The notes under the pieces were generated by a model. It did not search any database. It saw only the letters and a list, made by a program, of their open reading frames with translations, and had not been told where the DNA came from. A DNA stretch of 64,000 nucleotides from assembly GCA_005656395.1 (NCBI GenBank), contig SRSI01000060.1, forward strand, positions 868,001 to 932,000, given 5' to 3'. Below are positions 1 to 64,000 of this stretch, piece after piece (within the stretch, counting starts at the first letter, position 1; each line of letters begins with the position of its first letter). This DNA is from Strongyloides papillosus. Lineage: Eukaryota; Nematoda; Chromadorea; Rhabditida; Strongyloididae. Made by a program: the position numbers and the translations under genes.

Positions 1-74
1 AAGCGTATCTGTATTTTAAAAAATTGAAAAAAGAATAAAATAAAATGGAGTAGAGATATTTCTACGATTAGGTA

Positions 75-128
75 AAAAATCCCAGCCCTACGGGCAGGCA
101 GTGGCGAGCGAAGCGAGTTAGCTGCTTG
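75..128. repeat. GC-rich dispersed repeat, copy 1
   Basis: A sharp GC-rich island in AT-rich DNA. It contains a small hairpin (GCCC-tac-GGGC) followed by GGCGAGCGAAGCGAG and an AGCTGCTT tail. A related copy in opposite orientation lies at 41722-41775, where the loop is tgc instead of tac, and a weaker one at 41776-41822. The function is unknown; it may be a transposon terminus. The rest of positions 1-979 shows no gene. Confidence 0.55.
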
Positions 129-979
129 TAGATAATCTATCGAATTATATATTTATTGACATAAAATTATAGAAAACAAATGTATAAATTGATAGGATTT
201 AAAAAAATTACTTACTCCTATCCGAATAGAAACCTTTTGATATGTAGTATTTCACATGCCTATAAATTGTAGTAAGTGATGTATAAAAATCACATTAACA
301 GCATAATTAAAATGTATTTTATGAGGATAAGAAAATGTATTTGCACTTTAACGAATCTGATATTAATCTCTAAACTACGAAACTCTGTCAAAGTGTTAAA
401 ATTATTCGAAATGCGGAAAAAGCTATAAAATAGGATTTTTTTTATTAAAAAATTTTTCTGAAATATAAATTTTAATTTTTAGCTATTTTAATCTTTATAT
501 ACTATTATTTTACCATAATATATTTATTAATTTGTTTATTTTAGATGGCTTGTTTTTAATATCATTCAATTAATATTAAAATATCCGAACAAGATTTACA
601 TCTATTAGTTTTATGCATATTTTATTAATATTTGTATTTTGCTCTTAGAAGAAGATTAAATAATCATAAAGTAAATTCTATCATTCAATTTATTCTGCTA
701 ATTAAATAAAATATATTTTATCATGATCTTTATTTCACTAAAAATAATTTTATAATTTTTTTTTGATCCTACAATTCCTAATTATTAATGAAAAATTTAA
801 TCAATAATTTGTTCTATTATTATGTCTAATTAGAAAACTTATAAAAAATAATCCATACCTATATTTAAAATGATGTATAAATAATTGTATTAAAAGACTT
901 CATGTAAAGTGTTGTCAAAAAAACAAATTAAATTTTTAAAATACATAACTATCTATATAAGAAAATTGTGTGATATAAA

Positions 980-1565
980 TTAGTTAAAAATATATAGAGA
1001 TACAAATTTGTTGTAACCTTCTATATCTTCTTTTTGGTTTAGGCTTCTAGCCAAATCAATGTCTCGTATATTGAAATATTTTTTGAGGGTTGCACTATAA
1101 TATATAAAGTTTGCTGGAACTCGCACTTTCAATATTTTTTCACAATTTATACTTTTTCCCCTACATTGATGAAAAATTAAAACATATGGATCAAAAAATT
1201 ATACTTTAGTTTAGTTGTTTAATTACTTACTTGCACTAAGAATACTTCGTACTTTTCTCGCAGCAGAAAATCTTCTATTATTTGTAATAACTTTACGATT
1301 TAATAAAAATTGTCCATTAAATCTAGTATAATCATAGAGAAAAACTCGAGAACTTCTAGCTGGACGTCGATTACAAGTAACATATTCAAATACGCCAAAT
1401 ACATTAATTCTTTTAAAGCTTAGACGTTCAACTTTACTTTGAATGAAAATCGATAAAATCAATACAATTATATTAAAATTCACTAATATAGAAAAGTTTG
1501 GTATTATAAAAATATATAGAACACTATAATTTATAGTAAAAATTGAAAAGTAGTATAAATATACT
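980..1565 (-). CDS. Transthyretin-like (TTL) family secreted protein
   Basis: The model is complement(join(980..1160, 1227..1482, 1565)), 145 aa, within the usual TTL length. It begins with a hydrophobic signal peptide (residues 1-16). The TTL core follows: a V-x-G strand, a Cys, the NRRPA turn, and a V-x-L-Y-D strand. The last exon gives CEKILKVRVPANFI and a Y-x-N-I-x-D-I-D-L strand, matching the family's C-terminal half. Intron 2 (1161-1226) must use the second of two overlapping donors (GTAA|GTAATT) to keep frame. No ATG lies in the exon that encodes the signal peptide: it starts TG right after an acceptor (TATTAG), so ATG appears to be made by joining an upstream exon ending in A (donor at 1564). 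TTL proteins are a nematode-wide, mostly secreted family. A broken start would make it a pseudogene, but the rest looks intact. Confidence 0.75.
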
Positions 1566-2850
1566 TAACAATCTTTTATCCAGCTTGTTAATATAACAAT
1601 TTTTTTGATTTTTGACTCTCTAATAGATATTTCTTAACCAATTTGTCATAAAATTTGGTATTCGCTGAAAGTTAAAATTTTAAAATTAAAAGATACCGAA
1701 TCCGATATACAGAGTCAACGTTTTGCCTAATTTTTTTAGTTTTTAAATACACACTTACAATGCTCCAGAATAAGAATAACCAAACATTACTAATAGGAAC
1801 TTACAACCTGTGAGCAATGAAAACAAATAATTCACATCTGTGGTACAAAATCAATAAACTATGTCGACATTTTACTACCAATATAACGTTGATATAGGAA
1901 AGGTGCTCTTGTAATAAGTAAAGCTTCAACATTTTTCATTTAAAGGCAGATTTCAATATTAGTGGAGCAAAATTTATCATAACTGCTGACAGAAAATTTA
2001 GTTCCTAGGAGAATACTTTTTATTCAACTTTAACTAAGACAGCATTGAAATTTAATGCTATTTTAAAATTAACAACTAGCAATTTCAATACACTAGCCTT
2101 ATTGATATTCAAAAACAATTCCATACCAAAATATAAACTTAAAAAATCAAATAAAAACAACAAAAAACAAATAATCACTAGAAAAATAACCAATATTTTC
2201 TGAATTTTGTATATCTAGATTCAAATTCTAAGGATAAAAGTTCTACAACAATTAACAAACAAAAACTAATTAAATAATATACTATTTGTTTACAAATAAA
2301 ATATACTTAAAATTATAGAGTTATAGGCTATCATAGATTTGGCCATGTTTTTCAGATCATAGATTAGTTAAACTAAGAATTTTAACAATTATATTAAAGT
2401 TAATTATTAATAAATTATACAATAAATATTGTAAATATTCTATTAGTATAATTTCTATTTAAAATGAACTAAAGTTGTGATGTTATTGGTTTGCGTACGC
2501 CTTCATTTATTTGATTAAGTCCTTTTTTCTCATACGGATGTTTTTTTTGTACACTTTTTGGTGTAAAAATACTATTGTTCCGATTTTTGTAGGCAGTAAC
2601 TGTACTTTAGAGATGAGGGAACTTTAAAATTATAAAGACTTTTTTTAAAATAGTAATATTTATTTGATATTAATGAAGCATTATTATAAAAAACAGTGGA
2701 ACAGTATGTGGTAACAGGGGTACAAGTATAAGAATAATAATGAAGTTTAAAACTGAGAGGGTACACTTTGTTAGTATTTTATATATGTTAGCTAAAAGCA
2801 AGTTTAGCTTATCTATTGATGATGGCATAATATTAGGTTGAGGAATAAAT
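1566..2850. other. AT-rich intergenic DNA
   Basis: No coding region or clear repeat was recognised here. Short open frames are of low complexity and lack splice or family support. Confidence 0.6.
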
Positions 2851-3600
2851 AATGGCCGCGGACAGAAAAAATGAATTAAGGCAACATTTATTTAAGTTTA
2901 TGTTGAATAAATTTATCGAAATAATACTCGTTAGAATCTACACCTTTTTCTCAACGTTCTGACGGCTTTTGAATCCCCGTTTTATAAGATTCAGGACTTT
3001 TGGATTTAATAAAAGTCACTGAGATCGCTTTCTGACGACTCCTGATTCTTAAACAATTTATCCTTAAAAAATACATCGAAATGCTCAAACAAATTGGAAA
3101 TTGTAAGAAAGAGATCAGGTGAGTATGGAGGGTGAGATAGAGCCCCATATTTTAATTCACCAAGTTTTTTTAATGCTAGTTTTGAAAAATGGCATCTTAT
3201 CTTGTCATTCTATAATATTGGAATATTCCTATTTTTAAAGTCGGATGGTTTTTTTTAGTTTTTCATTCATTTTCTCAAGCTCCTGTCAATATATTTCAAC
3301 TCCCTTGGTGACTGCTTTAAATTTGATTCTACAATCTTCCATTAATTCTGAGTATTGGTAATAAATAGTTTTCTTTTACCCTCTTAAATATTGAGGTCAA
3401 AATTAACTCTTTGGAATTTCTCAAACCACCGACGCAAAAAGCGTTCAGAAGTTAACCTTTTCCTTTATGCATTCACTATATTTTGATGAGCTTCAACTCT
3501 ATTACGTCTAAGTTTGAACTCATGCAAGAAATTACCCGTAATTTCTTTTTTGACAACATTTTTAAGAATGGACATAACTTTTTTAAAAATTAATTTGAAA
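2851..3600 (-). pseudogene. Decayed mariner/Tc1-type transposase
   Basis: Minus-strand translation around 3115-3142 gives SHPPYSPDL, the landmark found near the third catalytic Asp of mariner transposases. It is followed by a mariner-like stretch. Frames change and stops interrupt the rest, so this is a fossil. Terminal inverted repeats were not found. It is distinct in sequence from the two 886-bp copies further on. Confidence 0.6.
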
Positions 3601-5089
3601 ATTAAAGTAATATATAAAATATTGTCAGGGCAAGTCCCCCTACATTTCTACATAAAGACCGTTTTAATATGAATTTATTTATTTTAATTTTTTACAATGG
3701 AAAATTGTAGTAAGAATTTGCGGTCATTATTTATGCTCCATCCTAATACTTTGGCTAAATTTTTTTAGTGCGTTAATTGTAATTGTAAATATTATTTAAT
3801 TATCGTGTTTTTATAAAATTGTTTATCAACAAAAATTAGTTTATTATTGGAAGAACTGGGGAGAACTAAGTTTGAAATTTTATTGAACATGTAATGTCAG
3901 TTAAAAATAAACCTAAAATTTGACAGCAAGTAGTGAAATCCAAAAAGTAAAGTACATGGATATACATAACACCGATGTAATTCTTGCTAACAATGTATAT
4001 GTATTTATCAATTATTTAACAGAATCTCATTTTTTTACACGAAAACTTTAATAATCAATGAATGTGCTGATTTTATTTATGTTCAATCTTATAACAAATT
4101 TTAAAAATTTAATAAATTTGCTAACTTCAACTAATAGATGAATATTACGGCAAATAGTTCTATGTGAAAAGCATGATTTTTGAAATTTGGATGGAGTTAC
4201 TTTTAAAAATTCAGCTTCTGTTTAAATTTGTGATATTCACTTCATAAATGAAAATCAGAGATTGGAATAAATGATTTTACAATCAATCTTGAATTAAAGT
4301 TTCCGAAAAAAATTCTTACTTTAAAATAAATAATTTCACTATTTTAATAAAAACACTCACATATATTTTCTTAACATTATTATTTCGAAAGCGATACAAA
4401 ATTAGTAGTAAAATAAACGATTCTTCGAGCTTTCTCAAAATATTAAAAGCATAAATATTTAAAATTAAACTATAGGAATTTAAAAAGTCATTTGTGATAG
4501 TTAGACAGAATGCTGATATCGAAATTAAAATAGAAAGATGGTAAATTATTTTAAAAAAGTCCAGGAAAAATAAACATTATTCTGTATAAATTAGAATAAA
4601 ATTTATTAATCTAATGCAAATTAAAGACCAAAAATTATGCTTCGAATTTAAAGTAATTTGTTATTAGCAAATAGACAAAATTATCTGAAAGCAACAAAAA
4701 GATTTATTAAATTTTCTAGTGATATTTTATATAAAAAAGATCATTCTCGTTAATGTTTTTAGCAATAATGTGACAAATTTCTGAAATATACGAAAGTTGT
4801 CAGATCATTTCTGATAGTTTAAAATAGTTATGAGAAAGCGAAAAAAATATAGAAATATCTTATAAGATGTTTCACGAAACCATCTATAAAAAAATTAATG
4901 AAATAGGCACTTTTGTTAAAAAATATTAAATATATAAATTTTTAATCCAACAATTGCGATAGAATTTTAAATGTAATTCGGAAAATTAGCTATAAAAGTT
5001 TTATACGCAATGTATTTTTGTTAGACCCAGTATACGATTAAAGTTAGGAAGAAAACTATTGTTTTGGTTCTCTATCTGTTCTCTTTTTT
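3601..5089. other. AT-rich DNA without a recognised gene
   Basis: No gene was recognised. The 3' end of the Helitron fossil that starts just to the right probably falls here, but no terminal hairpin with a CTRR end could be assigned. Confidence 0.5.
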
Positions 5090-6960
5090 TGCATGTTATT
5101 TGTTTTCTATATTTTCACTATTTGATCAGTATCTATGCATTAAATATATCAGTATAAACAATATTTTTTGCTTTATCCGATACTTTTTTCACAAATAGAA
5201 AATTAGAACTTTTTACACGTGAAAAAACATTATACATTTGTTCATGTGAAAATAATGGTGTTGTTAAATCTACATCAACTTTACTTAATGTTTATCCTTG
5301 ACTTTTGCTAAAAGTCATAGTTAATGAAAGTTATACAAGAAACTGTTTCTTGTTAATGTGAATGGATATTCTCTTTCAGAACTATATGAAATTATTCTAG
5401 ATATAAGAACAGTTTTATCTTTATTTAATCCTGACAAATAGATACATTTCAAAAAATTTTTTTAATTCCTATAATTATCAATCTCGTGCCATTACAAAGT
5501 CCTTCTTTAATGTTCAAATTACGAATATGTGGTGGTAAACTACTAGGTGGTAACTGATTCAAATTTTAAAAAAGCATATTGTAGTAATTTTCATCTGTAT
5601 CCGAAACTTTTCTAATCGAATCGACTGAAAATATTTTTTCTACATTGCCTAGTAGAGTAATTAATACTTACTATCTATTGACTGTACGATGGTTTTTTTT
5701 GGAACAAGAATTGTCAGTTAAATTTTTCTAATATGCTTTCATTTCCATCTCCCAAGATATAATTTACTAAATTTCTAATTGATTAGATATTTGGTGGTAT
5801 ATGAACTTCATTATCTTCATTTTCTTGAACAGCATCATTGTAAATATCTAAAATCTACTGTGCAAAAATCTATCTCGTTCTTTTGGTAGTTGCTTTGGAT
5901 AAAGATTTTCTGTAATCTCTTTACAATTTGAATTTATAATGATTGTAATAAAAAAATTTAGCTTCCCAAATTTCCTAACAATAGCTATACCATCTTGATA
6001 GCCTAAATGGATGAATTTTCTTGAGCCAATGTAACTGCTAAAAAGTTAAATTCTCTCCTTTTTTTGCAACTTCTTCATTATCTTCATCACCGAGAAGATA
6101 ATCTTCAAGAAGATCTTACATTTGTTTATTATTTTTTTGTTTAAGCTCTTTATTAAGCTTAAGAACGTAATTTAGACGATCTCTTTTATTGTTGTGTAAG
6201 CATCAACAACAAATAGCTGAAATAATAGTGCTCCATGATGTAAAGGATTTAATAATGTTCTCACTGCAATTAGATTTTGGAAATAAACTAATTTCGTTAG
6301 AGATATTTGTTCATTATCTTTTTAATATGCTTTTTTTTCTTCCCATCTAAAAGCTTCTGTTAAGAAGAACAATGGATATGTTGCAGAATTTTCTAAAGAA
6401 CTAAAATGACTCAAAATTTCGAATTTTTTTGTTTTATTATACAGCAAAATATTATAATTGAGAACTTGACTATCTTCATTTTGAAATATGGCTGCTATTT
6501 CTGTAACCTGTGACAAATAAAGAATAATATCATTCTTATTTTCTTGAAGTTTCAAAACCAATTTATAAATTGGCACAGCTTTATTTTTAATGTCTTAACC
6601 CTTGCTTACGAATATAATCACCAAAATATTTATATGATAATGCTAACATATTTATTTTAGAAATTATATGAGTGAGACTATTATTAACTTATATTTTAAT
6701 TAATGCCTTAGTATTTTTTTCTAGTATCTTCAGCAACATCAGATCTATAAAAAATATCACTATTCATAGGACAAATAATCTTTATTTTCAGGAACAAGTA
6801 TGTTCAGTACACGTGTAGTTTCATCATACAACATAAATGTTGGAGGATCTGATGTTTTAAAATCTCTTTGTTGACCGGTTAAGCTTGCATAATCAAAATT
6901 GTTGTTAATTCGTCTAAAATGCTTTTTGAAATATATATCTTTCTTATTTTTACTTTTAAA
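5090..6960 (-). pseudogene. Decayed Helitron Rep/helicase
   Basis: Read on the minus strand from right to left. Around 6750-6930 there is an N-terminal Helitron domain signature (a RRINNNFDYASL-like stretch for R-x-Y-N-x-A-x-A-F-x-S, then a D-x-T-x-V strand). Positions 6322-6576 carry the next conserved block (V-T-E-I-A-A, D-I-I-L-Y, and S-A-T-Y-P-L-F-F). Around 5470-5560 come LPPHI and [10 protein letters not shown]. At 5180-5330 is the Pif1-like end, MTFSKSQG-stop-TL, then VDVDLTTPLFSHEQMYNVFSRVKS. A TAA replaces the Gln codon in the KSQGQTL block, and frames shift repeatedly. About 1.9 kb remains of the ~4 kb expected, so the HUH nuclease and front of the helicase are largely gone. It is a dead copy; AT-rich sequence to about 8400 may belong to the same element. 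Confidence 0.82.
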
Positions 6961-8399
6961 CAGAATGTTCTATTAATTTAAGAAAGTTGTTAAATAATCT
7001 TTCATATTCTTTAATTTCCCTAAATTCACAACATTGTTTATAATTTTTTTAATAAAACATTGCTTGACAATAATGTTCACAATTAACTGAAAGAGGATTC
7101 AAAAATTTTCCGTATGGAAATAATTTTCTCATCTCTAGTCGGAAAAAGTTCTTATTTTTTTTAGTTAATTTTGGTTTTTTTTTGATTGAATCATTATCAA
7201 CTTGAATTGGATCAACAGCTTAAAAATAGAATCTATCTGATGTTTTTTACTTAATGATGTATGACCACGTTTCATAATATTGTTTGATAGTCTTTTAATT
7301 CTCTTTGTCAAATTTTTTTTACCAATAGTTTTTCGAGTTTTATCCAATTGAACGAAACTTAAAAATACATTTTTAAAAACTAAAATTTTGTCATTATCAT
7401 CATTTAATTAAACACTTTTTGCAATACTTTCTAAGTTTTCTGATAATTTTTTTCTAGATTTACTGATTGCATTTTTAGTAAATCAGCCTCCGGTTTTCTT
7501 TTGCAATTTTTAATTTTCTTTTTGATATTTTTTACTCGTTTTAATGTAGACTCTACAACTATTTAAGTCTTACTGTATCTATTGATATATTTTTTTCAGA
7601 TATATCAATTTCGATTTGCTCTTCATTATTTATAGTAACATTTTTATTTATATCACGTTAAATACCTTATTTAATTTTAAATTGTCGTTAGATGGTGATT
7701 TAACAATACTTATTGATAATTCCTTACATAATCTATTAGGAGGACTTTAAATTTTCTTTTCTTATTTTTTTGCAGTTATTAGATTTATTTTCGATCACAA
7801 TTTTTTTTAGTGTAGAATCATTATTTTTATCGAAATTTATGACAGCTTTTAATGGATTGTTTCTACTTTTATCAACTTTCATTGGTTTTTTATTACTTTT
7901 TATAGAAACTTTAGTTGGATTCTTACTGAAAACCTCATTTATCTTTAAATATCAATACATTTTTTTTAACGATGTCTACAGATTTTTTTTAATCTATTTA
8001 ACCGTTTATGTGTTTTCTTTTTCTACTTAATTTTTTACATTTATCAGATGTAACTTTCAACAAATATATTTCTAAATTTAAATTAAAATCGATTTATTTA
8101 TTTTTTTTATAAATACAATGTTATTTTTTGACTACTTTGATATTCTACTTTTTATTTATTTTTATTTCCAATACATCAGATTTATTATCTAATATATTTT
8201 CAGTATTAATATTTACAGCATCAAATTGAAATGTTGAATTATTAACAACTTGAATAAAATCTTTAATTAAAGAAACTAATCTGTTGAACATTAACATACA
8301 CGAAACACTATTTAAGCAGTATTTTTCAATTTGATCCATGTGAATGATAATTAAACAGGAAGAATGCTTCATTATGATATGTTACTAAAGAAGCACTTT

Positions 8400-11028
8400 C
8401 ATTCTCATTTAAGATTAGAAATTAGTGCTTATTTACTAATCTCTTCAATGTCTATGAAAGAAAAACGAAACTAAAATGTTTTTCTAAATTATAGGCGCAA
8501 GGCTCTTATATTTACCTAGTCAAAATATAAATAATAAATATTTTAAATACACTTTAATTTTTTGCAATAAATTTTAAAATGGGGTTATTTCGGATCCTCC
8601 GGTAAGAGTAAGGTAGGTGGCATCTAAAAAATTCATTATTGACTCAACTTTTTTTCTTTAATTTTTTTCAATTCAAGTACAAACTGAGTAATAGTTTTAC
8701 ATTAATGTACTTTCACAATTCTTGGTCACTAGAAATTTCTACTAATGTTTCACATTTCTCCAAAAATTCCTACGATCATTTATCTGGAAACTTAAATATG
8801 CTTTAAAATTCAACAAGTTTTTTCTAAAAATATGATTCTTTCAATAATATCCAATCTTATCTCAACTTTATTAGCATATGATTGAAAAGTACTTTTTTAC
8901 TTGAAAAGTGTATTTTTTAAGCAAGATGTAGCAAAAATATATTTCTTCGTTTGTTCAAAAACAATTGTTTTTACTATATTGATTATTGTGACATTAATTT
9001 CATTTTATTGATTAATATTTTTAACACTGTTTAGTATTTTTTAAAAAAGTCAAATTTTAAGAAAAATTGTAAAGATTATTATCAATTGGCATTAAATCCA
9101 AAGCTTTTTGCTAAAAAAAATTTTTACAATTGTTAAATATTTTATGAAGAATAAGAAACAAATATTCAAATAATATCACTAAGAAACTATATTTTAAACA
9201 ATTAAATTTTTCTTGTTTTTTACTACTATGATTATATAAATTTCTTAGCCTTAATATTGTTTAAATTATTTATTATTAAAATTTAGAAAAGTAAAATTTT
9301 TATATGATAAAAAGTTTTGTGGCAGTAACATATATGAGTTTTTATTTAATCTTTTATTCGTGGTTACCCATAAAATAACAATCAAGTAAAAAGAATTTTA
9401 ACTTACGAATGATCAGCAAAATTAAATGTGAAAAGTTATACTGATTATCGTTATATATATGTTTTTTATTTTATCGATAACTAATGATCTATATTTTCTT
9501 TCTTATTATAGATAGAAGGTTTTACTAATCTTTAGTAATCTTAATGATATGCTCAGGTAAAGCCATAATTAGAAAACGTTTGTAAAAAATTAATTAAATC
9601 AACTGGCATTTAAAAAGATCATCATTATTCAAAAAAATTTAATAGAAATTTTATTATATTCGGAAATTTTAGCTAACAAAGAATCGATTCTGCCTCGAGA
9701 CAAAATGTTTCATAATGCACTGTATTGAGTTTACCCTTTTCCTCCGTCACGTAATATACGCATTTCTTTGAATCAAAATTTCCATCTGTGAATTATGCAC
9801 AAAAACATATGTTTATTGAATAAAAAAAAAGTTACTTTCAAAAAATTAAAAAAATAGAAAGATGATAGCAAGTACTTGGGTTGCAAAATTAAAATTACAA
9901 AAAGCAAGAAGATTCAACTAATTGAAAAAAAGGAAGTAAATTGTGTGATATTACAATAAATAATAAACGCTAAGAATATAATAAAGAATGATTTATTTTG
10001 TAAGTTAATCATCATATATATATAGCAAAATGATGATAACTATATACAAGTCATCAAGCAATACGAAACACTTCCTCTTCTGTTGTTGTATAATCTTTAA
10101 AAAAAAATAAAACATGGAAAATAAAAATTATAATAATAAAAGATAAAGATAGACAAACGAAATAAATAAGAATTTTTATACAATTGAAATAACAGATTAA
10201 ATTATTAACCAATTTTAATATTGTGTTTCATTACAAATGCTAATAATTTATTTTAAATTTCTTTGCAAAAGTTTTTATGATCCAAGTCGCATTTAAAGAA
10301 AAATGAAGTTGATTCGGTGGATTTAGTGGGCAGAAATTTAGCAACATATTCAGCTTTTTATTTTCAATCGGAAAATGGCGATAATGAGAAGCTGTTTGCA
10401 TTTTCAATAAGACACATGGTTCAGAAGTTTTGTGAAACTCATAATTGTGTTATTTGATTTCGACATCGTGCTTGACGAAATCAATGACGTAGATAACACA
10501 ATACAAAATAAATGATAAAATTTATTTTTAAAGATAAGATATCAGCTATCAAATATCATAATCATATGATTTATATACTATGATAGTCCATTAGTGATAT
10601 TTATCTTCTTATAATGGGGTTTTGAGAAATACTAAACATCTCAAAGAAATAACTCGTTCCTTTACAATTACATAATGAAAGTTGACCCGTTGGAGTCAGT
10701 CCTTCTATGTAACAATTTGCTATCGATTTAAAAAAATACGAATTATCACTAAGAAGCAAGGTATGTAATTCGATATCTTTAATTTTTTCAAGTACCATAA
10801 CGAATAAACAGAAATCAACATGAAACATACATTACAATAGTATAATCTTAAAAAAGTATTGGAGATAAAGTAATATGTCAAATAGTGTTAAACTTACATT
10901 GTAGCCGCCAATTTTTTGTAGTAAATTTTAAAAATAAGTTGTAGAAATAAAGAATATTAAATTTACATTTTGACTGTTGTATCTTAAGAAAGATATATAA
11001 AAATTTATTATTAAAGGACAAATAAATA
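8400..11028. other. AT-rich DNA with a possible coding remnant
   Basis: Mostly featureless. At 10270-10500 and 10601-10828 the base composition rises and the minus strand shows protein-like stretches (for example EGLTPTGQLSLCNCKGT, and FPIENKKLNMLLNFCPL in a different frame). No family was recognised, and the opposite strand of 10300-10450 is also partly open. It may be a gene fragment or another transposon fossil. Confidence 0.3.
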
Positions 11029-11914
11029 TTAGGTTGTTGCAAAAGTTCTGTCGTATTTTCTATGGTCATTTTTAATCATCAAAAAAGTATGATTACAATT
11101 GATATAAAAATAAGCTATTATAATAATTAGATAGTACCACTTCTTAACTTTAAAGTTCGTATAATCACAATTTGTTACATCGTCTATGCTACATTTTCTT
11201 TTGCTAAAAGTGGATGTGGTCAGAAGTCATTTTTAACACTGTATTTTCTAAGAGCTCCAACTAAGACAATTGACAACTGATGCTTTCAAAAAATTTTGTG
11301 TAGCATTAGGGAAAGATGTAGTAAATGTTGGAATTATGTAAAGATCGTTTTCAAAGTTTCAAGACAAAGAAATGAATCTTGAAGATGAAGCATTCATTTG
11401 TATGACTTCAGCTTCCAATGAAGATTTTTTAAATTCTATCAATTTTAAACTACTTTTAATGACCTCTATTATAAAATTCTATCAACATTAGACAAAAAAA
11501 TTTTAAAAAAATTACGGAATTCGAAAAATTACAAAGATGTTGTTCTTCAATATGACGGCATGTGACATAAAAGACTCGGAAAAATATGGATAAGAAAAGT
11601 TATGAATTACTCTCGTACACAACATATTCTTCAGATGTTTCTCTATCTAATCACTACTTACTCTTGTCTCTACATAACTTATATAATGGTAGATACTTCA
11701 GTAAAGTTGGTAAGGCAAATATTGATTTTTTTGAAACTTTCTTTAAAAAGGATGGGAAATTCTTTATATCTGGAATCGCAAAGGTAGCTACTTAATGAAG
11801 ACTAGTTATAGATTATATTCAATAATATATTGTAAATTAGATATATTTCTTATTAAAATTATAATCATTTAAAAATCTCGTAAAAATTACGACAGAACTT
11901 TTGCGACAATCTAA
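11029..11914 (+). mobile_element. mariner-like deletion derivative, copy 1
   Basis: It is 886 bp, bounded by ~27-bp terminal inverted repeats beginning TTAGGTTGTYGCAAAAGTTC and flanked by TA on both sides, the mariner target. On the plus strand, 11586-11795 still encodes the transposase C-terminus: a degenerate (Y/P)-x-TYSSDVSLSNHYLLLSLHN block replacing HPPYSPDLAPSDYHLF, then F-F-x-x-F-F-K-K-D-G-K-F-F. A complete mariner is about 1.3 kb, so about 400 bp is missing and upstream frames carry stops. It cannot make an active transposase. Confidence 0.85.
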
Positions 11915-12445
11915 TATAATCTTACCTGACTTCTGCAAAGTAATAATTTTTTAATTTCTTCTTTTATGAAAACAAACGCAAATCATCTCTTCAAACAATG
12001 TTGCGTAAGATGCGTAATGATAATTTATATAATGTATTTGAAACGTTTGACTACAAATTTTTTAAACATGTATTAAATAATTATGTGTATAACGGTGGCA
12101 TTAAGTATCAGAAATTTAAACAAAATAAAAGAGTTCTTGTTATATCATTTCATCGATATATAGAAAATGTAAATACAGAAAACTTTACTTTCAAGGAAAA
12201 AAAGAAAGAAAAACATGCAGATATTTATGATTATAATAAAGAATAGTTAAACTTTGCTACTATTTTTGTTGTTAAACAGTAAAGAATTGTAGCAATACTA
12301 GAAAAAATTCTTATTCAAATTTCTTGATGAAAGAAATTGTAAAATAATACCAAACTTTGATAAAGATGAAACTCTGGTCAAACTTAAAAAGATTAGTTAA
12401 GCGATAAATATTTTGTACATATCCCAAAAATGTATTGGAAATATA
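11915..12445. other. Spacer between inverted mariner copies
   Basis: This 531-bp segment separates two oppositely oriented copies of the same element. It contains an 82-codon plus-strand frame (11998-12246) with no recognisable domain and no clear splice or leader acceptor. Whether it is coding cannot be decided. Confidence 0.4.
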
Positions 12446-13331
12446 TTAGGTTGTCGCAAAAGTTCTGTCGTATTTTTTTCGAAATTTTTAAATGGTTGTA
12501 ATTTTAATAAGAAATATGTCTAATTTACAATATAAAATCGAATATAATCTACAACTAGTCTTTGTTTATTAGCCACCTTATCGATTCCAGATGTGAAGAA
12601 TTTCCCATCCTTTTTGAAGAAAGTTTCAAAAAAACCAACATTTGCCTCACCAACTTTAGTGAAGTATCTACCGTCCTAGAAGTTATGTAGAGATAAGATT
12701 AGGTAGTGATTAGATAGAGAAACATCTGGAGAATATGTTGTGGGCGAGAGTAATTCATAACTTCTCTTATCCAGAAGTTTTCGAGTCTTAAATGTTACAT
12801 GTCGTTATCTTTTAGAACAACAATTTTGTAATTTTTTGAATTCCGTAATTTTTTTACAATTTTTTTGTTTGATTTTGATAAAATTTTACAATAGAGGTCA
12901 TAAAAATTAGTTTGGAAATTATAGAATCTCAAAAAATCTTTATTCGAGGCTAAAGCCATACAAATCCATACTTCAACTTCAAGATTCATTTTTTTGCCTT
13001 GAAACTTTGAGAACGATCTTTACATAGTTTTAACATTTACTACATCTCTCCCCAATGCTGCATAAAAATTTTTGGAAGCATCAGTTGCCATTTGTCTTAG
13101 TTGGAGCTCTTAGGAAATACAGTGTCAAAAATGACTTCTGACCACATCCACTTTTATCAAAAGAAAATGTAGCATAGATGGTTAACAAATTGTGATTATA
13201 CGAATTTTAAAGTTAAGAAGTGGTACTATCTAATCATTATAATAACTTAATTTTATATCAATTGTAATCATATTTTTTTGATGATTAAAAATGACCATAA
13301 AAAATACGACAGAACTTTTGCGACAACCTAA
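12446..13331 (-). mobile_element. mariner-like deletion derivative, copy 2
   Basis: Also 886 bp with the same terminal repeats and TA flanks, but inverted relative to the copy at 11029. Its reverse complement aligns with that copy along its whole length, including the transposase end (LLSPTTYSPDVSLSNHYL) and the same missing portion. The two therefore come from one deletion-derivative family rather than from independent decay. Frames are interrupted by several stops. Confidence 0.85.
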
Positions 13332-14714
13332 TAAAAGCATTACTGTTAAAAAATTTTAGAAATTTAATTTCATTAATTTTGTTAAATAAATTTTGCGCTT
13401 AATAATACAGATTATTTTTAAATAATCTTGAAATGTTTATGTTATACTAAAGAAGTTATTAAACACTTTAGATTTAAAATAAATTTTCCTGATTAATACA
13501 AAACCACGTCTATTCAGCTTCATAAATTCAACATTTAAACAGAAAGTATAATAAAGTACTTAAAGAAAGAAACAAAAATGATAAATTATGTAAGAGTATC
13601 GGAAATTATACTGATATAACATCTTTCAAAACTTTCCATGAAAAGCTGCAATGTTTACCAAATAAAAGCATTTTTAATCTAAAAAAATAGATATATCACT
13701 AAAAAGTTTATCATCTTATTAAAATATTGAAATTTGAAGAGATAAATAAAGATTCACTGTTTTTTTACAGAAATCTTATAGTTGAAATTCCCTTAATATA
13801 ATTGCTAATGATTCATTTTTAACATTGGTAACTAACATTTTTAAAGCTTTTCAAATAGTAAAAAATTTGCAACATCTACAACACTATACCAATTTTTGCT
13901 ATTTACTAAACACTTCAAATTTAAACATGATTTTAAGCTAAATATCATAAATGAAGAAAAGGACGTGTATTTGAAAACAGTTTATTGTAAGATGAAAAGT
14001 GTAGAATAGCTATGCAATAATGCTTTGGAAGACTTTGGTATTATTAATGATGGAAATGTCGCCGCCATAGCTTATAATTTTTTTAAATAATGGTAGCATA
14101 TTACGATTACTCAAGATTTTAATTTATAAATTTAAATATAGAGCAACACATTCAATTGTTATTTGTTTATGAAATTATAATTGTAAGAAGCTAAATTGTA
14201 TGCCTACTAGTTCAAAAGAAAAGAAAGCTGTTCCATATCTACAAAAGCTAGAAAAAAAATTTATCTAGTTTTTCATTATTAATGTTTGAGTATAATTTAC
14301 ATATTTGATGCTAATAATAAATTTCCAAGTAAAATATTTCATAGTTTCAATCTACTAAAAAATTAAGTATATCGTTTTTTGATATTTAAATTATAAAATA
14401 TATTATGTATATAACTTTCTGAGTTGAATTCAACGATGTTTGCTTGTTAAATTTGCATAAATATGATATAATTAATAAATGTTATTTTAAATAATTGAGC
14501 TTTAAAAAAATTTAAAACAGAATTTAATTGTATTTCTTCAATAATTCCAGATTTATATACTTTTCTAGTATAAAAAAGATTAGATTGTTTGGATAGTTAA
14601 TCATATCATTGTTTTTTTATTCATTTAAATCCATAGATTTTTAGTCTCTCTTCAAAGTAATGAAAATGATTATTTTATGACCTCAGAAAGCAGTGAGTAA
14701 AAAATGTAAGATTA
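13332..14714. other. AT-rich intergenic DNA
   Basis: No gene, RNA or clear repeat was recognised in this segment. Confidence 0.55.
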
Positions 14715-17537
14715 CACAGAGAGAAATTTACAAAAAAAATCATCCTCAATTTTTAATTTTTGTTCTCAGACTTAATTTTTCGTCCCGAGCATATAATTTT
14801 CTATCCTAAACGCAAAATTCGACAGTTATATTTATTATTGCCGCTTACGATATATTTTGTAATATTTATTTAAAATTATGGTTTTTTTTAAATGTATTAA
14901 AACAATTTATATATAAAATTTGATAAAAGATAGGTATTTAACAAACATCAGCTTGCTTTAGTCGTTCCTCTTGGACAAGCTATTTGTCTTCTTTTCAAAT
15001 ACAAAAAAATGTATCAAAAAAACTTTAAAATCTTTTGTTTCATAATAATGTTGATGCAAATTAACAATTAACATTTTATTTTTATCATGTTTTATAATAT
15101 TGATGATTAGTATTAAAATATTACATAAGTTTTTGAATGTTAAACAAGTATTATCGTTTTTTAAAAATTGTTTTATTATATATTTTAATGATTTTAAAAC
15201 AGTTTGATATTTGAATAAATTTCTTAAATTTTTAATAATGAAATAGTAAAATAAAAAGAGTACTTAAATTAAACTTCTAATTAGTATAAAAAGCTAGATT
15301 TATATTATTAGATATGATTGAAACTCAAAGTATAGATTATTTTTCACTTCCGTTATTTTTTTTAAACATTAGTAATGTTTAAGAATTGGTATATAAAGCT
15401 ACGTAAATTAAAATAAATAAAAGTTTTAATATCACAAATAATTTCCTGATCTCTCTTCCTCTTATTTTAAATATAGGAATTATCTAGCATATGTTAACTT
15501 AAAATGTATAGAATTAAATTTTAGATAATGTTTATCTAAATATTTTAGATATTTTATATGTTATTAAAGAAATTAAAAAATATTTTTAATTCTACCAGGT
15601 AAAAAATAATAATTTATAATCTGTTTAAAAAAAATATTGTAAAAAAAGCAAAACTATTTTACGATCTGCGACAAAAGCATAACACTGAGAGATATTTGCA
15701 ACTTTTTTTTTGCAATTTTGGAAAAATGTATCTTTTACAACTAAAAAATGTTTCAAGTTTTTAAATAAAAACTTATTATTTGAAATAAACATTTTCCTTA
15801 AATGCTTTTATTTAAAAAAAATAAATTCTAAAGTGAAAGAAAAATACCACAAGTTTAATTCTTGATTTCTGAGATCGTTGGTTATATAAATATGATTTAA
15901 TTTGCTTGTCGACTTTTTTAGCGGGAAAAAATAAGAAAATGAAATACTTTACTTTTTTCACGAATTTTGTAATATAAAGTATTTTAAATTCTTCAAATAT
16001 AAAAAAGTTGTAGAAACAAAATTTTTTAAAATCTCTTCAACAAAGCTAACTTCTCTTCTAAAGGTCTTAAAGTTAAATGATATAGAAGTCAAAAGTATAT
16101 AAGTGTAAAAAGAATAGTTTATAAGAAATGTCTCAAAAAATTTCAAATAAAAATTGAGTTTTAGAATAAGATATGATAATGCTAATTAATTTTTTTGTAG
16201 ATTACTTTCTTATAACTAAAGATCTATAGATAAAACAAAAATATTTTTAGTTTGTATAGACTTGTAAACATATGATATTTTTTACTCTATTTAAAGATCT
16301 TTACTTTCTTTTGTATTAATTTACACTTTTGACCATTTTGAATAATAAAGTGCCAATTTTTACTATTAACTACTATCTTATTATTAATATTAATTATCTT
16401 AACCCTTTCACTGCAAGAATTTTTTTCTTTGTACTACGCACTCTTCTATGTATAAAATAGAAAGAGTACTTTTATATAGAATAAAAAGTTAACGAAAAAT
16501 TGGTAGTATATTTCTACAGTAAAATTAAAATAAATAGGCTAAAAATTAAATTTTTCTCTTTTAACTTTATAAAATTTATTTTTAAATTTAATTTTCAACT
16601 GTTTTTCATAATTTATTTTTTGTTTCCATCTTTTTTTCATATAAATTTTTTTATAATAAAAAAAAAATAGTATCATTCCAAAATTTCCCGCTTATAGTAT
16701 AAATTACCACTATGCATTAACATTTTTGTTTATGACGCGTATATGTGTCATCCGGTAGCAAAAGGGTTAAGCATATTAAACTATCAATCAACAATAAAAC
16801 CATAACATTTCATGGAAAAATCTATGTTTTTAATTAAATAATTATTTGACGTACCCTAACTTTAAAATTTACTAGTAATATTATAAAACGTTATAATAAC
16901 AAAGTTGGATTTTTATTAATAAAATAATTAGATTGATTGGTTTAATTTAAAAAACTACATTTATAGAATTCGAGAAAGGTTATTTTAATTTTAGAAGTTC
17001 ATAAGTCGACATGTACTTAGAATATGTATGTTTATCATATTAACTCCTGACAATGGAAAGGTTTTTAAGAAAAAAATATAATAACATTGTTTTTAACACT
17101 AGACTGAGCTAAGTTATTGTACTGTATGTGTGATATACTATTAAAGAATATCCTGTAGAAGTAAATTTTAAAATTTTTGAAGTTGTTAATAGTATTATAT
17201 TCATTGTCATTTGAAGAAAGTTCAAGTATAAAATACCATAGCATAAAACACAAACTTCAATTTATAAGTTATCAATTAAAGTAATTAACATGTAATCAAC
17301 TTGTAAAAATATTACTATGACTGAAATTTGGAAATAATAAAAACAATATTTAAAATTTAAAAAGTTTCTATTAAACTAATTGTTCTAACACGAAAATTTA
17401 AAAAAAAAAGTTGCAAATACCTTTCAGTGAAGATGGTAATTTGCATAATTAAAATTGAATGAAATTTTATGCAATTTTAATTTGGGGACGAAAAATTATG
17501 ACACAAAGGTGTTTTTTTGTGTAAATTTCTCTGTGTG
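14715..17537. mobile_element. 2.8-kb non-coding inverted-repeat element
   Basis: The left end (CACAGAGAGAAATTTAC...) and the reverse complement of the right end (CACACAGAGAAATTTAC...) match imperfectly for about 65 bp. The match includes a second shared block, TTAATTTTTCGTCCC on the left versus ATAATTTTTCGTCCC on the right. TA flanks both ends (14713-14714 and 17538-17539), consistent with Tc1/mariner-type insertion. The interior has no convincing transposase and holds a nested piggyBac-like MITE at 16403-16766. It is probably a large non-autonomous DNA transposon. Confidence 0.6.
16403..16766. mobile_element. piggyBac-like MITE (364 bp)
   Basis: It is flanked on both sides by TTAA (16399-16402 and 16767-16770), with ends CCCTTT...AAAGGG. 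A TTAA target and CCC-type terminus are hallmarks of piggyBac-family elements. There is no open frame. A second TTAA-flanked element with a similar end lies at 49684-50373. Confidence 0.6.
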
Positions 17538-17539
17538 TA

Positions 17540-18537
17540 GGTTTTTGTTTTTTAAAAACTTTTATATCTTAATATATTATATGCACACTTAAATGAAAAA
17601 AATAAATTTTGCGAACTTTAAAGGATGAAAATAAATTTTCATTCCTATAATATTACTCATCTGTATAAAAGTAGTGTCGTCTAGTGATTTAGATTATATC
17701 GATAACTACTACAAAATTATAAAGACATATACAATATAATATTCCATGTAAATGAAAATGCAAATGTAAAATCAACTTAATCATTAATTTGCCAATAGAA
17801 ATTAAATATTACATGAAATTATATATCATAAAAAATGTGTACGATATCCTTTTAATGCTAATATTGATAAAATTATTGTTTGGTTACAATATCTTATTAA
17901 AATACGACACTCTCATTATTGTTACAAATATATTAAAATCCATTTTCTTCTCCAACGATAAAACACATATTCGGCATCCTTAAAAAAATAAAAATTACAC
18001 AACTTTGATTTAATAAAACTTTTATGTAAACATATACTATCATATATTCCATGTAATCAGAAACAAAAATATTAAACGTAAATTCTACTTATCAATAATT
18101 TTGGCAAATGAAAATATGTAATACATGAAATTATATATCATAATAAGTTTCCACAATATCCATTTACTGTTAATAAGAATAAAATTATTTTTTAATTATC
18201 ATATTTTATTAACATTATACACTCTTAATATTGCTACAAAAATATTAAAATCCAATTTCTTTTCCAACAATAGAACACATAATCGTTACCATTATGAAAA
18301 ACTAAAAAATCAAATGAAAATTGTACAGCTTCAATTTAATAATAAACGATAATTATCTAAGACACCAGGCGACGCTTCTTTTTACAGATGAGTGATATTA
18401 TAGGAATGAGAATTTATTTTCATCCTTTAAAGTTCGCAAAATTTATTTTGATCATTTAAAGCTCGCAAAATTTATTTTGTTCTTTTAAGTGCGCGTATAA
18501 TATATTAAGATATAAAAGTCTTTAAAAAACAAAAACC
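17540..18537. mobile_element. 998-bp foldback element with internal duplication
   Basis: Inverted arms of about 140-170 bp (17540-17680 and 18370-18537) start GGTTTTTGTTTTTTAAAAAC and share blocks such as CGAACTTTAAAGGATGAAAA. TA flanks both sides, and the left TA is shared with the neighbouring element. Between the arms, two diverged direct repeats of about 310-340 bp (about 17700-18010 and 18015-18360) share TACATGAAATTATATATCAT and AAAACACAT-like ends. Both carry a short related open frame (17789-17983 and 18125-18352). The coding potential is doubtful because the translation is low-complexity. Confidence 0.65.
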
Positions 18538-18544
18538 TAGATTT

Positions 18545-18700
18545 TTGATGTGGTTATTTATAATTTATAAGTAAAATATTCGCAAAAATATCAATTTAAA
18601 TAAGTCAAAATTTCTATTAACCGCAAAAAATCGTTCATAAACGCAAAAAAATTTGCAACTGCAAAAATCTGCACAATATATTTTTTTCAGTATACTTAAC
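18545..18700. repeat. Dispersed GCAAAAAT-rich repeat, copy 1
   Basis: The sequence shares TTTATAAGTAAAATATYCGC, several AACCGCAAAAA-type words and a GCACAATATATTTT end with 32565-32705. It is non-coding and probably part of an unclassified short transposable element. From here to 18939 nothing else was recognised. Confidence 0.6.
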
Positions 18701-18939
18701 ACTTTTTTTTACTAATTTTATGTAGTTGTTATTTCTATCAATTACTGCGTTATAGTTATCACTTTTTCCTCATAGTTACGAGTTATCATACACCATACTC
18801 TCTATTTAGTAGTAGTATTAACAAGTTATTAATTAATACAAAACATTTATTAATTAAAAAAAAGCAAGTATATTTGATGAAATAAAATTTAAATTTAAAA
18901 AATTCCAGATTTTAGTGGTATCGGTATTTTTAATTTCCT

Positions 18940-20249
18940 TTAGCATCTCTTTTTTTTGTTTGAACTTTTCCTAATACATTTTATTGTATTCCTTCTTCTT
19001 GTCAAAACATGCCTCGGCTTCAATGTGTTTTGGGTCATCAGTGGGTAGTTTAAGCCACTCTTTGTAATGTTGGCGTTGTTTGATTTCCCTGTCGCTGCCT
19101 TTCCTGCTTTTTTCTTCGCGACGCGATTCCTCATACTGAAGCCTTTTCTCTTTCTACATTTAAATCTTGGCTTCCGTCTAGATTCTAATTCATTGTCTTC
19201 TGGGAGATCGAGACATTCCTTCCTTTTTTTCTTTTCTTTGATACGTTGTTTGTCTCCATCTCGTTTCGTTTTCCTTCCTCTTCTAAATCTTCTTATCGTA
19301 CTCTAGTTTGACTTGGTCATCTTCACCTAACAGGGCCATGGAAGCAGCCATTTCTTTAGCTTTTCTTTTCCGTTGTCTATGATCTTCTGCTTTTTTCCCT
19401 TCTTCACCTTTTCTGCCTTTAGAAGTTGCTTGTATTCACTGGAGTCCTTAAGAAGAGTCTCCAACTTCTCTGCGACTTCTTTTTTCTTTTGCTTCCTCTT
19501 CCTAACGTTCCTGTTGTACTCGCTTCTATCTTCTTCTGTCATGGTCCTGTGCCGTTCTGTCCTCATCTTGCTATTCCACCGGATCTTAGAAACTCTTTCC
19601 TTTTCTGTCTTCCTATCCCTCCACTTTTTTGAATAGAAGTTTTTGGCGCGGAACTCCGCCAATTCAGATTTCGTCATCTTCTTTACCTTCTTCTCATACC
19701 GCATTTTGTCATATAAACGAATTATTTTAAAAATTTCCTTGTTCTCAAAATCTTTGTCACCCCTTTTGTAAACAACGTCGTGTGCTTGAACATTACGCCC
19801 GCATTTGACTTTATTTTCGAATACACTAAACATTGATACGTGTGGTTCTCACCATCTGCAGCAATACTTCTTGTACTTGTGGATATCAGTCTAAAACATG
19901 TTACCACATGATTCTTCACAAAGTCCGTGAGGCATCTCAATCTTTCTTTCATATTGATTTTTTCTTTTCTTAGGGATATACCTTTTGAGATATTCGTCCA
20001 CGTTGATGTTTCAGAATTTATCAGGATCGCTTCATCTACCAGACAGTCTTGCCCACATTCGTAATGCTGTATTGTTAAAATATGGATTCTTCTGTGCTGC
20101 AACAGCATGATTGTTAACACCAAGTATTTGAAAAAGCTTGTGTTGATGGCAATACAGTACCTACTTTCTCCTTTACTCATAATGCTCCTTAACTGTTGAG
20201 TTATTTTACTAATTTGTTTTTGGAAACTGTTTGGTCCTTCTTTCTCCAA
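18940..20249 (-). pseudogene. Lys/Arg-rich modular protein, downstream paralogue
   Basis: No known family was recognised. From the right, an N-terminal module (20249 to about 19850) contains NTSFFKYLVLTIMLLQ and HYECGQDCLVDEAIL. A shift of frame near 19830 leads into a 168-codon basic segment (19327-19833) dominated by K, R and E, with ELAEFRAKNFYSKKWRDRK and EKLETLLKDSSEYKQLL. Beyond its stop, 18960-19320 continues in other frames with a KEWLKLPTDD...KKKEYNKMY block. The same modules in the same order occur in the upstream copy (20250-31850), so both derive from one gene. The composition suggests a charged, largely helical protein; this is inference. Base composition is richer in GC than the surroundings. 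Frame breaks argue for a pseudogene, although introns I did not resolve could explain some of them. Confidence 0.55.
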
Positions 20250-21577
20250 TACAGCGAGTGGATCGAGTTATCACCATCCGTATCTCCTACCACAGTATAA
20301 TACATTTGGAAACTTCTCTTTTTATTTATATATTCTTAAATATTTTACGGTAAATCAGAAATGTTTTAACTCATATCACGCAAATTAGCTCGTTTCCTCT
20401 TTCTTTCTTGTTAATATTCTCGATGTTTCTATTTTGTTTAGAGCAATGATAGCGTATCCTAAAAGGAGTGTTTATTCTCTTTATAGCTTCCTTTGCCTTT
20501 ATATATTTTGAAATATCTTTTGATGATTAAGGGATATTTTGGGACAATATTTGCTGGTTGGTTCGTTTCTCCTTTATTTTCTTATTTATTTCTTTATGGT
20601 GTCTAGCATGATTTTCCCTATATGTAAGTACCCAAATTTAATAAGTAACTTCATCTCTTAAATCTTTTTCATTGAATTGTGCAGCTTCACTATTTTGTTC
20701 AGTAAGTCGAGAGCATTTCTCATTATAGGCATCATGATAAGTTCTTTATACCTTTCTTTGCCACTCGTACATTTTCTATAAGGTCTAGTGGTATACTAGG
20801 TGTGTTTTTTTTGTCTTCTGTGGTTTTCCTCTCCCTATATATTTTTCTTCTTTCTTGTCAGCTAGTGCTGCTCTCATTGTTTTGTAATTTCTTCAGTTGA
20901 ATACTGACCTTAGCTTTGAATTCTTCCATATTTATTTGAACATCACTATCGATGTTTTTTTTGAGTAGTTAAGAACATATTTTGTTGTAGGTGTCATTGT
21001 ATGCTTTTTCTCTTTCTTTGCCTTTTTTTACTATTATGTATTCTAGAATATCCAGTGGTATGTCGGAAATGTTTTTAATCATATCCTGGATCCTGGCTCG
21101 AACTTCGTTCACTTTCTTATTTACTTCTTCACGAGTCTTTTCTCTATATTCTTTTTTTTTCTTTAATTCTCTGAGCTTTAGCATTGGCTTTGGCTGCCAA
21201 CTCTTCTTCAGTTGGTTGGGTGGCAATTTTGTTTTGTTGCCGCAGCCTTCTGAGTTTAGCGTTATATTCACTTTTTCTTCTATTAATTTTATCGCGATTT
21301 CTGTCTCGATATTCTTTTCTTCTCTTTTTTGTAGCTTCAGCTTTCATTTTTAGTTCTTCTTCAGTAATTTGAACGGTCTTAGCAGTGGTACTTCGCTTGA
21401 ACTGTTGATAGTTCTTTTTTCTGTATCCTTTATTGTATTCTTTTCTTTTTTCAAGAAAATTTTTTGCAATGCTATGTCTTTCGTCGTCTTCTGGAAGTTT
21501 AAGCCATTATTTATATAGAAGAAGTAGCCTTTTGTTTTTCTCGTTATCTCTGTATACTTTATTTTTTTTTGACAGCA

Positions 21578-22528
21578 CACACAAAAAAAATTGGAAAGCA
21601 TATTTGCATAAAATATAATGAATTTTTCCCACCTAACAAAGTTTGAATTTTCTTAATTTGCGAATAATTTTATCGCATTTATATCGTATATAAAAATTAG
21701 ACAACAATTAAGTAGTTATTAAAATAAGTTTCAATTTTCTACTGAATTATTGTTATTTTAAAACAAAGACTATCTTCTACAATACTTTTTTAAATATAAT
21801 ATTAGAATTTAATTTCATGTAAGATTATAAATGCTTTTATAAAAAGCAATTCTGAGCATACCAAAATATTTTTATTAATATGTTTTAGTAGTTTGAGTTA
21901 TTAAAAATTACACTTTGTATTTATAAGATTACACTCTTCTGAAAGCTGAAAACTTTTTCTAATGACTTTTAATGTCCCTATTTAAAAAAATTAAATCTAT
22001 GAAAAGTTATGATATAACATGCATTTTTATCAATAGTAAAAAATATCTTCTACATAATTAAACTTTATATAAGAACAAATACTAAAATAATATTTTTAAT
22101 TATTAATGCTCTGTGTAGTTAAATAATAATTTTTGGTTTTTTGTTATTATTTTTACGAATTTTTATTTTTATTGTTGATAGTAAATTGTTTAGGACAATG
22201 ATTTTTGTTAATACTTAACAACTTTACACGAAATTGAGTTTTAACAACATGTTTCATGTATATTAGAAAAAAATCGGATTCTAAGATTAGCATTATATCA
22301 AAAACATTAAGATTAAATAAAAGTTACATTACTTAAAATATAAAACATGTACAATTTTGTAAAAAAACAGCAAAATTCTGCGATACAAAATATTTTTCAT
22401 CGTTTAAAACATTTTTGTTGTCGCTCGATAATTTTAAAATTTGAATAAATGTTGATTTTTTTAGTAGGTGGGAAATTTTTTTGCATTTCAGGTAGATTTG
22501 TCAAAATTTTTCCCATTTTTTTTCTGTG
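21578..22528. mobile_element. ~950-bp MITE, CACACAAAAAAA family, copy 1
   Basis: Inverted ends CACACAAAAAAAATTGG and, reversed, CACAGAAAAAAAATGGG, each followed inward by a TTTTCCCACCT-type block. The interior matches the copy at 48060-49008 closely and the copies near 39-40 kb more distantly. It sits inside the Lys/Arg-rich gene. The flanking dinucleotide is CA on both sides rather than TA. It has no coding capacity; minus-strand frames at the edge belong to the host gene. Confidence 0.75.
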
Positions 22529-22665
22529 CATCCATTAGCTTTTTTTTCCTGTTGATTTCTTGCCTTCCGCTTTTTGTGGTCATCTGACTTTTTTTATTAC
22601 GGAGATTCACTTTTTCCAGGATTTGTTTGTATTCAAGTGGATCTTTTGACAATTCATCAAGTTTT

Positions 22666-22743
22666 TGGGGACACGTCGTTTCACCACTGGTTTGTATGGA
22701 CATTTATAACAAGTTATAAAGGCTATTTTGCATTTTTCGACAT
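22666..22743. repeat. Left terminal inverted repeat of the USP element
   Basis: Two blocks (22666-22690 and 22722-22743) match the right terminus in inverse orientation. A 32-bp insertion between them is absent from the right end. The inner block contains the word that is tandemly repeated inside the element. Confidence 0.85.
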
Positions 22744-22804
22744 ATGCTTTAACAGTATAATATACAACAATATGGAATAAAAATACTTCGTATTGTATAT
22801 AATA

Positions 22805-23712
22805 GTGTATAAAAATGCAAAATAGACATTGTACGATGTATAAAAATGCAAAATAGGCATGTAGTTAAATAAATATTGCTGATTGGGAGGCAATATAAAG
22901 AAGTACAAAAAATGCAAAATAGACATTTAAAATGTATTAAAAAAGCAAAATAAACATATGAATTAATAATTAACACTACAAATAAGGTATAATATAGGGG
23001 GTACAAAAAAATGCAAAATAGACGTTGAGCAGTGTATAAAAATGCAAAATAGACATCGTGCAGTCTATAAAAATGCAAAATAGAATTATGGCTTAATTAT
23101 TAACAATATAAATAAGGTATAATATAGGGGGTACAAAAAATGCAAAATAGACATCGTACAGTGTATAAAAATGCAAAATAGAATTATGGCATGATTAATA
23201 ACACTATAAATAAGGTATAATATAGGGGGTACAAAAAATGCAAAATAGACATCGTACAGTGTATAAAAATGCAAAATAGAATTATGGCATAATTAATAAC
23301 ACTGATTATAAGGCAATATAAAGAAGTACAGAAAAATGCAAAATAGACGTTGAACAATGTATAAAAATGCAAAATAGACATATGGATTAATAAATAACAC
23401 TATAAATAAGATATTATATAGGGGGTACAAAAAATGCAAAATAGACGTTAAACAATGTATAAAAATGCAAAATAGAATTATGGATTAATTAATAACACTG
23501 ATTATGAGGTAATATAATAAAGTATAGAAAAAAGCAAAATAGATTTATGGATTAATTATTAATACTAATTATAAGGTAATATATGGATGTACAAAAAAAT
23601 GCAAAATAGACATCGTACAGTGTATAAAAATGCAAAATAGATTTATGGATTAATTGATAACACCGATTATGAGGCGATATAAAGAAGTACAAAAAAATGC
23701 AAAATAGAATTA
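22805..23712. repeat. ~98-bp tandem array built on a terminal-repeat motif
   Basis: About 19 copies of AAAAATGCAAAATAG (with one- or two-base variants) occur, all in the orientation of the right terminus. They are arranged in pairs 31-32 bp apart within a ~97-99-bp higher-order unit (successive first copies near 22812, 22911, 23009, 23138, 23238, 23336 and 23433). Spacers carry a recurring GGTATAATATAGGGGGTACA or a TTATAAGGCAATATAAAGAA variant. Minus-strand open frames through this array are periodic artefacts. Positions 23713-24026 are plain AT-rich DNA. Confidence 0.9.
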
Positions 23713-24026
23713 CAAGAGTTTAATGCAATTAATAAATTGTTTTATATAATACTACTGATATTATTAAATATATTTTAATAATCAAAGCATGATTAATTAA
23801 TATTTTAATAAAGTTACATAAATTACTATGCTGAAAATTATTTATATATTTTATTTGAAATTTACGGCAAGAGCGATAGTAGATTGGTAATTATTAACAA
23901 TAAATGTATTGATAAATTAAAAAAACAATTTTATATACAAATGTGGAAATTATTTTAAAATATTTTTATTAAAATAGTAAACATTAAATTAAAAAAATAA
24001 ACAATTAAAATATAAATTATACTTTA

Positions 24027-24353
24027 TCACCTAATTGCATTGTGTTTGGATTGTACTTTTCTTTTTCTTAAGTTACTAATCGTTGTTGATAGTGATTTGG
24101 CTTTTTCATTTAAACATGGCAAGAATAGTGTTAATGTTTTCAATAACACCCAGAAGAAGAAGAGTACAATAGAGAAAATTATTTTGAATGAAAATACAAT
24201 AGCATCCAAAACTTTATCCAATTCAAGTGTCTTAAAGTAAATATAGCCAACAGCCAATGTTATTGTAGTTCCAAATACAAATAGAAATACAGCTCCAATA
24301 CAAATGTAAAATTTGTATTTCTGTAAGGTATGACCAAACCATCCAGTAGACAA
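24027..24353 (-). CDS. Small membrane protein of the USP element
   Basis: A 108-codon single-exon frame with no recognised family. It has two long hydrophobic segments (about residues 14-40 and 52-80), separated by a short acidic/lysine loop (TLELDKVLD). A Ser/Thr- and Lys/Arg-rich tail of about 25 residues follows. Topology with a basic cytosolic tail is inference. Its ATG lies 26 bp from that of the divergent USP-like gene, so any promoters must overlap. It sits inside the inverted-repeat element and could be captured host sequence or element-encoded. The intact frame and higher GC than the flanks support coding. Confidence 0.55.
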   Translation of the reverse strand: MSTGWFGHTLQKYKFYICIGAVFLFVFGTTITLAVGYIYFKTLELDKVLDAIVFSFKIIFSIVLFFFWVLLKTLTLFLPCLNEKAKSLSTTISNLRKRKVQSKHNAIR

Positions 24354-24379
24354 TTTTGTAAATATAAAACTTATTCAAA

Positions 24380-25084
24380 ATGTTGCCTAAGCATTCTTAT
24401 TTACGACTAGCTGACAATGATTTCTATAATACTGAGGAAAACAAGAAATTTATATACAGCAAACAACATGAATCAGCTGCAGAATTCCTTTTCTTCATAC
24501 TTGATCAGTTTCAAAATCGGACTCCAGACTTAATGAAACGTCTTAATTATAAGGAAGAAAACAGTCTAATCTGCGAACATTGTAAAACTAGCAGGACAAT
24601 AAGTGAATTTGAAGCACCTATATTGAACATAAATATCAATGATGTTAATAACAAGAAGGATATAAATAGTGCAATAAAAGGGATGTTGGAATATGAAATA
24701 GAAAGTGTTGCTCGTAAATGCCTACTATGCAACAAGATTTCAAAAAACATGACTAAGAAACGGATAATAAGAAAATATCCAAAATATTTATTTGTGGAGC
24801 TTACAAAAAATGTCATGGATAAAGAACATCAAAATATGGGCATTGATTTCATATCCTCAAAAGATTCTTTGTATGTAAATGAATTCTTCACACCAAATAC
24901 GCCGTATAAACTGAAAGGATTTATTGCATACGAGAGATTTGGACGTAGAACAGGGCATTATGTAACTTATATACGTTATGAAGATAAGTGGCATTGCCTT
25001 AATGATAGTCAAAAGCCTAAAGAAATGGATGAAAAGGAATTGCCTACAGAAAGATCCACTGTTTTGCTTTATGAAATGAAATAA
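24380..25084 (+). CDS. Ubiquitin-specific protease-like protein, no Cys box
   Basis: A 234-codon intact frame. It shows the second half of a C19 (USP) fold in order: the Gln-box region QHESAAEFLFFILDQF (about residue 35), a Zn-ribbon pair of cysteine knuckles (CEHC near residue 60, CLLC near 115), and a Y-P-K-Y-L-F-V-E-L strand. The His box follows: GHYVTYIRYEDKWHC then LNDSQ (about residues 195-215). The N-terminal Cys box (G-x-x-N-x-G-N-T-C-Y) is absent. Upstream there is only the opposite-strand gene and the tandem array, so no exon can supply it. It should therefore bind rather than cleave ubiquitin; this is inference. Active USP domains are usually 300 aa or more. The frame is free of stops despite the truncation, which suggests selection or recent capture. 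Confidence 0.8.
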   Translation: MLPKHSYLRLADNDFYNTEENKKFIYSKQHESAAEFLFFILDQFQNRTPDLMKRLNYKEENSLICEHCKTSRTISEFEAPILNININDVNNKKDINSAIKGMLEYEIESVARKCLLCNKISKNMTKKRIIRKYPKYLFVELTKNVMDKEHQNMGIDFISSKDSLYVNEFFTPNTPYKLKGFIAYERFGRRTGHYVTYIRYEDKWHCLNDSQKPKEMDEKELPTERSTVLLYEMK

Positions 25085-25582
25085 TAATAATTAATTATTT
25101 ATTTTTTATGACAGGCTAATAAAAGTTTTTCTTCTATTTTTGTTCTTTATGATAAATACCATTTTCTTATTCAAAAATATATCTACAATTTCTTCTAAAT
25201 TCAACAATCTCTTTCGCGTTGATGAAATTCATCATATTGTTAATATAGAGCTTTGATTGTGATGTTATTCTTAATTTTGTAATAGATGTTTTATAGTATC
25301 ATTATATTTATGAAAATATAATTTCCTTAATTTTTTTATTGTTTGTTATATTAAATTAAAGTTAATATCTTCATAATACATTAATATATAATATTTGTAT
25401 CATATAAAATTGCCATCTTTAAAGGTTTGCATTATTTTTAAAATTTCGTGTTATTACATAATTCATATATAATAAAAGGCTAAATATGCTAATAAGATAA
25501 GAAAATGTGCCATAACTATGAGATTAACATAGTTAAAGCACATTACAATGCTAAATACTCATTATTAATACATATTTCTCCA
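25085..25582. other. Non-coding right part of the USP element
   Basis: AT-rich, with no open frame or recognised repeat, ending at the right terminal inverted repeat. Confidence 0.6.
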
Positions 25583-25628
25583 ATGTCGAAAAATGCAAAA
25601 TAGCCAGTGGTGAATCGACGTGCCCCCA
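25583..25628. repeat. Right terminal inverted repeat of the USP element
   Basis: A contiguous 46-bp reverse complement of the left terminus, followed by the AGTTTT target copy (25629-25634). The inner part carries the GAAAAATGCAAAATAG word that seeds the tandem array. Confidence 0.85.
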
Positions 25629-25959
25629 AGTTTTTTTTCAATCTCCTTTTTTCCCTATCTTTTCCTTCTTTCACATTTTTGGTTGTACTGGGCTTTTTCG
25701 AAAAAACTCATGTTTCTATGATTTTTTTCTACGTGCTTCATTATTCTTCCGCAGTTTTAATTTTTTTTGTTCAGTCGTTCTATTTTCTCTAAATTGCTTA
25801 CCATATAATCTTTTTTTTTTAAATTCTGATAGTTGGTCTTCGTTCATGGTCTGAAGTTTTTTTTAATATCTCTTTCTCTCGTATTCATTAATTTTTCTTT
25901 TTACTTCTTCATTTGTGTAACGATCAATACTTTTTTATGAAAAAAATCAATGTGTCTTC

Positions 25960-26249
25960 AGAAAAAATGTAATGTTCTGGAGCCCTACTCTCTAATTGGA
26001 ATGTCAAGATAGGTTAGAATAATATTTTATTAGACAAACACGATGTGGAGAAAAGGAAAAATAAATAGATAAATAAATTGATTACAATAAAAATTTTGTG
26101 GGTATTTATACCCTAAAAATCGTTACATTTAGATGATGAAAAACTCAAATATCAAGCTTTACGCTTGATTCACAATAGCTAAGATGAAAAACAATGTAAC
26201 AATCTACAATATTCCACAATAAAAATAAAGTATAAACTAAATATTTCAC
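25960..26249 (-). repeat. 3' LTR of element 1
   Basis: 290 bp, identical by eye to 30798-31087. The stop codon of Gag-Pol (26246-26248) lies within the first bases of this LTR in the sense direction. Confidence 0.93.
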
Positions 26250-29200
26250 TCCTCCCCTTGTTGAGAAAGCAACTTCACATCATTAATATGGGCGATCCGA
26301 GTTTTCCTGATTCTATGAGATTCATTATGAGGCTTAATTGTTACTCTGCGATTTGCAACCTCTATAACTTCATAAACAGTCGGCATCCAAAGAGGTTCAA
26401 ATTTATCGGTCTTATTAAAGTTACGCAGCAAAACTAGGTCTCCTCTTTTAATCTTAACAGTGAGTTTCTCTTTTAGCGGTCTGTTGGCATTCAACTTTTC
26501 TCGAGTTTGCACAACGGTATTAAGAGCAGCTTTACGAGCTTCTTGAAAATCCAACAATATAGGTCGCCATGCGCTATCACTTTTCTTCTTAAGTAATTCA
26601 AGATCCAACAAATGGTTTGGTAATCTTGGCAGTCTACCATTAGCTAAGTAGTATGGTGGTAATTGGGTGGTTGCATTTGGAGCAGAATTATAATAATGAC
26701 AAATCATTGGCAGACATGAAACCCAATTAACTTGAGGATGAGCAAGCAAATACTTTGAGATTAATGACTGAGCCGTTCTTATAGCACGTTCGGCATGTGG
26801 ATTTCCTTCACTGTGATAAGGTGTACATGTAGAGTGTTTGATCCTCAGTAATTTACATAGCTCATCAAACAACCTAGATTTGAAATTAGTGGCATTATCT
26901 GTACGCACCACAACAGGAAGACCATGTATGTTGAATATATGCATAATGAATGAATCACACAGCTCTTTGGCAGAAGTAGATTTTAACGGGAACAAAATAA
27001 GAAATTTAGAGAACAAGCAGGTGGCTGCTACAATGTAAGCATAACCATTAATTCCTCTGTGAAGTGGTCCGAGAAGGTCCATGGCAATTATTTGAAACGG
27101 ATAATTTGCTGTCACACATTCATTTATATATTGGTATCTATGAACATCATTTCTTAATTGGCATACTGCACAGTTAGCAATATATTCTTTTAAATCGGAA
27201 GTTTGATTAGGCCAAACATCTTTGGTTAGTGATCGAAGAATTGCCAGGGACTTTTTCAAATCTTGGTGACCATAATTATCATGTGCATAGAACATCAATT
27301 TAAACTTTCTAAATTTATCATTTGGTAAATTAAAATCAACTATCGCCGCTTTTCCTTCCCTTTTTAATGAAAATAGGTGTTTTTCTCCGTAATCTGACGG
27401 CAATCTAGATAGCATATCCGCTACAACATTATTTTTGCCGGGAATCCATTTAACAACAGGAGAATAGAAGTTAATGTTTGAAATGAACTTATAGAGTTTA
27501 GGATCATCATTCTTCAATATCAGGCTCGGCAAACATTTATGATCTGTATAAATTGTTATCTTCTGAAGCATCAACCAATTTGAAAAGAAAGTCAACGCTG
27601 CTGATATTGCCCTTAACTCCAAGTGAGTTGGTGGAAGTGTGGACTTATGAGGTTTAATCTTCTTACTAAAGAATCCCAAAGGTTGCATTACATCGTTTCT
27701 TTGCTGTGTCAATACAGCACCATAGCTAGTAGTCGAGGCATCAGTGTACAGGTAAAACATTTCATTAAAATATGGATAAGACAAGAAAGGTGCTTTCTCT
27801 AAACAAGTTTTAATGGCATCAAAAGATTTTTGATGGAGTGGTGTCCAGCAAAACTTAGAATCCTTACGAAGTAGATTAGTCAAAGGTTCCTCAACCTTTG
27901 CAGCATTATAAATATGTGAACGAAAGTAATTAACAGCTCCCAGAAACATACGAACCTGGGACACGTCAGTAGGTGGTTTTATATTTTTAATAGCAATAAT
28001 ATTTTTACAATGTGGTTTATAACCAAAAGAATTAAATATATATGACAAAAATACAATTTCACTACTACAAAAAGTACATTTAGCAATATTAATTTTAAAA
28101 CCACTCTGACGCAATGACCTAAGAACTTGCCTTACTTCGTTATAATGATCTACAATATTAGATTTTGTTACAACAAGAATATCATCAAGATAACAGATAG
28201 TACAATTTAAATGAGATAAGGCAGCTTCTATGTTTTTTTGGAAATAGGGTGGACTAACTTTAAGGCCAAAAGGAAGCCTCTTCATTCGAAATGTGCCTCT
28301 ACGGGTTCTAAACCCCAGCTTCTTCTGGGACGCCAGAGGCATCTCTATCTGAAAGAACGAGTTTGTGAGGTCGATATTTGAAAAGTATGTTCCTCCTGCA
28401 AGCTTCTGAACAATATCTCTGAAAGTTGGAGTTTGGTAATGGCAGGATGCCATGATTTGGTTAAGAGGACGTACATCTAGACATAAACGTAAGGACTTAT
28501 CTTTTTTTAACGCAGTCACAAGATTGAAAGTAAATTCAACCTCATTATCTGGTTCAGCTATATCATTGAGAATTAATTGCTCTACATACCTATCAATATC
28601 ATCTAGAAATTTAACTGGTGGTAGATATCTTTTAAAATGTGGTAACTCGTTACTAGTAAGAACAATTTCAGGCGCAATAATCTTAGACTTGCCTACGTCA
28701 AAAGGATGTTTTGAAATAATATCAGAAAATTCTCTTTCTATTAAATCACTAAAATGTTGTTTATTCTCGGGAGGCTTCATCAAAAGTCTACAAGGTTTAT
28801 CAGGATGTTCATCTTTATAGAATATAGGCTCAGGCGAGGGTAACAAATTAAACATGCGGTCACAAACGCGAATAGTGTGATTACTATAATCTATAGATGC
28901 GTTAGTATGTGCGAAGAAATCTGAACCTAAGAGAATTGATGATAAAGCGTCTGGAAATTGATCATCCGAAACTACAGCGAAAGGAAAAGGTAATGTTAAA
29001 TCCTTAGCTAGAGAAATATTAACTCTAACCTTCCCTTCTAATGGCAGAGGTGTGGAATTAGCGCATTTAGCATTAAATTTTTCTTTTGTACTACTATCAA
29101 ACCCGTTTAGTTTTGCCCTATTTTCCCTTATTAATGAGATATGTGAACCACTATCAGCTACACAAACTATAGGCATGTTATCTTCCAAATATGCAATCAG

Positions 29201-30400
29201 TCTATAGTCTCTAGGTGGCATTAACTCTACTTTACTATTATTTTGTTCGTGCGATACCTTCCTAATACATGAAATTTTATTATCAGGTTCTACGATATTT
29301 TTATATCTACTAATTTCCTCGTCTAAAAATTGCAAGTAAGGGTCCTTGTTCACCTTTACTGTCTCAATTCTATTGGAATTCAAGTTTTGTGGTGTAGGGG
29401 TATTATTGAGATTACGTGTGGGCTGTAATTGTGATCTAGTTTGTATGCGAGGTCTCCCAGAAATCTTCTGTCTACATTCAACCTCTTTATGCCCTAACTT
29501 CCCACAATAATAACATTGAATATTCTTAAGCTTAAGTGTGTGCATGTTGACATTATTTCTTTTATTTGGAACTCTTTTATGATAAAGTGCATATGTGGTT
29601 TCAACGTCAGAAACTAGCTCAGATAAAGACTCATAATCGGTCAATAATAATTTATCAAATACTTTTTCACTGCGTATCTTATCCTGTATATATTGTTTGG
29701 CTCTAGAAATCACATCAGTATGCGAGCCATTTGAAGTTAATCTAACTAACTCAACTAATTCCATCAAATCATTATGAATGTACCTCTCATCTTCTCGAAG
29801 GCGCCAAGATCTAAGTTTCATGAAGGCATTTTTAATACTCATATGTGTACCAAAAGTCTGTTGTAGAAATGCTTTCAACTCAGATAAATTACTATATTTA
29901 TTTTGTTCAGCAACAGACAATCTCTCAAAATCATGTAATACTGAGGAGGGCATTTTCGATAAGATAGCAGCACACTTTTTCTTCTCATCTACAATACCAT
30001 CATAAGTAAACAATAATTCCATACGATTTAAATATTGGTTAATACCTTCAACCTGTTCATTGAAAGGGGGTAATGATATCCAGCTATTAGTTGATATAAC
30101 TGTTGGAGGTGACATGATAACTGTTTGGTCCACCTCGTGTATGTTAGTGTTAATGTCACTAGTATTAGCTACGGTCTCAGTAGGTTTAATAATATTTTGT
30201 ATGGGTGCCGCGGAATCTATCTCGTTAACTATCTCTCTCAATTTACGTATGCGTGCACTTTCAGGCAAATCAACGAGTCTTATATTATCTAGAGCAACGG
30301 CTTGAAGTGTCTCTTCGGGCCAATGTGGAGCAAGAGTCTTAAGTGTTGTATAAACTACAATATAATTTCTTTCTGCTTCAGCTGTCATGAAGTAGTTCAA
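26246..30400 (-). CDS. Gag-Pol polyprotein of Ty3/gypsy element 1
   Basis: 1384 residues in one frame, without the gag/pol shift many relatives use. Domains, by approximate residue: Gag with the retrotransposon-gag fold (100-260) and a CCHC knuckle CYYCGKLGHKEVEC (about 295-308). The aspartic protease has ADSGSHISLI (about 412). Reverse transcriptase has LCLDVRPLNQ, LPFGLKVSPPYFQ and the catalytic YLDD (about 735). RNase H has YTDASTTSYGAVL (about 885). Integrase has an HHCC zinc region (about 1037-1078), then D in AMDLLG, D in RTDNATNF, and E in HAERAIR (about 1107, 1168 and 1203). A GPY/F-like C-terminal region ends the protein. The order PR-RT-RH-IN places it in Ty3/gypsy. No envelope gene is present. 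All catalytic residues I can check are intact. Confidence 0.96.
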   Translation of the reverse strand: MNYFMTAEAERNYIVVYTTLKTLAPHWPEETLQAVALDNIRLVDLPESARIRKLREIVNEIDSAAPIQNIIKPTETVANTSDINTNIHEVDQTVIMSPPTVISTNSWISLPPFNEQVEGINQYLNRMELLFTYDGIVDEKKKCAAILSKMPSSVLHDFERLSVAEQNKYSNLSELKAFLQQTFGTHMSIKNAFMKLRSWRLREDERYIHNDLMELVELVRLTSNGSHTDVISRAKQYIQDKIRSEKVFDKLLLTDYESLSELVSDVETTYALYHKRVPNKRNNVNMHTLKLKNIQCYYCGKLGHKEVECRQKISGRPRIQTRSQLQPTRNLNNTPTPQNLNSNRIETVKVNKDPYLQFLDEEISRYKNIVEPDNKISCIRKVSHEQNNSKVELMPPRDYRLIAYLEDNMPIVCVADSGSHISLIRENRAKLNGFDSSTKEKFNAKCANSTPLPLEGKVRVNISLAKDLTLPFPFAVVSDDQFPDALSSILLGSDFFAHTNASIDYSNHTIRVCDRMFNLLPSPEPIFYKDEHPDKPCRLLMKPPENKQHFSDLIEREFSDIISKHPFDVGKSKIIAPEIVLTSNELPHFKRYLPPVKFLDDIDRYVEQLILNDIAEPDNEVEFTFNLVTALKKDKSLRLCLDVRPLNQIMASCHYQTPTFRDIVQKLAGGTYFSNIDLTNSFFQIEMPLASQKKLGFRTRRGTFRMKRLPFGLKVSPPYFQKNIEAALSHLNCTICYLDDILVVTKSNIVDHYNEVRQVLRSLRQSGFKINIAKCTFCSSEIVFLSYIFNSFGYKPHCKNIIAIKNIKPPTDVSQVRMFLGAVNYFRSHIYNAAKVEEPLTNLLRKDSKFCWTPLHQKSFDAIKTCLEKAPFLSYPYFNEMFYLYTDASTTSYGAVLTQQRNDVMQPLGFFSKKIKPHKSTLPPTHLELRAISAALTFFSNWLMLQKITIYTDHKCLPSLILKNDDPKLYKFISNINFYSPVVKWIPGKNNVVADMLSRLPSDYGEKHLFSLKREGKAAIVDFNLPNDKFRKFKLMFYAHDNYGHQDLKKSLAILRSLTKDVWPNQTSDLKEYIANCAVCQLRNDVHRYQYINECVTANYPFQIIAMDLLGPLHRGINGYAYIVAATCLFSKFLILFPLKSTSAKELCDSFIMHIFNIHGLPVVVRTDNATNFKSRLFDELCKLLRIKHSTCTPYHSEGNPHAERAIRTAQSLISKYLLAHPQVNWVSCLPMICHYYNSAPNATTQLPPYYLANGRLPRLPNHLLDLELLKKKSDSAWRPILLDFQEARKAALNTVVQTREKLNANRPLKEKLTVKIKRGDLVLLRNFNKTDKFEPLWMPTVYEVIEVANRRVTIKPHNESHRIRKTRIAHINDVKLLSQQGEE
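26250..26259 (-). promoter_or_regulatory. Polypurine tract of element 1
   Basis: AAGGGGAGGA in the sense orientation, abutting the 3' LTR. This is where plus-strand DNA synthesis would be primed. It overlaps the last codons of Gag-Pol. Confidence 0.8.
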
Positions 30401-30797
30401 CCGATATTAGTGTATTAGTAATATGCCTGGTTAATTAGCAGGCTCTATCTCAATCAGGTAACGTGTGACTATTAGTTCTCAACTATGACAAATATATGGC
30501 TAGGTTAATTAGCTAGCGGACTACAGACAAACAATAAGGTTATATTCAGCAATGCCCAGATCAATTAGCTGGCGCAAACGACAATAATACGATACAATAC
30601 CAACAATATAATTATACTCAGCGATGCCAGGTCAATTAGCTGGCCCAATAACTACAACTATGTTAGACAGAATAATACTAGATTAATCAGTGCGCGGACT
30701 ACTAATAATACTAAACAGAATACAAAGGTTACCTGAAAACTACCCTGCGACAGATCCCTGCAACAAGTCCAACTAGGGAGTACTGCTCCTACAGCCC
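30401..30797 (-). promoter_or_regulatory. Leader of element 1 with four repeated hairpins
   Basis: The untranslated leader between the 5' LTR and gag contains four small hairpins (30425-30443, 30499-30517, 30554-30573 and 30626-30644) in imperfect ~55-74-bp repeats. Plus-strand stems are GCCTG/CAGGC, GCTAG/CTAGC, G(C)CCAG/CTGGC and GCCAG/CTGGC. The nine-base loop stays (G/A)T(T/C)AATTAG. Stem bases change in a paired manner while the loop is conserved, which suggests RNA structure. A packaging or dimerisation signal is a reasonable guess. A fifth, degenerate copy lies near 30677-30695. Confidence 0.7.
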
Positions 30798-31087
30798 AGA
30801 AAAAATGTAATGTTCTGGAGCCCTACTCTCTAATTGGAATGTCAAGATAGGTTAGAATAATATTTTATTAGACAAACACGATGTGGAGAAAAGGAAAAAT
30901 AAATAGATAAATAAATTGATTACAATAAAAATTTTGTGGGTATTTATACCCTAAAAATCGTTACATTTAGATGATGAAAAACTCAAATATCAAGCTTTAC
31001 GCTTGATTCACAATAGCTAAGATGAAAAACAATGTAACAATCTACAATATTCCACAATAAAAATAAAGTATAAACTAAATATTTCAC
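30798..31087 (-). repeat. 5' LTR of element 1
   Basis: 290 bp, identical to the 3' LTR. It should contain the promoter for the genomic RNA in the sense (minus) direction. Confidence 0.93.
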
Positions 31088-31850
31088 TCTTCTAAGTTTT
31101 TGTAGATTTTCTTCTACAACTAAACAAATAAAACACTGTGCTTCGTATTTTGTGTCTTTTTCATTTAGATATATGGTGTCTTTGTCTCTTGAATCAAGTA
31201 TTTATGATGAACTTAGGTTATTCTCTGTGAGATCTTTAAGATATTCGATTCTCATCTTGATGTTTGTACTTGTAACAAGAACACCTCTGCTTATATTTTA
31301 CCATATTGAGATTTTCGATCTGATTAAGATTACTTCATCTTCCAAACGCTCGTTTTCTCGTTCGTAGTGCTTTACTGTTCGGAAAGTTATTTTTCTCCTT
31401 GTAACAAGAGAATTGCCATTACTAAGTACTTTGTGTATGAAGTATTCAATTCAGTGCTATGTTTTTCTTTTTTTTTGCTCAGAAGGCTCTTCGGCTGCGT
31501 TTTTATTTCATAGTAATGTCTTTCACACCTGTAATCTCTTTCCTTTCCCATGTATAGAAGCTTATCCGGTTCACCATATCCTGTTCCTTCTACCAAGATG
31601 CAATAGAGTTCATGCTTTCCTACAAAAAAACATTGAGTTTTTACTTAAATTTGTCTTACCTTTTGTCTCAGCCGAAACATTTGAGTCTATTTTCTTCTCT
31701 ATTGAGAGATACCCATCAGTACCAGGTAAGTTCATGTATTCATCGGAGGTTTTCCAACCATCAGCTAATTTTTCTAGTTCCACGACCATTCTTCGAACTT
31801 CGTTAAGGCCTTGGTATTCGTTGATAATGAGTTTATTCATGTTTAAGTGA

Positions 31851-32459
31851 TATAACTAATTAAAGTGACTTTCAATTGCTTTACTATTTATTTATAGTGC
31901 TTTATTTACACTCAAAAATTTTTGGCAACATATTTTGTATGTAACATTACATGTTTTTGTAAAAAAATGGTAAAAATTATTTCAGTATATTATTTACATA
32001 CCAATGTTTTAATTTACAAAAAAGTATGTTAAATAGTTTTTATATCAAAAAAACATATACATGTTTGTTCTTTTAATTATAAATAAATACTATAAATTTA
32101 ATAAATATATTCACACAATATTATATGTTATATTTCAGATAAAGTATGTAAAATACAGCAAATTTAAAAAAAAAAAACATATCTTATATGTTAATCTATT
32201 TTCAAGTATGTTTGTTACATACAAAATATAATCTACATACGAAATATGTCAATAAGATTCCTGAGTGTATGGAACAAATTAGCATAATTTAAGATAGCGT
32301 TTTTTATGAATCAAATGCTTTTGTTTTTTATAGTCAAATTCTTTGATTTTTATTGTAAAAATATTTTTGTTTTTATGAGAGTATATACACTAGACCAATT
32401 AAGGCGTGTGTAGATACTTCCTTTTTTTTATTTTAGATGAATTGTTACACTTAGAAAAA
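31851..32459. other. AT-rich DNA without a recognised gene
   Basis: Recurring AGTATGT and ACATAC words are visible, but no clear repeat unit or gene. Confidence 0.5.
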
Positions 32460-32705
32460 TTTTGCGGCTAGAAACTGCAAAGATTTGCGATTTATAATCA
32501 GAAACAATAAAGCGCAAAATTTGGCAACCGCAAATCCCTATAATTTTGTTGTAAAATTTAGATACTTTTTATTTATAAGTAAAATATCCGCAAAAATATT
32601 AGTTAAAATAAGTCGTAATTTCTATCAACCGCAAAAATCCGTGCGTAAACGCAAAAAAATTTGCAACCACAAAAATCCGCACAATATATTTTCCTCAGTG
32701 AATGC
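32460..32705. repeat. Dispersed GCAAAAAT-rich repeat, copy 2
   Basis: The right two-thirds matches 18545-18700. The left part (TTTGCGGCTAGAAACTGCAA) is roughly inverse to the right (TTTTTGCGGTTG on the other strand), suggesting a small foldback element. It abuts a gypsy fossil. Confidence 0.55.
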
Positions 32706-34100
32706 TCAACAAAAGTCTATTGATATTATTGGTTCTGTTACGCTTAAGCTTTTTATTATTTCACATACTCTGCTAGTAGTAATAAAATCACCTATATCTG
32801 TAGATCTTACTCTAAATCAAAATGTTATTAGCAAAGATTTTGAGATACATAAAATTTTACTTCGCAAAATATAACCAAAAATTTACACATTAAGTCTTGA
32901 TATTTAAATATTCCAACATAACAGAGTTTTTCCACAGCACGAAAATGATAATTGCGGAACAACTTTATTTAGACACAATACAGATACTAATAATACTATT
33001 TCTTTTAAATACAAAATTAGAAAACATTCAACTCGCATTAGAACTCAAGCCTAAATTCCTGTTGAATGACATGTTACGTATGAACATCATTAGACGATCC
33101 AACTTCTCATGGAGATCTCCGTGCATTCTCGTAGGTAAGAAAGATGGCTCATTACGATTCTATGTTGATTATCGCAAACTTAACAGTTGTCTTACAAAGG
33201 ATTCATATCACCTATTGAAAATACTCTTTTTTCTCTAAATAGAAAAAATACTTTACGTCAATTAGACCTTACAAAAAGGTTCTGGCAACTGCCACTGAAC
33301 AGCTTGTCATTGTATCTTTTATGTTATACAGTCAAGTTATTGCTAAAACACACCTTTTTTATATAAAAGCTGTATAAACACTACCGTCTCATAATTCGAC
33401 ACTATTATGTACACGATATTTCATCACTTATCCATAAGTTCATACAATCTTGTTCCCCACCCCTTGAAACCAATAGACCAGTTGTTCGACCCATTAGCTG
33501 GCCTACTGCTACGTGTCTTTTCGATAGAGTTCATATGGATTTAAGCTATACTGAACAATACAAAAGCAGGATTTCCTTAGCTTATGATGATTAAATTTTC
33601 AAGATATGAGCACAATAGATCTGGTACTACAAAAATTCGACGCAATCTATTTTTTAAAGGAATTGATAAATTCGGCAAATAATCCGATAAGTACACTAAA
33701 ATTGGACAACGATAAATGTTTCTTAAATAAGGTCTTTATATCCTTTTTATTATCTAAGAAAATAACACTTAATTGCTCAGTTAACTATGAACATTACACC
33801 AGTGGCGCGAGTAAAAGAACTATTTGCTCAATTAAGAGTAACTTGGCCAAATTTAAAGATAAAGGAGAAACTGAAACATTACATAAAGCAATAGATAGAC
33901 ATACTGAGACATTAAATAAAAATTGCTACTTTCCAAATCATAAATTCACTGCTTTTCAAGGAAGGAAAAAAGGCATGCACGAGATAACAACTAATAGTAT
34001 TAGAGAAACCAAAAAATGTATAAATAAAATACCACATAACATTGTTTTACCTTGTAAAGACTATATTTTACTACGATTTCATTTAAGTAAAAAAGAATAG
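32706..34100 (+). pseudogene. Fossil Ty3/gypsy pol (element 3)
   Basis: Left to right: a protease-end remnant (IIGSVTLKLFIISHTLLVV, 32729-32850) and RT fingers with WRSPCILVGKKDGSLRF and VDYRKLNSCL (33100-33190). Next is an RT palm start, LRQLDLTKRFWQLPL, in another frame (33250-33300). A jump past the YxDD motif and RNase H leads to integrase: WPTATCLFDRVHMDL (33500-33545), LKLDNDKCF (33700-33725), and GASKRTICSIK (33806-33838), where Lys stands at the catalytic Glu position. There are several frame changes and a large internal deletion. LTRs were not found. The sequence is not closely related to elements 1 or 2. Confidence 0.75.
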
Positions 34101-34442
34101 TCATTTTTTTTCTTTTATAAAGCTGTTGAGTAAAAGAAGAGTACTATTCAAAAATGTCAGAATTAACAAGAATCATATATGAAAATTTGAATAGTGTAAA
34201 TTTCGCTTAGAAAGAGGTATGCTTCCTTTTGTCTATATTCGTATTTCTTTGTGTTATTGTATTATTTTCTTTTCATTTTTATCCCTTGTAATAAAAAATC
34301 ATTTTAATTTACCATATAGGAAAATTACTTGTTTCCTAAATCATGACAACTTTTTGCTGCTGTAATTAAATAAAACATACTTTTGCATTGTTATAGGGGA
34401 TTGCAAGTTAAAGATTGAAAGACATTTAATTTGTTATTAAAC

Positions 34443-34534
34443 AGTTAGATTTTATTGTAATTTTGACTGGATTTTTGTATACATTAGAGGGAGCTTTTCC
34501 CAATTATAATTTTATTATTAATAAAATTTTTACT
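34443..34534 (+). repeat. 5' LTR of element 2 (92 bp)
   Basis: Begins AGTTAGATTTTATTG and ends AATTTTTACT; identical to 38470-38561. Confidence 0.9.
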
Positions 34535-34540
34535 TCTGCA

Positions 34541-37500
34541 ATGGAAGTTATATCGTCGAGTGAAATTTGTCCTAAAAGAGAGAGGTTGGAGCAACTCCAT
34601 AAAGAATACAAATCAGAAATGTGTAAAATAGAAGATTTGACTGTACCTGAGATTCAAGAGCAAGCTATTCATCAATTTCCTAGTTTCCCGAAAACCATGA
34701 CAAAGAGAGCGGTAATTTTTTTATATCTCACCTGGAAGTTCGGGGGTGCTGTATCACAGTTATTTTGGAATAACGAAATTATGAACATTCGAGAATTATC
34801 ATCAATTTCAAATACTGAAATAATGGTTGCTGACAATCAAAGTACTATGTCTACACTCCCTTGGAATACTCCACCATATGATAAGAAAGTTCAATTTAAG
34901 AATTGGTTGGAGATTCTGGAGACTGATTTTTTGCTCCATGATTTGGAAGATGATAAAAAGAAGAAAATGATACTACGTATGAAGTTAGGTGTGGAATTGC
35001 TAGCTGAAATCCCCACCACCACTGATAATGAGTCGTATAGTGCTTATAAAGAAAGACTCATTGAACATTTTCCAAAAGGAAAAAGTCAAGAGGATTATCA
35101 GTACATGCTTGCTGCTACATCGATGGAATGGTCTGTAAAGGGCTTGGAGGATGTTGTATCACTTATCAAGAAAGCTCATCCAAACGACTCTTCAATACTT
35201 CAAGGTGCTGTGTTATTGTTACAAATGAGGAAGGTAGTTAAGGATCTACCATTGCTAAGAGAGATGGAGCACTGGAAAAATGAAACAATTCATGAGATCA
35301 AAGATCGTATGGAGAAGGAGATTCATCGTATGCCCCATGGCAGACAACACCAGAAGAGAAAGATGACCTGTTTCCACTGCAATTTTCCAGGTCATGTTGA
35401 AGCTAACTGTGATAGGAAGAGACGCGGACTCCCTCCAGGAGACTATGTAAAGAAGAAGGAGGAGGAGAGACGGACCAAGCCATTTGTGAAGGAAGAACTT
35501 CAAACTAATAGAATCTCTGTCCCTCTCCAATCTTCGCGTGAAATCACCAAAGGGAATTTGCAGTATCAAAAGGCAAAGAAAAGGGTATCTGTACTGATGG
35601 ACTCTGGATCTGACTTCAACGTGATTCATCAAAGACTTGTTGACGAGTTGCAGTTACCGGTTAGTGATCAAAAAATTTGTTTCAAAGCGTTGGATGTATC
35701 ATTGTCAGCATTCTATGTCACTGACAATCTTGAATTAACTTTTGGTGATGATAATGATGTGGTTGTATTGAAGGCACCAATTCTTATAAGAGAACCTACT
35801 GAAGACATTATCATGTCAAATGCGGCTGTCGAGTTATTCAAAAAAAGGAAGGGAGAGATGGTAACATTAGAAAAAATGTTTGGTAGAAAGTTTCCGGGTT
35901 TGTTTTTAGAAAGTCATCAATATCCGTCTCCATCCAAGCTTGTCTGCCCAAAATTAGAATTTATGCACAATGAATTGCCCAGCTTTGATAGATACTACAT
36001 TTCTCCTAAAATCAAGGACGAACTGAGACCTCAAATTGATGAAATGTTAGCTAAAGGCATTATTGAAAAAAATCCAAACTGTAAATTTGTGATGAACTCT
36101 ATAGCTATCAAAAAGAAGGATGGAAATATCCGCTTCTGTTCTGATGCTCGTCCAGTTAATACTATAATTGTAGGTGATCGGTATGCAAGTCCTACTTTCA
36201 GAGAAATTCAAACAGGAACTCGGCCTTTCACGTATTGTACCAAAATTGATCTTAATAAAGCTTATTATCAACTGTTGCTAAATCTTGATGACATGGGTAA
36301 ACTGGGTTTCATGTTTGGAAGAGATGTATATTCATATAGATCACTTCCATTTGGTTTATGTAATTCACCAGCATTTTTTCAACGTCAAATTGATGGTCTA
36401 TTGTCAAACACCCATGGTATCGCATATCAAGATGATGTTCTTATCTTGACATCTGATAGCAGTAGTCATCATGTATCTGCGGTCGAGGAAATACTGGAAA
36501 AGATGTGGAAAAGTGGTCTCTCCATAAATTCATCAAAAAGTGAGTTTTTGAAGACTAAAACTGATTTTCTTGGTTATCAATTATCAAAAGATGGTCTTTT
36601 ACCTTTACCGAAGTTTCATGACGCCATTCTTCAATTTCCTTTACCAAGAAATGTCTATGAGTTGCGAGCCTTCAAGGGCATTTACAACTATGTACGTGGT
36701 TGCATTAAAAATGCACATTTGTTGGAACAGAATATCAACAAATTCATTGGTGGTACTTCCAAAGTTCAATCCAAAGTGCATACAGAGATGCCTGATGCTG
36801 TTCTTGATGATATACAGAGAATTAAGAATGCTATTACTAATTTGAGAAAGATCTACTTCCCTGATTACACTCTTGATTTTATTCTAGAAGTTGACGCATC
36901 TGAATATGGCTTTGGGGCAACATTGTTTCAAAAACAAAAATGTGGTAAAGTTCCTATTGCTTTCTTATCTAAATCGTGGAAACCTATGAAAGTCAAGTTA
37001 TTATCACCACCTGTTTTTTTTTGAACTCAAAGGGGTAAGTCGTGCACTATCTGAACTAGAAGAAATCATTCAATCAAACAAAACGATAGTGTATACAGAT
37101 CATTCTAATCTCGTGTCACTAATTCGTAATAATTCTTCCAGCTTGTACACCAAATACATTTTCAACATCTGTGCTAGGAATGTGGAAATCAAATATTTTC
37201 CTGGAGTTAACAATATTATAGCTGACACACTGTCTCGTTTGTGTCTTGTTGAAAATGTTTCGGATGATGAAGATGAGGAACAATATGTTAATGCAGTTGC
37301 CTCTTTGGAGGGGGAAGACAATATTGTTGAGGAGTTGTTTGATGCATTACATATAGGAACCAACCATGCTTGTTTAGGATCTGTGAAACAGGCAGTATTA
37401 GTACGCTTGAAGGGTATGATGATGAGTCCAACTCAAATCAACAATGTGATGAAAAAGTTTTGTAGAAAACTGTTGGATTGTGAGATCTGTCTTAAGAATA

Positions 37501-38276
37501 ATGATATTGTACGTAAGAAACCGGAGAGCGAAGTCATCACCTATCCTTTTCAACAGGTTGAGATGGACATCACCAAAATTGAAGATCGTTATGTACTTGG
37601 AATAGTTGACAAATTTTCCAAGTTTAAAATCTATGAACTGTTATGTAGAATGACTGGAGATGCAATTCTTAAGGCATTCAAGAAATCTGTGGTGTTTAGG
37701 TATGGATTGCCTAAAATAGTAAAAACTGATTGTGCAATGAGTTTCACTAAAGGAAAATTTGCTAAGTACCTGATGGAGAATCATGTAATTCACAATACTG
37801 CAATACCTTATGAACATTCTACAAATCAAGTGGTGGAAAGATCATTCCGTCAACTACAACTGGCCATCCGTAAGGCTAATGCAAATAAGACTAGTGGATG
37901 GAAAGAAGAATTCCAGAAAGTTGTACTGGAGATGAACTTAATTCCTGGAGAAGATGGATTTACTCCTTATGATATTCTTCATCGTTTTACTCCAAGAAAA
38001 GCTTTTGACAATAAATTTGATCTTAATCATCATCATGGATCAAATATTGCCGTACATGCTCGAGAAATACTTAATAAAATCAAAAATGAACCCACCAAAG
38101 TTGTTTTGAAGAGTGCTTTTAACAAAAGACAAGGAAAATTAAGTTCACGAAATAAAATAGTTAAGAAAGTCCTCTCTGATGATATTATGGGATCTCACGT
38201 TTCTTGTGATACTGGTAATGGTAATGAGGATTCTAATATATTCAAACTTAGAATCTTAGATAAGAAATCTATGTAA
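34541..38276 (+). pseudogene. Gag-Pol of element 2, one frameshift
   Basis: Frame one runs from the ATG at 34541 to a TGA at 37022-37024; frame two continues from there to 38276. Domains, by approximate residue from 34541: Gag (100-250), CCHC knuckle CFHCNFPGHVEANC (277-290), protease MDSGSDFNVI (353), RT with RFCSDARPVN and a YQDD catalytic box (about 629), and RNase H VDASEYGFGATL (about 784). Immediately afterwards nine T residues (37014-37022) cause the break; eight would keep the frame. Frame two resumes with FELKGVSRAL, YTDHSNLV, a weak zinc region, and integrase residues D (VEMDIT), D (KTDCAMSF) and E (VVERSF). Everything except the homopolymer looks intact. A sequencing indel, a fresh mutation or programmed slippage are all possible. 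Confidence 0.88.
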
Positions 38277-38458
38277 TTTTTTATGTCTGTTTAATAGAGT
38301 AATGTCATTATGTTTTACTATAGTCATCTCTTTTTATTGTATCCTACATTCTTAGTCAATGTCATTATATCTTTTATTCTTGTTTGTCCTCGACTCCTGC
38401 AAGATTCATGGAAAAGTTACTGTTACTGGAGGTAACTTACATGGGTTGCGCTTCTTTT

Positions 38459-38469
38459 AAAGGGGGAAG
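38459..38469 (+). promoter_or_regulatory. Polypurine tract of element 2
   Basis: AAAGGGGGAAG directly abuts the 3' LTR, as needed for plus-strand priming. It follows a 180-base untranslated stretch after pol. Confidence 0.85.
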
Positions 38470-38561
38470 AGTTAGATTTTATTGTAATTTTGACTGGATT
38501 TTTGTATACATTAGAGGGAGCTTTTCCCAATTATAATTTTATTATTAATAAAATTTTTACT
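38470..38561 (+). repeat. 3' LTR of element 2 (92 bp)
   Basis: Identical to the 5' copy by eye, and followed by the TAAAC target copy. Confidence 0.9.
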
Positions 38562-38845
38562 TAAACCAAGCATTTAAACTTCCAATTCTCTACTCACTAA
38601 ACTATCTAGCAGTTCCAAAAACATAAACAAACCTAACTATGTGATCAACCAAAATTTAACATTTTGGTGTTATATTAAATTTTTTAATAGCAGTTGAATA
38701 TTTGTAGACATTTTTTTAGATTTTTAATATAAATATTCAAATCAATTGTTGAGTTAATGTTAATTAATCAGCAATGCATAATTTCTTTTTTTAAAGTCCC
38801 GAAAATTTTTTAGAAAGTTCATTTGTTTTTTTTGCTTGTCTACTA

Positions 38846-40750
38846 CACACAAAAAAGAACAAATTTTAACAATTCTATCTAAAATGCAAAAAGATGTCCC
38901 ACCATTTTAAAAAATTGAAACTTATTCAAATTTTAAAAATACCATGGATGGCAAAAATTTTTAAACAACGCAAAATATTAGGCTGTAGCATACACACAAA
39001 AAAAAATGGGACAAATTTTGACATTATTACATAAAAGTAATGAAATGTCCCACCACTTTGAAATGTTAAAATTTATTCAAATTTTAAAAATATCAGGCGA
39101 CAACAAAAATGTTTTAAATGACGCAAAATGTTAGATTTTTGCATAAATTTGGTCGTTTTTTTACAAAAATATATACTTTTAATATTTTGAAGTAATGAAA
39201 CATTTATTTAATCTTAAAAATTTTAAAAACATTACACCTATTTTAGAATCTAATTTGTTTTTTATAATATTTTATGTAGTGAGTTATCAAAAGTAAATTT
39301 CGTGTAAAGTTGTTAACGTTTTAACAAAAATCACTTTTTTAAACAACTTATTAACACCAGTAAATTTAAAAATTTAGAAATTTTACAACAACAATAAAAA
39401 AGAGTAATAATTATCTAACCATACAAAGTAATGTTTATTGAAAATATTATCTTAGTACTTGCTATTTTTCTTATTTAAATTAAAATATTTAAAAATTTTT
39501 TTTACTATGAACAAACATATAATGTTTTAAAACTTTTAATCAGTTTGACTTTTAAAGATGATCTTGAAAAACAGTATAAAAAAGTTGAGTTATCAGATGA
39601 ATATAACTTTTTATAAAAATCTTATTTATAGTTATTCAAACAATTGAAGAATATCTAAAAAATACTATCATATATTGATAAATACTCTTTATAAAAGCAT
39701 TTTTAAATCTTATAATAAGTTAAATTCTAATATTGTATTTTAAAATGTATTGTAAAAAATAACTTAAGTTTTAAAGTAAAAACAATAAAATATAAAATAA
39801 AAACTCATTTTAATTATTGTCTTAATTTTTTACACAAAATAATTGCGTTAAAATTATCGCAAATCAAGAAAATTCAAATTTTATTAGGTGGGACAAAATT
39901 ATTACATTTTACGCAAACGTGTGTCCCATTTTTTTGTGTGTACATTTCGTCGTTTTTTACAAAAATATGTATGTTTGAGTTTTTAAACTAATGTGACTTT
40001 TTTTAAATTTTGATATTTTTTATGACATTATGCTCATTTTAGACCCCAACTTGTTTTTTATCTTTATTTAATAAAATCAGTTATTAAATGTCAATTTTGT
40101 TTGAAGTTATTAATATTTTAATAAAAATCACTATTTTAGGCAATTTATTAATAACAATATGTTTAAAAATTTTACAACAATAATAATAAAAGCAATAATT
40201 ATTTACTCATACAATTTATTATTAATTGAAAATATTTTTGTTAGTATTCGTTCTTATTTTAAATTAAAATATGTAAAACTTATTTTTTTTTACTATAAAT
40301 AAAAATCCATATTATTTTATAACTTTTCATAAATTTAATCTTTAAAGATGATCTTTAAAGACATTATGAAAAAAATTTTAACTATCAAATGTGAAAATTT
40401 CATATGAAAATATAATTTATAATAATTCAAACTATTGAAACATTTAAAAAAAAGGTACTGTAATATGTTAAAAATGTTTTTTATAAAAGTGTTTTGTAAT
40501 TTTACATAAAATTAAATTCTAATCTTGTATTTTAAAATGCATTGTGTAAAACAACTTATGTTCTAAAATAAAAATAGTATACTAGAAAAATAAAAACTTA
40601 TTTTAATAATTCTCTAATTATTGTTCTAATTTTTACACACGAAATAATTTCGATAAAATTAGTCGAAAATTAAGAAAATTCAAATTTTTTTAGGTGAGAC
40701 AAATTAATGACATTTTTATGCAAACCTGTGTCTTTATTTTTTTTACTGTG
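38846..40750. mobile_element. MITE of the CACACAAAAAAA family, outer copy
   Basis: Ends are CACACAAAAAAGAACAAATT and, reversed, CACAGTAAAAAAAATAAAG, with TA on both sides. Without the nested copy it is about 955 bp, the size of its relatives. It is interrupted at 38991 by another member of the family. Confidence 0.7.
38993..39940. mobile_element. MITE of the CACACAAAAAAA family, nested copy
   Basis: 948 bp, with TA at 38991-38992 and 39941-39942. Inverted ends are CACACAAAAAAAAATGGGAC and CACACAAAAAAATGGGACAC. Its reverse complement aligns with the copies at 21578 and 48060. It lies within an older member of the same family, and the host sequence resumes as CATTTCGTCGTTTTTTAC, matching the family consensus. 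Confidence 0.78.
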
Positions 40751-43135
40751 TAGCAAGCTTTAAATTAAGATAGCTGGTTTAGATCCAAATGAAAAGAATT
40801 TTATTTTTCAGGCATATTAAAATAGGTAAATAAATTAAATAGTTATAATTAATAAATTGTCTATGCCTTTATAGCTAACAATTATTAACATTTTTTTAAA
40901 GTTTTATAATATATATTTTATATGTTATATTACTTTAGTAACTAATTTTTTATCACTTTTATCTTAAAATATAGTACTTTTGTAGTAAAATTACTTTTTG
41001 ACTCATAATTTTTTCCCTGTCGAAAAAGACTTTTAAAAAACATGGAAATTTTTAACAAGAGTAATAGGAGGAATCGAATGGGACTTATTTTATATATTTT
41101 GAAATCACGTTGTAGTTTCTTTAAGGTTTTAAAAGAACCTTTTTTGAGCAATTCTAGAAACGAAAAAACACGTTTAAAATTGGAATATTTTAAAAAGGTA
41201 TAATACGTAATTTTTTATAAAAATAACAATAAAAAAGTTTTAAAATTACTTTTGTGATGCGCCCCGAAATTATAAAAAGTTTTTCTCTTCCCTCCAAAAT
41301 ACTAGAAAACCGTGTAATTCGGTAAATTTACCAGCGTGTTTTATCATTTCAGTTTCATTTAATCTTCGTGGTTTTATTATTTTATAACTGATCATATTGT
41401 TTTTCCAATCAATGACATTTGATAGGTTAGGCGCGTTCGACCAATATATAACATTGTTAGCACGTATTTTGGTTAACTAATTTGAAGCTGACTTTAAAGC
41501 TTTCTTCTGTAATTCTAAGCGATATATTTTTTATTCCAAATTTTGTAAGTAAAAGTATTTCATTTGTTAATACTGCCATAAGTTTTAAATCGCTGTAACA
41601 TTATAAAAAATTTCTAAAGTTTGTGTTTTTAAAGTTCAATAATTTATACCAAATAAGAGATGTTTAATTCTTTTGTGAAAAATAATTTTTATACTTAAAA
41701 TTATGTTCTAATATGATCACAAGCCGCAGCTTCGCTTCGCTCGTTGCTGCTTGCCCGCAGGGCTGGACTTTTTTTCCATAAGCAGCAACTCGCTGCGTTC
41801 GTCGCTACATACTCGCGGGAATCTTTTTAAAATCTTCAGAATTTAAAAAACTAAAAACTCTTTTGTTTTATAATAACACACATATTAATATTCCAAGTAA
41901 CATTTTTGTATTTTATAATATTATTAATTATTACTAAAATTTTATAGGTTTTTGAACGGTAAAAGCTTATAAAACATATTTTATCAAAATTGTTTTATTA
42001 CATATCCTTATGATTTTTAATTCATTTGATATTCTAAGTTTGAATAATTTTTTACGAATTTTTAATAAAAAAATAAAAAATTAAGAATAATGTTTAAGTT
42101 AAGACTTCTGATTAGTGTTAATATGCAAGTTTTAAGTTATTAAATATAATGAAAATTAAAAATAAAGATTAGTTTTAAGTTTGGCTAATTTTTTAAAATA
42201 TTAATAATATTTGAGATTGGTAATAAGTATTTCATAGTTATTTAACTTAAAATAATCCAATTTTTGCGATTGTTATTTTATAATTCCGCATTTTGGTTAC
42301 ATAATAGAAAATACTTTTACAAATTTAATGCATATTTTTTATTTTGTTTTATATTTTTTTTAAAAAACTTTTTAAAATGTATTATAAAAATTATAAAAAT
42401 AAGAACATAAATTTCGAATGTATTCAAAGTGATAAAAATATTTCTCTAAGTTGATAAGATAAAAAATAAATCAAAAACAATTACTCGGACACTTTTCGTA
42501 TTAAAAAATTTCTATAGACTTTTAAATAATAATATATTTAAATCAAAGTATTGGTAAATTTTTTAATTAAATATTATAAAATTTACTTTAAAAATGTATT
42601 GATGAATGGTTTGGACTTAGAAATTTAGGTAACTTTTTTTCCAGTTCTAATAAAGCATAGCAAAACTTTTATATATCTTTACATTTTTTTAAAATAAGCA
42701 TGTGCATCGCTATATCATAAATTTTTAAACATTTTTTCAAAATTTTTAATATGCCTGGCTAGATTGCGGTATTTAAGACAATTTAGTTTAGATCATTTTA
42801 ACATAAAAAGATTTAGAGGAAAAAATATATTCTATTCTAGAATAAATTATATTTAATAAAAATTTTGTTAAATCTCAAAAAGCCAAATATAATTTGATTT
42901 TAATTTTTAATCATATCTTAATAATTATCATATGTCATATATTGCACTGATTAAAAAAAATCTTAATCGGCACTAAAATTACATATAATTAAATAAAAAC
43001 CAATTTTTCCACCTATTCTATCTACTATGCTCTTAAAAATATAAATTGATTTAAAATTGTTTAAAACAATTAATCCAATGACTTTTATAAATTGTCGTTT
43101 TTTGTTTTTCTTTCAAAGAATCAGTTGTTCTTGTA
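40751..43135. other. AT-rich intergenic DNA
   Basis: No gene was recognised. It contains the GC-rich repeat at 41722-41822. Confidence 0.5.
41722..41822. repeat. GC-rich dispersed repeat, copies 2 and 3
   Basis: 41722-41775 is an inverse match of 75-128 (CTTCGCTTCGCTCGTTGCTG, then GCCCGCAGGGC). 41776-41822 is a diverged second unit in the same orientation (AGCAGCAACTCGCTGCGTTC). It stands out against flanks that are nearly all A and T. Confidence 0.55.
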
Positions 43136-43745
43136 ATTTTTTTTGGGAGATTACAAATTTTAATATTATTCTCACTGAAGTAGACGTATCTCAAAAGCAA
43201 AAATTCAAATGAAGCTAATATTTATTTTTTCTGTTCAACATGTTTAAAATACATTTTTATTTTAATGAAAAAAAGTGCATATAACGAAAACCATTTAAGA
43301 AGTAAATTTTTCCTCTGAGTTATAGGGGAATTTTCGATGACTTACTTTTTTCTGGGATCGGACTTTTTTCGTAAATTTTATTGTTTATATGTAACAACCA
43401 TAATAAATTGCACGTACCTGTGAAATTTCTAGTTATTAGGATCATTTTTAAAGAGTTTTAGGAGATTCACAACATTTTAAGATTATTCTCATTAAAATAG
43501 ACGTATCTCAAGAGCAAAAATTCAAATGAATCTAATAATTATTTTTTCTATCGAGCACATTAAAATGCATTTTTTATTTTTATAGAAATAAGTACAGAAA
43601 ACGAAAACCATTTAAAGAAGTAAACTTTTCTTTTAAGATAGGGGAAAATTTTCGATGACTTACTATTTTCGGGATCGGACTTTTTTGGTAAATTTTATTG
43701 TTTGAATGTAATAATCATTTAAAATTACATTTATTTGTGAAATTT
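43136..43745. repeat. Tandem duplication, ~317-bp unit
   Basis: Unit 1 (about 43139-43455) and unit 2 (about 43456-43745) share TAGACGTATCTCAARAGCAA, ACGAAAACCATTTAA, TTTTCGATGACTTACT and GGGATCGGACTTTTTT in order. The offset is 317 bp between equivalent points. Non-coding. Confidence 0.8.
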
Positions 43746-44892
43746 TGAATAAAAAAATCAGTATTGAGGGAAAAATAGAGGTACCGAATTTCAAAATTTG
43801 GTACTTTATGAGATGTATCTCGAAAACGTATAATGGGATTAAGACGATCTATATGTCATTCGATAGAAAATTAAATTTCACAAAAATTTTGTGAACATTT
43901 CATATTGAAAAAATTTCATCTTTGCCTACTTTTTTCTTAAAAGTTAAAAATTAGAAAGAAAAATTGACTAATTTGTTTTTTGACTAACTCAAGAATGAAA
44001 AGAGATAAATCAACGGTTAATATCTTAAAATAATTGCAACAAAATTCTTTAAGGGGGGAATTCAAGAAATTTCGAAAAAATAGATGCATTGGAACTTTTT
44101 CCTTTCTTGAAACTAAAAAATACCACTTTTTTAAAAAATTAAAAAATCACTTTTTTCTTTATATCTCGAGAACGGATTATCGAATCAACATGATATATAT
44201 ATCATTCGATAGAGAATTTAATTCTACATAAAAGTTGTAAAAACACTTTATTCAAAAAGTCTCATCTTGACATACTTTTTTTAAAAAAGTACAAAAAATT
44301 TTTTGCAAAAAATTTCAACAACGGTTTTATGGTACTTAAAGTTCTTCGATTTTCTTGGGATTATACTTAAAATGTTAGTTAAAGAGAAACTTAGGATAGC
44401 TTTTTTTCGATTTCCTTCTCTGAATCCTGATATATCATTTTAAAATGTAAGAATTTAGGTTATTTTCGGCCATTTTGGAAAAATCTAAAATCTCAAGAAT
44501 GAACTTGAAATTTAAACTTTTTTTTATTTTTATATTATTACCATCTAAAACTATATATACCTGTACAATTTCAGATAAAACGAATAACTCTAAGGGGGTC
44601 AAGTATAATACATCAAAACACCTTTAAATAGCTGTATCTCAAGAAGGGAACTTCAGATTAAAAAAGTATTGCGTTTTTTGAAATTAGCACATAAAGTTAC
44701 ATATATTAAGAGATATAAAAGTTTCAATATCGAAAATAATTTACACATGCTCCTTACTCCTCTAAATTAAGTGGGGATGCTTTGTAAAACAATAAAAACT
44801 ATTCTTATTAACTTTATTTTTAACAATAATATTGTCAAAAAAATTAATATTTAAACCAAATCACTTTTAATTTATTACATATTTTGTAGTTA
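43746..44892. repeat. Diverged continuation of the GTATCTCRARA repeats
   Basis: The words TATCTCGAAAACG (about 43808) and TATCTCGAGAACGG (about 44161) are each followed by an ATCATTCGATAGARAATTTA-type block, and GTATCTCAAGAAGG appears near 44633. They continue the pattern of the tandem units in more decayed form. No gene is seen before the hyaluronidase stop codon. Confidence 0.5.
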
Positions 44893-46776
44893 TTAACTAT
44901 TTAATTGATTATATATTCCACTTGATATTAATTTTGAATAAAAACAATTTGGTCCATAAAAATTGGTGTGACACCATTTATTAATATTTTTTAGCGTTAA
45001 TATTCTATTACATTTATTTATTGACATTAAATTTCTGTTTAACATATTTCTTTTATGGTTAAATGATATTTTGTGGCGTAAACTAAAAATAATTGTAGTA
45101 TAAAAATTTTAAAACATACTATTGTGAGTATAATTGCAAAAATTTAATATGTGGTCCAAAGATATGATCGACGTAGTCTTTAATATAATGACAACGTTCT
45201 TTCATGTTTTTTGATGTTGACCAAACAATTACACCGTCCACGTTGTGTAATACACAATTATCATAAACAATACATAAATAATACTTAAAATAAAGAATAA
45301 ACTAATAAATTATAATTACTTACTGGATCGAAAAATTCAATATTTTTAGGTTTTGCAACAAATGGATCAACTTCGATTTTATTATAAACATAAATAAGTT
45401 TTTTACCATATCCTAGTCTCATGATTTCTTCCACAATTCTATTAGTTTCTTTTAGAACTTCTCGAACGAAAAAACTTTTAACAGTGTAATTCTGACCTGG
45501 AACTATGTATGGACTTGGGTAAATAACATCTGCGTACTTTAAAAAAGAAATCATTTTATTTGATATTTCTGGGAAACAAAAACTCCAATTTCTGTTTTGA
45601 GCGTTTTCATTACAAGTGGGGAACCCATAAAAGCCCCAAAAAGCTCTAGGACGGAGTAATTTGCACATTTTTAATGTTGCATAAAAGAATCTAAAAGCTG
45701 CCTTATCGAATTGTAATTTAGCCAAATTAATGGCTTCAGTTTTGTTCAAAAATTTTTTATCTTTTAAAACAAGTTTGACTGACTCTTCTTGATAAACACG
45801 TTTAGAACTCCAATTAGAATCATAGGTTGGTCTCCATTCTTCAATGTCTATAATAGCTAAACCATTGAAATGTTTGTCGGTAATGATATTTTTAATTGAT
45901 TGTCCAAGTTTTTTCAGATGTTCAGATATGTTGACCAACTGTAATACAAGATCATATTCCAAAAGAAAAATTTTTTGACTTTAAATTTATAAATGTTTTC
46001 TTAAAGCTATCAAAGATCAAGCAAAATGTAACACTAATAATACTATTATAATTCAAAATATTAAAAATTATTTTTTGTTATAAGTCTAACTAACTATGGC
46101 GCTGTTTGGCATAAAAAAATACTTTGTGTATTAAAATAAAGTAATTTATTTTTTTAATATAAAATAATATTTTTTAAACTAACTATCATTTAAAAAAATT
46201 ATTTAAGTTGGAAAAAGATTATGTTATCTTTGACAATGTAAAGATGTTGAAATATTTAAACAAAACTAATCTGATATTTTATATAGATTATTGATTATCA
46301 AAACTATAGTAATGAATGTTTATGTTGTATTGATCAGGCTAATAGATGTTTGATAGTTACAACCTAAGAAATCAGTATTAAGGAAACAATTTTATGATAA
46401 GATATTACTTTTATTTTAAAGAAATCCTGTTAGAGTTTTCCTATTTCTAAATAAAACGCCAATTTACAATCATTTTTTAACTTACTTGTGGTAATCCACC
46501 ATTTATATATTGAATTGTACCATTGGAAAAATTTTTTAAATGAGGATAAAGTCCAACATCATTCTCATATAAAACAATTATTTTTTCACCTCTAAATTTG
46601 CAATGATAATTTGTTTCAATTTTGTATTTACTAAAATCAATCTTAATTGAATTTGATCTTTCACATTGTTCACTTGGTATATTCCACAAAATTTTTGTTG
46701 AAAATACATAAAATTTTAAAACATAAATTAATAAAAAAAAGTATTTTAAAATGTTAAATGTTCTTTGAGATGGCAT
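44893..46776 (-). CDS. Secreted hyaluronidase, GH56 family (copy A)
   Basis: Spliced model: complement(join(44893..45082, 45120..45283, 45324..45938, 46486..46776)), 419 aa. Residues 1-28 form a signal peptide. The GH56 body has WNIPSEQC, the catalytic D-x-E in AIIDIEEWRPTYDSNW, AFWGFYGFPTC...FCFP (disulfide pair), YPSPYI and DGVIVWSTSKNMKERC. Introns are 547, 40 and 37 nt. Donor 3 splits a TAG: unspliced, the protein would stop after residue 356; spliced, it continues into a tail that aligns with copy B residue for residue (KCNRILTLKNINKWC...FYG). Two tail cysteines present in copy B (positions 2 and 13 of the tail) are Leu and Asn here. It hydrolyses hyaluronan or chondroitin by family membership; the substrate is not shown. 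The tandem paralogue lies 5.8 kb upstream. Confidence 0.9.
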
Positions 46777-48059
46777 TTTTTTTATAAAAAATAGTATTAG
46801 GGAAAAAATCGTTTAAAAATAAATAATGTATAAAGAAATTACCATCTTTATATAGGAAAAAACTTTTATTTTCATTTTTTGTTGATCAAATATTAAAAAA
46901 ATATGAACAAATATAGACTATTTTTTGAGGCGGATCTAAAGCTAATTTGTGTATTAGTTCAGTTACAACCAAACTTTGACTAAAATGAATTATAAGATAA
47001 AAATTAAAAGTACAAAAAATATTTTTCAGAAGTGTTTGCATAAGCTTTATTATGATTATACTTGCAAATTTATAGTTGAAATTACAACTAAATTTAACTA
47101 AATACAAAAGATAGAACATAATAGTAATAATTAATTAATTAAAAAATTTCAGATAATTTCTTATATCACTTTGAGACATAAAATTATATGGAACTTGTTA
47201 CAATTCACTTAACATATTATTAATAATTTTTTAAAATATTTCAGGTGCTTAAATAAATGTGTTTAATTCAATAATTATGAAACGTACTTTCAAGTGAAAT
47301 AATTTTCAAAATATTATGTTGACTATAGGATTTATTTTATTATATCTTTTTTTGCTTATTATAGTGATTACAATTCACATTTTTTAATCTCATAGCTTAA
47401 CTATTGTTATACAATAACAGCAAACGTTTTAAAATAAATAAACACTTGTTGAAATATTAACATCCCTTTTTATATTAAATATCTAAATTATAGTAAAAAA
47501 TAAATTAAAAAAGATTTGATTAATTTTTATGCAAAATATAATTTTTTTTATTTATAAGCAGTAACTAATTTTATTTGAGAATAAAAAAAATAAAAATTGT
47601 TAATCAGACTAAAGAAACTGATACAATTCATTTTTCATTAAAACTTAAAATTAAAATGTTTATCGGAAAAGTTACTTGGGTACGAAAATGTTCTATAAAA
47701 TAAATGTTTTCCCTTATAAATTTAAAAAGTTTCTATTACCGAAAATACGTTTTTTCCTACATATATTTATAACAGTAGCTCGATTTAGATGCTATAAATA
47801 TTCAAAACTACTAAAAAACACTAGTTATTCTATGAAGCTCAATACGAGACTTGTATATAATCTTTTTTTTTATTTTGTTTATTTTCGTTCAGAATTTATA
47901 AAAGAAATTTTAAAAATATATGAAACTCAAGTCAGCAAATTTGCACCTAATTCTTCATATTCATACATTAAAAGATATTAAAATTTTAAATAAAAATTTT
48001 AAAAAATTAGAAAATAACAAATATTCTTGATTCCTCTCTTTTTGTCTCTTATCACTGCA
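46777..48059. other. AT-rich DNA between the hyaluronidase genes (part 1)
   Basis: No gene was recognised. A 101-codon plus-strand frame at 47676-47981 is hydrophobic and basic, with no family match or splice support. I would not call it a gene. Confidence 0.5.
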
Positions 48060-49008
48060 CACAGAAAAAAAATGGGAAGCATTTTTGCGTAAAATGTAAT
48101 AAATTTTTCCCACCTAACAAAATTTGAATTTTCTTGAATTGCGACTAGTTTTATCGCAATTATATGGTGCATAAAAATTAAAGCAGTAATTAAGTAGTTA
48201 TTAAAATAAGTTTCTATTTTTTGTTATATTATTGTTATTTTAAAACTTAGATTGTCTTCTACAATACTTTTTTAAATATAAGATTAGAATTTAATTTTAT
48301 GTAAGATTATAAATGTGTTCATAAAGAGCATTTATTAACACATCACAATATTTTTGTTAATAAGTTTAATTAGTTTGAATTATTATAAATTATACTTTTT
48401 TATGAAGTTGCACTCTTCTGAAAACGGAAATTTTTTTTGATAGTTTAAGGTTTCTATTTAAAAATTAAATCTATGAAAAGTCATAAAATTATATGGATTT
48501 TTATCTATAGTAAAAAATATCTTATAAATATTTAAAGTTAATATATGAACAAATACTAAAATAATAGTTTTAATTATTAATGCTGTTAGGTGGTTAAATA
48601 ATAATTTTTGGCATTTTGCTTATTATTATTATGAGTTTTTATATTTATTGTTGCTAGTAAATTGTTTAGGATAATAATTTTTGTTAAAACTTAACAACTT
48701 TACACGAAATTGAGTTTTTAACAACGTATTTCATGAATATTAGAAAAAAAATAAATCCGTAGGATTAGCATTATATCAAAAACATTAATATTAAATAAAA
48801 GTTACATTACTTAAAATATAAAGCACATGTAATTTTGTAAAAAAACAGCAAAATTTTGCGACAACCTGATATTTTTCATCGTTTAAAACATTTTTTCTGT
48901 CGCTTGATAATTTTAAAATTTACATAAATGTTGATTTTTTTAACAGGTGGGAATTTTTATTGCATTTTATGTAATAATCTCAAAATTTTTCCCATTTTTT
49001 TTTGTGTG
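48060..49008. mobile_element. ~950-bp MITE, CACACAAAAAAA family, copy at 48 kb
   Basis: Ends are CACAGAAAAAAAATGGGAAG and, reversed, CACACAAAAAAAAATGGG, with inner TTTTCCCACCTAACAAA blocks. The interior is highly similar to 21578-22528. It lies between the two hyaluronidase genes. There is no open frame and no clear target duplication. Confidence 0.78.
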
Positions 49009-49683
49009 AAATATTCAAATCAAAATTATTTTTTAATTTTTAAGGTTTTTAATAATTGTCAATTACAACATAATATTATATAATAATTAGTATTTTTTCA
49101 AGTTGAAAATTATGAAAGACAATTTTTGCTATATTAGCACTTACAGGTATAAGTTATAGCCTGTTGCTGTTAGAGTTAATATATACTTTATTGCATTTTA
49201 TGTTTTATTTTTACAAACAATAAATTTTTATAGACAAAAACGCTTCTTCCAATTAAAAGTATGAAATTAAAGATATTGCTTATAAATTTATAATAAGTAT
49301 TTGTTTCATTATCTTAAAAATTATTATTTTAAAGATGAAATAAATTATTTCAAAATATAAATATAATAATTTATATATAGTATTATTTTGTTTTGGAGAT
49401 AATATACTTATCGACTTTTTTCTACAAAAAAATAAAATGATTTTTTTCATAGTCTCTATAATACTAGAATAAAACTTGTGTTTTTTATTTGTTGTACTAA
49501 GTCAAATATTTAAATAAATAGTTGCATATCATTTAAATTGCAGCATATGAAAAAGTTTTTTTAACCACTTTTTTTAAATATTTCCAAATATTTTTATTAT
49601 AACTTAAAAACTTTAGAATGCCAATGCGCAATCTTTTAAGTACATTGAGTTAAAAAGTTAATTAAATAACTTATATATTTTAA

Positions 49684-50373
49684 CCCTTTCAGCCCCAAAC
49701 TTAAATTGATTGTAACAGAGTAAATTCTAACTAAAATATTACTTTTTAAAAACGAATATAGAAAAGAAAGAATGGCAAATTGAATAAAATATTTAAAATT
49801 CTAAAAAAATTTAGTCTATCTGTCAAATAGTACCTTTAAAGTTAACATATTTACGCACATTTAGTCAGTAGAAAAAAGTTGATTCTGTTGTAAGAATTGG
49901 ACTTTTTACCTAGATCTAAAAATATCATTGGAAAGTCTGAAGTATTTCCATTGTTTTTGTGAATTTTTTGCTAACTGTAGCTTTATTATGCATATATACC
50001 AGAAACTTTTCATTTCAATCATTTATTGTAAAATTTATTATTCCTTATAAAATTATCTATGAAAAGAATACAGCAAGAGTTGAATATTTATCATTGTAAA
50101 AATTAAAAAGTTATTATAATAATGTTTTTTTATTGTTTTATTGTCTAACTATATGTAAATATATTTTATAAATTTGTTATTTTAAAATTTTTACTAATTA
50201 AGTCATTTTACCACTACTTTAAATAACTACTGTACTATTATATTAAGTAGCGCTATATTAAATATTAAGTAGTGTTGTTTCGCCAACTCTTCTCTAACGA
50301 ATGAACATAAAATCATTTCATTATCTTTAAAATTGACAAAGTTATGTTTCTTAAAAGTTTGAGGCTTAAAGAG
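49684..50373. mobile_element. TTAA-flanked MITE (690 bp)
   Basis: TTAA flanks both sides (49680-49683 and 50374-50377). The inverted ends CCCTTTCAGCCCCAAACTT and CTCTTTAAGCCTCAAACTT share about 15 of 19 positions. It is probably piggyBac-related by target site and CCC-type terminus. Non-coding. Confidence 0.6.
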
Positions 50374-50377
50374 TTAA

Positions 50378-52555
50378 AGATTATTAGTGACACAACAAAA
50401 TTTTAAATTCACAAGTATTTTAATTGTTATCATAACCATTAAAAAGATAATCCACTTATTTACATGATTTATAGTCAAATAAGGATAATTAAAATTAAAA
50501 AAAAACTTCACATACACCTCTTGTTATAAGTATAATTAAAATAGTTAATTTAAAAATATTACATTTTCCATTATTTTTAATAATATTTTTTTAAATGTTT
50601 AATTAAGCTAAAAATCTATATTTCATTATAAAGCTAAGATAATAATTAATATAATATAATAAAACAGAATTTAAAGCAATTTCAATTTTTGAAATTTGTA
50701 CTACAAAATATTATTTTGGAAAGATTAAGAAAATGTTGTCAATGTAAAATATTAAAGTAATAAAAATTAATTTATAATCATTCGATGAGATTATGCTTCT
50801 TTGAAGAAGATAATTCATCAAATTATCTTAGTAATAAATTAAGTCGTTTATTTAAATTTGAAGATGATATATTTTTTCAAACTATAGAAGAAAAAATTTT
50901 GAAATGAGATATTATACTACGAAGAAAAGATGTCAGGGCTGAGTTGTTTTAAATTACATAGCGATATTTTCTAGAAAGTGATAATTATTACATAAATGTT
51001 TTTGTTATGGTTTACCAATAAAAAGTTTTTAAAAATATCAAAAAATGTTAAATCATGAGCTTCATTTTTATATACTTTTACATTTTGAATACATTATAGA
51101 ATATGATTATGATTAATACACATTCCTAATGATATTTTACATAATGATACTAATAAAAAAATTTTCTATCGTATGTCAAAATGTATTTGCTTTTCATTCA
51201 TACAAAAAAAATTATATAATTCTAGTGAATTATAGTTCCTTGTCATCTAATATAATATTATAAAGTTATTAGCATTTTTTCTTTCACTATTAAAATTAAA
51301 ATAAATTTTTCTAGTAATAATAATATATTATTACTTTAACCAATATATCATAAGCAATTTTTTATTGAAGATAAAGCATTTTTTATGACTTTATATACAT
51401 TTTGAACTTATCTACTATTTTCAGACATTACAAAATGATTGTCTTGTTGAATTGTTGTGATATACTTTTTTTACTAAATTCTTTATATGTACTTTTTTTA
51501 CTAGATTATATAGATAATATGACTCAGACATAAATCTGTGCTTATTTATAAAATAAAAGTATGAAAATTTTTTTTATTATTAATCTTTAAGATTATGCAA
51601 TAAACTTTGAAGAATATTTTTTTTGTATAATTCTAAAAAGAAAGTTATGAAATGTGCGAAATAAAAGGAATATATTTATTATTGGTTAAAAGAATATTAT
51701 TACTAATTTATTCTTAAAGCTTTTATTTTTTTCCCATCAATTATTAAGTACATTTACAAATAATTTTAAAAAAAAGTATTTTGTATTTATAACATTTTTC
51801 CCAAGAAATTAAGTATTAATAATAAATGATTTATTAGAATGTAAAAACAAACGAATAATATTTTTAATAATATATTATAAATTAGTACACCATATAATAT
51901 TTGAATAAATATTTTTTTTTTTAAATTTGTTATTTAAAAATAATCCCAAGTTTATACAATTAATGTTATACATATGGTTTTTATGAAAAATAACGACAAA
52001 ATATCATAATGTACATTCTTTCGAAAGAAATTTTCATATCATATTATAATAAGTAACATAAATTTTAAAAATATATTTCTGAAAAATGACAAATAAAAAG
52101 TAATTGAAAAGATAGTGTTAATCAAACTTTACATATCTTACTATAAAAACATACAAACAACTTTGAAAAATGTCAGAAAAAATGGGCAAAAGAATTCTTT
52201 TGAAAGTTCATGTGTACTAATAAAACTTTTTTGTGCAATAAAATAGTTAATTTTTTGATATTTGAATTATATTTTAATAAAATTTTAGAAACCAATAATA
52301 TTTTACAAACTTTTTATTCATATGAAATTTTAAATATATTTATTCATTAAAATAAAAAAGCAATAATTTATAAACCATCTTTTTATTTATTACCCGGAAT
52401 TTTGATATATACTTTCCAGCTAGAATAAAAATTGTATGTTAATATAGTAAATCAACATATATACCATAGTACGATTTATATTTTTGGAATGACTTTATAA
52501 TATTTTGAAATGAATCGAATAAGCTGTACTTGTATTATATTTTGAATTTTCACAT
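50378..52555. other. AT-rich DNA between the hyaluronidase genes (part 2)
   Basis: No gene, RNA or clear repeat was seen. Composition is extremely AT-rich. Confidence 0.55.
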
Positions 52556-54038
52556 TTAACCGTAAAAACCAGTTTTGCACGAAGCTTTGAAATTTTCAAT
52601 TTTTAAATAACGATCACATTTTGATGAATCTTTTTTCTTTACTCTTAGTACACATTTTCCATTGTTTGATGTCAATAATTCAGAACATCTAAAATAAATA
52701 AATATATACAAATATATATTATGACATACAATATAACATACCTATCAAAGAATTTTCCTAAATATGAAACGTAAAAACCAAGTTCTGTTTCCACATATCT
52801 TTGAATACTCTTACACCTTTGTTTCATATTTTTTGATGTTGACCACAGTATTAATCCATCAACTCCATATTCAACACTTTGTTTATATGTAACACATATC
52901 TGATACTTCAAAAAATGAAAATATAATTTTATTATACTTAAAAACAACTTACAGGATCATAAAATTCAATTTTATCAACATCATCATCATAGGGATCAAG
53001 CTCAAATTTATGATAGACATAAATTTTTTTCTTTGAATATCCTTCTTTCTCAATTAAATCATTTAACCTCATTGTTTCTGTTATAACATCCTCGACAAAC
53101 ATACTTTTAGCAGCATAACTACGTCCAGGATAAAGATAAGCTGAAGGGTAGAGTGCATCTGTATATTTTAAAAATGAAATTAATCTATTATCATGTTTAG
53201 GATAGCAAAATGTGGAATTTCTCGTTAAACCATTTTCATCACAAATAGGCATCCCGTAGAAACCCCAAATTGCTAGGGGCCTTAAAATTTGACATTCTTT
53301 TAATGTCTTTAAAAGGAAATTTAAAGCTGCTCTGTCAAATTCATCTTTTGCTATTTCAACTGCATCTTTTCTTGATATATTTGGATACCTTTCGTAAACA
53401 TATTTTATAGATTCTTCCCTATAGATACGTTTAGAACTCCAATTACTATCATAAGTTGGTCTCCACTCTTCAACATCAATTATTGCAGGTCCATCAAATT
53501 TAGTATTAGGAATTAGTCTATCAATATTATTTCTTAATTTTTCCAAATGAGCTGTTATATTTGTTCTCTAAAATAATATGTAGTCAATGTTATAGTGATT
53601 CAAGTAATATAGAATGATGATCTTTTTATGTTTACAAAACATATTAATATTCACGTTTTATTAAATCTTATATAATAACATAAACCATTTAATACACCAT
53701 ATTTATTTACATATAATATGTTTAAAAATTTTTAGACTAAAACTTACCTGCGGGATTCCCCCATTTATACTTTCAATACTACCATTTGTTTTTTTTAGAT
53801 ACGGATACAATCCTACATTTATCTCATAGATAAGAACAATTCTATTACCAATAAATGCTTGATTATCATTTGATATGATGCCAAATTTTTTTAATGGTAT
53901 ATGAATATTATTTTCAAGGCACTTCTCTGACGGTACATTCCAGAAAAATTTTGTTGAATTAAATTCAAGAGAATATATTGTCAATGAAGTTAATATAAGA
54001 ACATGGAAAAATATTTTAAATAATAATTTTGGATGCAT
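52556..54038 (-). CDS. Secreted hyaluronidase, GH56 family (copy B)
   Basis: Spliced model: complement(join(52556..52688, 52742..52905, 52953..53567, 53748..54038)), 400 aa. The start at 54038 is chosen over one nine codons upstream because TATACAG, a probable leader acceptor, lies between them. Signal peptide about residues 1-24, then WNVPSEKC, catalytic AIIDVEEWRPTYDSNW, WGFYGMPIC...FCYP, LYPSAYLYPG, and DGLILWSTSKNMKQRC. A four-cysteine tail (CSELL, GKC, KCDRYL, SCKTGFYG) resembles the short Cys-rich end of other hyaluronidases. Exons 1-3 are 291, 615 and 164 nt, exactly as in copy A, so the genes arose by duplication. Introns are 180, 47 and 53 nt. A secreted glycosidase role is expected; the true substrate is unknown. 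Confidence 0.93.
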
Positions 54039-57000
54039 AATCGTTTCCTGTATAAGAAATATCAATAAATTATGTATAATAATAAAACATTAAAAACAAT
54101 AATATAAATATTTTTAAATGATATATTCTACTTTTATACTCTGTTAATGATCTATAAAATATTAAAAGATTAATGGAAATTAAAAATTATAGCTATCACA
54201 GATGTTAAGTGTATTCAAAAAGGCTTAAATTTATAATACTAAAAAAATCTTAAAATATATGTGGGATAGTAAAATTAAAAAAATATACAATCTTCAAGTT
54301 AAAAAATATACACATGTATGCTTAAATAAAATGAAATTTTTTAAAAGTAGATTTATGTATATATTTTAACATATGGAGAATTTTCGATATTATACTTGAC
54401 AGGAAAATTTAAATATTCCCATATATTTATGATCATTTTTTGCGTCATATTGTTTTTATTACTACTAAAAAATTACTCATGAGAAAGAGTGGTTAGAATA
54501 ATACTCAAAATACAAAAGCATTTTTTTCAACTAAATCGAGTAATGTATAATGTTTAAAGAATTATGATTCACCTTTATAAGGAGTAAAATTGATAAATCG
54601 AATGAAACATAATAATGCATATTACTTAGCACTAATACACTTGGATAGCTAAAATACTTTTATTAATGCAATATAAAATATGCTGGTGTTAAAAAAATAT
54701 CCTTAAAATAAATTAATGCTGTAAAAAATTTTTGATTGATATTTATAGGGAATTAAATGAACTTTATTATATCGCAACGATATAAATCTTTTGAATGTGT
54801 AAATTAATTTATAAAGAAGTATTATTATGTTAAAAGTTTAACTTATATTGTTAAAAGAAATGAAAAGAAATAATTTGTTAATATAGTTTAACGATAAACT
54901 GAAGCAAAATACAATAGATTATATACTCTAATCTATTTAACAGTTTTATGTGTTTAAAAACGAACAAGAAACTTTAGAATATATAGCCAACGGCCTATGA
55001 TGGGACTAATATTTGAGTGAAAACTAGAATGGGACAAAAAAGTTATATTGAATAATATTCATATTTTGGGATATATAAGAATAACCAGTAAAAAGGAAGT
55101 TAATTTTTCCTTTTATTTTATATATAATTAAAAAAAAGTGAAACAGGTATTGTTTGTTATTATTATTAATTTTTAACAATAGAAACTTTTAAAAATATTT
55201 TAAAGTTCCAGATTGACAAAAATTGCTATTATTTAACACTTTAATAACTATAATAATAAGTCCTACAAATATTTTACTTACATTAGTTATATAATTTCAC
55301 ACAAAGTTAATATGAAGAATGCTAACCGGAAATAAAGTAACATGTTGTCTTGATTTCAACATACTCATGTAACAATGTGTATATTATCTTCAAACCAATG
55401 AATTTATAAGCACTTCTTATGATAAAAAAATACATATGCATATTATGACATAATATAAGGTTGTGGAAAAAATAAAGACTAACATCGGAAAAATTACATT
55501 AAGATATTATTTCTCCAAAATTAAGATATATTTTAAGAATTAAAGTATTACTAATCTGATTCAATACATCCTTGGCAACAAAACATTAATTTTCATATTT
55601 CATTTTTAAAAAATTCAGGTGTTTTTTGATTGAATGTTTTGAGGATACTTTCAAATGTCACTTAATTTTTAGAAAATTTGCCACAAAAAACTCTTTTTAA
55701 TGCTTAAAAAATATTCATAAATTAAAAATAAATCTTATAAATATAAGAGATGGGACAAAGTTTCATATAGTAATCTTTTCATTCTTCTAAATATCTTTTC
55801 CAAAAATATTTCTTCATGTGTTGGTATTTAGTGATATGAGATTTCATCTGATATTATATTAAAATTGATCACTTTAATTTCAATAATTGCCAAGCAAATT
55901 TCTCATTTTTATAATTCACTAATTAATGAAAATTTCTAAGATTGATTTCAATATCAACTATCATATAAATATCTCGAATTTTAAAATTCAAATTGTTACT
56001 GAAAAAATTCTCAATTCATCTGCGCAGTGTACTTTTAAAAGTAGTTTCTTCGTCCAATGTTTCCACTATATTTTAATATGACACATTTTCGTTTCGCTTG
56101 TGCTGCGGCTTATGAAAATTACAACACATATTCCGTGTTTTGACAATATTTTTACGGATGGACCTAATTCTATCAAAATATACAATTAATGAATATTATT
56201 AAGCTAATTATACTTGCATTTACATAAAAACAGCGTCTCAATATAAACATACTTATTTAGTTTTTTAACAATTGAACATTAAGTAAAAAACATTGGTCAT
56301 TATTTTATTCCTAACTTAATATATTTTAGCAGCTTAGCGGAAATAAAAATATTATTGTTTATTAAATTAAAAACCATTTTGTATATTTTTAATAAATGGC
56401 TTTAGTTCCAAGCACATTCACCTCAATAGTTGGATATTTTTACAATTTAATTATTCTTATACGCAATATTTTTAATATATAGTTATTAAAAAAAAATTTC
56501 TGTAGGTCTTTAACTACACATATTCCATATTAAATTTTATCTTAAAAAACAAAGATTTTCAATTCTATTTATATTGAATTTAAATATAAACTTTTGAAAC
56601 TACTTAATTCGTTTATTTCACATAGTAATTTTTCTGAAAAATAATAAAATTTAGAATGTAATTTATATTATAAAAGAACAGAAAATTTTTATAATAATAA
56701 CACTTAGATTGAGTAATTAAATTTCTAATATATTAAATTTAAAAATATTTATTCCATAGATTAACAACTTATAATTTGCTTAATTTAAAAAAATAATAAT
56801 ATTCATTATATAATACATGGAGAATATTAATTGTAAATAAAGAATGAAATGTATTTTTACTAAAGAAATATTTTTATCCATAAAAATATAGACAATGCAA
56901 GTTATTATAAAATAATACTTTAACTTGTTATTATTTAATATTATTTAAATGAAAAAAAAATTTAAATCCATATTTTTAATAATATTATTGCCATAACTTG

Positions 57001-58612
57001 AAGTGTTATTGAGAAAGTTTTAATGGCAAATCAATTTTTTTTATAATAAATTTGTCTAGTTTACCTAATCATGCATACTATTAAGCGAGTGAAATGAAAT
57101 TTTAATATGGTAACAAAATGCTAAAAAAGTAATTTTTTCTTTTTCTCTAATTTAATTCACTCTATTAACTTTTGCTAAAAATTTACCTTTCTTTTATTAT
57201 ATTTGAATTAACAAAAAATTTAAAAAATATTGACGAAATTTAATATATTGTCCTTCCATTAAATAGAAGATAGGAGAAAACAATATATAAATAACTATTT
57301 TAGTATGGGATTTTTTCTATTAAATCTTTCTAAATAAACATACATTAAAAATGATAAAACTAGGCTTCCAATAAGTGTGTCTTATAAAATTAGCTCATTT
57401 TAAATAAACATTGAAGATGACAACATGAAAATATACCTTTAATGATTATTGTTAATTAAAATTTAAAAATTTTCTAATTATTAACATATTTCTCTTTTTC
57501 TAATATTTTTTTAAAACTTTATGAAATTATTATTTTTATAGAAGTAATTAAATGTAACAATAAGTTTTAATCTATTCTTAATTATGTTTTCAAAATGTAT
57601 AGAAATATTAAAAAAAATTTTTAACAGTATTATATTCATTTTTGTTTGTGTAAAAAAATTAAAAACTTGTATAAAATATTCTTATACGGCATATAAAACA
57701 TTTGAAATTATTTTAAATGCGTGCTTTAATAAAAGCATATATTACCTTTTTAAAGTGATATATAAAAAATAATTTTTTCTCTACTTTTACTATCAAGAAT
57801 ATCTCTTAGTATTTGTGTACATGTTTGTTTTGAAAATTGAGGAAAATTATTTTAGGACAAAAGTTCATTTAATTTTAACACTTTTGAAAAATATTTTTAA
57901 GCTTTTGAAAAAATGTGCTATACCAATGACTATATTTCTAAAGATTAAAATGCTTTCTACTATACTTTAATATTTCTATAAAACAAGAAATGTTATTAAT
58001 AGTACTTGATACATAATATCTATCTTTTTCCTATAATCAAAAACCAATAAATATAAGTTAATTGATATTTTGAGGAAAAAAATGTCCCTTATAAGATATA
58101 ATGAAAGAAATTTATCATATTTTCTTTTCTTTTTATTTAACATTCATTATATCTTTAATTCTCATAAACTTTTATCTAATATTATTAATGACATTTGTTA
58201 CATCATTAAGAGCTATAGTGTTATTTTATAGGATTATTTAATAATAAATATAACAATTTTTGTCTTCTTTAAAAAATGTCATTTAAAGTTTGTATACATA
58301 GAAAGGAAATTAATTGATAATATTATGATGCATTATTTGTGTCATTTAAAATTTAACACTTACAATTAAATTTTAAGTTGATTCACAAAATGATAACACT
58401 TTGAGGCAATTTTTATAATCAAATTGTTAATTGTTTGCATAATTAGAAATTTTTATTAAACTTTTATAAGTAGATAGCATGCTAATTAGTTTTTCAATTA
58501 AAGGTTATTCATAGATAAATTTCGTTTTAAAATTTCTCGGAGATAATTAAACTTGTGTAATATTATTTATTCATACAACCTTATTAATTTATATCACTAA
58601 TTTTTTTCAGAA
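54039..58612. other. 4.6 kb AT-rich intergenic DNA
   Basis: No convincing coding region was found. A 62-codon plus-strand frame at 57584-57772 is low-complexity. The upstream regulatory regions of WDR31 and of hyaluronidase copy B presumably lie here, but no motif can be assigned. Confidence 0.5.
58601..58612 (+). promoter_or_regulatory. Probable spliced-leader acceptor before WDR31
   Basis: TTTTTTTCAG ends two bases before the ATG at 58613. A pyrimidine run plus CAG this close to a start codon is the usual context of nematode trans-splicing. A 5' UTR intron acceptor is the alternative. Confidence 0.6.
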
Positions 58613-59895
58613 ATGCCAATTTCTCTTGGAAAAATTTTTTCACGATTTAAAGATATAAACAGCCAACTATTAGGAGGAAGTTATACTTCCATTTCTACAC
58701 AAGATCCAAATGATGTTTTAATTAGCCAAGAATTTGATAGGTAAATTTTCTAAGTTTATTTTTCTTGAATAAAAAAAATTATTTCATGGTAGAAGACTTC
58801 CAACATCATACTCTATGAATCATGTTGAAAAAAAAAATTTTTACACACGATCAGTACATAAAGGTACTGTTGGATGTTTAGTATCTGTAAGAACAGGAAT
58901 GTATATAAGTGGTGGTGCTGATTCTTCATTAGCATTGCATAATATTGATACAGGTGCTTGTACACTGAAATGGATTGGACATACTAACGAAGTTACAAAG
59001 GTAGCATATAGACATACCAGTGGAAAGCATTATGTTCTGTCTGGATCTCGTGATACAACATTGAAATTGTGGCAATTTAACAAGCAAACAACTGAACAAA
59101 CTTTTGAAGGCCATGATTTAACCGTAACAGGACTTGTTATTCTCGAAGGTTAATTTTCTATTTATAATAAATCACATCATTTTAGATGACAAAATTGTAT
59201 CAGGTTCAAGAGATACTACTATAAGACTATGGGATATAAATACAGGGAAGAATATTTATCATGTTGAAAAGAGTCGAAATTTGATAACACATATGAGTTT
59301 ATCATCCACAACAAATACGATAGCACAAAGTTCTGAGGATAAAGAAATCAAAATTTGGGATGCCAAAAATTTAGAGTTAATTAGTGTCATGCCAAAGAAA
59401 CATCATATTCAAACTCATGTTGATATGAGTCAAGATGGTCTCTATTGTTTATCATCTTCAAATGGTTTTAATGGTGATGGATGTGAGATAACATTGTGGG
59501 ATTTGAGAGCTAATAAAATTTTAAGAGTGTTTAAAGGCCATGAATCATCTGTATCAAGTGCAATTTTCTTATACCAACAGGTAACATGGAAAAAATTGAT
59601 GCTTAGTACATCTGCTATGAATACAGTAAAAATTTGGAATGTTGATGATGGGAGTATGTTTTTTTGTGTCATTATTTTCTTATTATATTAATTATTTTTA
59701 GATTGTTTGTGGACAGAGGAAATACCAATAAGAAGTGATTTGTTAGCTGGTGTTGGGTTTATCGATGGAAATATAATTGTCTCTGGTACTAATTCTGTCT
59801 TGTGTCATCTACGATTACTCGGAAGAGCTGGAAGATTGTATCTTAAGACAACTGGTGTCCAAAATGATACAATAACTTCTGACACACCCGTTTAA
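58613..59895 (+). CDS. wdr-31: WD-repeat protein 31
   Basis: Spliced model: join(58613..58740, 58793..59148, 59186..59653, 59702..59895), 381 aa; introns are 52, 37 and 48 nt. It is close to the ~370 aa of animal WDR31. After a short N-terminal arm come WD40 blades: YISGGADSSLALHNIDTG, GHTNEVTKV, SGSRDTTLKLW, VSGSRDTTIRLWDI, and SSEDKEIKIWD. The WDR31-specific stretch HIQTH...CLSSSNGFNGDGCEITLWDLR follows, then VKIWNVDDG. WDR31 works in cilia with ELMO-domain proteins on the BBSome/IFT pathway in other animals, so ciliated sensory neurons are the expected site here (inference). The start fits the leader acceptor and the phase of exon 2. A globin gene follows in the same orientation 690 bp downstream. 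Confidence 0.94.
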
Positions 59896-60582
59896 GTGAA
59901 AAATTTAGCTTTTAATATCTCAGAATAAAATCTTGAATCTGCTTATCAAAATATTTGACATTGTCACAATTTTTAAAGTTAAATATAATGCAGAGATTTA
60001 AAAAATGTTTTTATCAATTTTAAAAATAAAAAATGTAATAGAAGAAAATTATCTTTTTACAATAATTTAAAAAATAAAAACATTATAGAGTGACTAATAT
60101 CATTGATTATTGTTGTTATTATTATTTTTTAAAATAGAAATAAATACATTTTTTAATTAATAAATTTAAAATGCTTACATTTTACATTAAAAGAAATATC
60201 TTTTAAAAATTGTTTCACTAAATATAATAAATCAAAATAGTTAATCTACGAGATATAGTTTTAAAAATTATTTAAGCATTATCGGTCACTTTAAAAATTG
60301 ATATACCATTCTAATTTATCTTTATTTTTAAAATTTTGTTTACGTTAAAGGAAGTTATATAATGATATTTTAATAATTATAACGGAAATTCATTTGGTAT
60401 TAGTATTTTCAAATTTGAAACATACACCTCCATTAAAGATAAATTTTTGTCATTTTTATTGCACAATATATCTAATTTTATATTTCACTTTCTCTATTAT
60501 AATTATTTCTTTTATTAATATACATAACTTTTTATTTTTGCATGATTTGTTGGTAACAAAAATTTTTTACACAACTTCAGTC
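59896..60582. other. Intergenic, WDR31 to globin
   Basis: AT-rich. A stretch before 60583 is open but ends in TTCAG at 60576-60580, which looks like the splice or leader acceptor of the next gene, so it is probably upstream non-coding sequence. Confidence 0.55.
59924..59929 (+). terminator. Poly(A) signal of WDR31
   Basis: AATAAA begins 29 bases after the stop codon, the usual nematode position. Confidence 0.65.
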
Positions 60583-61247
60583 ATGTATAGTAGATTAAAT
60601 TATAAACAATGTAATGCAAGTAATTCTTTACAAGAATGTTCAGAAAATTTTTCTGACAATGAACAAAAAAACAAAGATATTGTAAACAATTTACAAAGTA
60701 GTTTTAAACTTGTTTATTTTTTTGTATTAGTGCTAATCAAATTTTTTTAGTCATTGATAAGAATGTCGTAAATTTGACTGAAAAGCAATGTAAAATAATC
60801 CAGGAGACATTTAAAGTATATGAAAAGAATGGTGTTGATAATACATTAAAAGTTTTTATCAGAATGTTCATTGAAAATCCAGAATATAAATATATATGGC
60901 CACAATTTCGCCAAATACCAGATAGTTCTTTTATTTTGTCATCATCATTGCGTCAACATGCTATAGTTTACCTGGGTGGATTGAAGTCAATGATTGAAAA
61001 TGTCTACGATAAAGAAAAAATAGAAATACTTGTTAAAAAAATTGCATATGCTCATATAAAATGGGAAATTAAAAAGCGACATGTTGATAATATGGTTCCG
61101 GAACTTTTATTTGTTTTAAAAGATATATTACCAAATTATAATAAGGATATTGAAGATGCTTGGAGATCATTATATACTATTATTGGAAATCTTCTTGAAA
61201 AATCTAAAAAAGACCAAAAAAACGAGAAACTTTTATTTCGTAAGTAA
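60583..61247 (+). CDS. Nematode globin with N-terminal extension
   Basis: Spliced model: join(60583..60697, 60751..61247), 203 aa, one 53-nt intron in phase 1. The start follows ACACAACTTCAG, a likely leader acceptor. A polar N-terminal extension of about 45 residues precedes the globin fold (LTEKQCKIIQETFKVYEKNG for helix A). WPQF supplies the CD-corner Phe, LRQHAIVYLGGL the distal E7 His, and KIAYAHIKWE the proximal F8 His, so haem binding is expected. The tail is lysine-rich. No signal peptide is seen, so it is probably intracellular. The stop codon overlaps a perfect donor (GTAAGT at 61240), so an alternative 3' end is possible. AATAAA occurs at 61324. Confidence 0.88.
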
Positions 61248-61451
61248 ATGATTAAATCATTATTGTTATAAATTTGGAATCCAACATAATTTTGTATATT
61301 TTATTGTCTACTATTCTTAAAAAAATAAATTGTGAAAATTATATAATTAAATTTTAACTATATAGTTGCCACTTAATATATATTATATAAATATATATAT
61401 GAATTGATATTGAAAAAGAGAATGAATGTCCGTTAATTAAACTTTCTGAAA
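61248..61451. other. Convergent intergenic region between globins
   Basis: About 200 bp, containing AATAAA for the plus-strand gene (61324). The short gap means the two 3' UTRs may overlap. Confidence 0.5.
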
Positions 61452-62813
61452 TTATTTTTTTAAAATAGAATCTTCATCGTCGTGTACTTGCATATTTTTC
61501 ATCTTATCACAAAATTCACCATCACCAGTACTTTCTTTTTGTACATCGATAGAGGATCTCCTTGCAATTCTTACTTGTTCATCAAAAGCACTTCTTACTT
61601 CATCTGTAACAAATGCAATCAACATTCTCCATGCTCTACATGTTTCACGAGATTTCTATAAAAAAAGTTACTATTTTTGTTTTTTTTTCCCGTAATTACA
61701 TACCTGAATAGCATCTAAATGACATATTTTTTCCATAGCTATTTCTCCAAGATGTTCCCATAAATTACTTTGAAAAGAACATGCATTGTTTAGGACAGCG
61801 TGTGATTGTCCAACTTTTCTTATTATACATTTAACTTCCGTTTCCTTATCAAGATTTGAAATTACATCATCCATAAATCTTAAAATCGAAACTTCATAAA
61901 TACATTCGGAATAAATTAATTTTATAAAAGCCATTTATATGCATACGAAAAGAAGCTTATTATTTATGTATTTTAATTGAAAAGAATATTAAAATAAAAA
62001 TACTCCAAACTACATCAATTTTTTTTAAAAAACTTATTCATATATAATTAATTTTTATTAACTTACTTTGTAAATAACTTAACATGCTCGTCAATAGTTC
62101 CAATTTTTGATTCAGAAGTTTCTTTTGCGAAACAATCCAATATAGCAGCTTTTGCGAATATCTAAATAATTTCAAATAATTAATTATTAATGCATATATT
62201 ATATAGCTTAATGCATATATATTATGGTAATGCATTAAAAAAATACTTTTGTCCTCATTTTCTCATATAAAGTATTGTAAGTTAATATATGATAAAAATA
62301 ATTATTGAATAAGAATGTGAAATATAAAATAAAAGGTTTTTTAAATTATTAACTTACTTGCTTAACTTTAGGAGAAACAGCCTCGAGCTCCAAAAAAATT
62401 TTTCGCATTAATGAATTTGCATTAGGCTTAATTGTCTTCCATGAGTAAACCAAAGATGTTTTTTGACTTGACGTCATATTTCGGATAACACAATTCTCTT
62501 CTAAATTAAATCGTTAGTAAGTATAGAAAAAGTATTAATTGGTGACGCAAATGTTATTAATTTATTATAATAAAAAAGATTTTTAACAATAATTACCTGG
62601 CATTTGACGTGATCTGGAACGTGATTTTCCGCTACCACTCCCTAGTCGAGAAACTCCAGATACATTTGGCTTACCTAAAATAAAAGAACACCATTACTTT
62701 AAAATATGTTACATATAATTAAGCAAAAAATTGTCTACCTTACCATTGTTACTACGTAATGAACGACATCTTTGTAAATTTAACAAATTTGATGTACCTT
62801 TTGGGTAATCCAT
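61452..62813 (-). CDS. Second globin, six exons, Ser/Arg-rich N-terminus
   Basis: Spliced model: complement(join(61452..61655, 61704..61878, 62067..62161, 62358..62500, 62597..62674, 62744..62813)), 254 aa. Residues 1-55 are Ser/Arg-rich (GSGSGKSRSRSRQMP) and probably disordered. The globin core begins SSQKTSLVYSWKTIKPNANS (helix A), then KVKQIFAKA (CD Phe), TIDEHVKLFTKFMDDVI (E7 His) and IIRKVGQSHAVL (F8 His). SKSR-type basic and acidic stretches close the protein. All junctions obey GT/AG, and phases 1,1,0,2,0 fit. TCGTACAG lies 14 bases before the ATG, a likely leader acceptor. It is tail to tail with the other globin, with only about 200 bp between stop codons. The two differ in exon number and sequence, so this is not a recent duplicate pair. 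An intracellular haem protein, perhaps an oxygen or redox sensor, is inferred. Confidence 0.9.
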
Positions 62814-62829
62814 ATTTTCTTATCAACTG

Positions 62830-64000
62830 TACGAAAAAATTATTTTGTTTAAATTTTAAATAATAGTTAGTATAACGATAACTAGAATAAAAATAATTGG
62901 TGAATTACAATTTAGAACTAAACTAAAGTCAATTAATGATGTATAGTAATGAAGATTTACGTATATAGTTTTAGAAAAAAAAATTAATTCTATGCACTTC
63001 TTAGAAATGATTCTGCCATTTATAATAATTATACGAAACATCAAAAAACGGCTTTCCTACTTAAGGCAAAGAAAATAATTTTAAAATGATAGTTATTAAT
63101 CCAGTTCATTAATTCAGCTATTTAAAAAATAAGTTTAAACAAAGAACATTAATTTGTAATGTTTTCATTACTCAATTGAAAATATGAACTTTGCTTTTTT
63201 CATTTATTATGAACAAAAAGATAGTAAACAATGTATGAAAATTTAAAGAAGCATTAAATTTTTTTAATAAGAAAAAATGGTATATTTAAAGTGTAATAAA
63301 AATTTTTTCATATAACATGTAAACCTTTTGATTTTACTATGTAGGTTTTATTTTAACTTTTTTTACAAAACACATTGTTTTAACATAGTACTGTAAATAT
63401 ATATAATAAAGATTTTTAACTAATATTCGTAGACTTATATCTTTCTTGTTATTTGGGGGTAAATATATAATGTATTTTTTACATTGAAATAAAAATAAAA
63501 ACTCTTTTATTTCAATTTTTGTCATTGTTAAAGCTTCTGATTTAAAAATATTCAAAAACACTATGTATATGTATATATAAAATAGTCTTAAAAATATAAA
63601 ATATACTATTCAGTTACAAACTAACTATTATATGTTCTATATACATTGTTTGCTTCAAGAAAACTACTAAAGGAACCGAAGGAAGTAAGATTATTTATGA
63701 AAAGCAATTTTGCTTATGCAAAAGTCAATTCTGGGTATTAATACTCTAAGATTATTTTGATTGGTTCGATGAAGTGTTAAATAATCTAACCTTATTTTTG
63801 TTAACAATTACTATGATAAGAACTTTGTATTAAAAAATTTATATTTAAAATGCTACATTATTTACCATTATACAGGTAAATAAACTAAAAATGATTATTC
63901 TTTTGGAAATTTCTAAAATAAGTAATTGAAGAACAGAAAAGGAGAGAATAATAAAATTATTCTAAATATATATATATATATATAAATTTAGAACATGATA
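62830..64000. other. AT-rich intergenic DNA at the window end
   Basis: No gene was recognised. A short AT dinucleotide run lies near 63966-63983. Confidence 0.55.

What the first reader, a model, noticed from the sequence alone, without database searches (positions are those of the whole stretch)
22666..25628. Transposon-like unit carrying a USP-fold protein and a membrane protein
46-bp inverted termini (left arm with a 32-bp insert), a 6-bp target duplication (AGTTTT) and perfect restoration of the host gene's frame on omission show this is a real insertion. Its cargo is a USP-like gene head to head with a two-helix membrane gene and no transposase. I know of no described element family with a C19 protease-fold cargo. 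It could be gene capture (Pack-type) or a non-autonomous derivative of a larger element that manipulates ubiquitin.
Basis: partly seen in the sequence, partly recalled or inferred. Interest (0 to 1): 0.88.

Follow-up and report, generated by a model that had tools for sequence, protein, structure and literature searches.

The report
DNA transposon with envelope and deubiquitinase
This stretch is an internally shortened copy of a roughly 9-kb DNA element that is repeated across this (likely Strongyloides) worm genome and whose longest copy carries part of a likely transposase in one reading frame with a ubiquitin-protease domain, plus a predicted virus-like membrane glycoprotein, a gene kit that would tie cut-and-paste transposons to the ubiquitin system and to envelope genes.

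Summary
The insertion is real, but it is neither gene capture nor a USP "cargo" element. The target duplication is 8 bp (AAGTTTTT), not 6. The unit (22667-25627) is an internally deleted copy of a ~9-kb DNA transposon. The 9001-bp copy at G000:C13:990568-999568 has an exact 8-bp duplication and encodes a 515-aa membrane-glycoprotein-like ORF, a 403-aa ORF, and a broken DDE-type (Mutator-like) transposase whose C-terminal part is in one frame with a complete C19 USP domain. The window copy lost ref 1824-7743; 13 of 25 USP loci share that junction. Transposase and USP hits also share uninterrupted 984-aa frames at three loci of a distant family (hit tables only). The glycoprotein shows purifying selection (dN/dS 0.18-0.19, three pairs) and is related to a domain upstream of integrase in LTR-type loci. 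New variant of a known kind: ubiquitin/SUMO proteases on transposases are known, including a C19 case in Trichomonas; the envelope-like gene is the surprise. Fusogen function, DUB activity and Mutator membership are inferred; the Pfam MULE profile did not match.

The parts
22659..22666 (.). left copy of the 8-bp target site duplication AAGTTTTT
   Evidence: read directly
22667..22743 (+). left terminal inverted repeat: outer 24 bp (22667-22690), 32-bp insert (22691-22722), inner 21 bp (22723-22743)
   Evidence: similar insert-bearing ends in L047, L049, L050
22812..23707 (+). left subterminal array: 17 copies of the motif AAAATGCAAAATAG (the inner TIR motif) in 98/165-bp units; predicted transposase-binding region
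   Evidence: 18 plus-strand and 1 minus-strand copies in the element including the two TIRs, 0 in the rest of the window; copy number varies: L049 19, L050 5
24030..24364 (-). remnant of the glycoprotein gene: its last ~112 residues with two hydrophobic segments
   Evidence: hit runs to 24386, 90% identity to residues 393-511, one TGA inside; element homology ends at the junction, 24364
24365..24372 (.). deletion junction with 8-nt filler (ref 1823 | 7744); filler of 8 nt at the same place in 12 of 13 class I loci (9 nt in L061)
24380..25084 (+). remnant of the USP (C19) domain, 234 codons from the first Met plus stop; His and Asp boxes kept, catalytic Cys box deleted
25583..25627 (-). right terminal inverted repeat (45 bp, no insert)
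25628..25635 (.). right copy of the 8-bp target site duplication AAGTTTTT
22488..22658 (-). interrupted flanking ORF (lysine/arginine-rich, decayed); not part of the element

Best explanation
The unit is an internally deleted, likely non-autonomous copy of a ~9-kb TIR-bounded DNA transposon whose longest copy encodes a likely Mutator-type transposase, its C-terminal part in one frame with a USP-protease domain, and a predicted envelope-like glycoprotein. Shown: shared ends, 8-bp target duplications, a deletion junction shared by 13 of 25 loci, the 545-aa transposase-C/USP frame of L049, and dN/dS of 0.17-0.19 for the glycoprotein and the 403-aa ORF. Inferred: a transposase made by full-length copies binds the TIRs and the subterminal TGCAAAATAG array and cuts and pastes both full and deleted copies, which explains the spread of the deleted class. 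Inferred and untested: the fused USP domain removes ubiquitin from the transposase complex or from chromatin/repair factors at the donor or target site, so that the transposase escapes turnover or the break is repaired favourably. Inferred and untested: the glycoprotein is displayed on membranes and helps the element or its product pass between cells. In the window copy neither gene is likely to work: the membrane ORF is the glycoprotein's C-terminus, and the USP ORF lacks the catalytic cysteine.
For: Ends: 52 terminal sites, 0 in the reversed control; 8-bp duplications. Full-length copies: L049 469-9469 = 9001 bp with exact duplication AAATACTA, L050 8106 bp with 1 mismatch, and L047+L048 with a nested LTR retroelement. 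Window vs the 9001-bp copy: 93.3% over ref 1174-1823 and 92.3% over 7744-8997, nothing between. The same junction occurs in 13 of 25 USP loci, with an 8-nt filler in 12 of 13; a second junction (about 1432-1440 | 7854) in 5 of 25. USP complete in L049: UCH profile 5-254, E 1.6e-14; Cys273, His504, Asp520 in the 545-aa frame, the window ORF starting at residue 312. Transposase pieces show ADG, D followed by CxxH, and TTNVCESFH (read by eye; family motif recalled). Fusion recurs: transposase and UCH hits share 984-aa frames at C5, C57 and C14 (same phase, 1869 bases apart) and lie side by side at C8 and, with a UCH score below cut-off, at C6 (hit tables, letters not read); L064 has transposase-C-like and UCH parts in one 380-aa frame; a Strongyloides stercoralis protein spans the same junction at 53% identity. 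Selection: glycoprotein dN/dS 0.18, 0.19, 0.18; 403-aa ORF 0.17; transposase N-part 0.37.
Against: Pfam MULE (PF10551) gives 31 hits in this genome, none at this family, and Pfam finds no transposase domain in its ORFs, so the superfamily rests on motifs and duplication length. The transposase is broken in all three full copies: one frame break is shared by all three, L049 has a second, and the USP is in frame with the transposase end only in L049, not in L047/48 or L050, nor in the truncated L055. The glycoprotein model is poor (pLDDT 41), no solved structure matches by sequence, and no viral-contig relative was confirmed; 'envelope-like' rests on layout and on retroelement-type relatives. 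USP remnants in deleted copies also show low dN/dS (0.17-0.28 in 9 of 10 pairs among 5 of the 13 class I copies, 0.67 in the tenth), which decaying remnants need not show; trees of the two halves mix full and deleted copies, so conversion may carry that signal, but a retained role is not excluded. No duplication at 7 of 19 loci.
Confidence: 0.86

Rival explanations
1. Pack-type gene capture: a MITE-like element picked up a host USP gene piece and a host membrane gene piece.
For: Only gene pieces lie inside the TIRs of this copy, and USPs are host genes (14 loci score higher than any transposon copy).
Against: Both pieces are the ends of genes found between the same TIRs in the 9-kb copies; the same deletion junction recurs at 13 of 25 loci; UCH and transposase hits share frames in distant relatives.
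Confidence: 0.03
2. The deleted class is not just debris: its catalytically dead USP fragment and membrane fragment are kept as functional parts, for example a dominant-negative or ubiquitin-binding protein that regulates the full-length element.
For: USP frame free of internal stops and breaks in 3 of 13 class I copies (window, C26, C32); dN/dS 0.17-0.28 in 9 of 10 pairs among 5 class I copies.
Against: 10 of 13 class I copies carry a stop or a frame break; full and deleted copies are interleaved in both trees, so the signal can come from the full-length lineage by conversion.
Confidence: 0.08
3. The mobilising superfamily is not Mutator but another superfamily with 8-bp duplications (hAT, P, KDZ/Zisupton or an undescribed one).
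For: 8-bp duplication fits several superfamilies (recalled); Pfam MULE does not match; a BED zinc-finger ORF occurs in one copy (L051) between the element's two parts.
Against: The D...CxxH...TNxxESFH pattern is Mutator-like (motif recalled); 8-11 bp duplications are given for MULEs (PMC6446971 passages); the BED ORF lies in an insert at L051 620-4347 that is absent from L049.
Confidence: 0.2
4. The glycoprotein is an ordinary host membrane gene caught once, with no link to envelopes.
For: No Pfam match over cut-off, no PHROGs or PDB sequence match, and a poor fold model.
Against: All 6 loci with a match of 64% identity or more that includes the N-terminal part also hold the 403-aa ORF beside it, so it belongs to the element; its relatives lie 2.3-2.4 kb upstream of an integrase core on the same strand at 5 of 8 places. 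Weaker matches (36% or less, such as C15, C6, C25) have no 403-aa ORF listed nearby.
Confidence: 0.15

Closest known systems
Ginger1 DNA transposons, and the Trichomonas transposase_11 + Peptidase C19 protein (PMC2836005, passages seen)
   Same: A transposase carries a C-terminal ubiquitin/SUMO protease domain (OTU or Ulp1 in Ginger1; a C19 domain in the cited Trichomonas vaginalis protein); the authors suggest a role of the ubiquitin pathway in transposition.
   Different: Ginger1 has a Gypsy-type integrase transposase, not found in the L049 ORFs; here the transposase is Mutator-like, the protease is a C19 USP in an animal element, and the element also carries a glycoprotein.
Kaonashi / VANC-Ulp1 Mutator-like elements of plants (PMC13317346, passages seen)
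   Same: Mutator-type elements that carry a protease of the ubiquitin-like system, conserved over long times.
   Different: Ulp1 domain in a separate gene of non-TIR elements; here a USP domain in frame with the transposase end (L049, distant relatives), TIR-bounded, with a glycoprotein.
Phantom / Tm1 Mutator elements of invertebrates (PMC6446971 and PMC3169594, passages seen)
   Same: 8-10 bp duplications; Tm1 of Meloidogyne nematodes has composite TIRs with internal repeats.
   Different: No protease or glycoprotein described in the passages seen; FLYWCH or SWIM zinc fingers were not found in the L049 ORFs.
Nematode Mavericks/Polintons with a putative fusogen (meeting report PMC10680173, one passage seen)
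   Same: A DNA transposon of nematodes with a virus-like membrane protein, described as a vehicle of transfer between species.
   Different: Mavericks have 6-bp duplications (recalled), a DNA polymerase, an integrase and capsid genes; no such Pfam match in the L049 ORFs.

Membership tests
Mutator superfamily (MULE) | 8-11 bp target site duplication | tested here: met
   8 bp exact in 11 of 19 loci, 1 mismatch in one, none in 7; range from PMC6446971
Mutator superfamily (MULE) | MULE transposase domain (PF10551) | tested here: not met
   31 genome hits at E<=1, none at this family or at its 984-aa relatives; in the full copies the region is also split between frames
Mutator superfamily (MULE) | DDE triad with CxxH between second D and E | tested here: inconclusive
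   motifs visible by eye in the ORFs but no profile or structure supports them; motif recalled
Polinton/Maverick | retroviral-type integrase, DNA polymerase B, capsid genes | tested here: not met
   no such Pfam match in the four ORFs of the 9001-bp copy; 8-bp, not 6-bp, duplication
hAT | 8-bp duplication plus hAT transposase domains | tested here: not met
   duplication length fits, but no hAT or BED domain in L049 ORFs; BED ORF only in the insert of L051
Ginger1 | Gypsy-type integrase transposase with OTU/Ulp1 C-terminus | tested here: not met
   no rve, H2C2, OTU or Ulp1 match in L049 ORFs
Peptidase C19 (USP) | complete UCH domain with Cys, His, Asp boxes | tested here: met
   L049: UCH 5-254, Cys273/His504/Asp520; the window copy fails: profile 79-254 only, Cys box deleted
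Pack-MULE (gene capture) | internal sequence of host-gene origin, not part of the element's own genes | tested here: not met
   both ORFs are pieces of the element's own genes
Viral/retroviral envelope glycoprotein | signal peptide, Cys-rich glycosylated ectodomain, C-terminal TM, known fusogen fold | tested here: inconclusive
   N-terminal hydrophobic stretch above threshold in 2 of 3 copies, 8 Cys before the first C-terminal hydrophobic segment, 5-7 N-glycosylation sequons, two C-terminal hydrophobic segments; fold not predicted

The most novel reading that the evidence does not exclude
A lineage of cut-and-paste DNA transposons in parasitic nematodes has assembled a virus-like kit without capsid or polymerase: a transposase fused to a USP deubiquitinase that shields it from the host ubiquitin system, and an envelope glycoprotein exchanged with LTR retroelements that carries the element between cells and between species. 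It would be a second, independent route by which nematode DNA transposons become infectious-like, beside the Mavericks.
Probability: 0.2. Interest if true: 0.92.

Novelty: new variant of a known kind. Interest (0 to 1): 0.72.

Why it matters
Proteases of the ubiquitin and SUMO systems keep turning up on unrelated transposases (OTU and Ulp1 in Ginger1, Ulp1 in plant Mutator elements, a C19 domain in Trichomonas), and their role there is unsettled. A family with uninterrupted 984-aa transposase-USP frames at three loci, plus decayed copies, makes the question testable: does the DUB protect the transposase or steer repair? The conserved envelope-like gene, with dN/dS near 0.18 in a TIR-bounded DNA transposon and related to a domain of LTR-type loci, would extend the idea that nematode DNA transposons acquire membrane proteins that help horizontal spread.

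Tried and rejected
Structure of the glycoprotein (7-sequence alignment, pLDDT 41) and of the 403-aa ORF (2 sequences, pLDDT 30): useless, so no fold search was run. OTU reading of the 403-aa ORF: suspected from the C-terminal pattern, but no OTU match in Pfam (E<=0.5 for L049; E<=10 for L073); dropped. hAT reading from L051: the BED ORF lies in an insert. Empty site for the window copy: not found. Viral relatives of the glycoprotein: 160 pattern matches, 0 confirmed. Weak Pfam matches of the retro-type relative L075 (Baculo_19 E 0.001, GP41 E 0.047) are below the curated cut-offs and are not used. Protein database: the glycoprotein alone (3 proteins) and as an alignment (the same 3) reached only Strongyloides papillosus; transposase-USP reached 2 S. 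papillosus and 1 S. stercoralis proteins.

Literature searches (transposon + USP, transposon + envelope, Strongyloides transposons and the like); I saw nothing describing this family in the listings. Only passages of PMC6446971, PMC3169594, PMC10680173, PMC13317346 and PMC2836005 were seen; all other papers only as listings.
Full report
What is there. The finding lies in a 58.2-Mb genome of 79 contigs (window = G000:C13:868001-932000). The unit is 22667-25627. Its outer 24 bp match 22/24 and its inner 21 bp 21/21 as inverted repeats, the left arm being interrupted by 32 bp. The flanking repeat is 8 bp, AAGTTTTT, not the reported 6 bp. The terminal pattern gives 52 sites genome-wide against 0 for the reversed control, and a search with the right end gives 40 places, the number scored out of 50 candidates. 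Among 19 loci whose two ends I read, 11 have an exact 8-bp duplication, 1 has one mismatch, and 7 have none; one search listed only pairs with at most 2 mismatches, so the misses come from the unfiltered list. Two of the 11 (L066 and L027) share one duplication and are probably segmental duplicates.

Longer copies. Three copies on the same contig carry the whole set. L049 (C13:990568-999568) is 9001 bp with exact duplication AAATACTA; L050 is 8106 bp with one mismatch; L047+L048 is interrupted by a nested LTR retroelement with identical 154-bp LTRs and has no duplication at its outer ends. In L049, on one strand, lie a 403-aa ORF, a 568-aa ORF and a 545-aa ORF; on the other strand a 515-aa ORF. 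The 545-aa ORF ends in a complete UCH domain (profile 5-254, E 1.6e-14), with Cys273, His504 and Asp520 and a USP21/USP2 match of residues 415-544. Its first ~250 residues, a 107-aa frame and the 568-aa ORF together show the layout of a DDE transposase (ADG; D...CxxH; TTNVCESFH; by eye; the family motif is recalled). The transposase is broken: one frame break lies at the same place in L047/48, L049 and L050, and L049 has a second; in L047/48 and L050, and in the truncated L055, the USP is in a different frame from the transposase end. So no active copy is claimed here, and in this family the one-frame fusion is seen in L049 only.

What the window copy is. Aligned to the 9001-bp copy, it keeps positions 1-1823 and 7744 to the end; the 5920 bp between are missing. 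The same junction, with an 8-nt filler in 12 of 13 and 9 nt in L061, is found at 13 of the 25 loci that hold USP sequence (39 hits grouped by place). A second junction is found at 5 of 25. The other 7 are the 3 full copies, one truncated copy (L055), one copy with extra sequence at the junction (L062), and two diverged loci (L063, L064). Most likely the deletion happened once and the product multiplied. The two 'cargo genes head to head' are the two cut ends of the element's own genes.

The transposase-USP fusion elsewhere. Distant transposase relatives (29% identity) at C5, C57 and C14 have UCH hits (profile 2-238) listed with the same 984-aa open frames, in the same phase and 1869 bases apart; these loci are known from hit tables only. 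At C8 the two lie side by side in separate frames, and at C6 a UCH hit below the cut-off does so too. Of the diverged pair L063/L064, L064 has a 380-aa frame with a transposase-C-like part and the UCH domain, and an S. stercoralis protein spans the same junction at 53% identity. No glycoprotein hit was listed near the 984-aa loci at E<=1, so the glycoprotein may be a later gain of this branch, or too diverged to see.

The glycoprotein. Copies are 510-515 aa from the first Met, with 8 cysteines before the first C-terminal hydrophobic segment, 5-7 sequons, and two hydrophobic segments near the end; the N-terminal stretch passes the hydropathy threshold in 2 of 3 copies. Frames of 515-521 aa without internal stop are at 4 of the 5 loci with a full-length match at 67% identity or more; L050 has one stop. 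All 6 loci with a match of 64% or more that includes the N-terminal part also hold the 403-aa ORF beside it. dN/dS is 0.18, 0.19 and 0.18 for the three pairs of three copies, 0.17 for the 403-aa ORF (one pair), and 0.37 for the transposase N-part (one pair). Pfam, PHROGs and PDB sequence searches gave no family, and the fold model failed.

Results against the reading. The MULE profile PF10551 hits 31 places but not this family. USP remnants of deleted copies show low dN/dS (0.17-0.28 in 9 of 10 pairs among the 5 class I copies with a gapless match, 0.67 in the tenth; full-copy pairs 0.25, 0.28, 0.69) although 10 of 13 class I copies are broken. Trees of the two halves interleave full and deleted copies and disagree (the C14 copy sits with L049 in the right half, support 1.00, but with the window copy in the left half, support only 0.34). 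Gene conversion or gap repair between copies is the likeliest reason, but a retained role of the fragment is not excluded.

How it likely works. The shown anatomy fits a cut-and-paste element whose transposase acts in trans on short deletion derivatives; the subterminal array repeats the inner TIR motif 17 times and the motif occurs nowhere else in the window, and is predicted to be the binding region, though its copy number varies between full copies. What the USP and glycoprotein do is inferred. Published precedent for ubiquitin-type proteases on transposases (PMC2836005, passages) suggests a role in repair after transposition; protection of the transposase from turnover is my alternative. 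For the glycoprotein the nearest analogy is the putative fusogen of nematode Mavericks (PMC10680173, one passage).

Novelty. Transposase + C19 has one cited precedent in Trichomonas (PMC2836005); transposase + Ulp1/OTU is well known. I saw no description of a Mutator-like element with a USP domain, nor of a cut-and-paste transposon with an envelope-like gene, in the listings; most subscription papers are not held. I rate it a new variant of a known kind, with an unusual gene set.

Noticed in passing
G000 C19:20421, C12:939051, C12:962662, C76:14715-15647, C55:147069-148001 (L075 = C19:20420-21320): A glycoprotein-like domain with a transmembrane-like stretch (by eye in L075) lies 2.3-2.4 kb upstream of an integrase core on the same strand, in one case listed with the same 1680-aa frame: LTR-type elements with a membrane glycoprotein 5' of pol instead of 3'.
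   Followed up: partly
L047:2866-7572: Nested LTR retroelement (identical 154-bp LTRs) inside a full-length copy; its 1516-aa ORF has an RT-linked RNase H and a second RNase H domain after the integrase.
   Followed up: partly
P0006 (S. stercoralis): One gene model joins a gag-like start (by eye), a glycoprotein-like part (23% identity, E 3e-4) and the transposase-C/USP junction (53% identity).
   Followed up: partly
L051:620-4347 (C10): Class I copy interrupted by a 3.7-kb insert with a BED zinc-finger ORF and further ORFs that look hAT-like by eye.
   Followed up: no
G000 C15:554775, 567961, 581146: Three glycoprotein-like hits of identical score at 13.2-kb spacing, as if in a tandem array of large units.
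   Followed up: no
window 26246-30406 (-) and 34430-38276 (+): Two LTR-type retroelement pol ORFs close to the element.
   Followed up: no
window 45285-45980 and 52938-53567 (-), 58773-59153 (+), 60708-61247 (+): Two hyaluronidase-type exons, a WD40 exon and a globin exon: ordinary host genes.
   Followed up: no
window 18940-21506 and 22488-22658 (-): Lysine/arginine-rich ORFs that look, by eye, like one decayed repeated family; the transposon landed in one of them.
   Followed up: no
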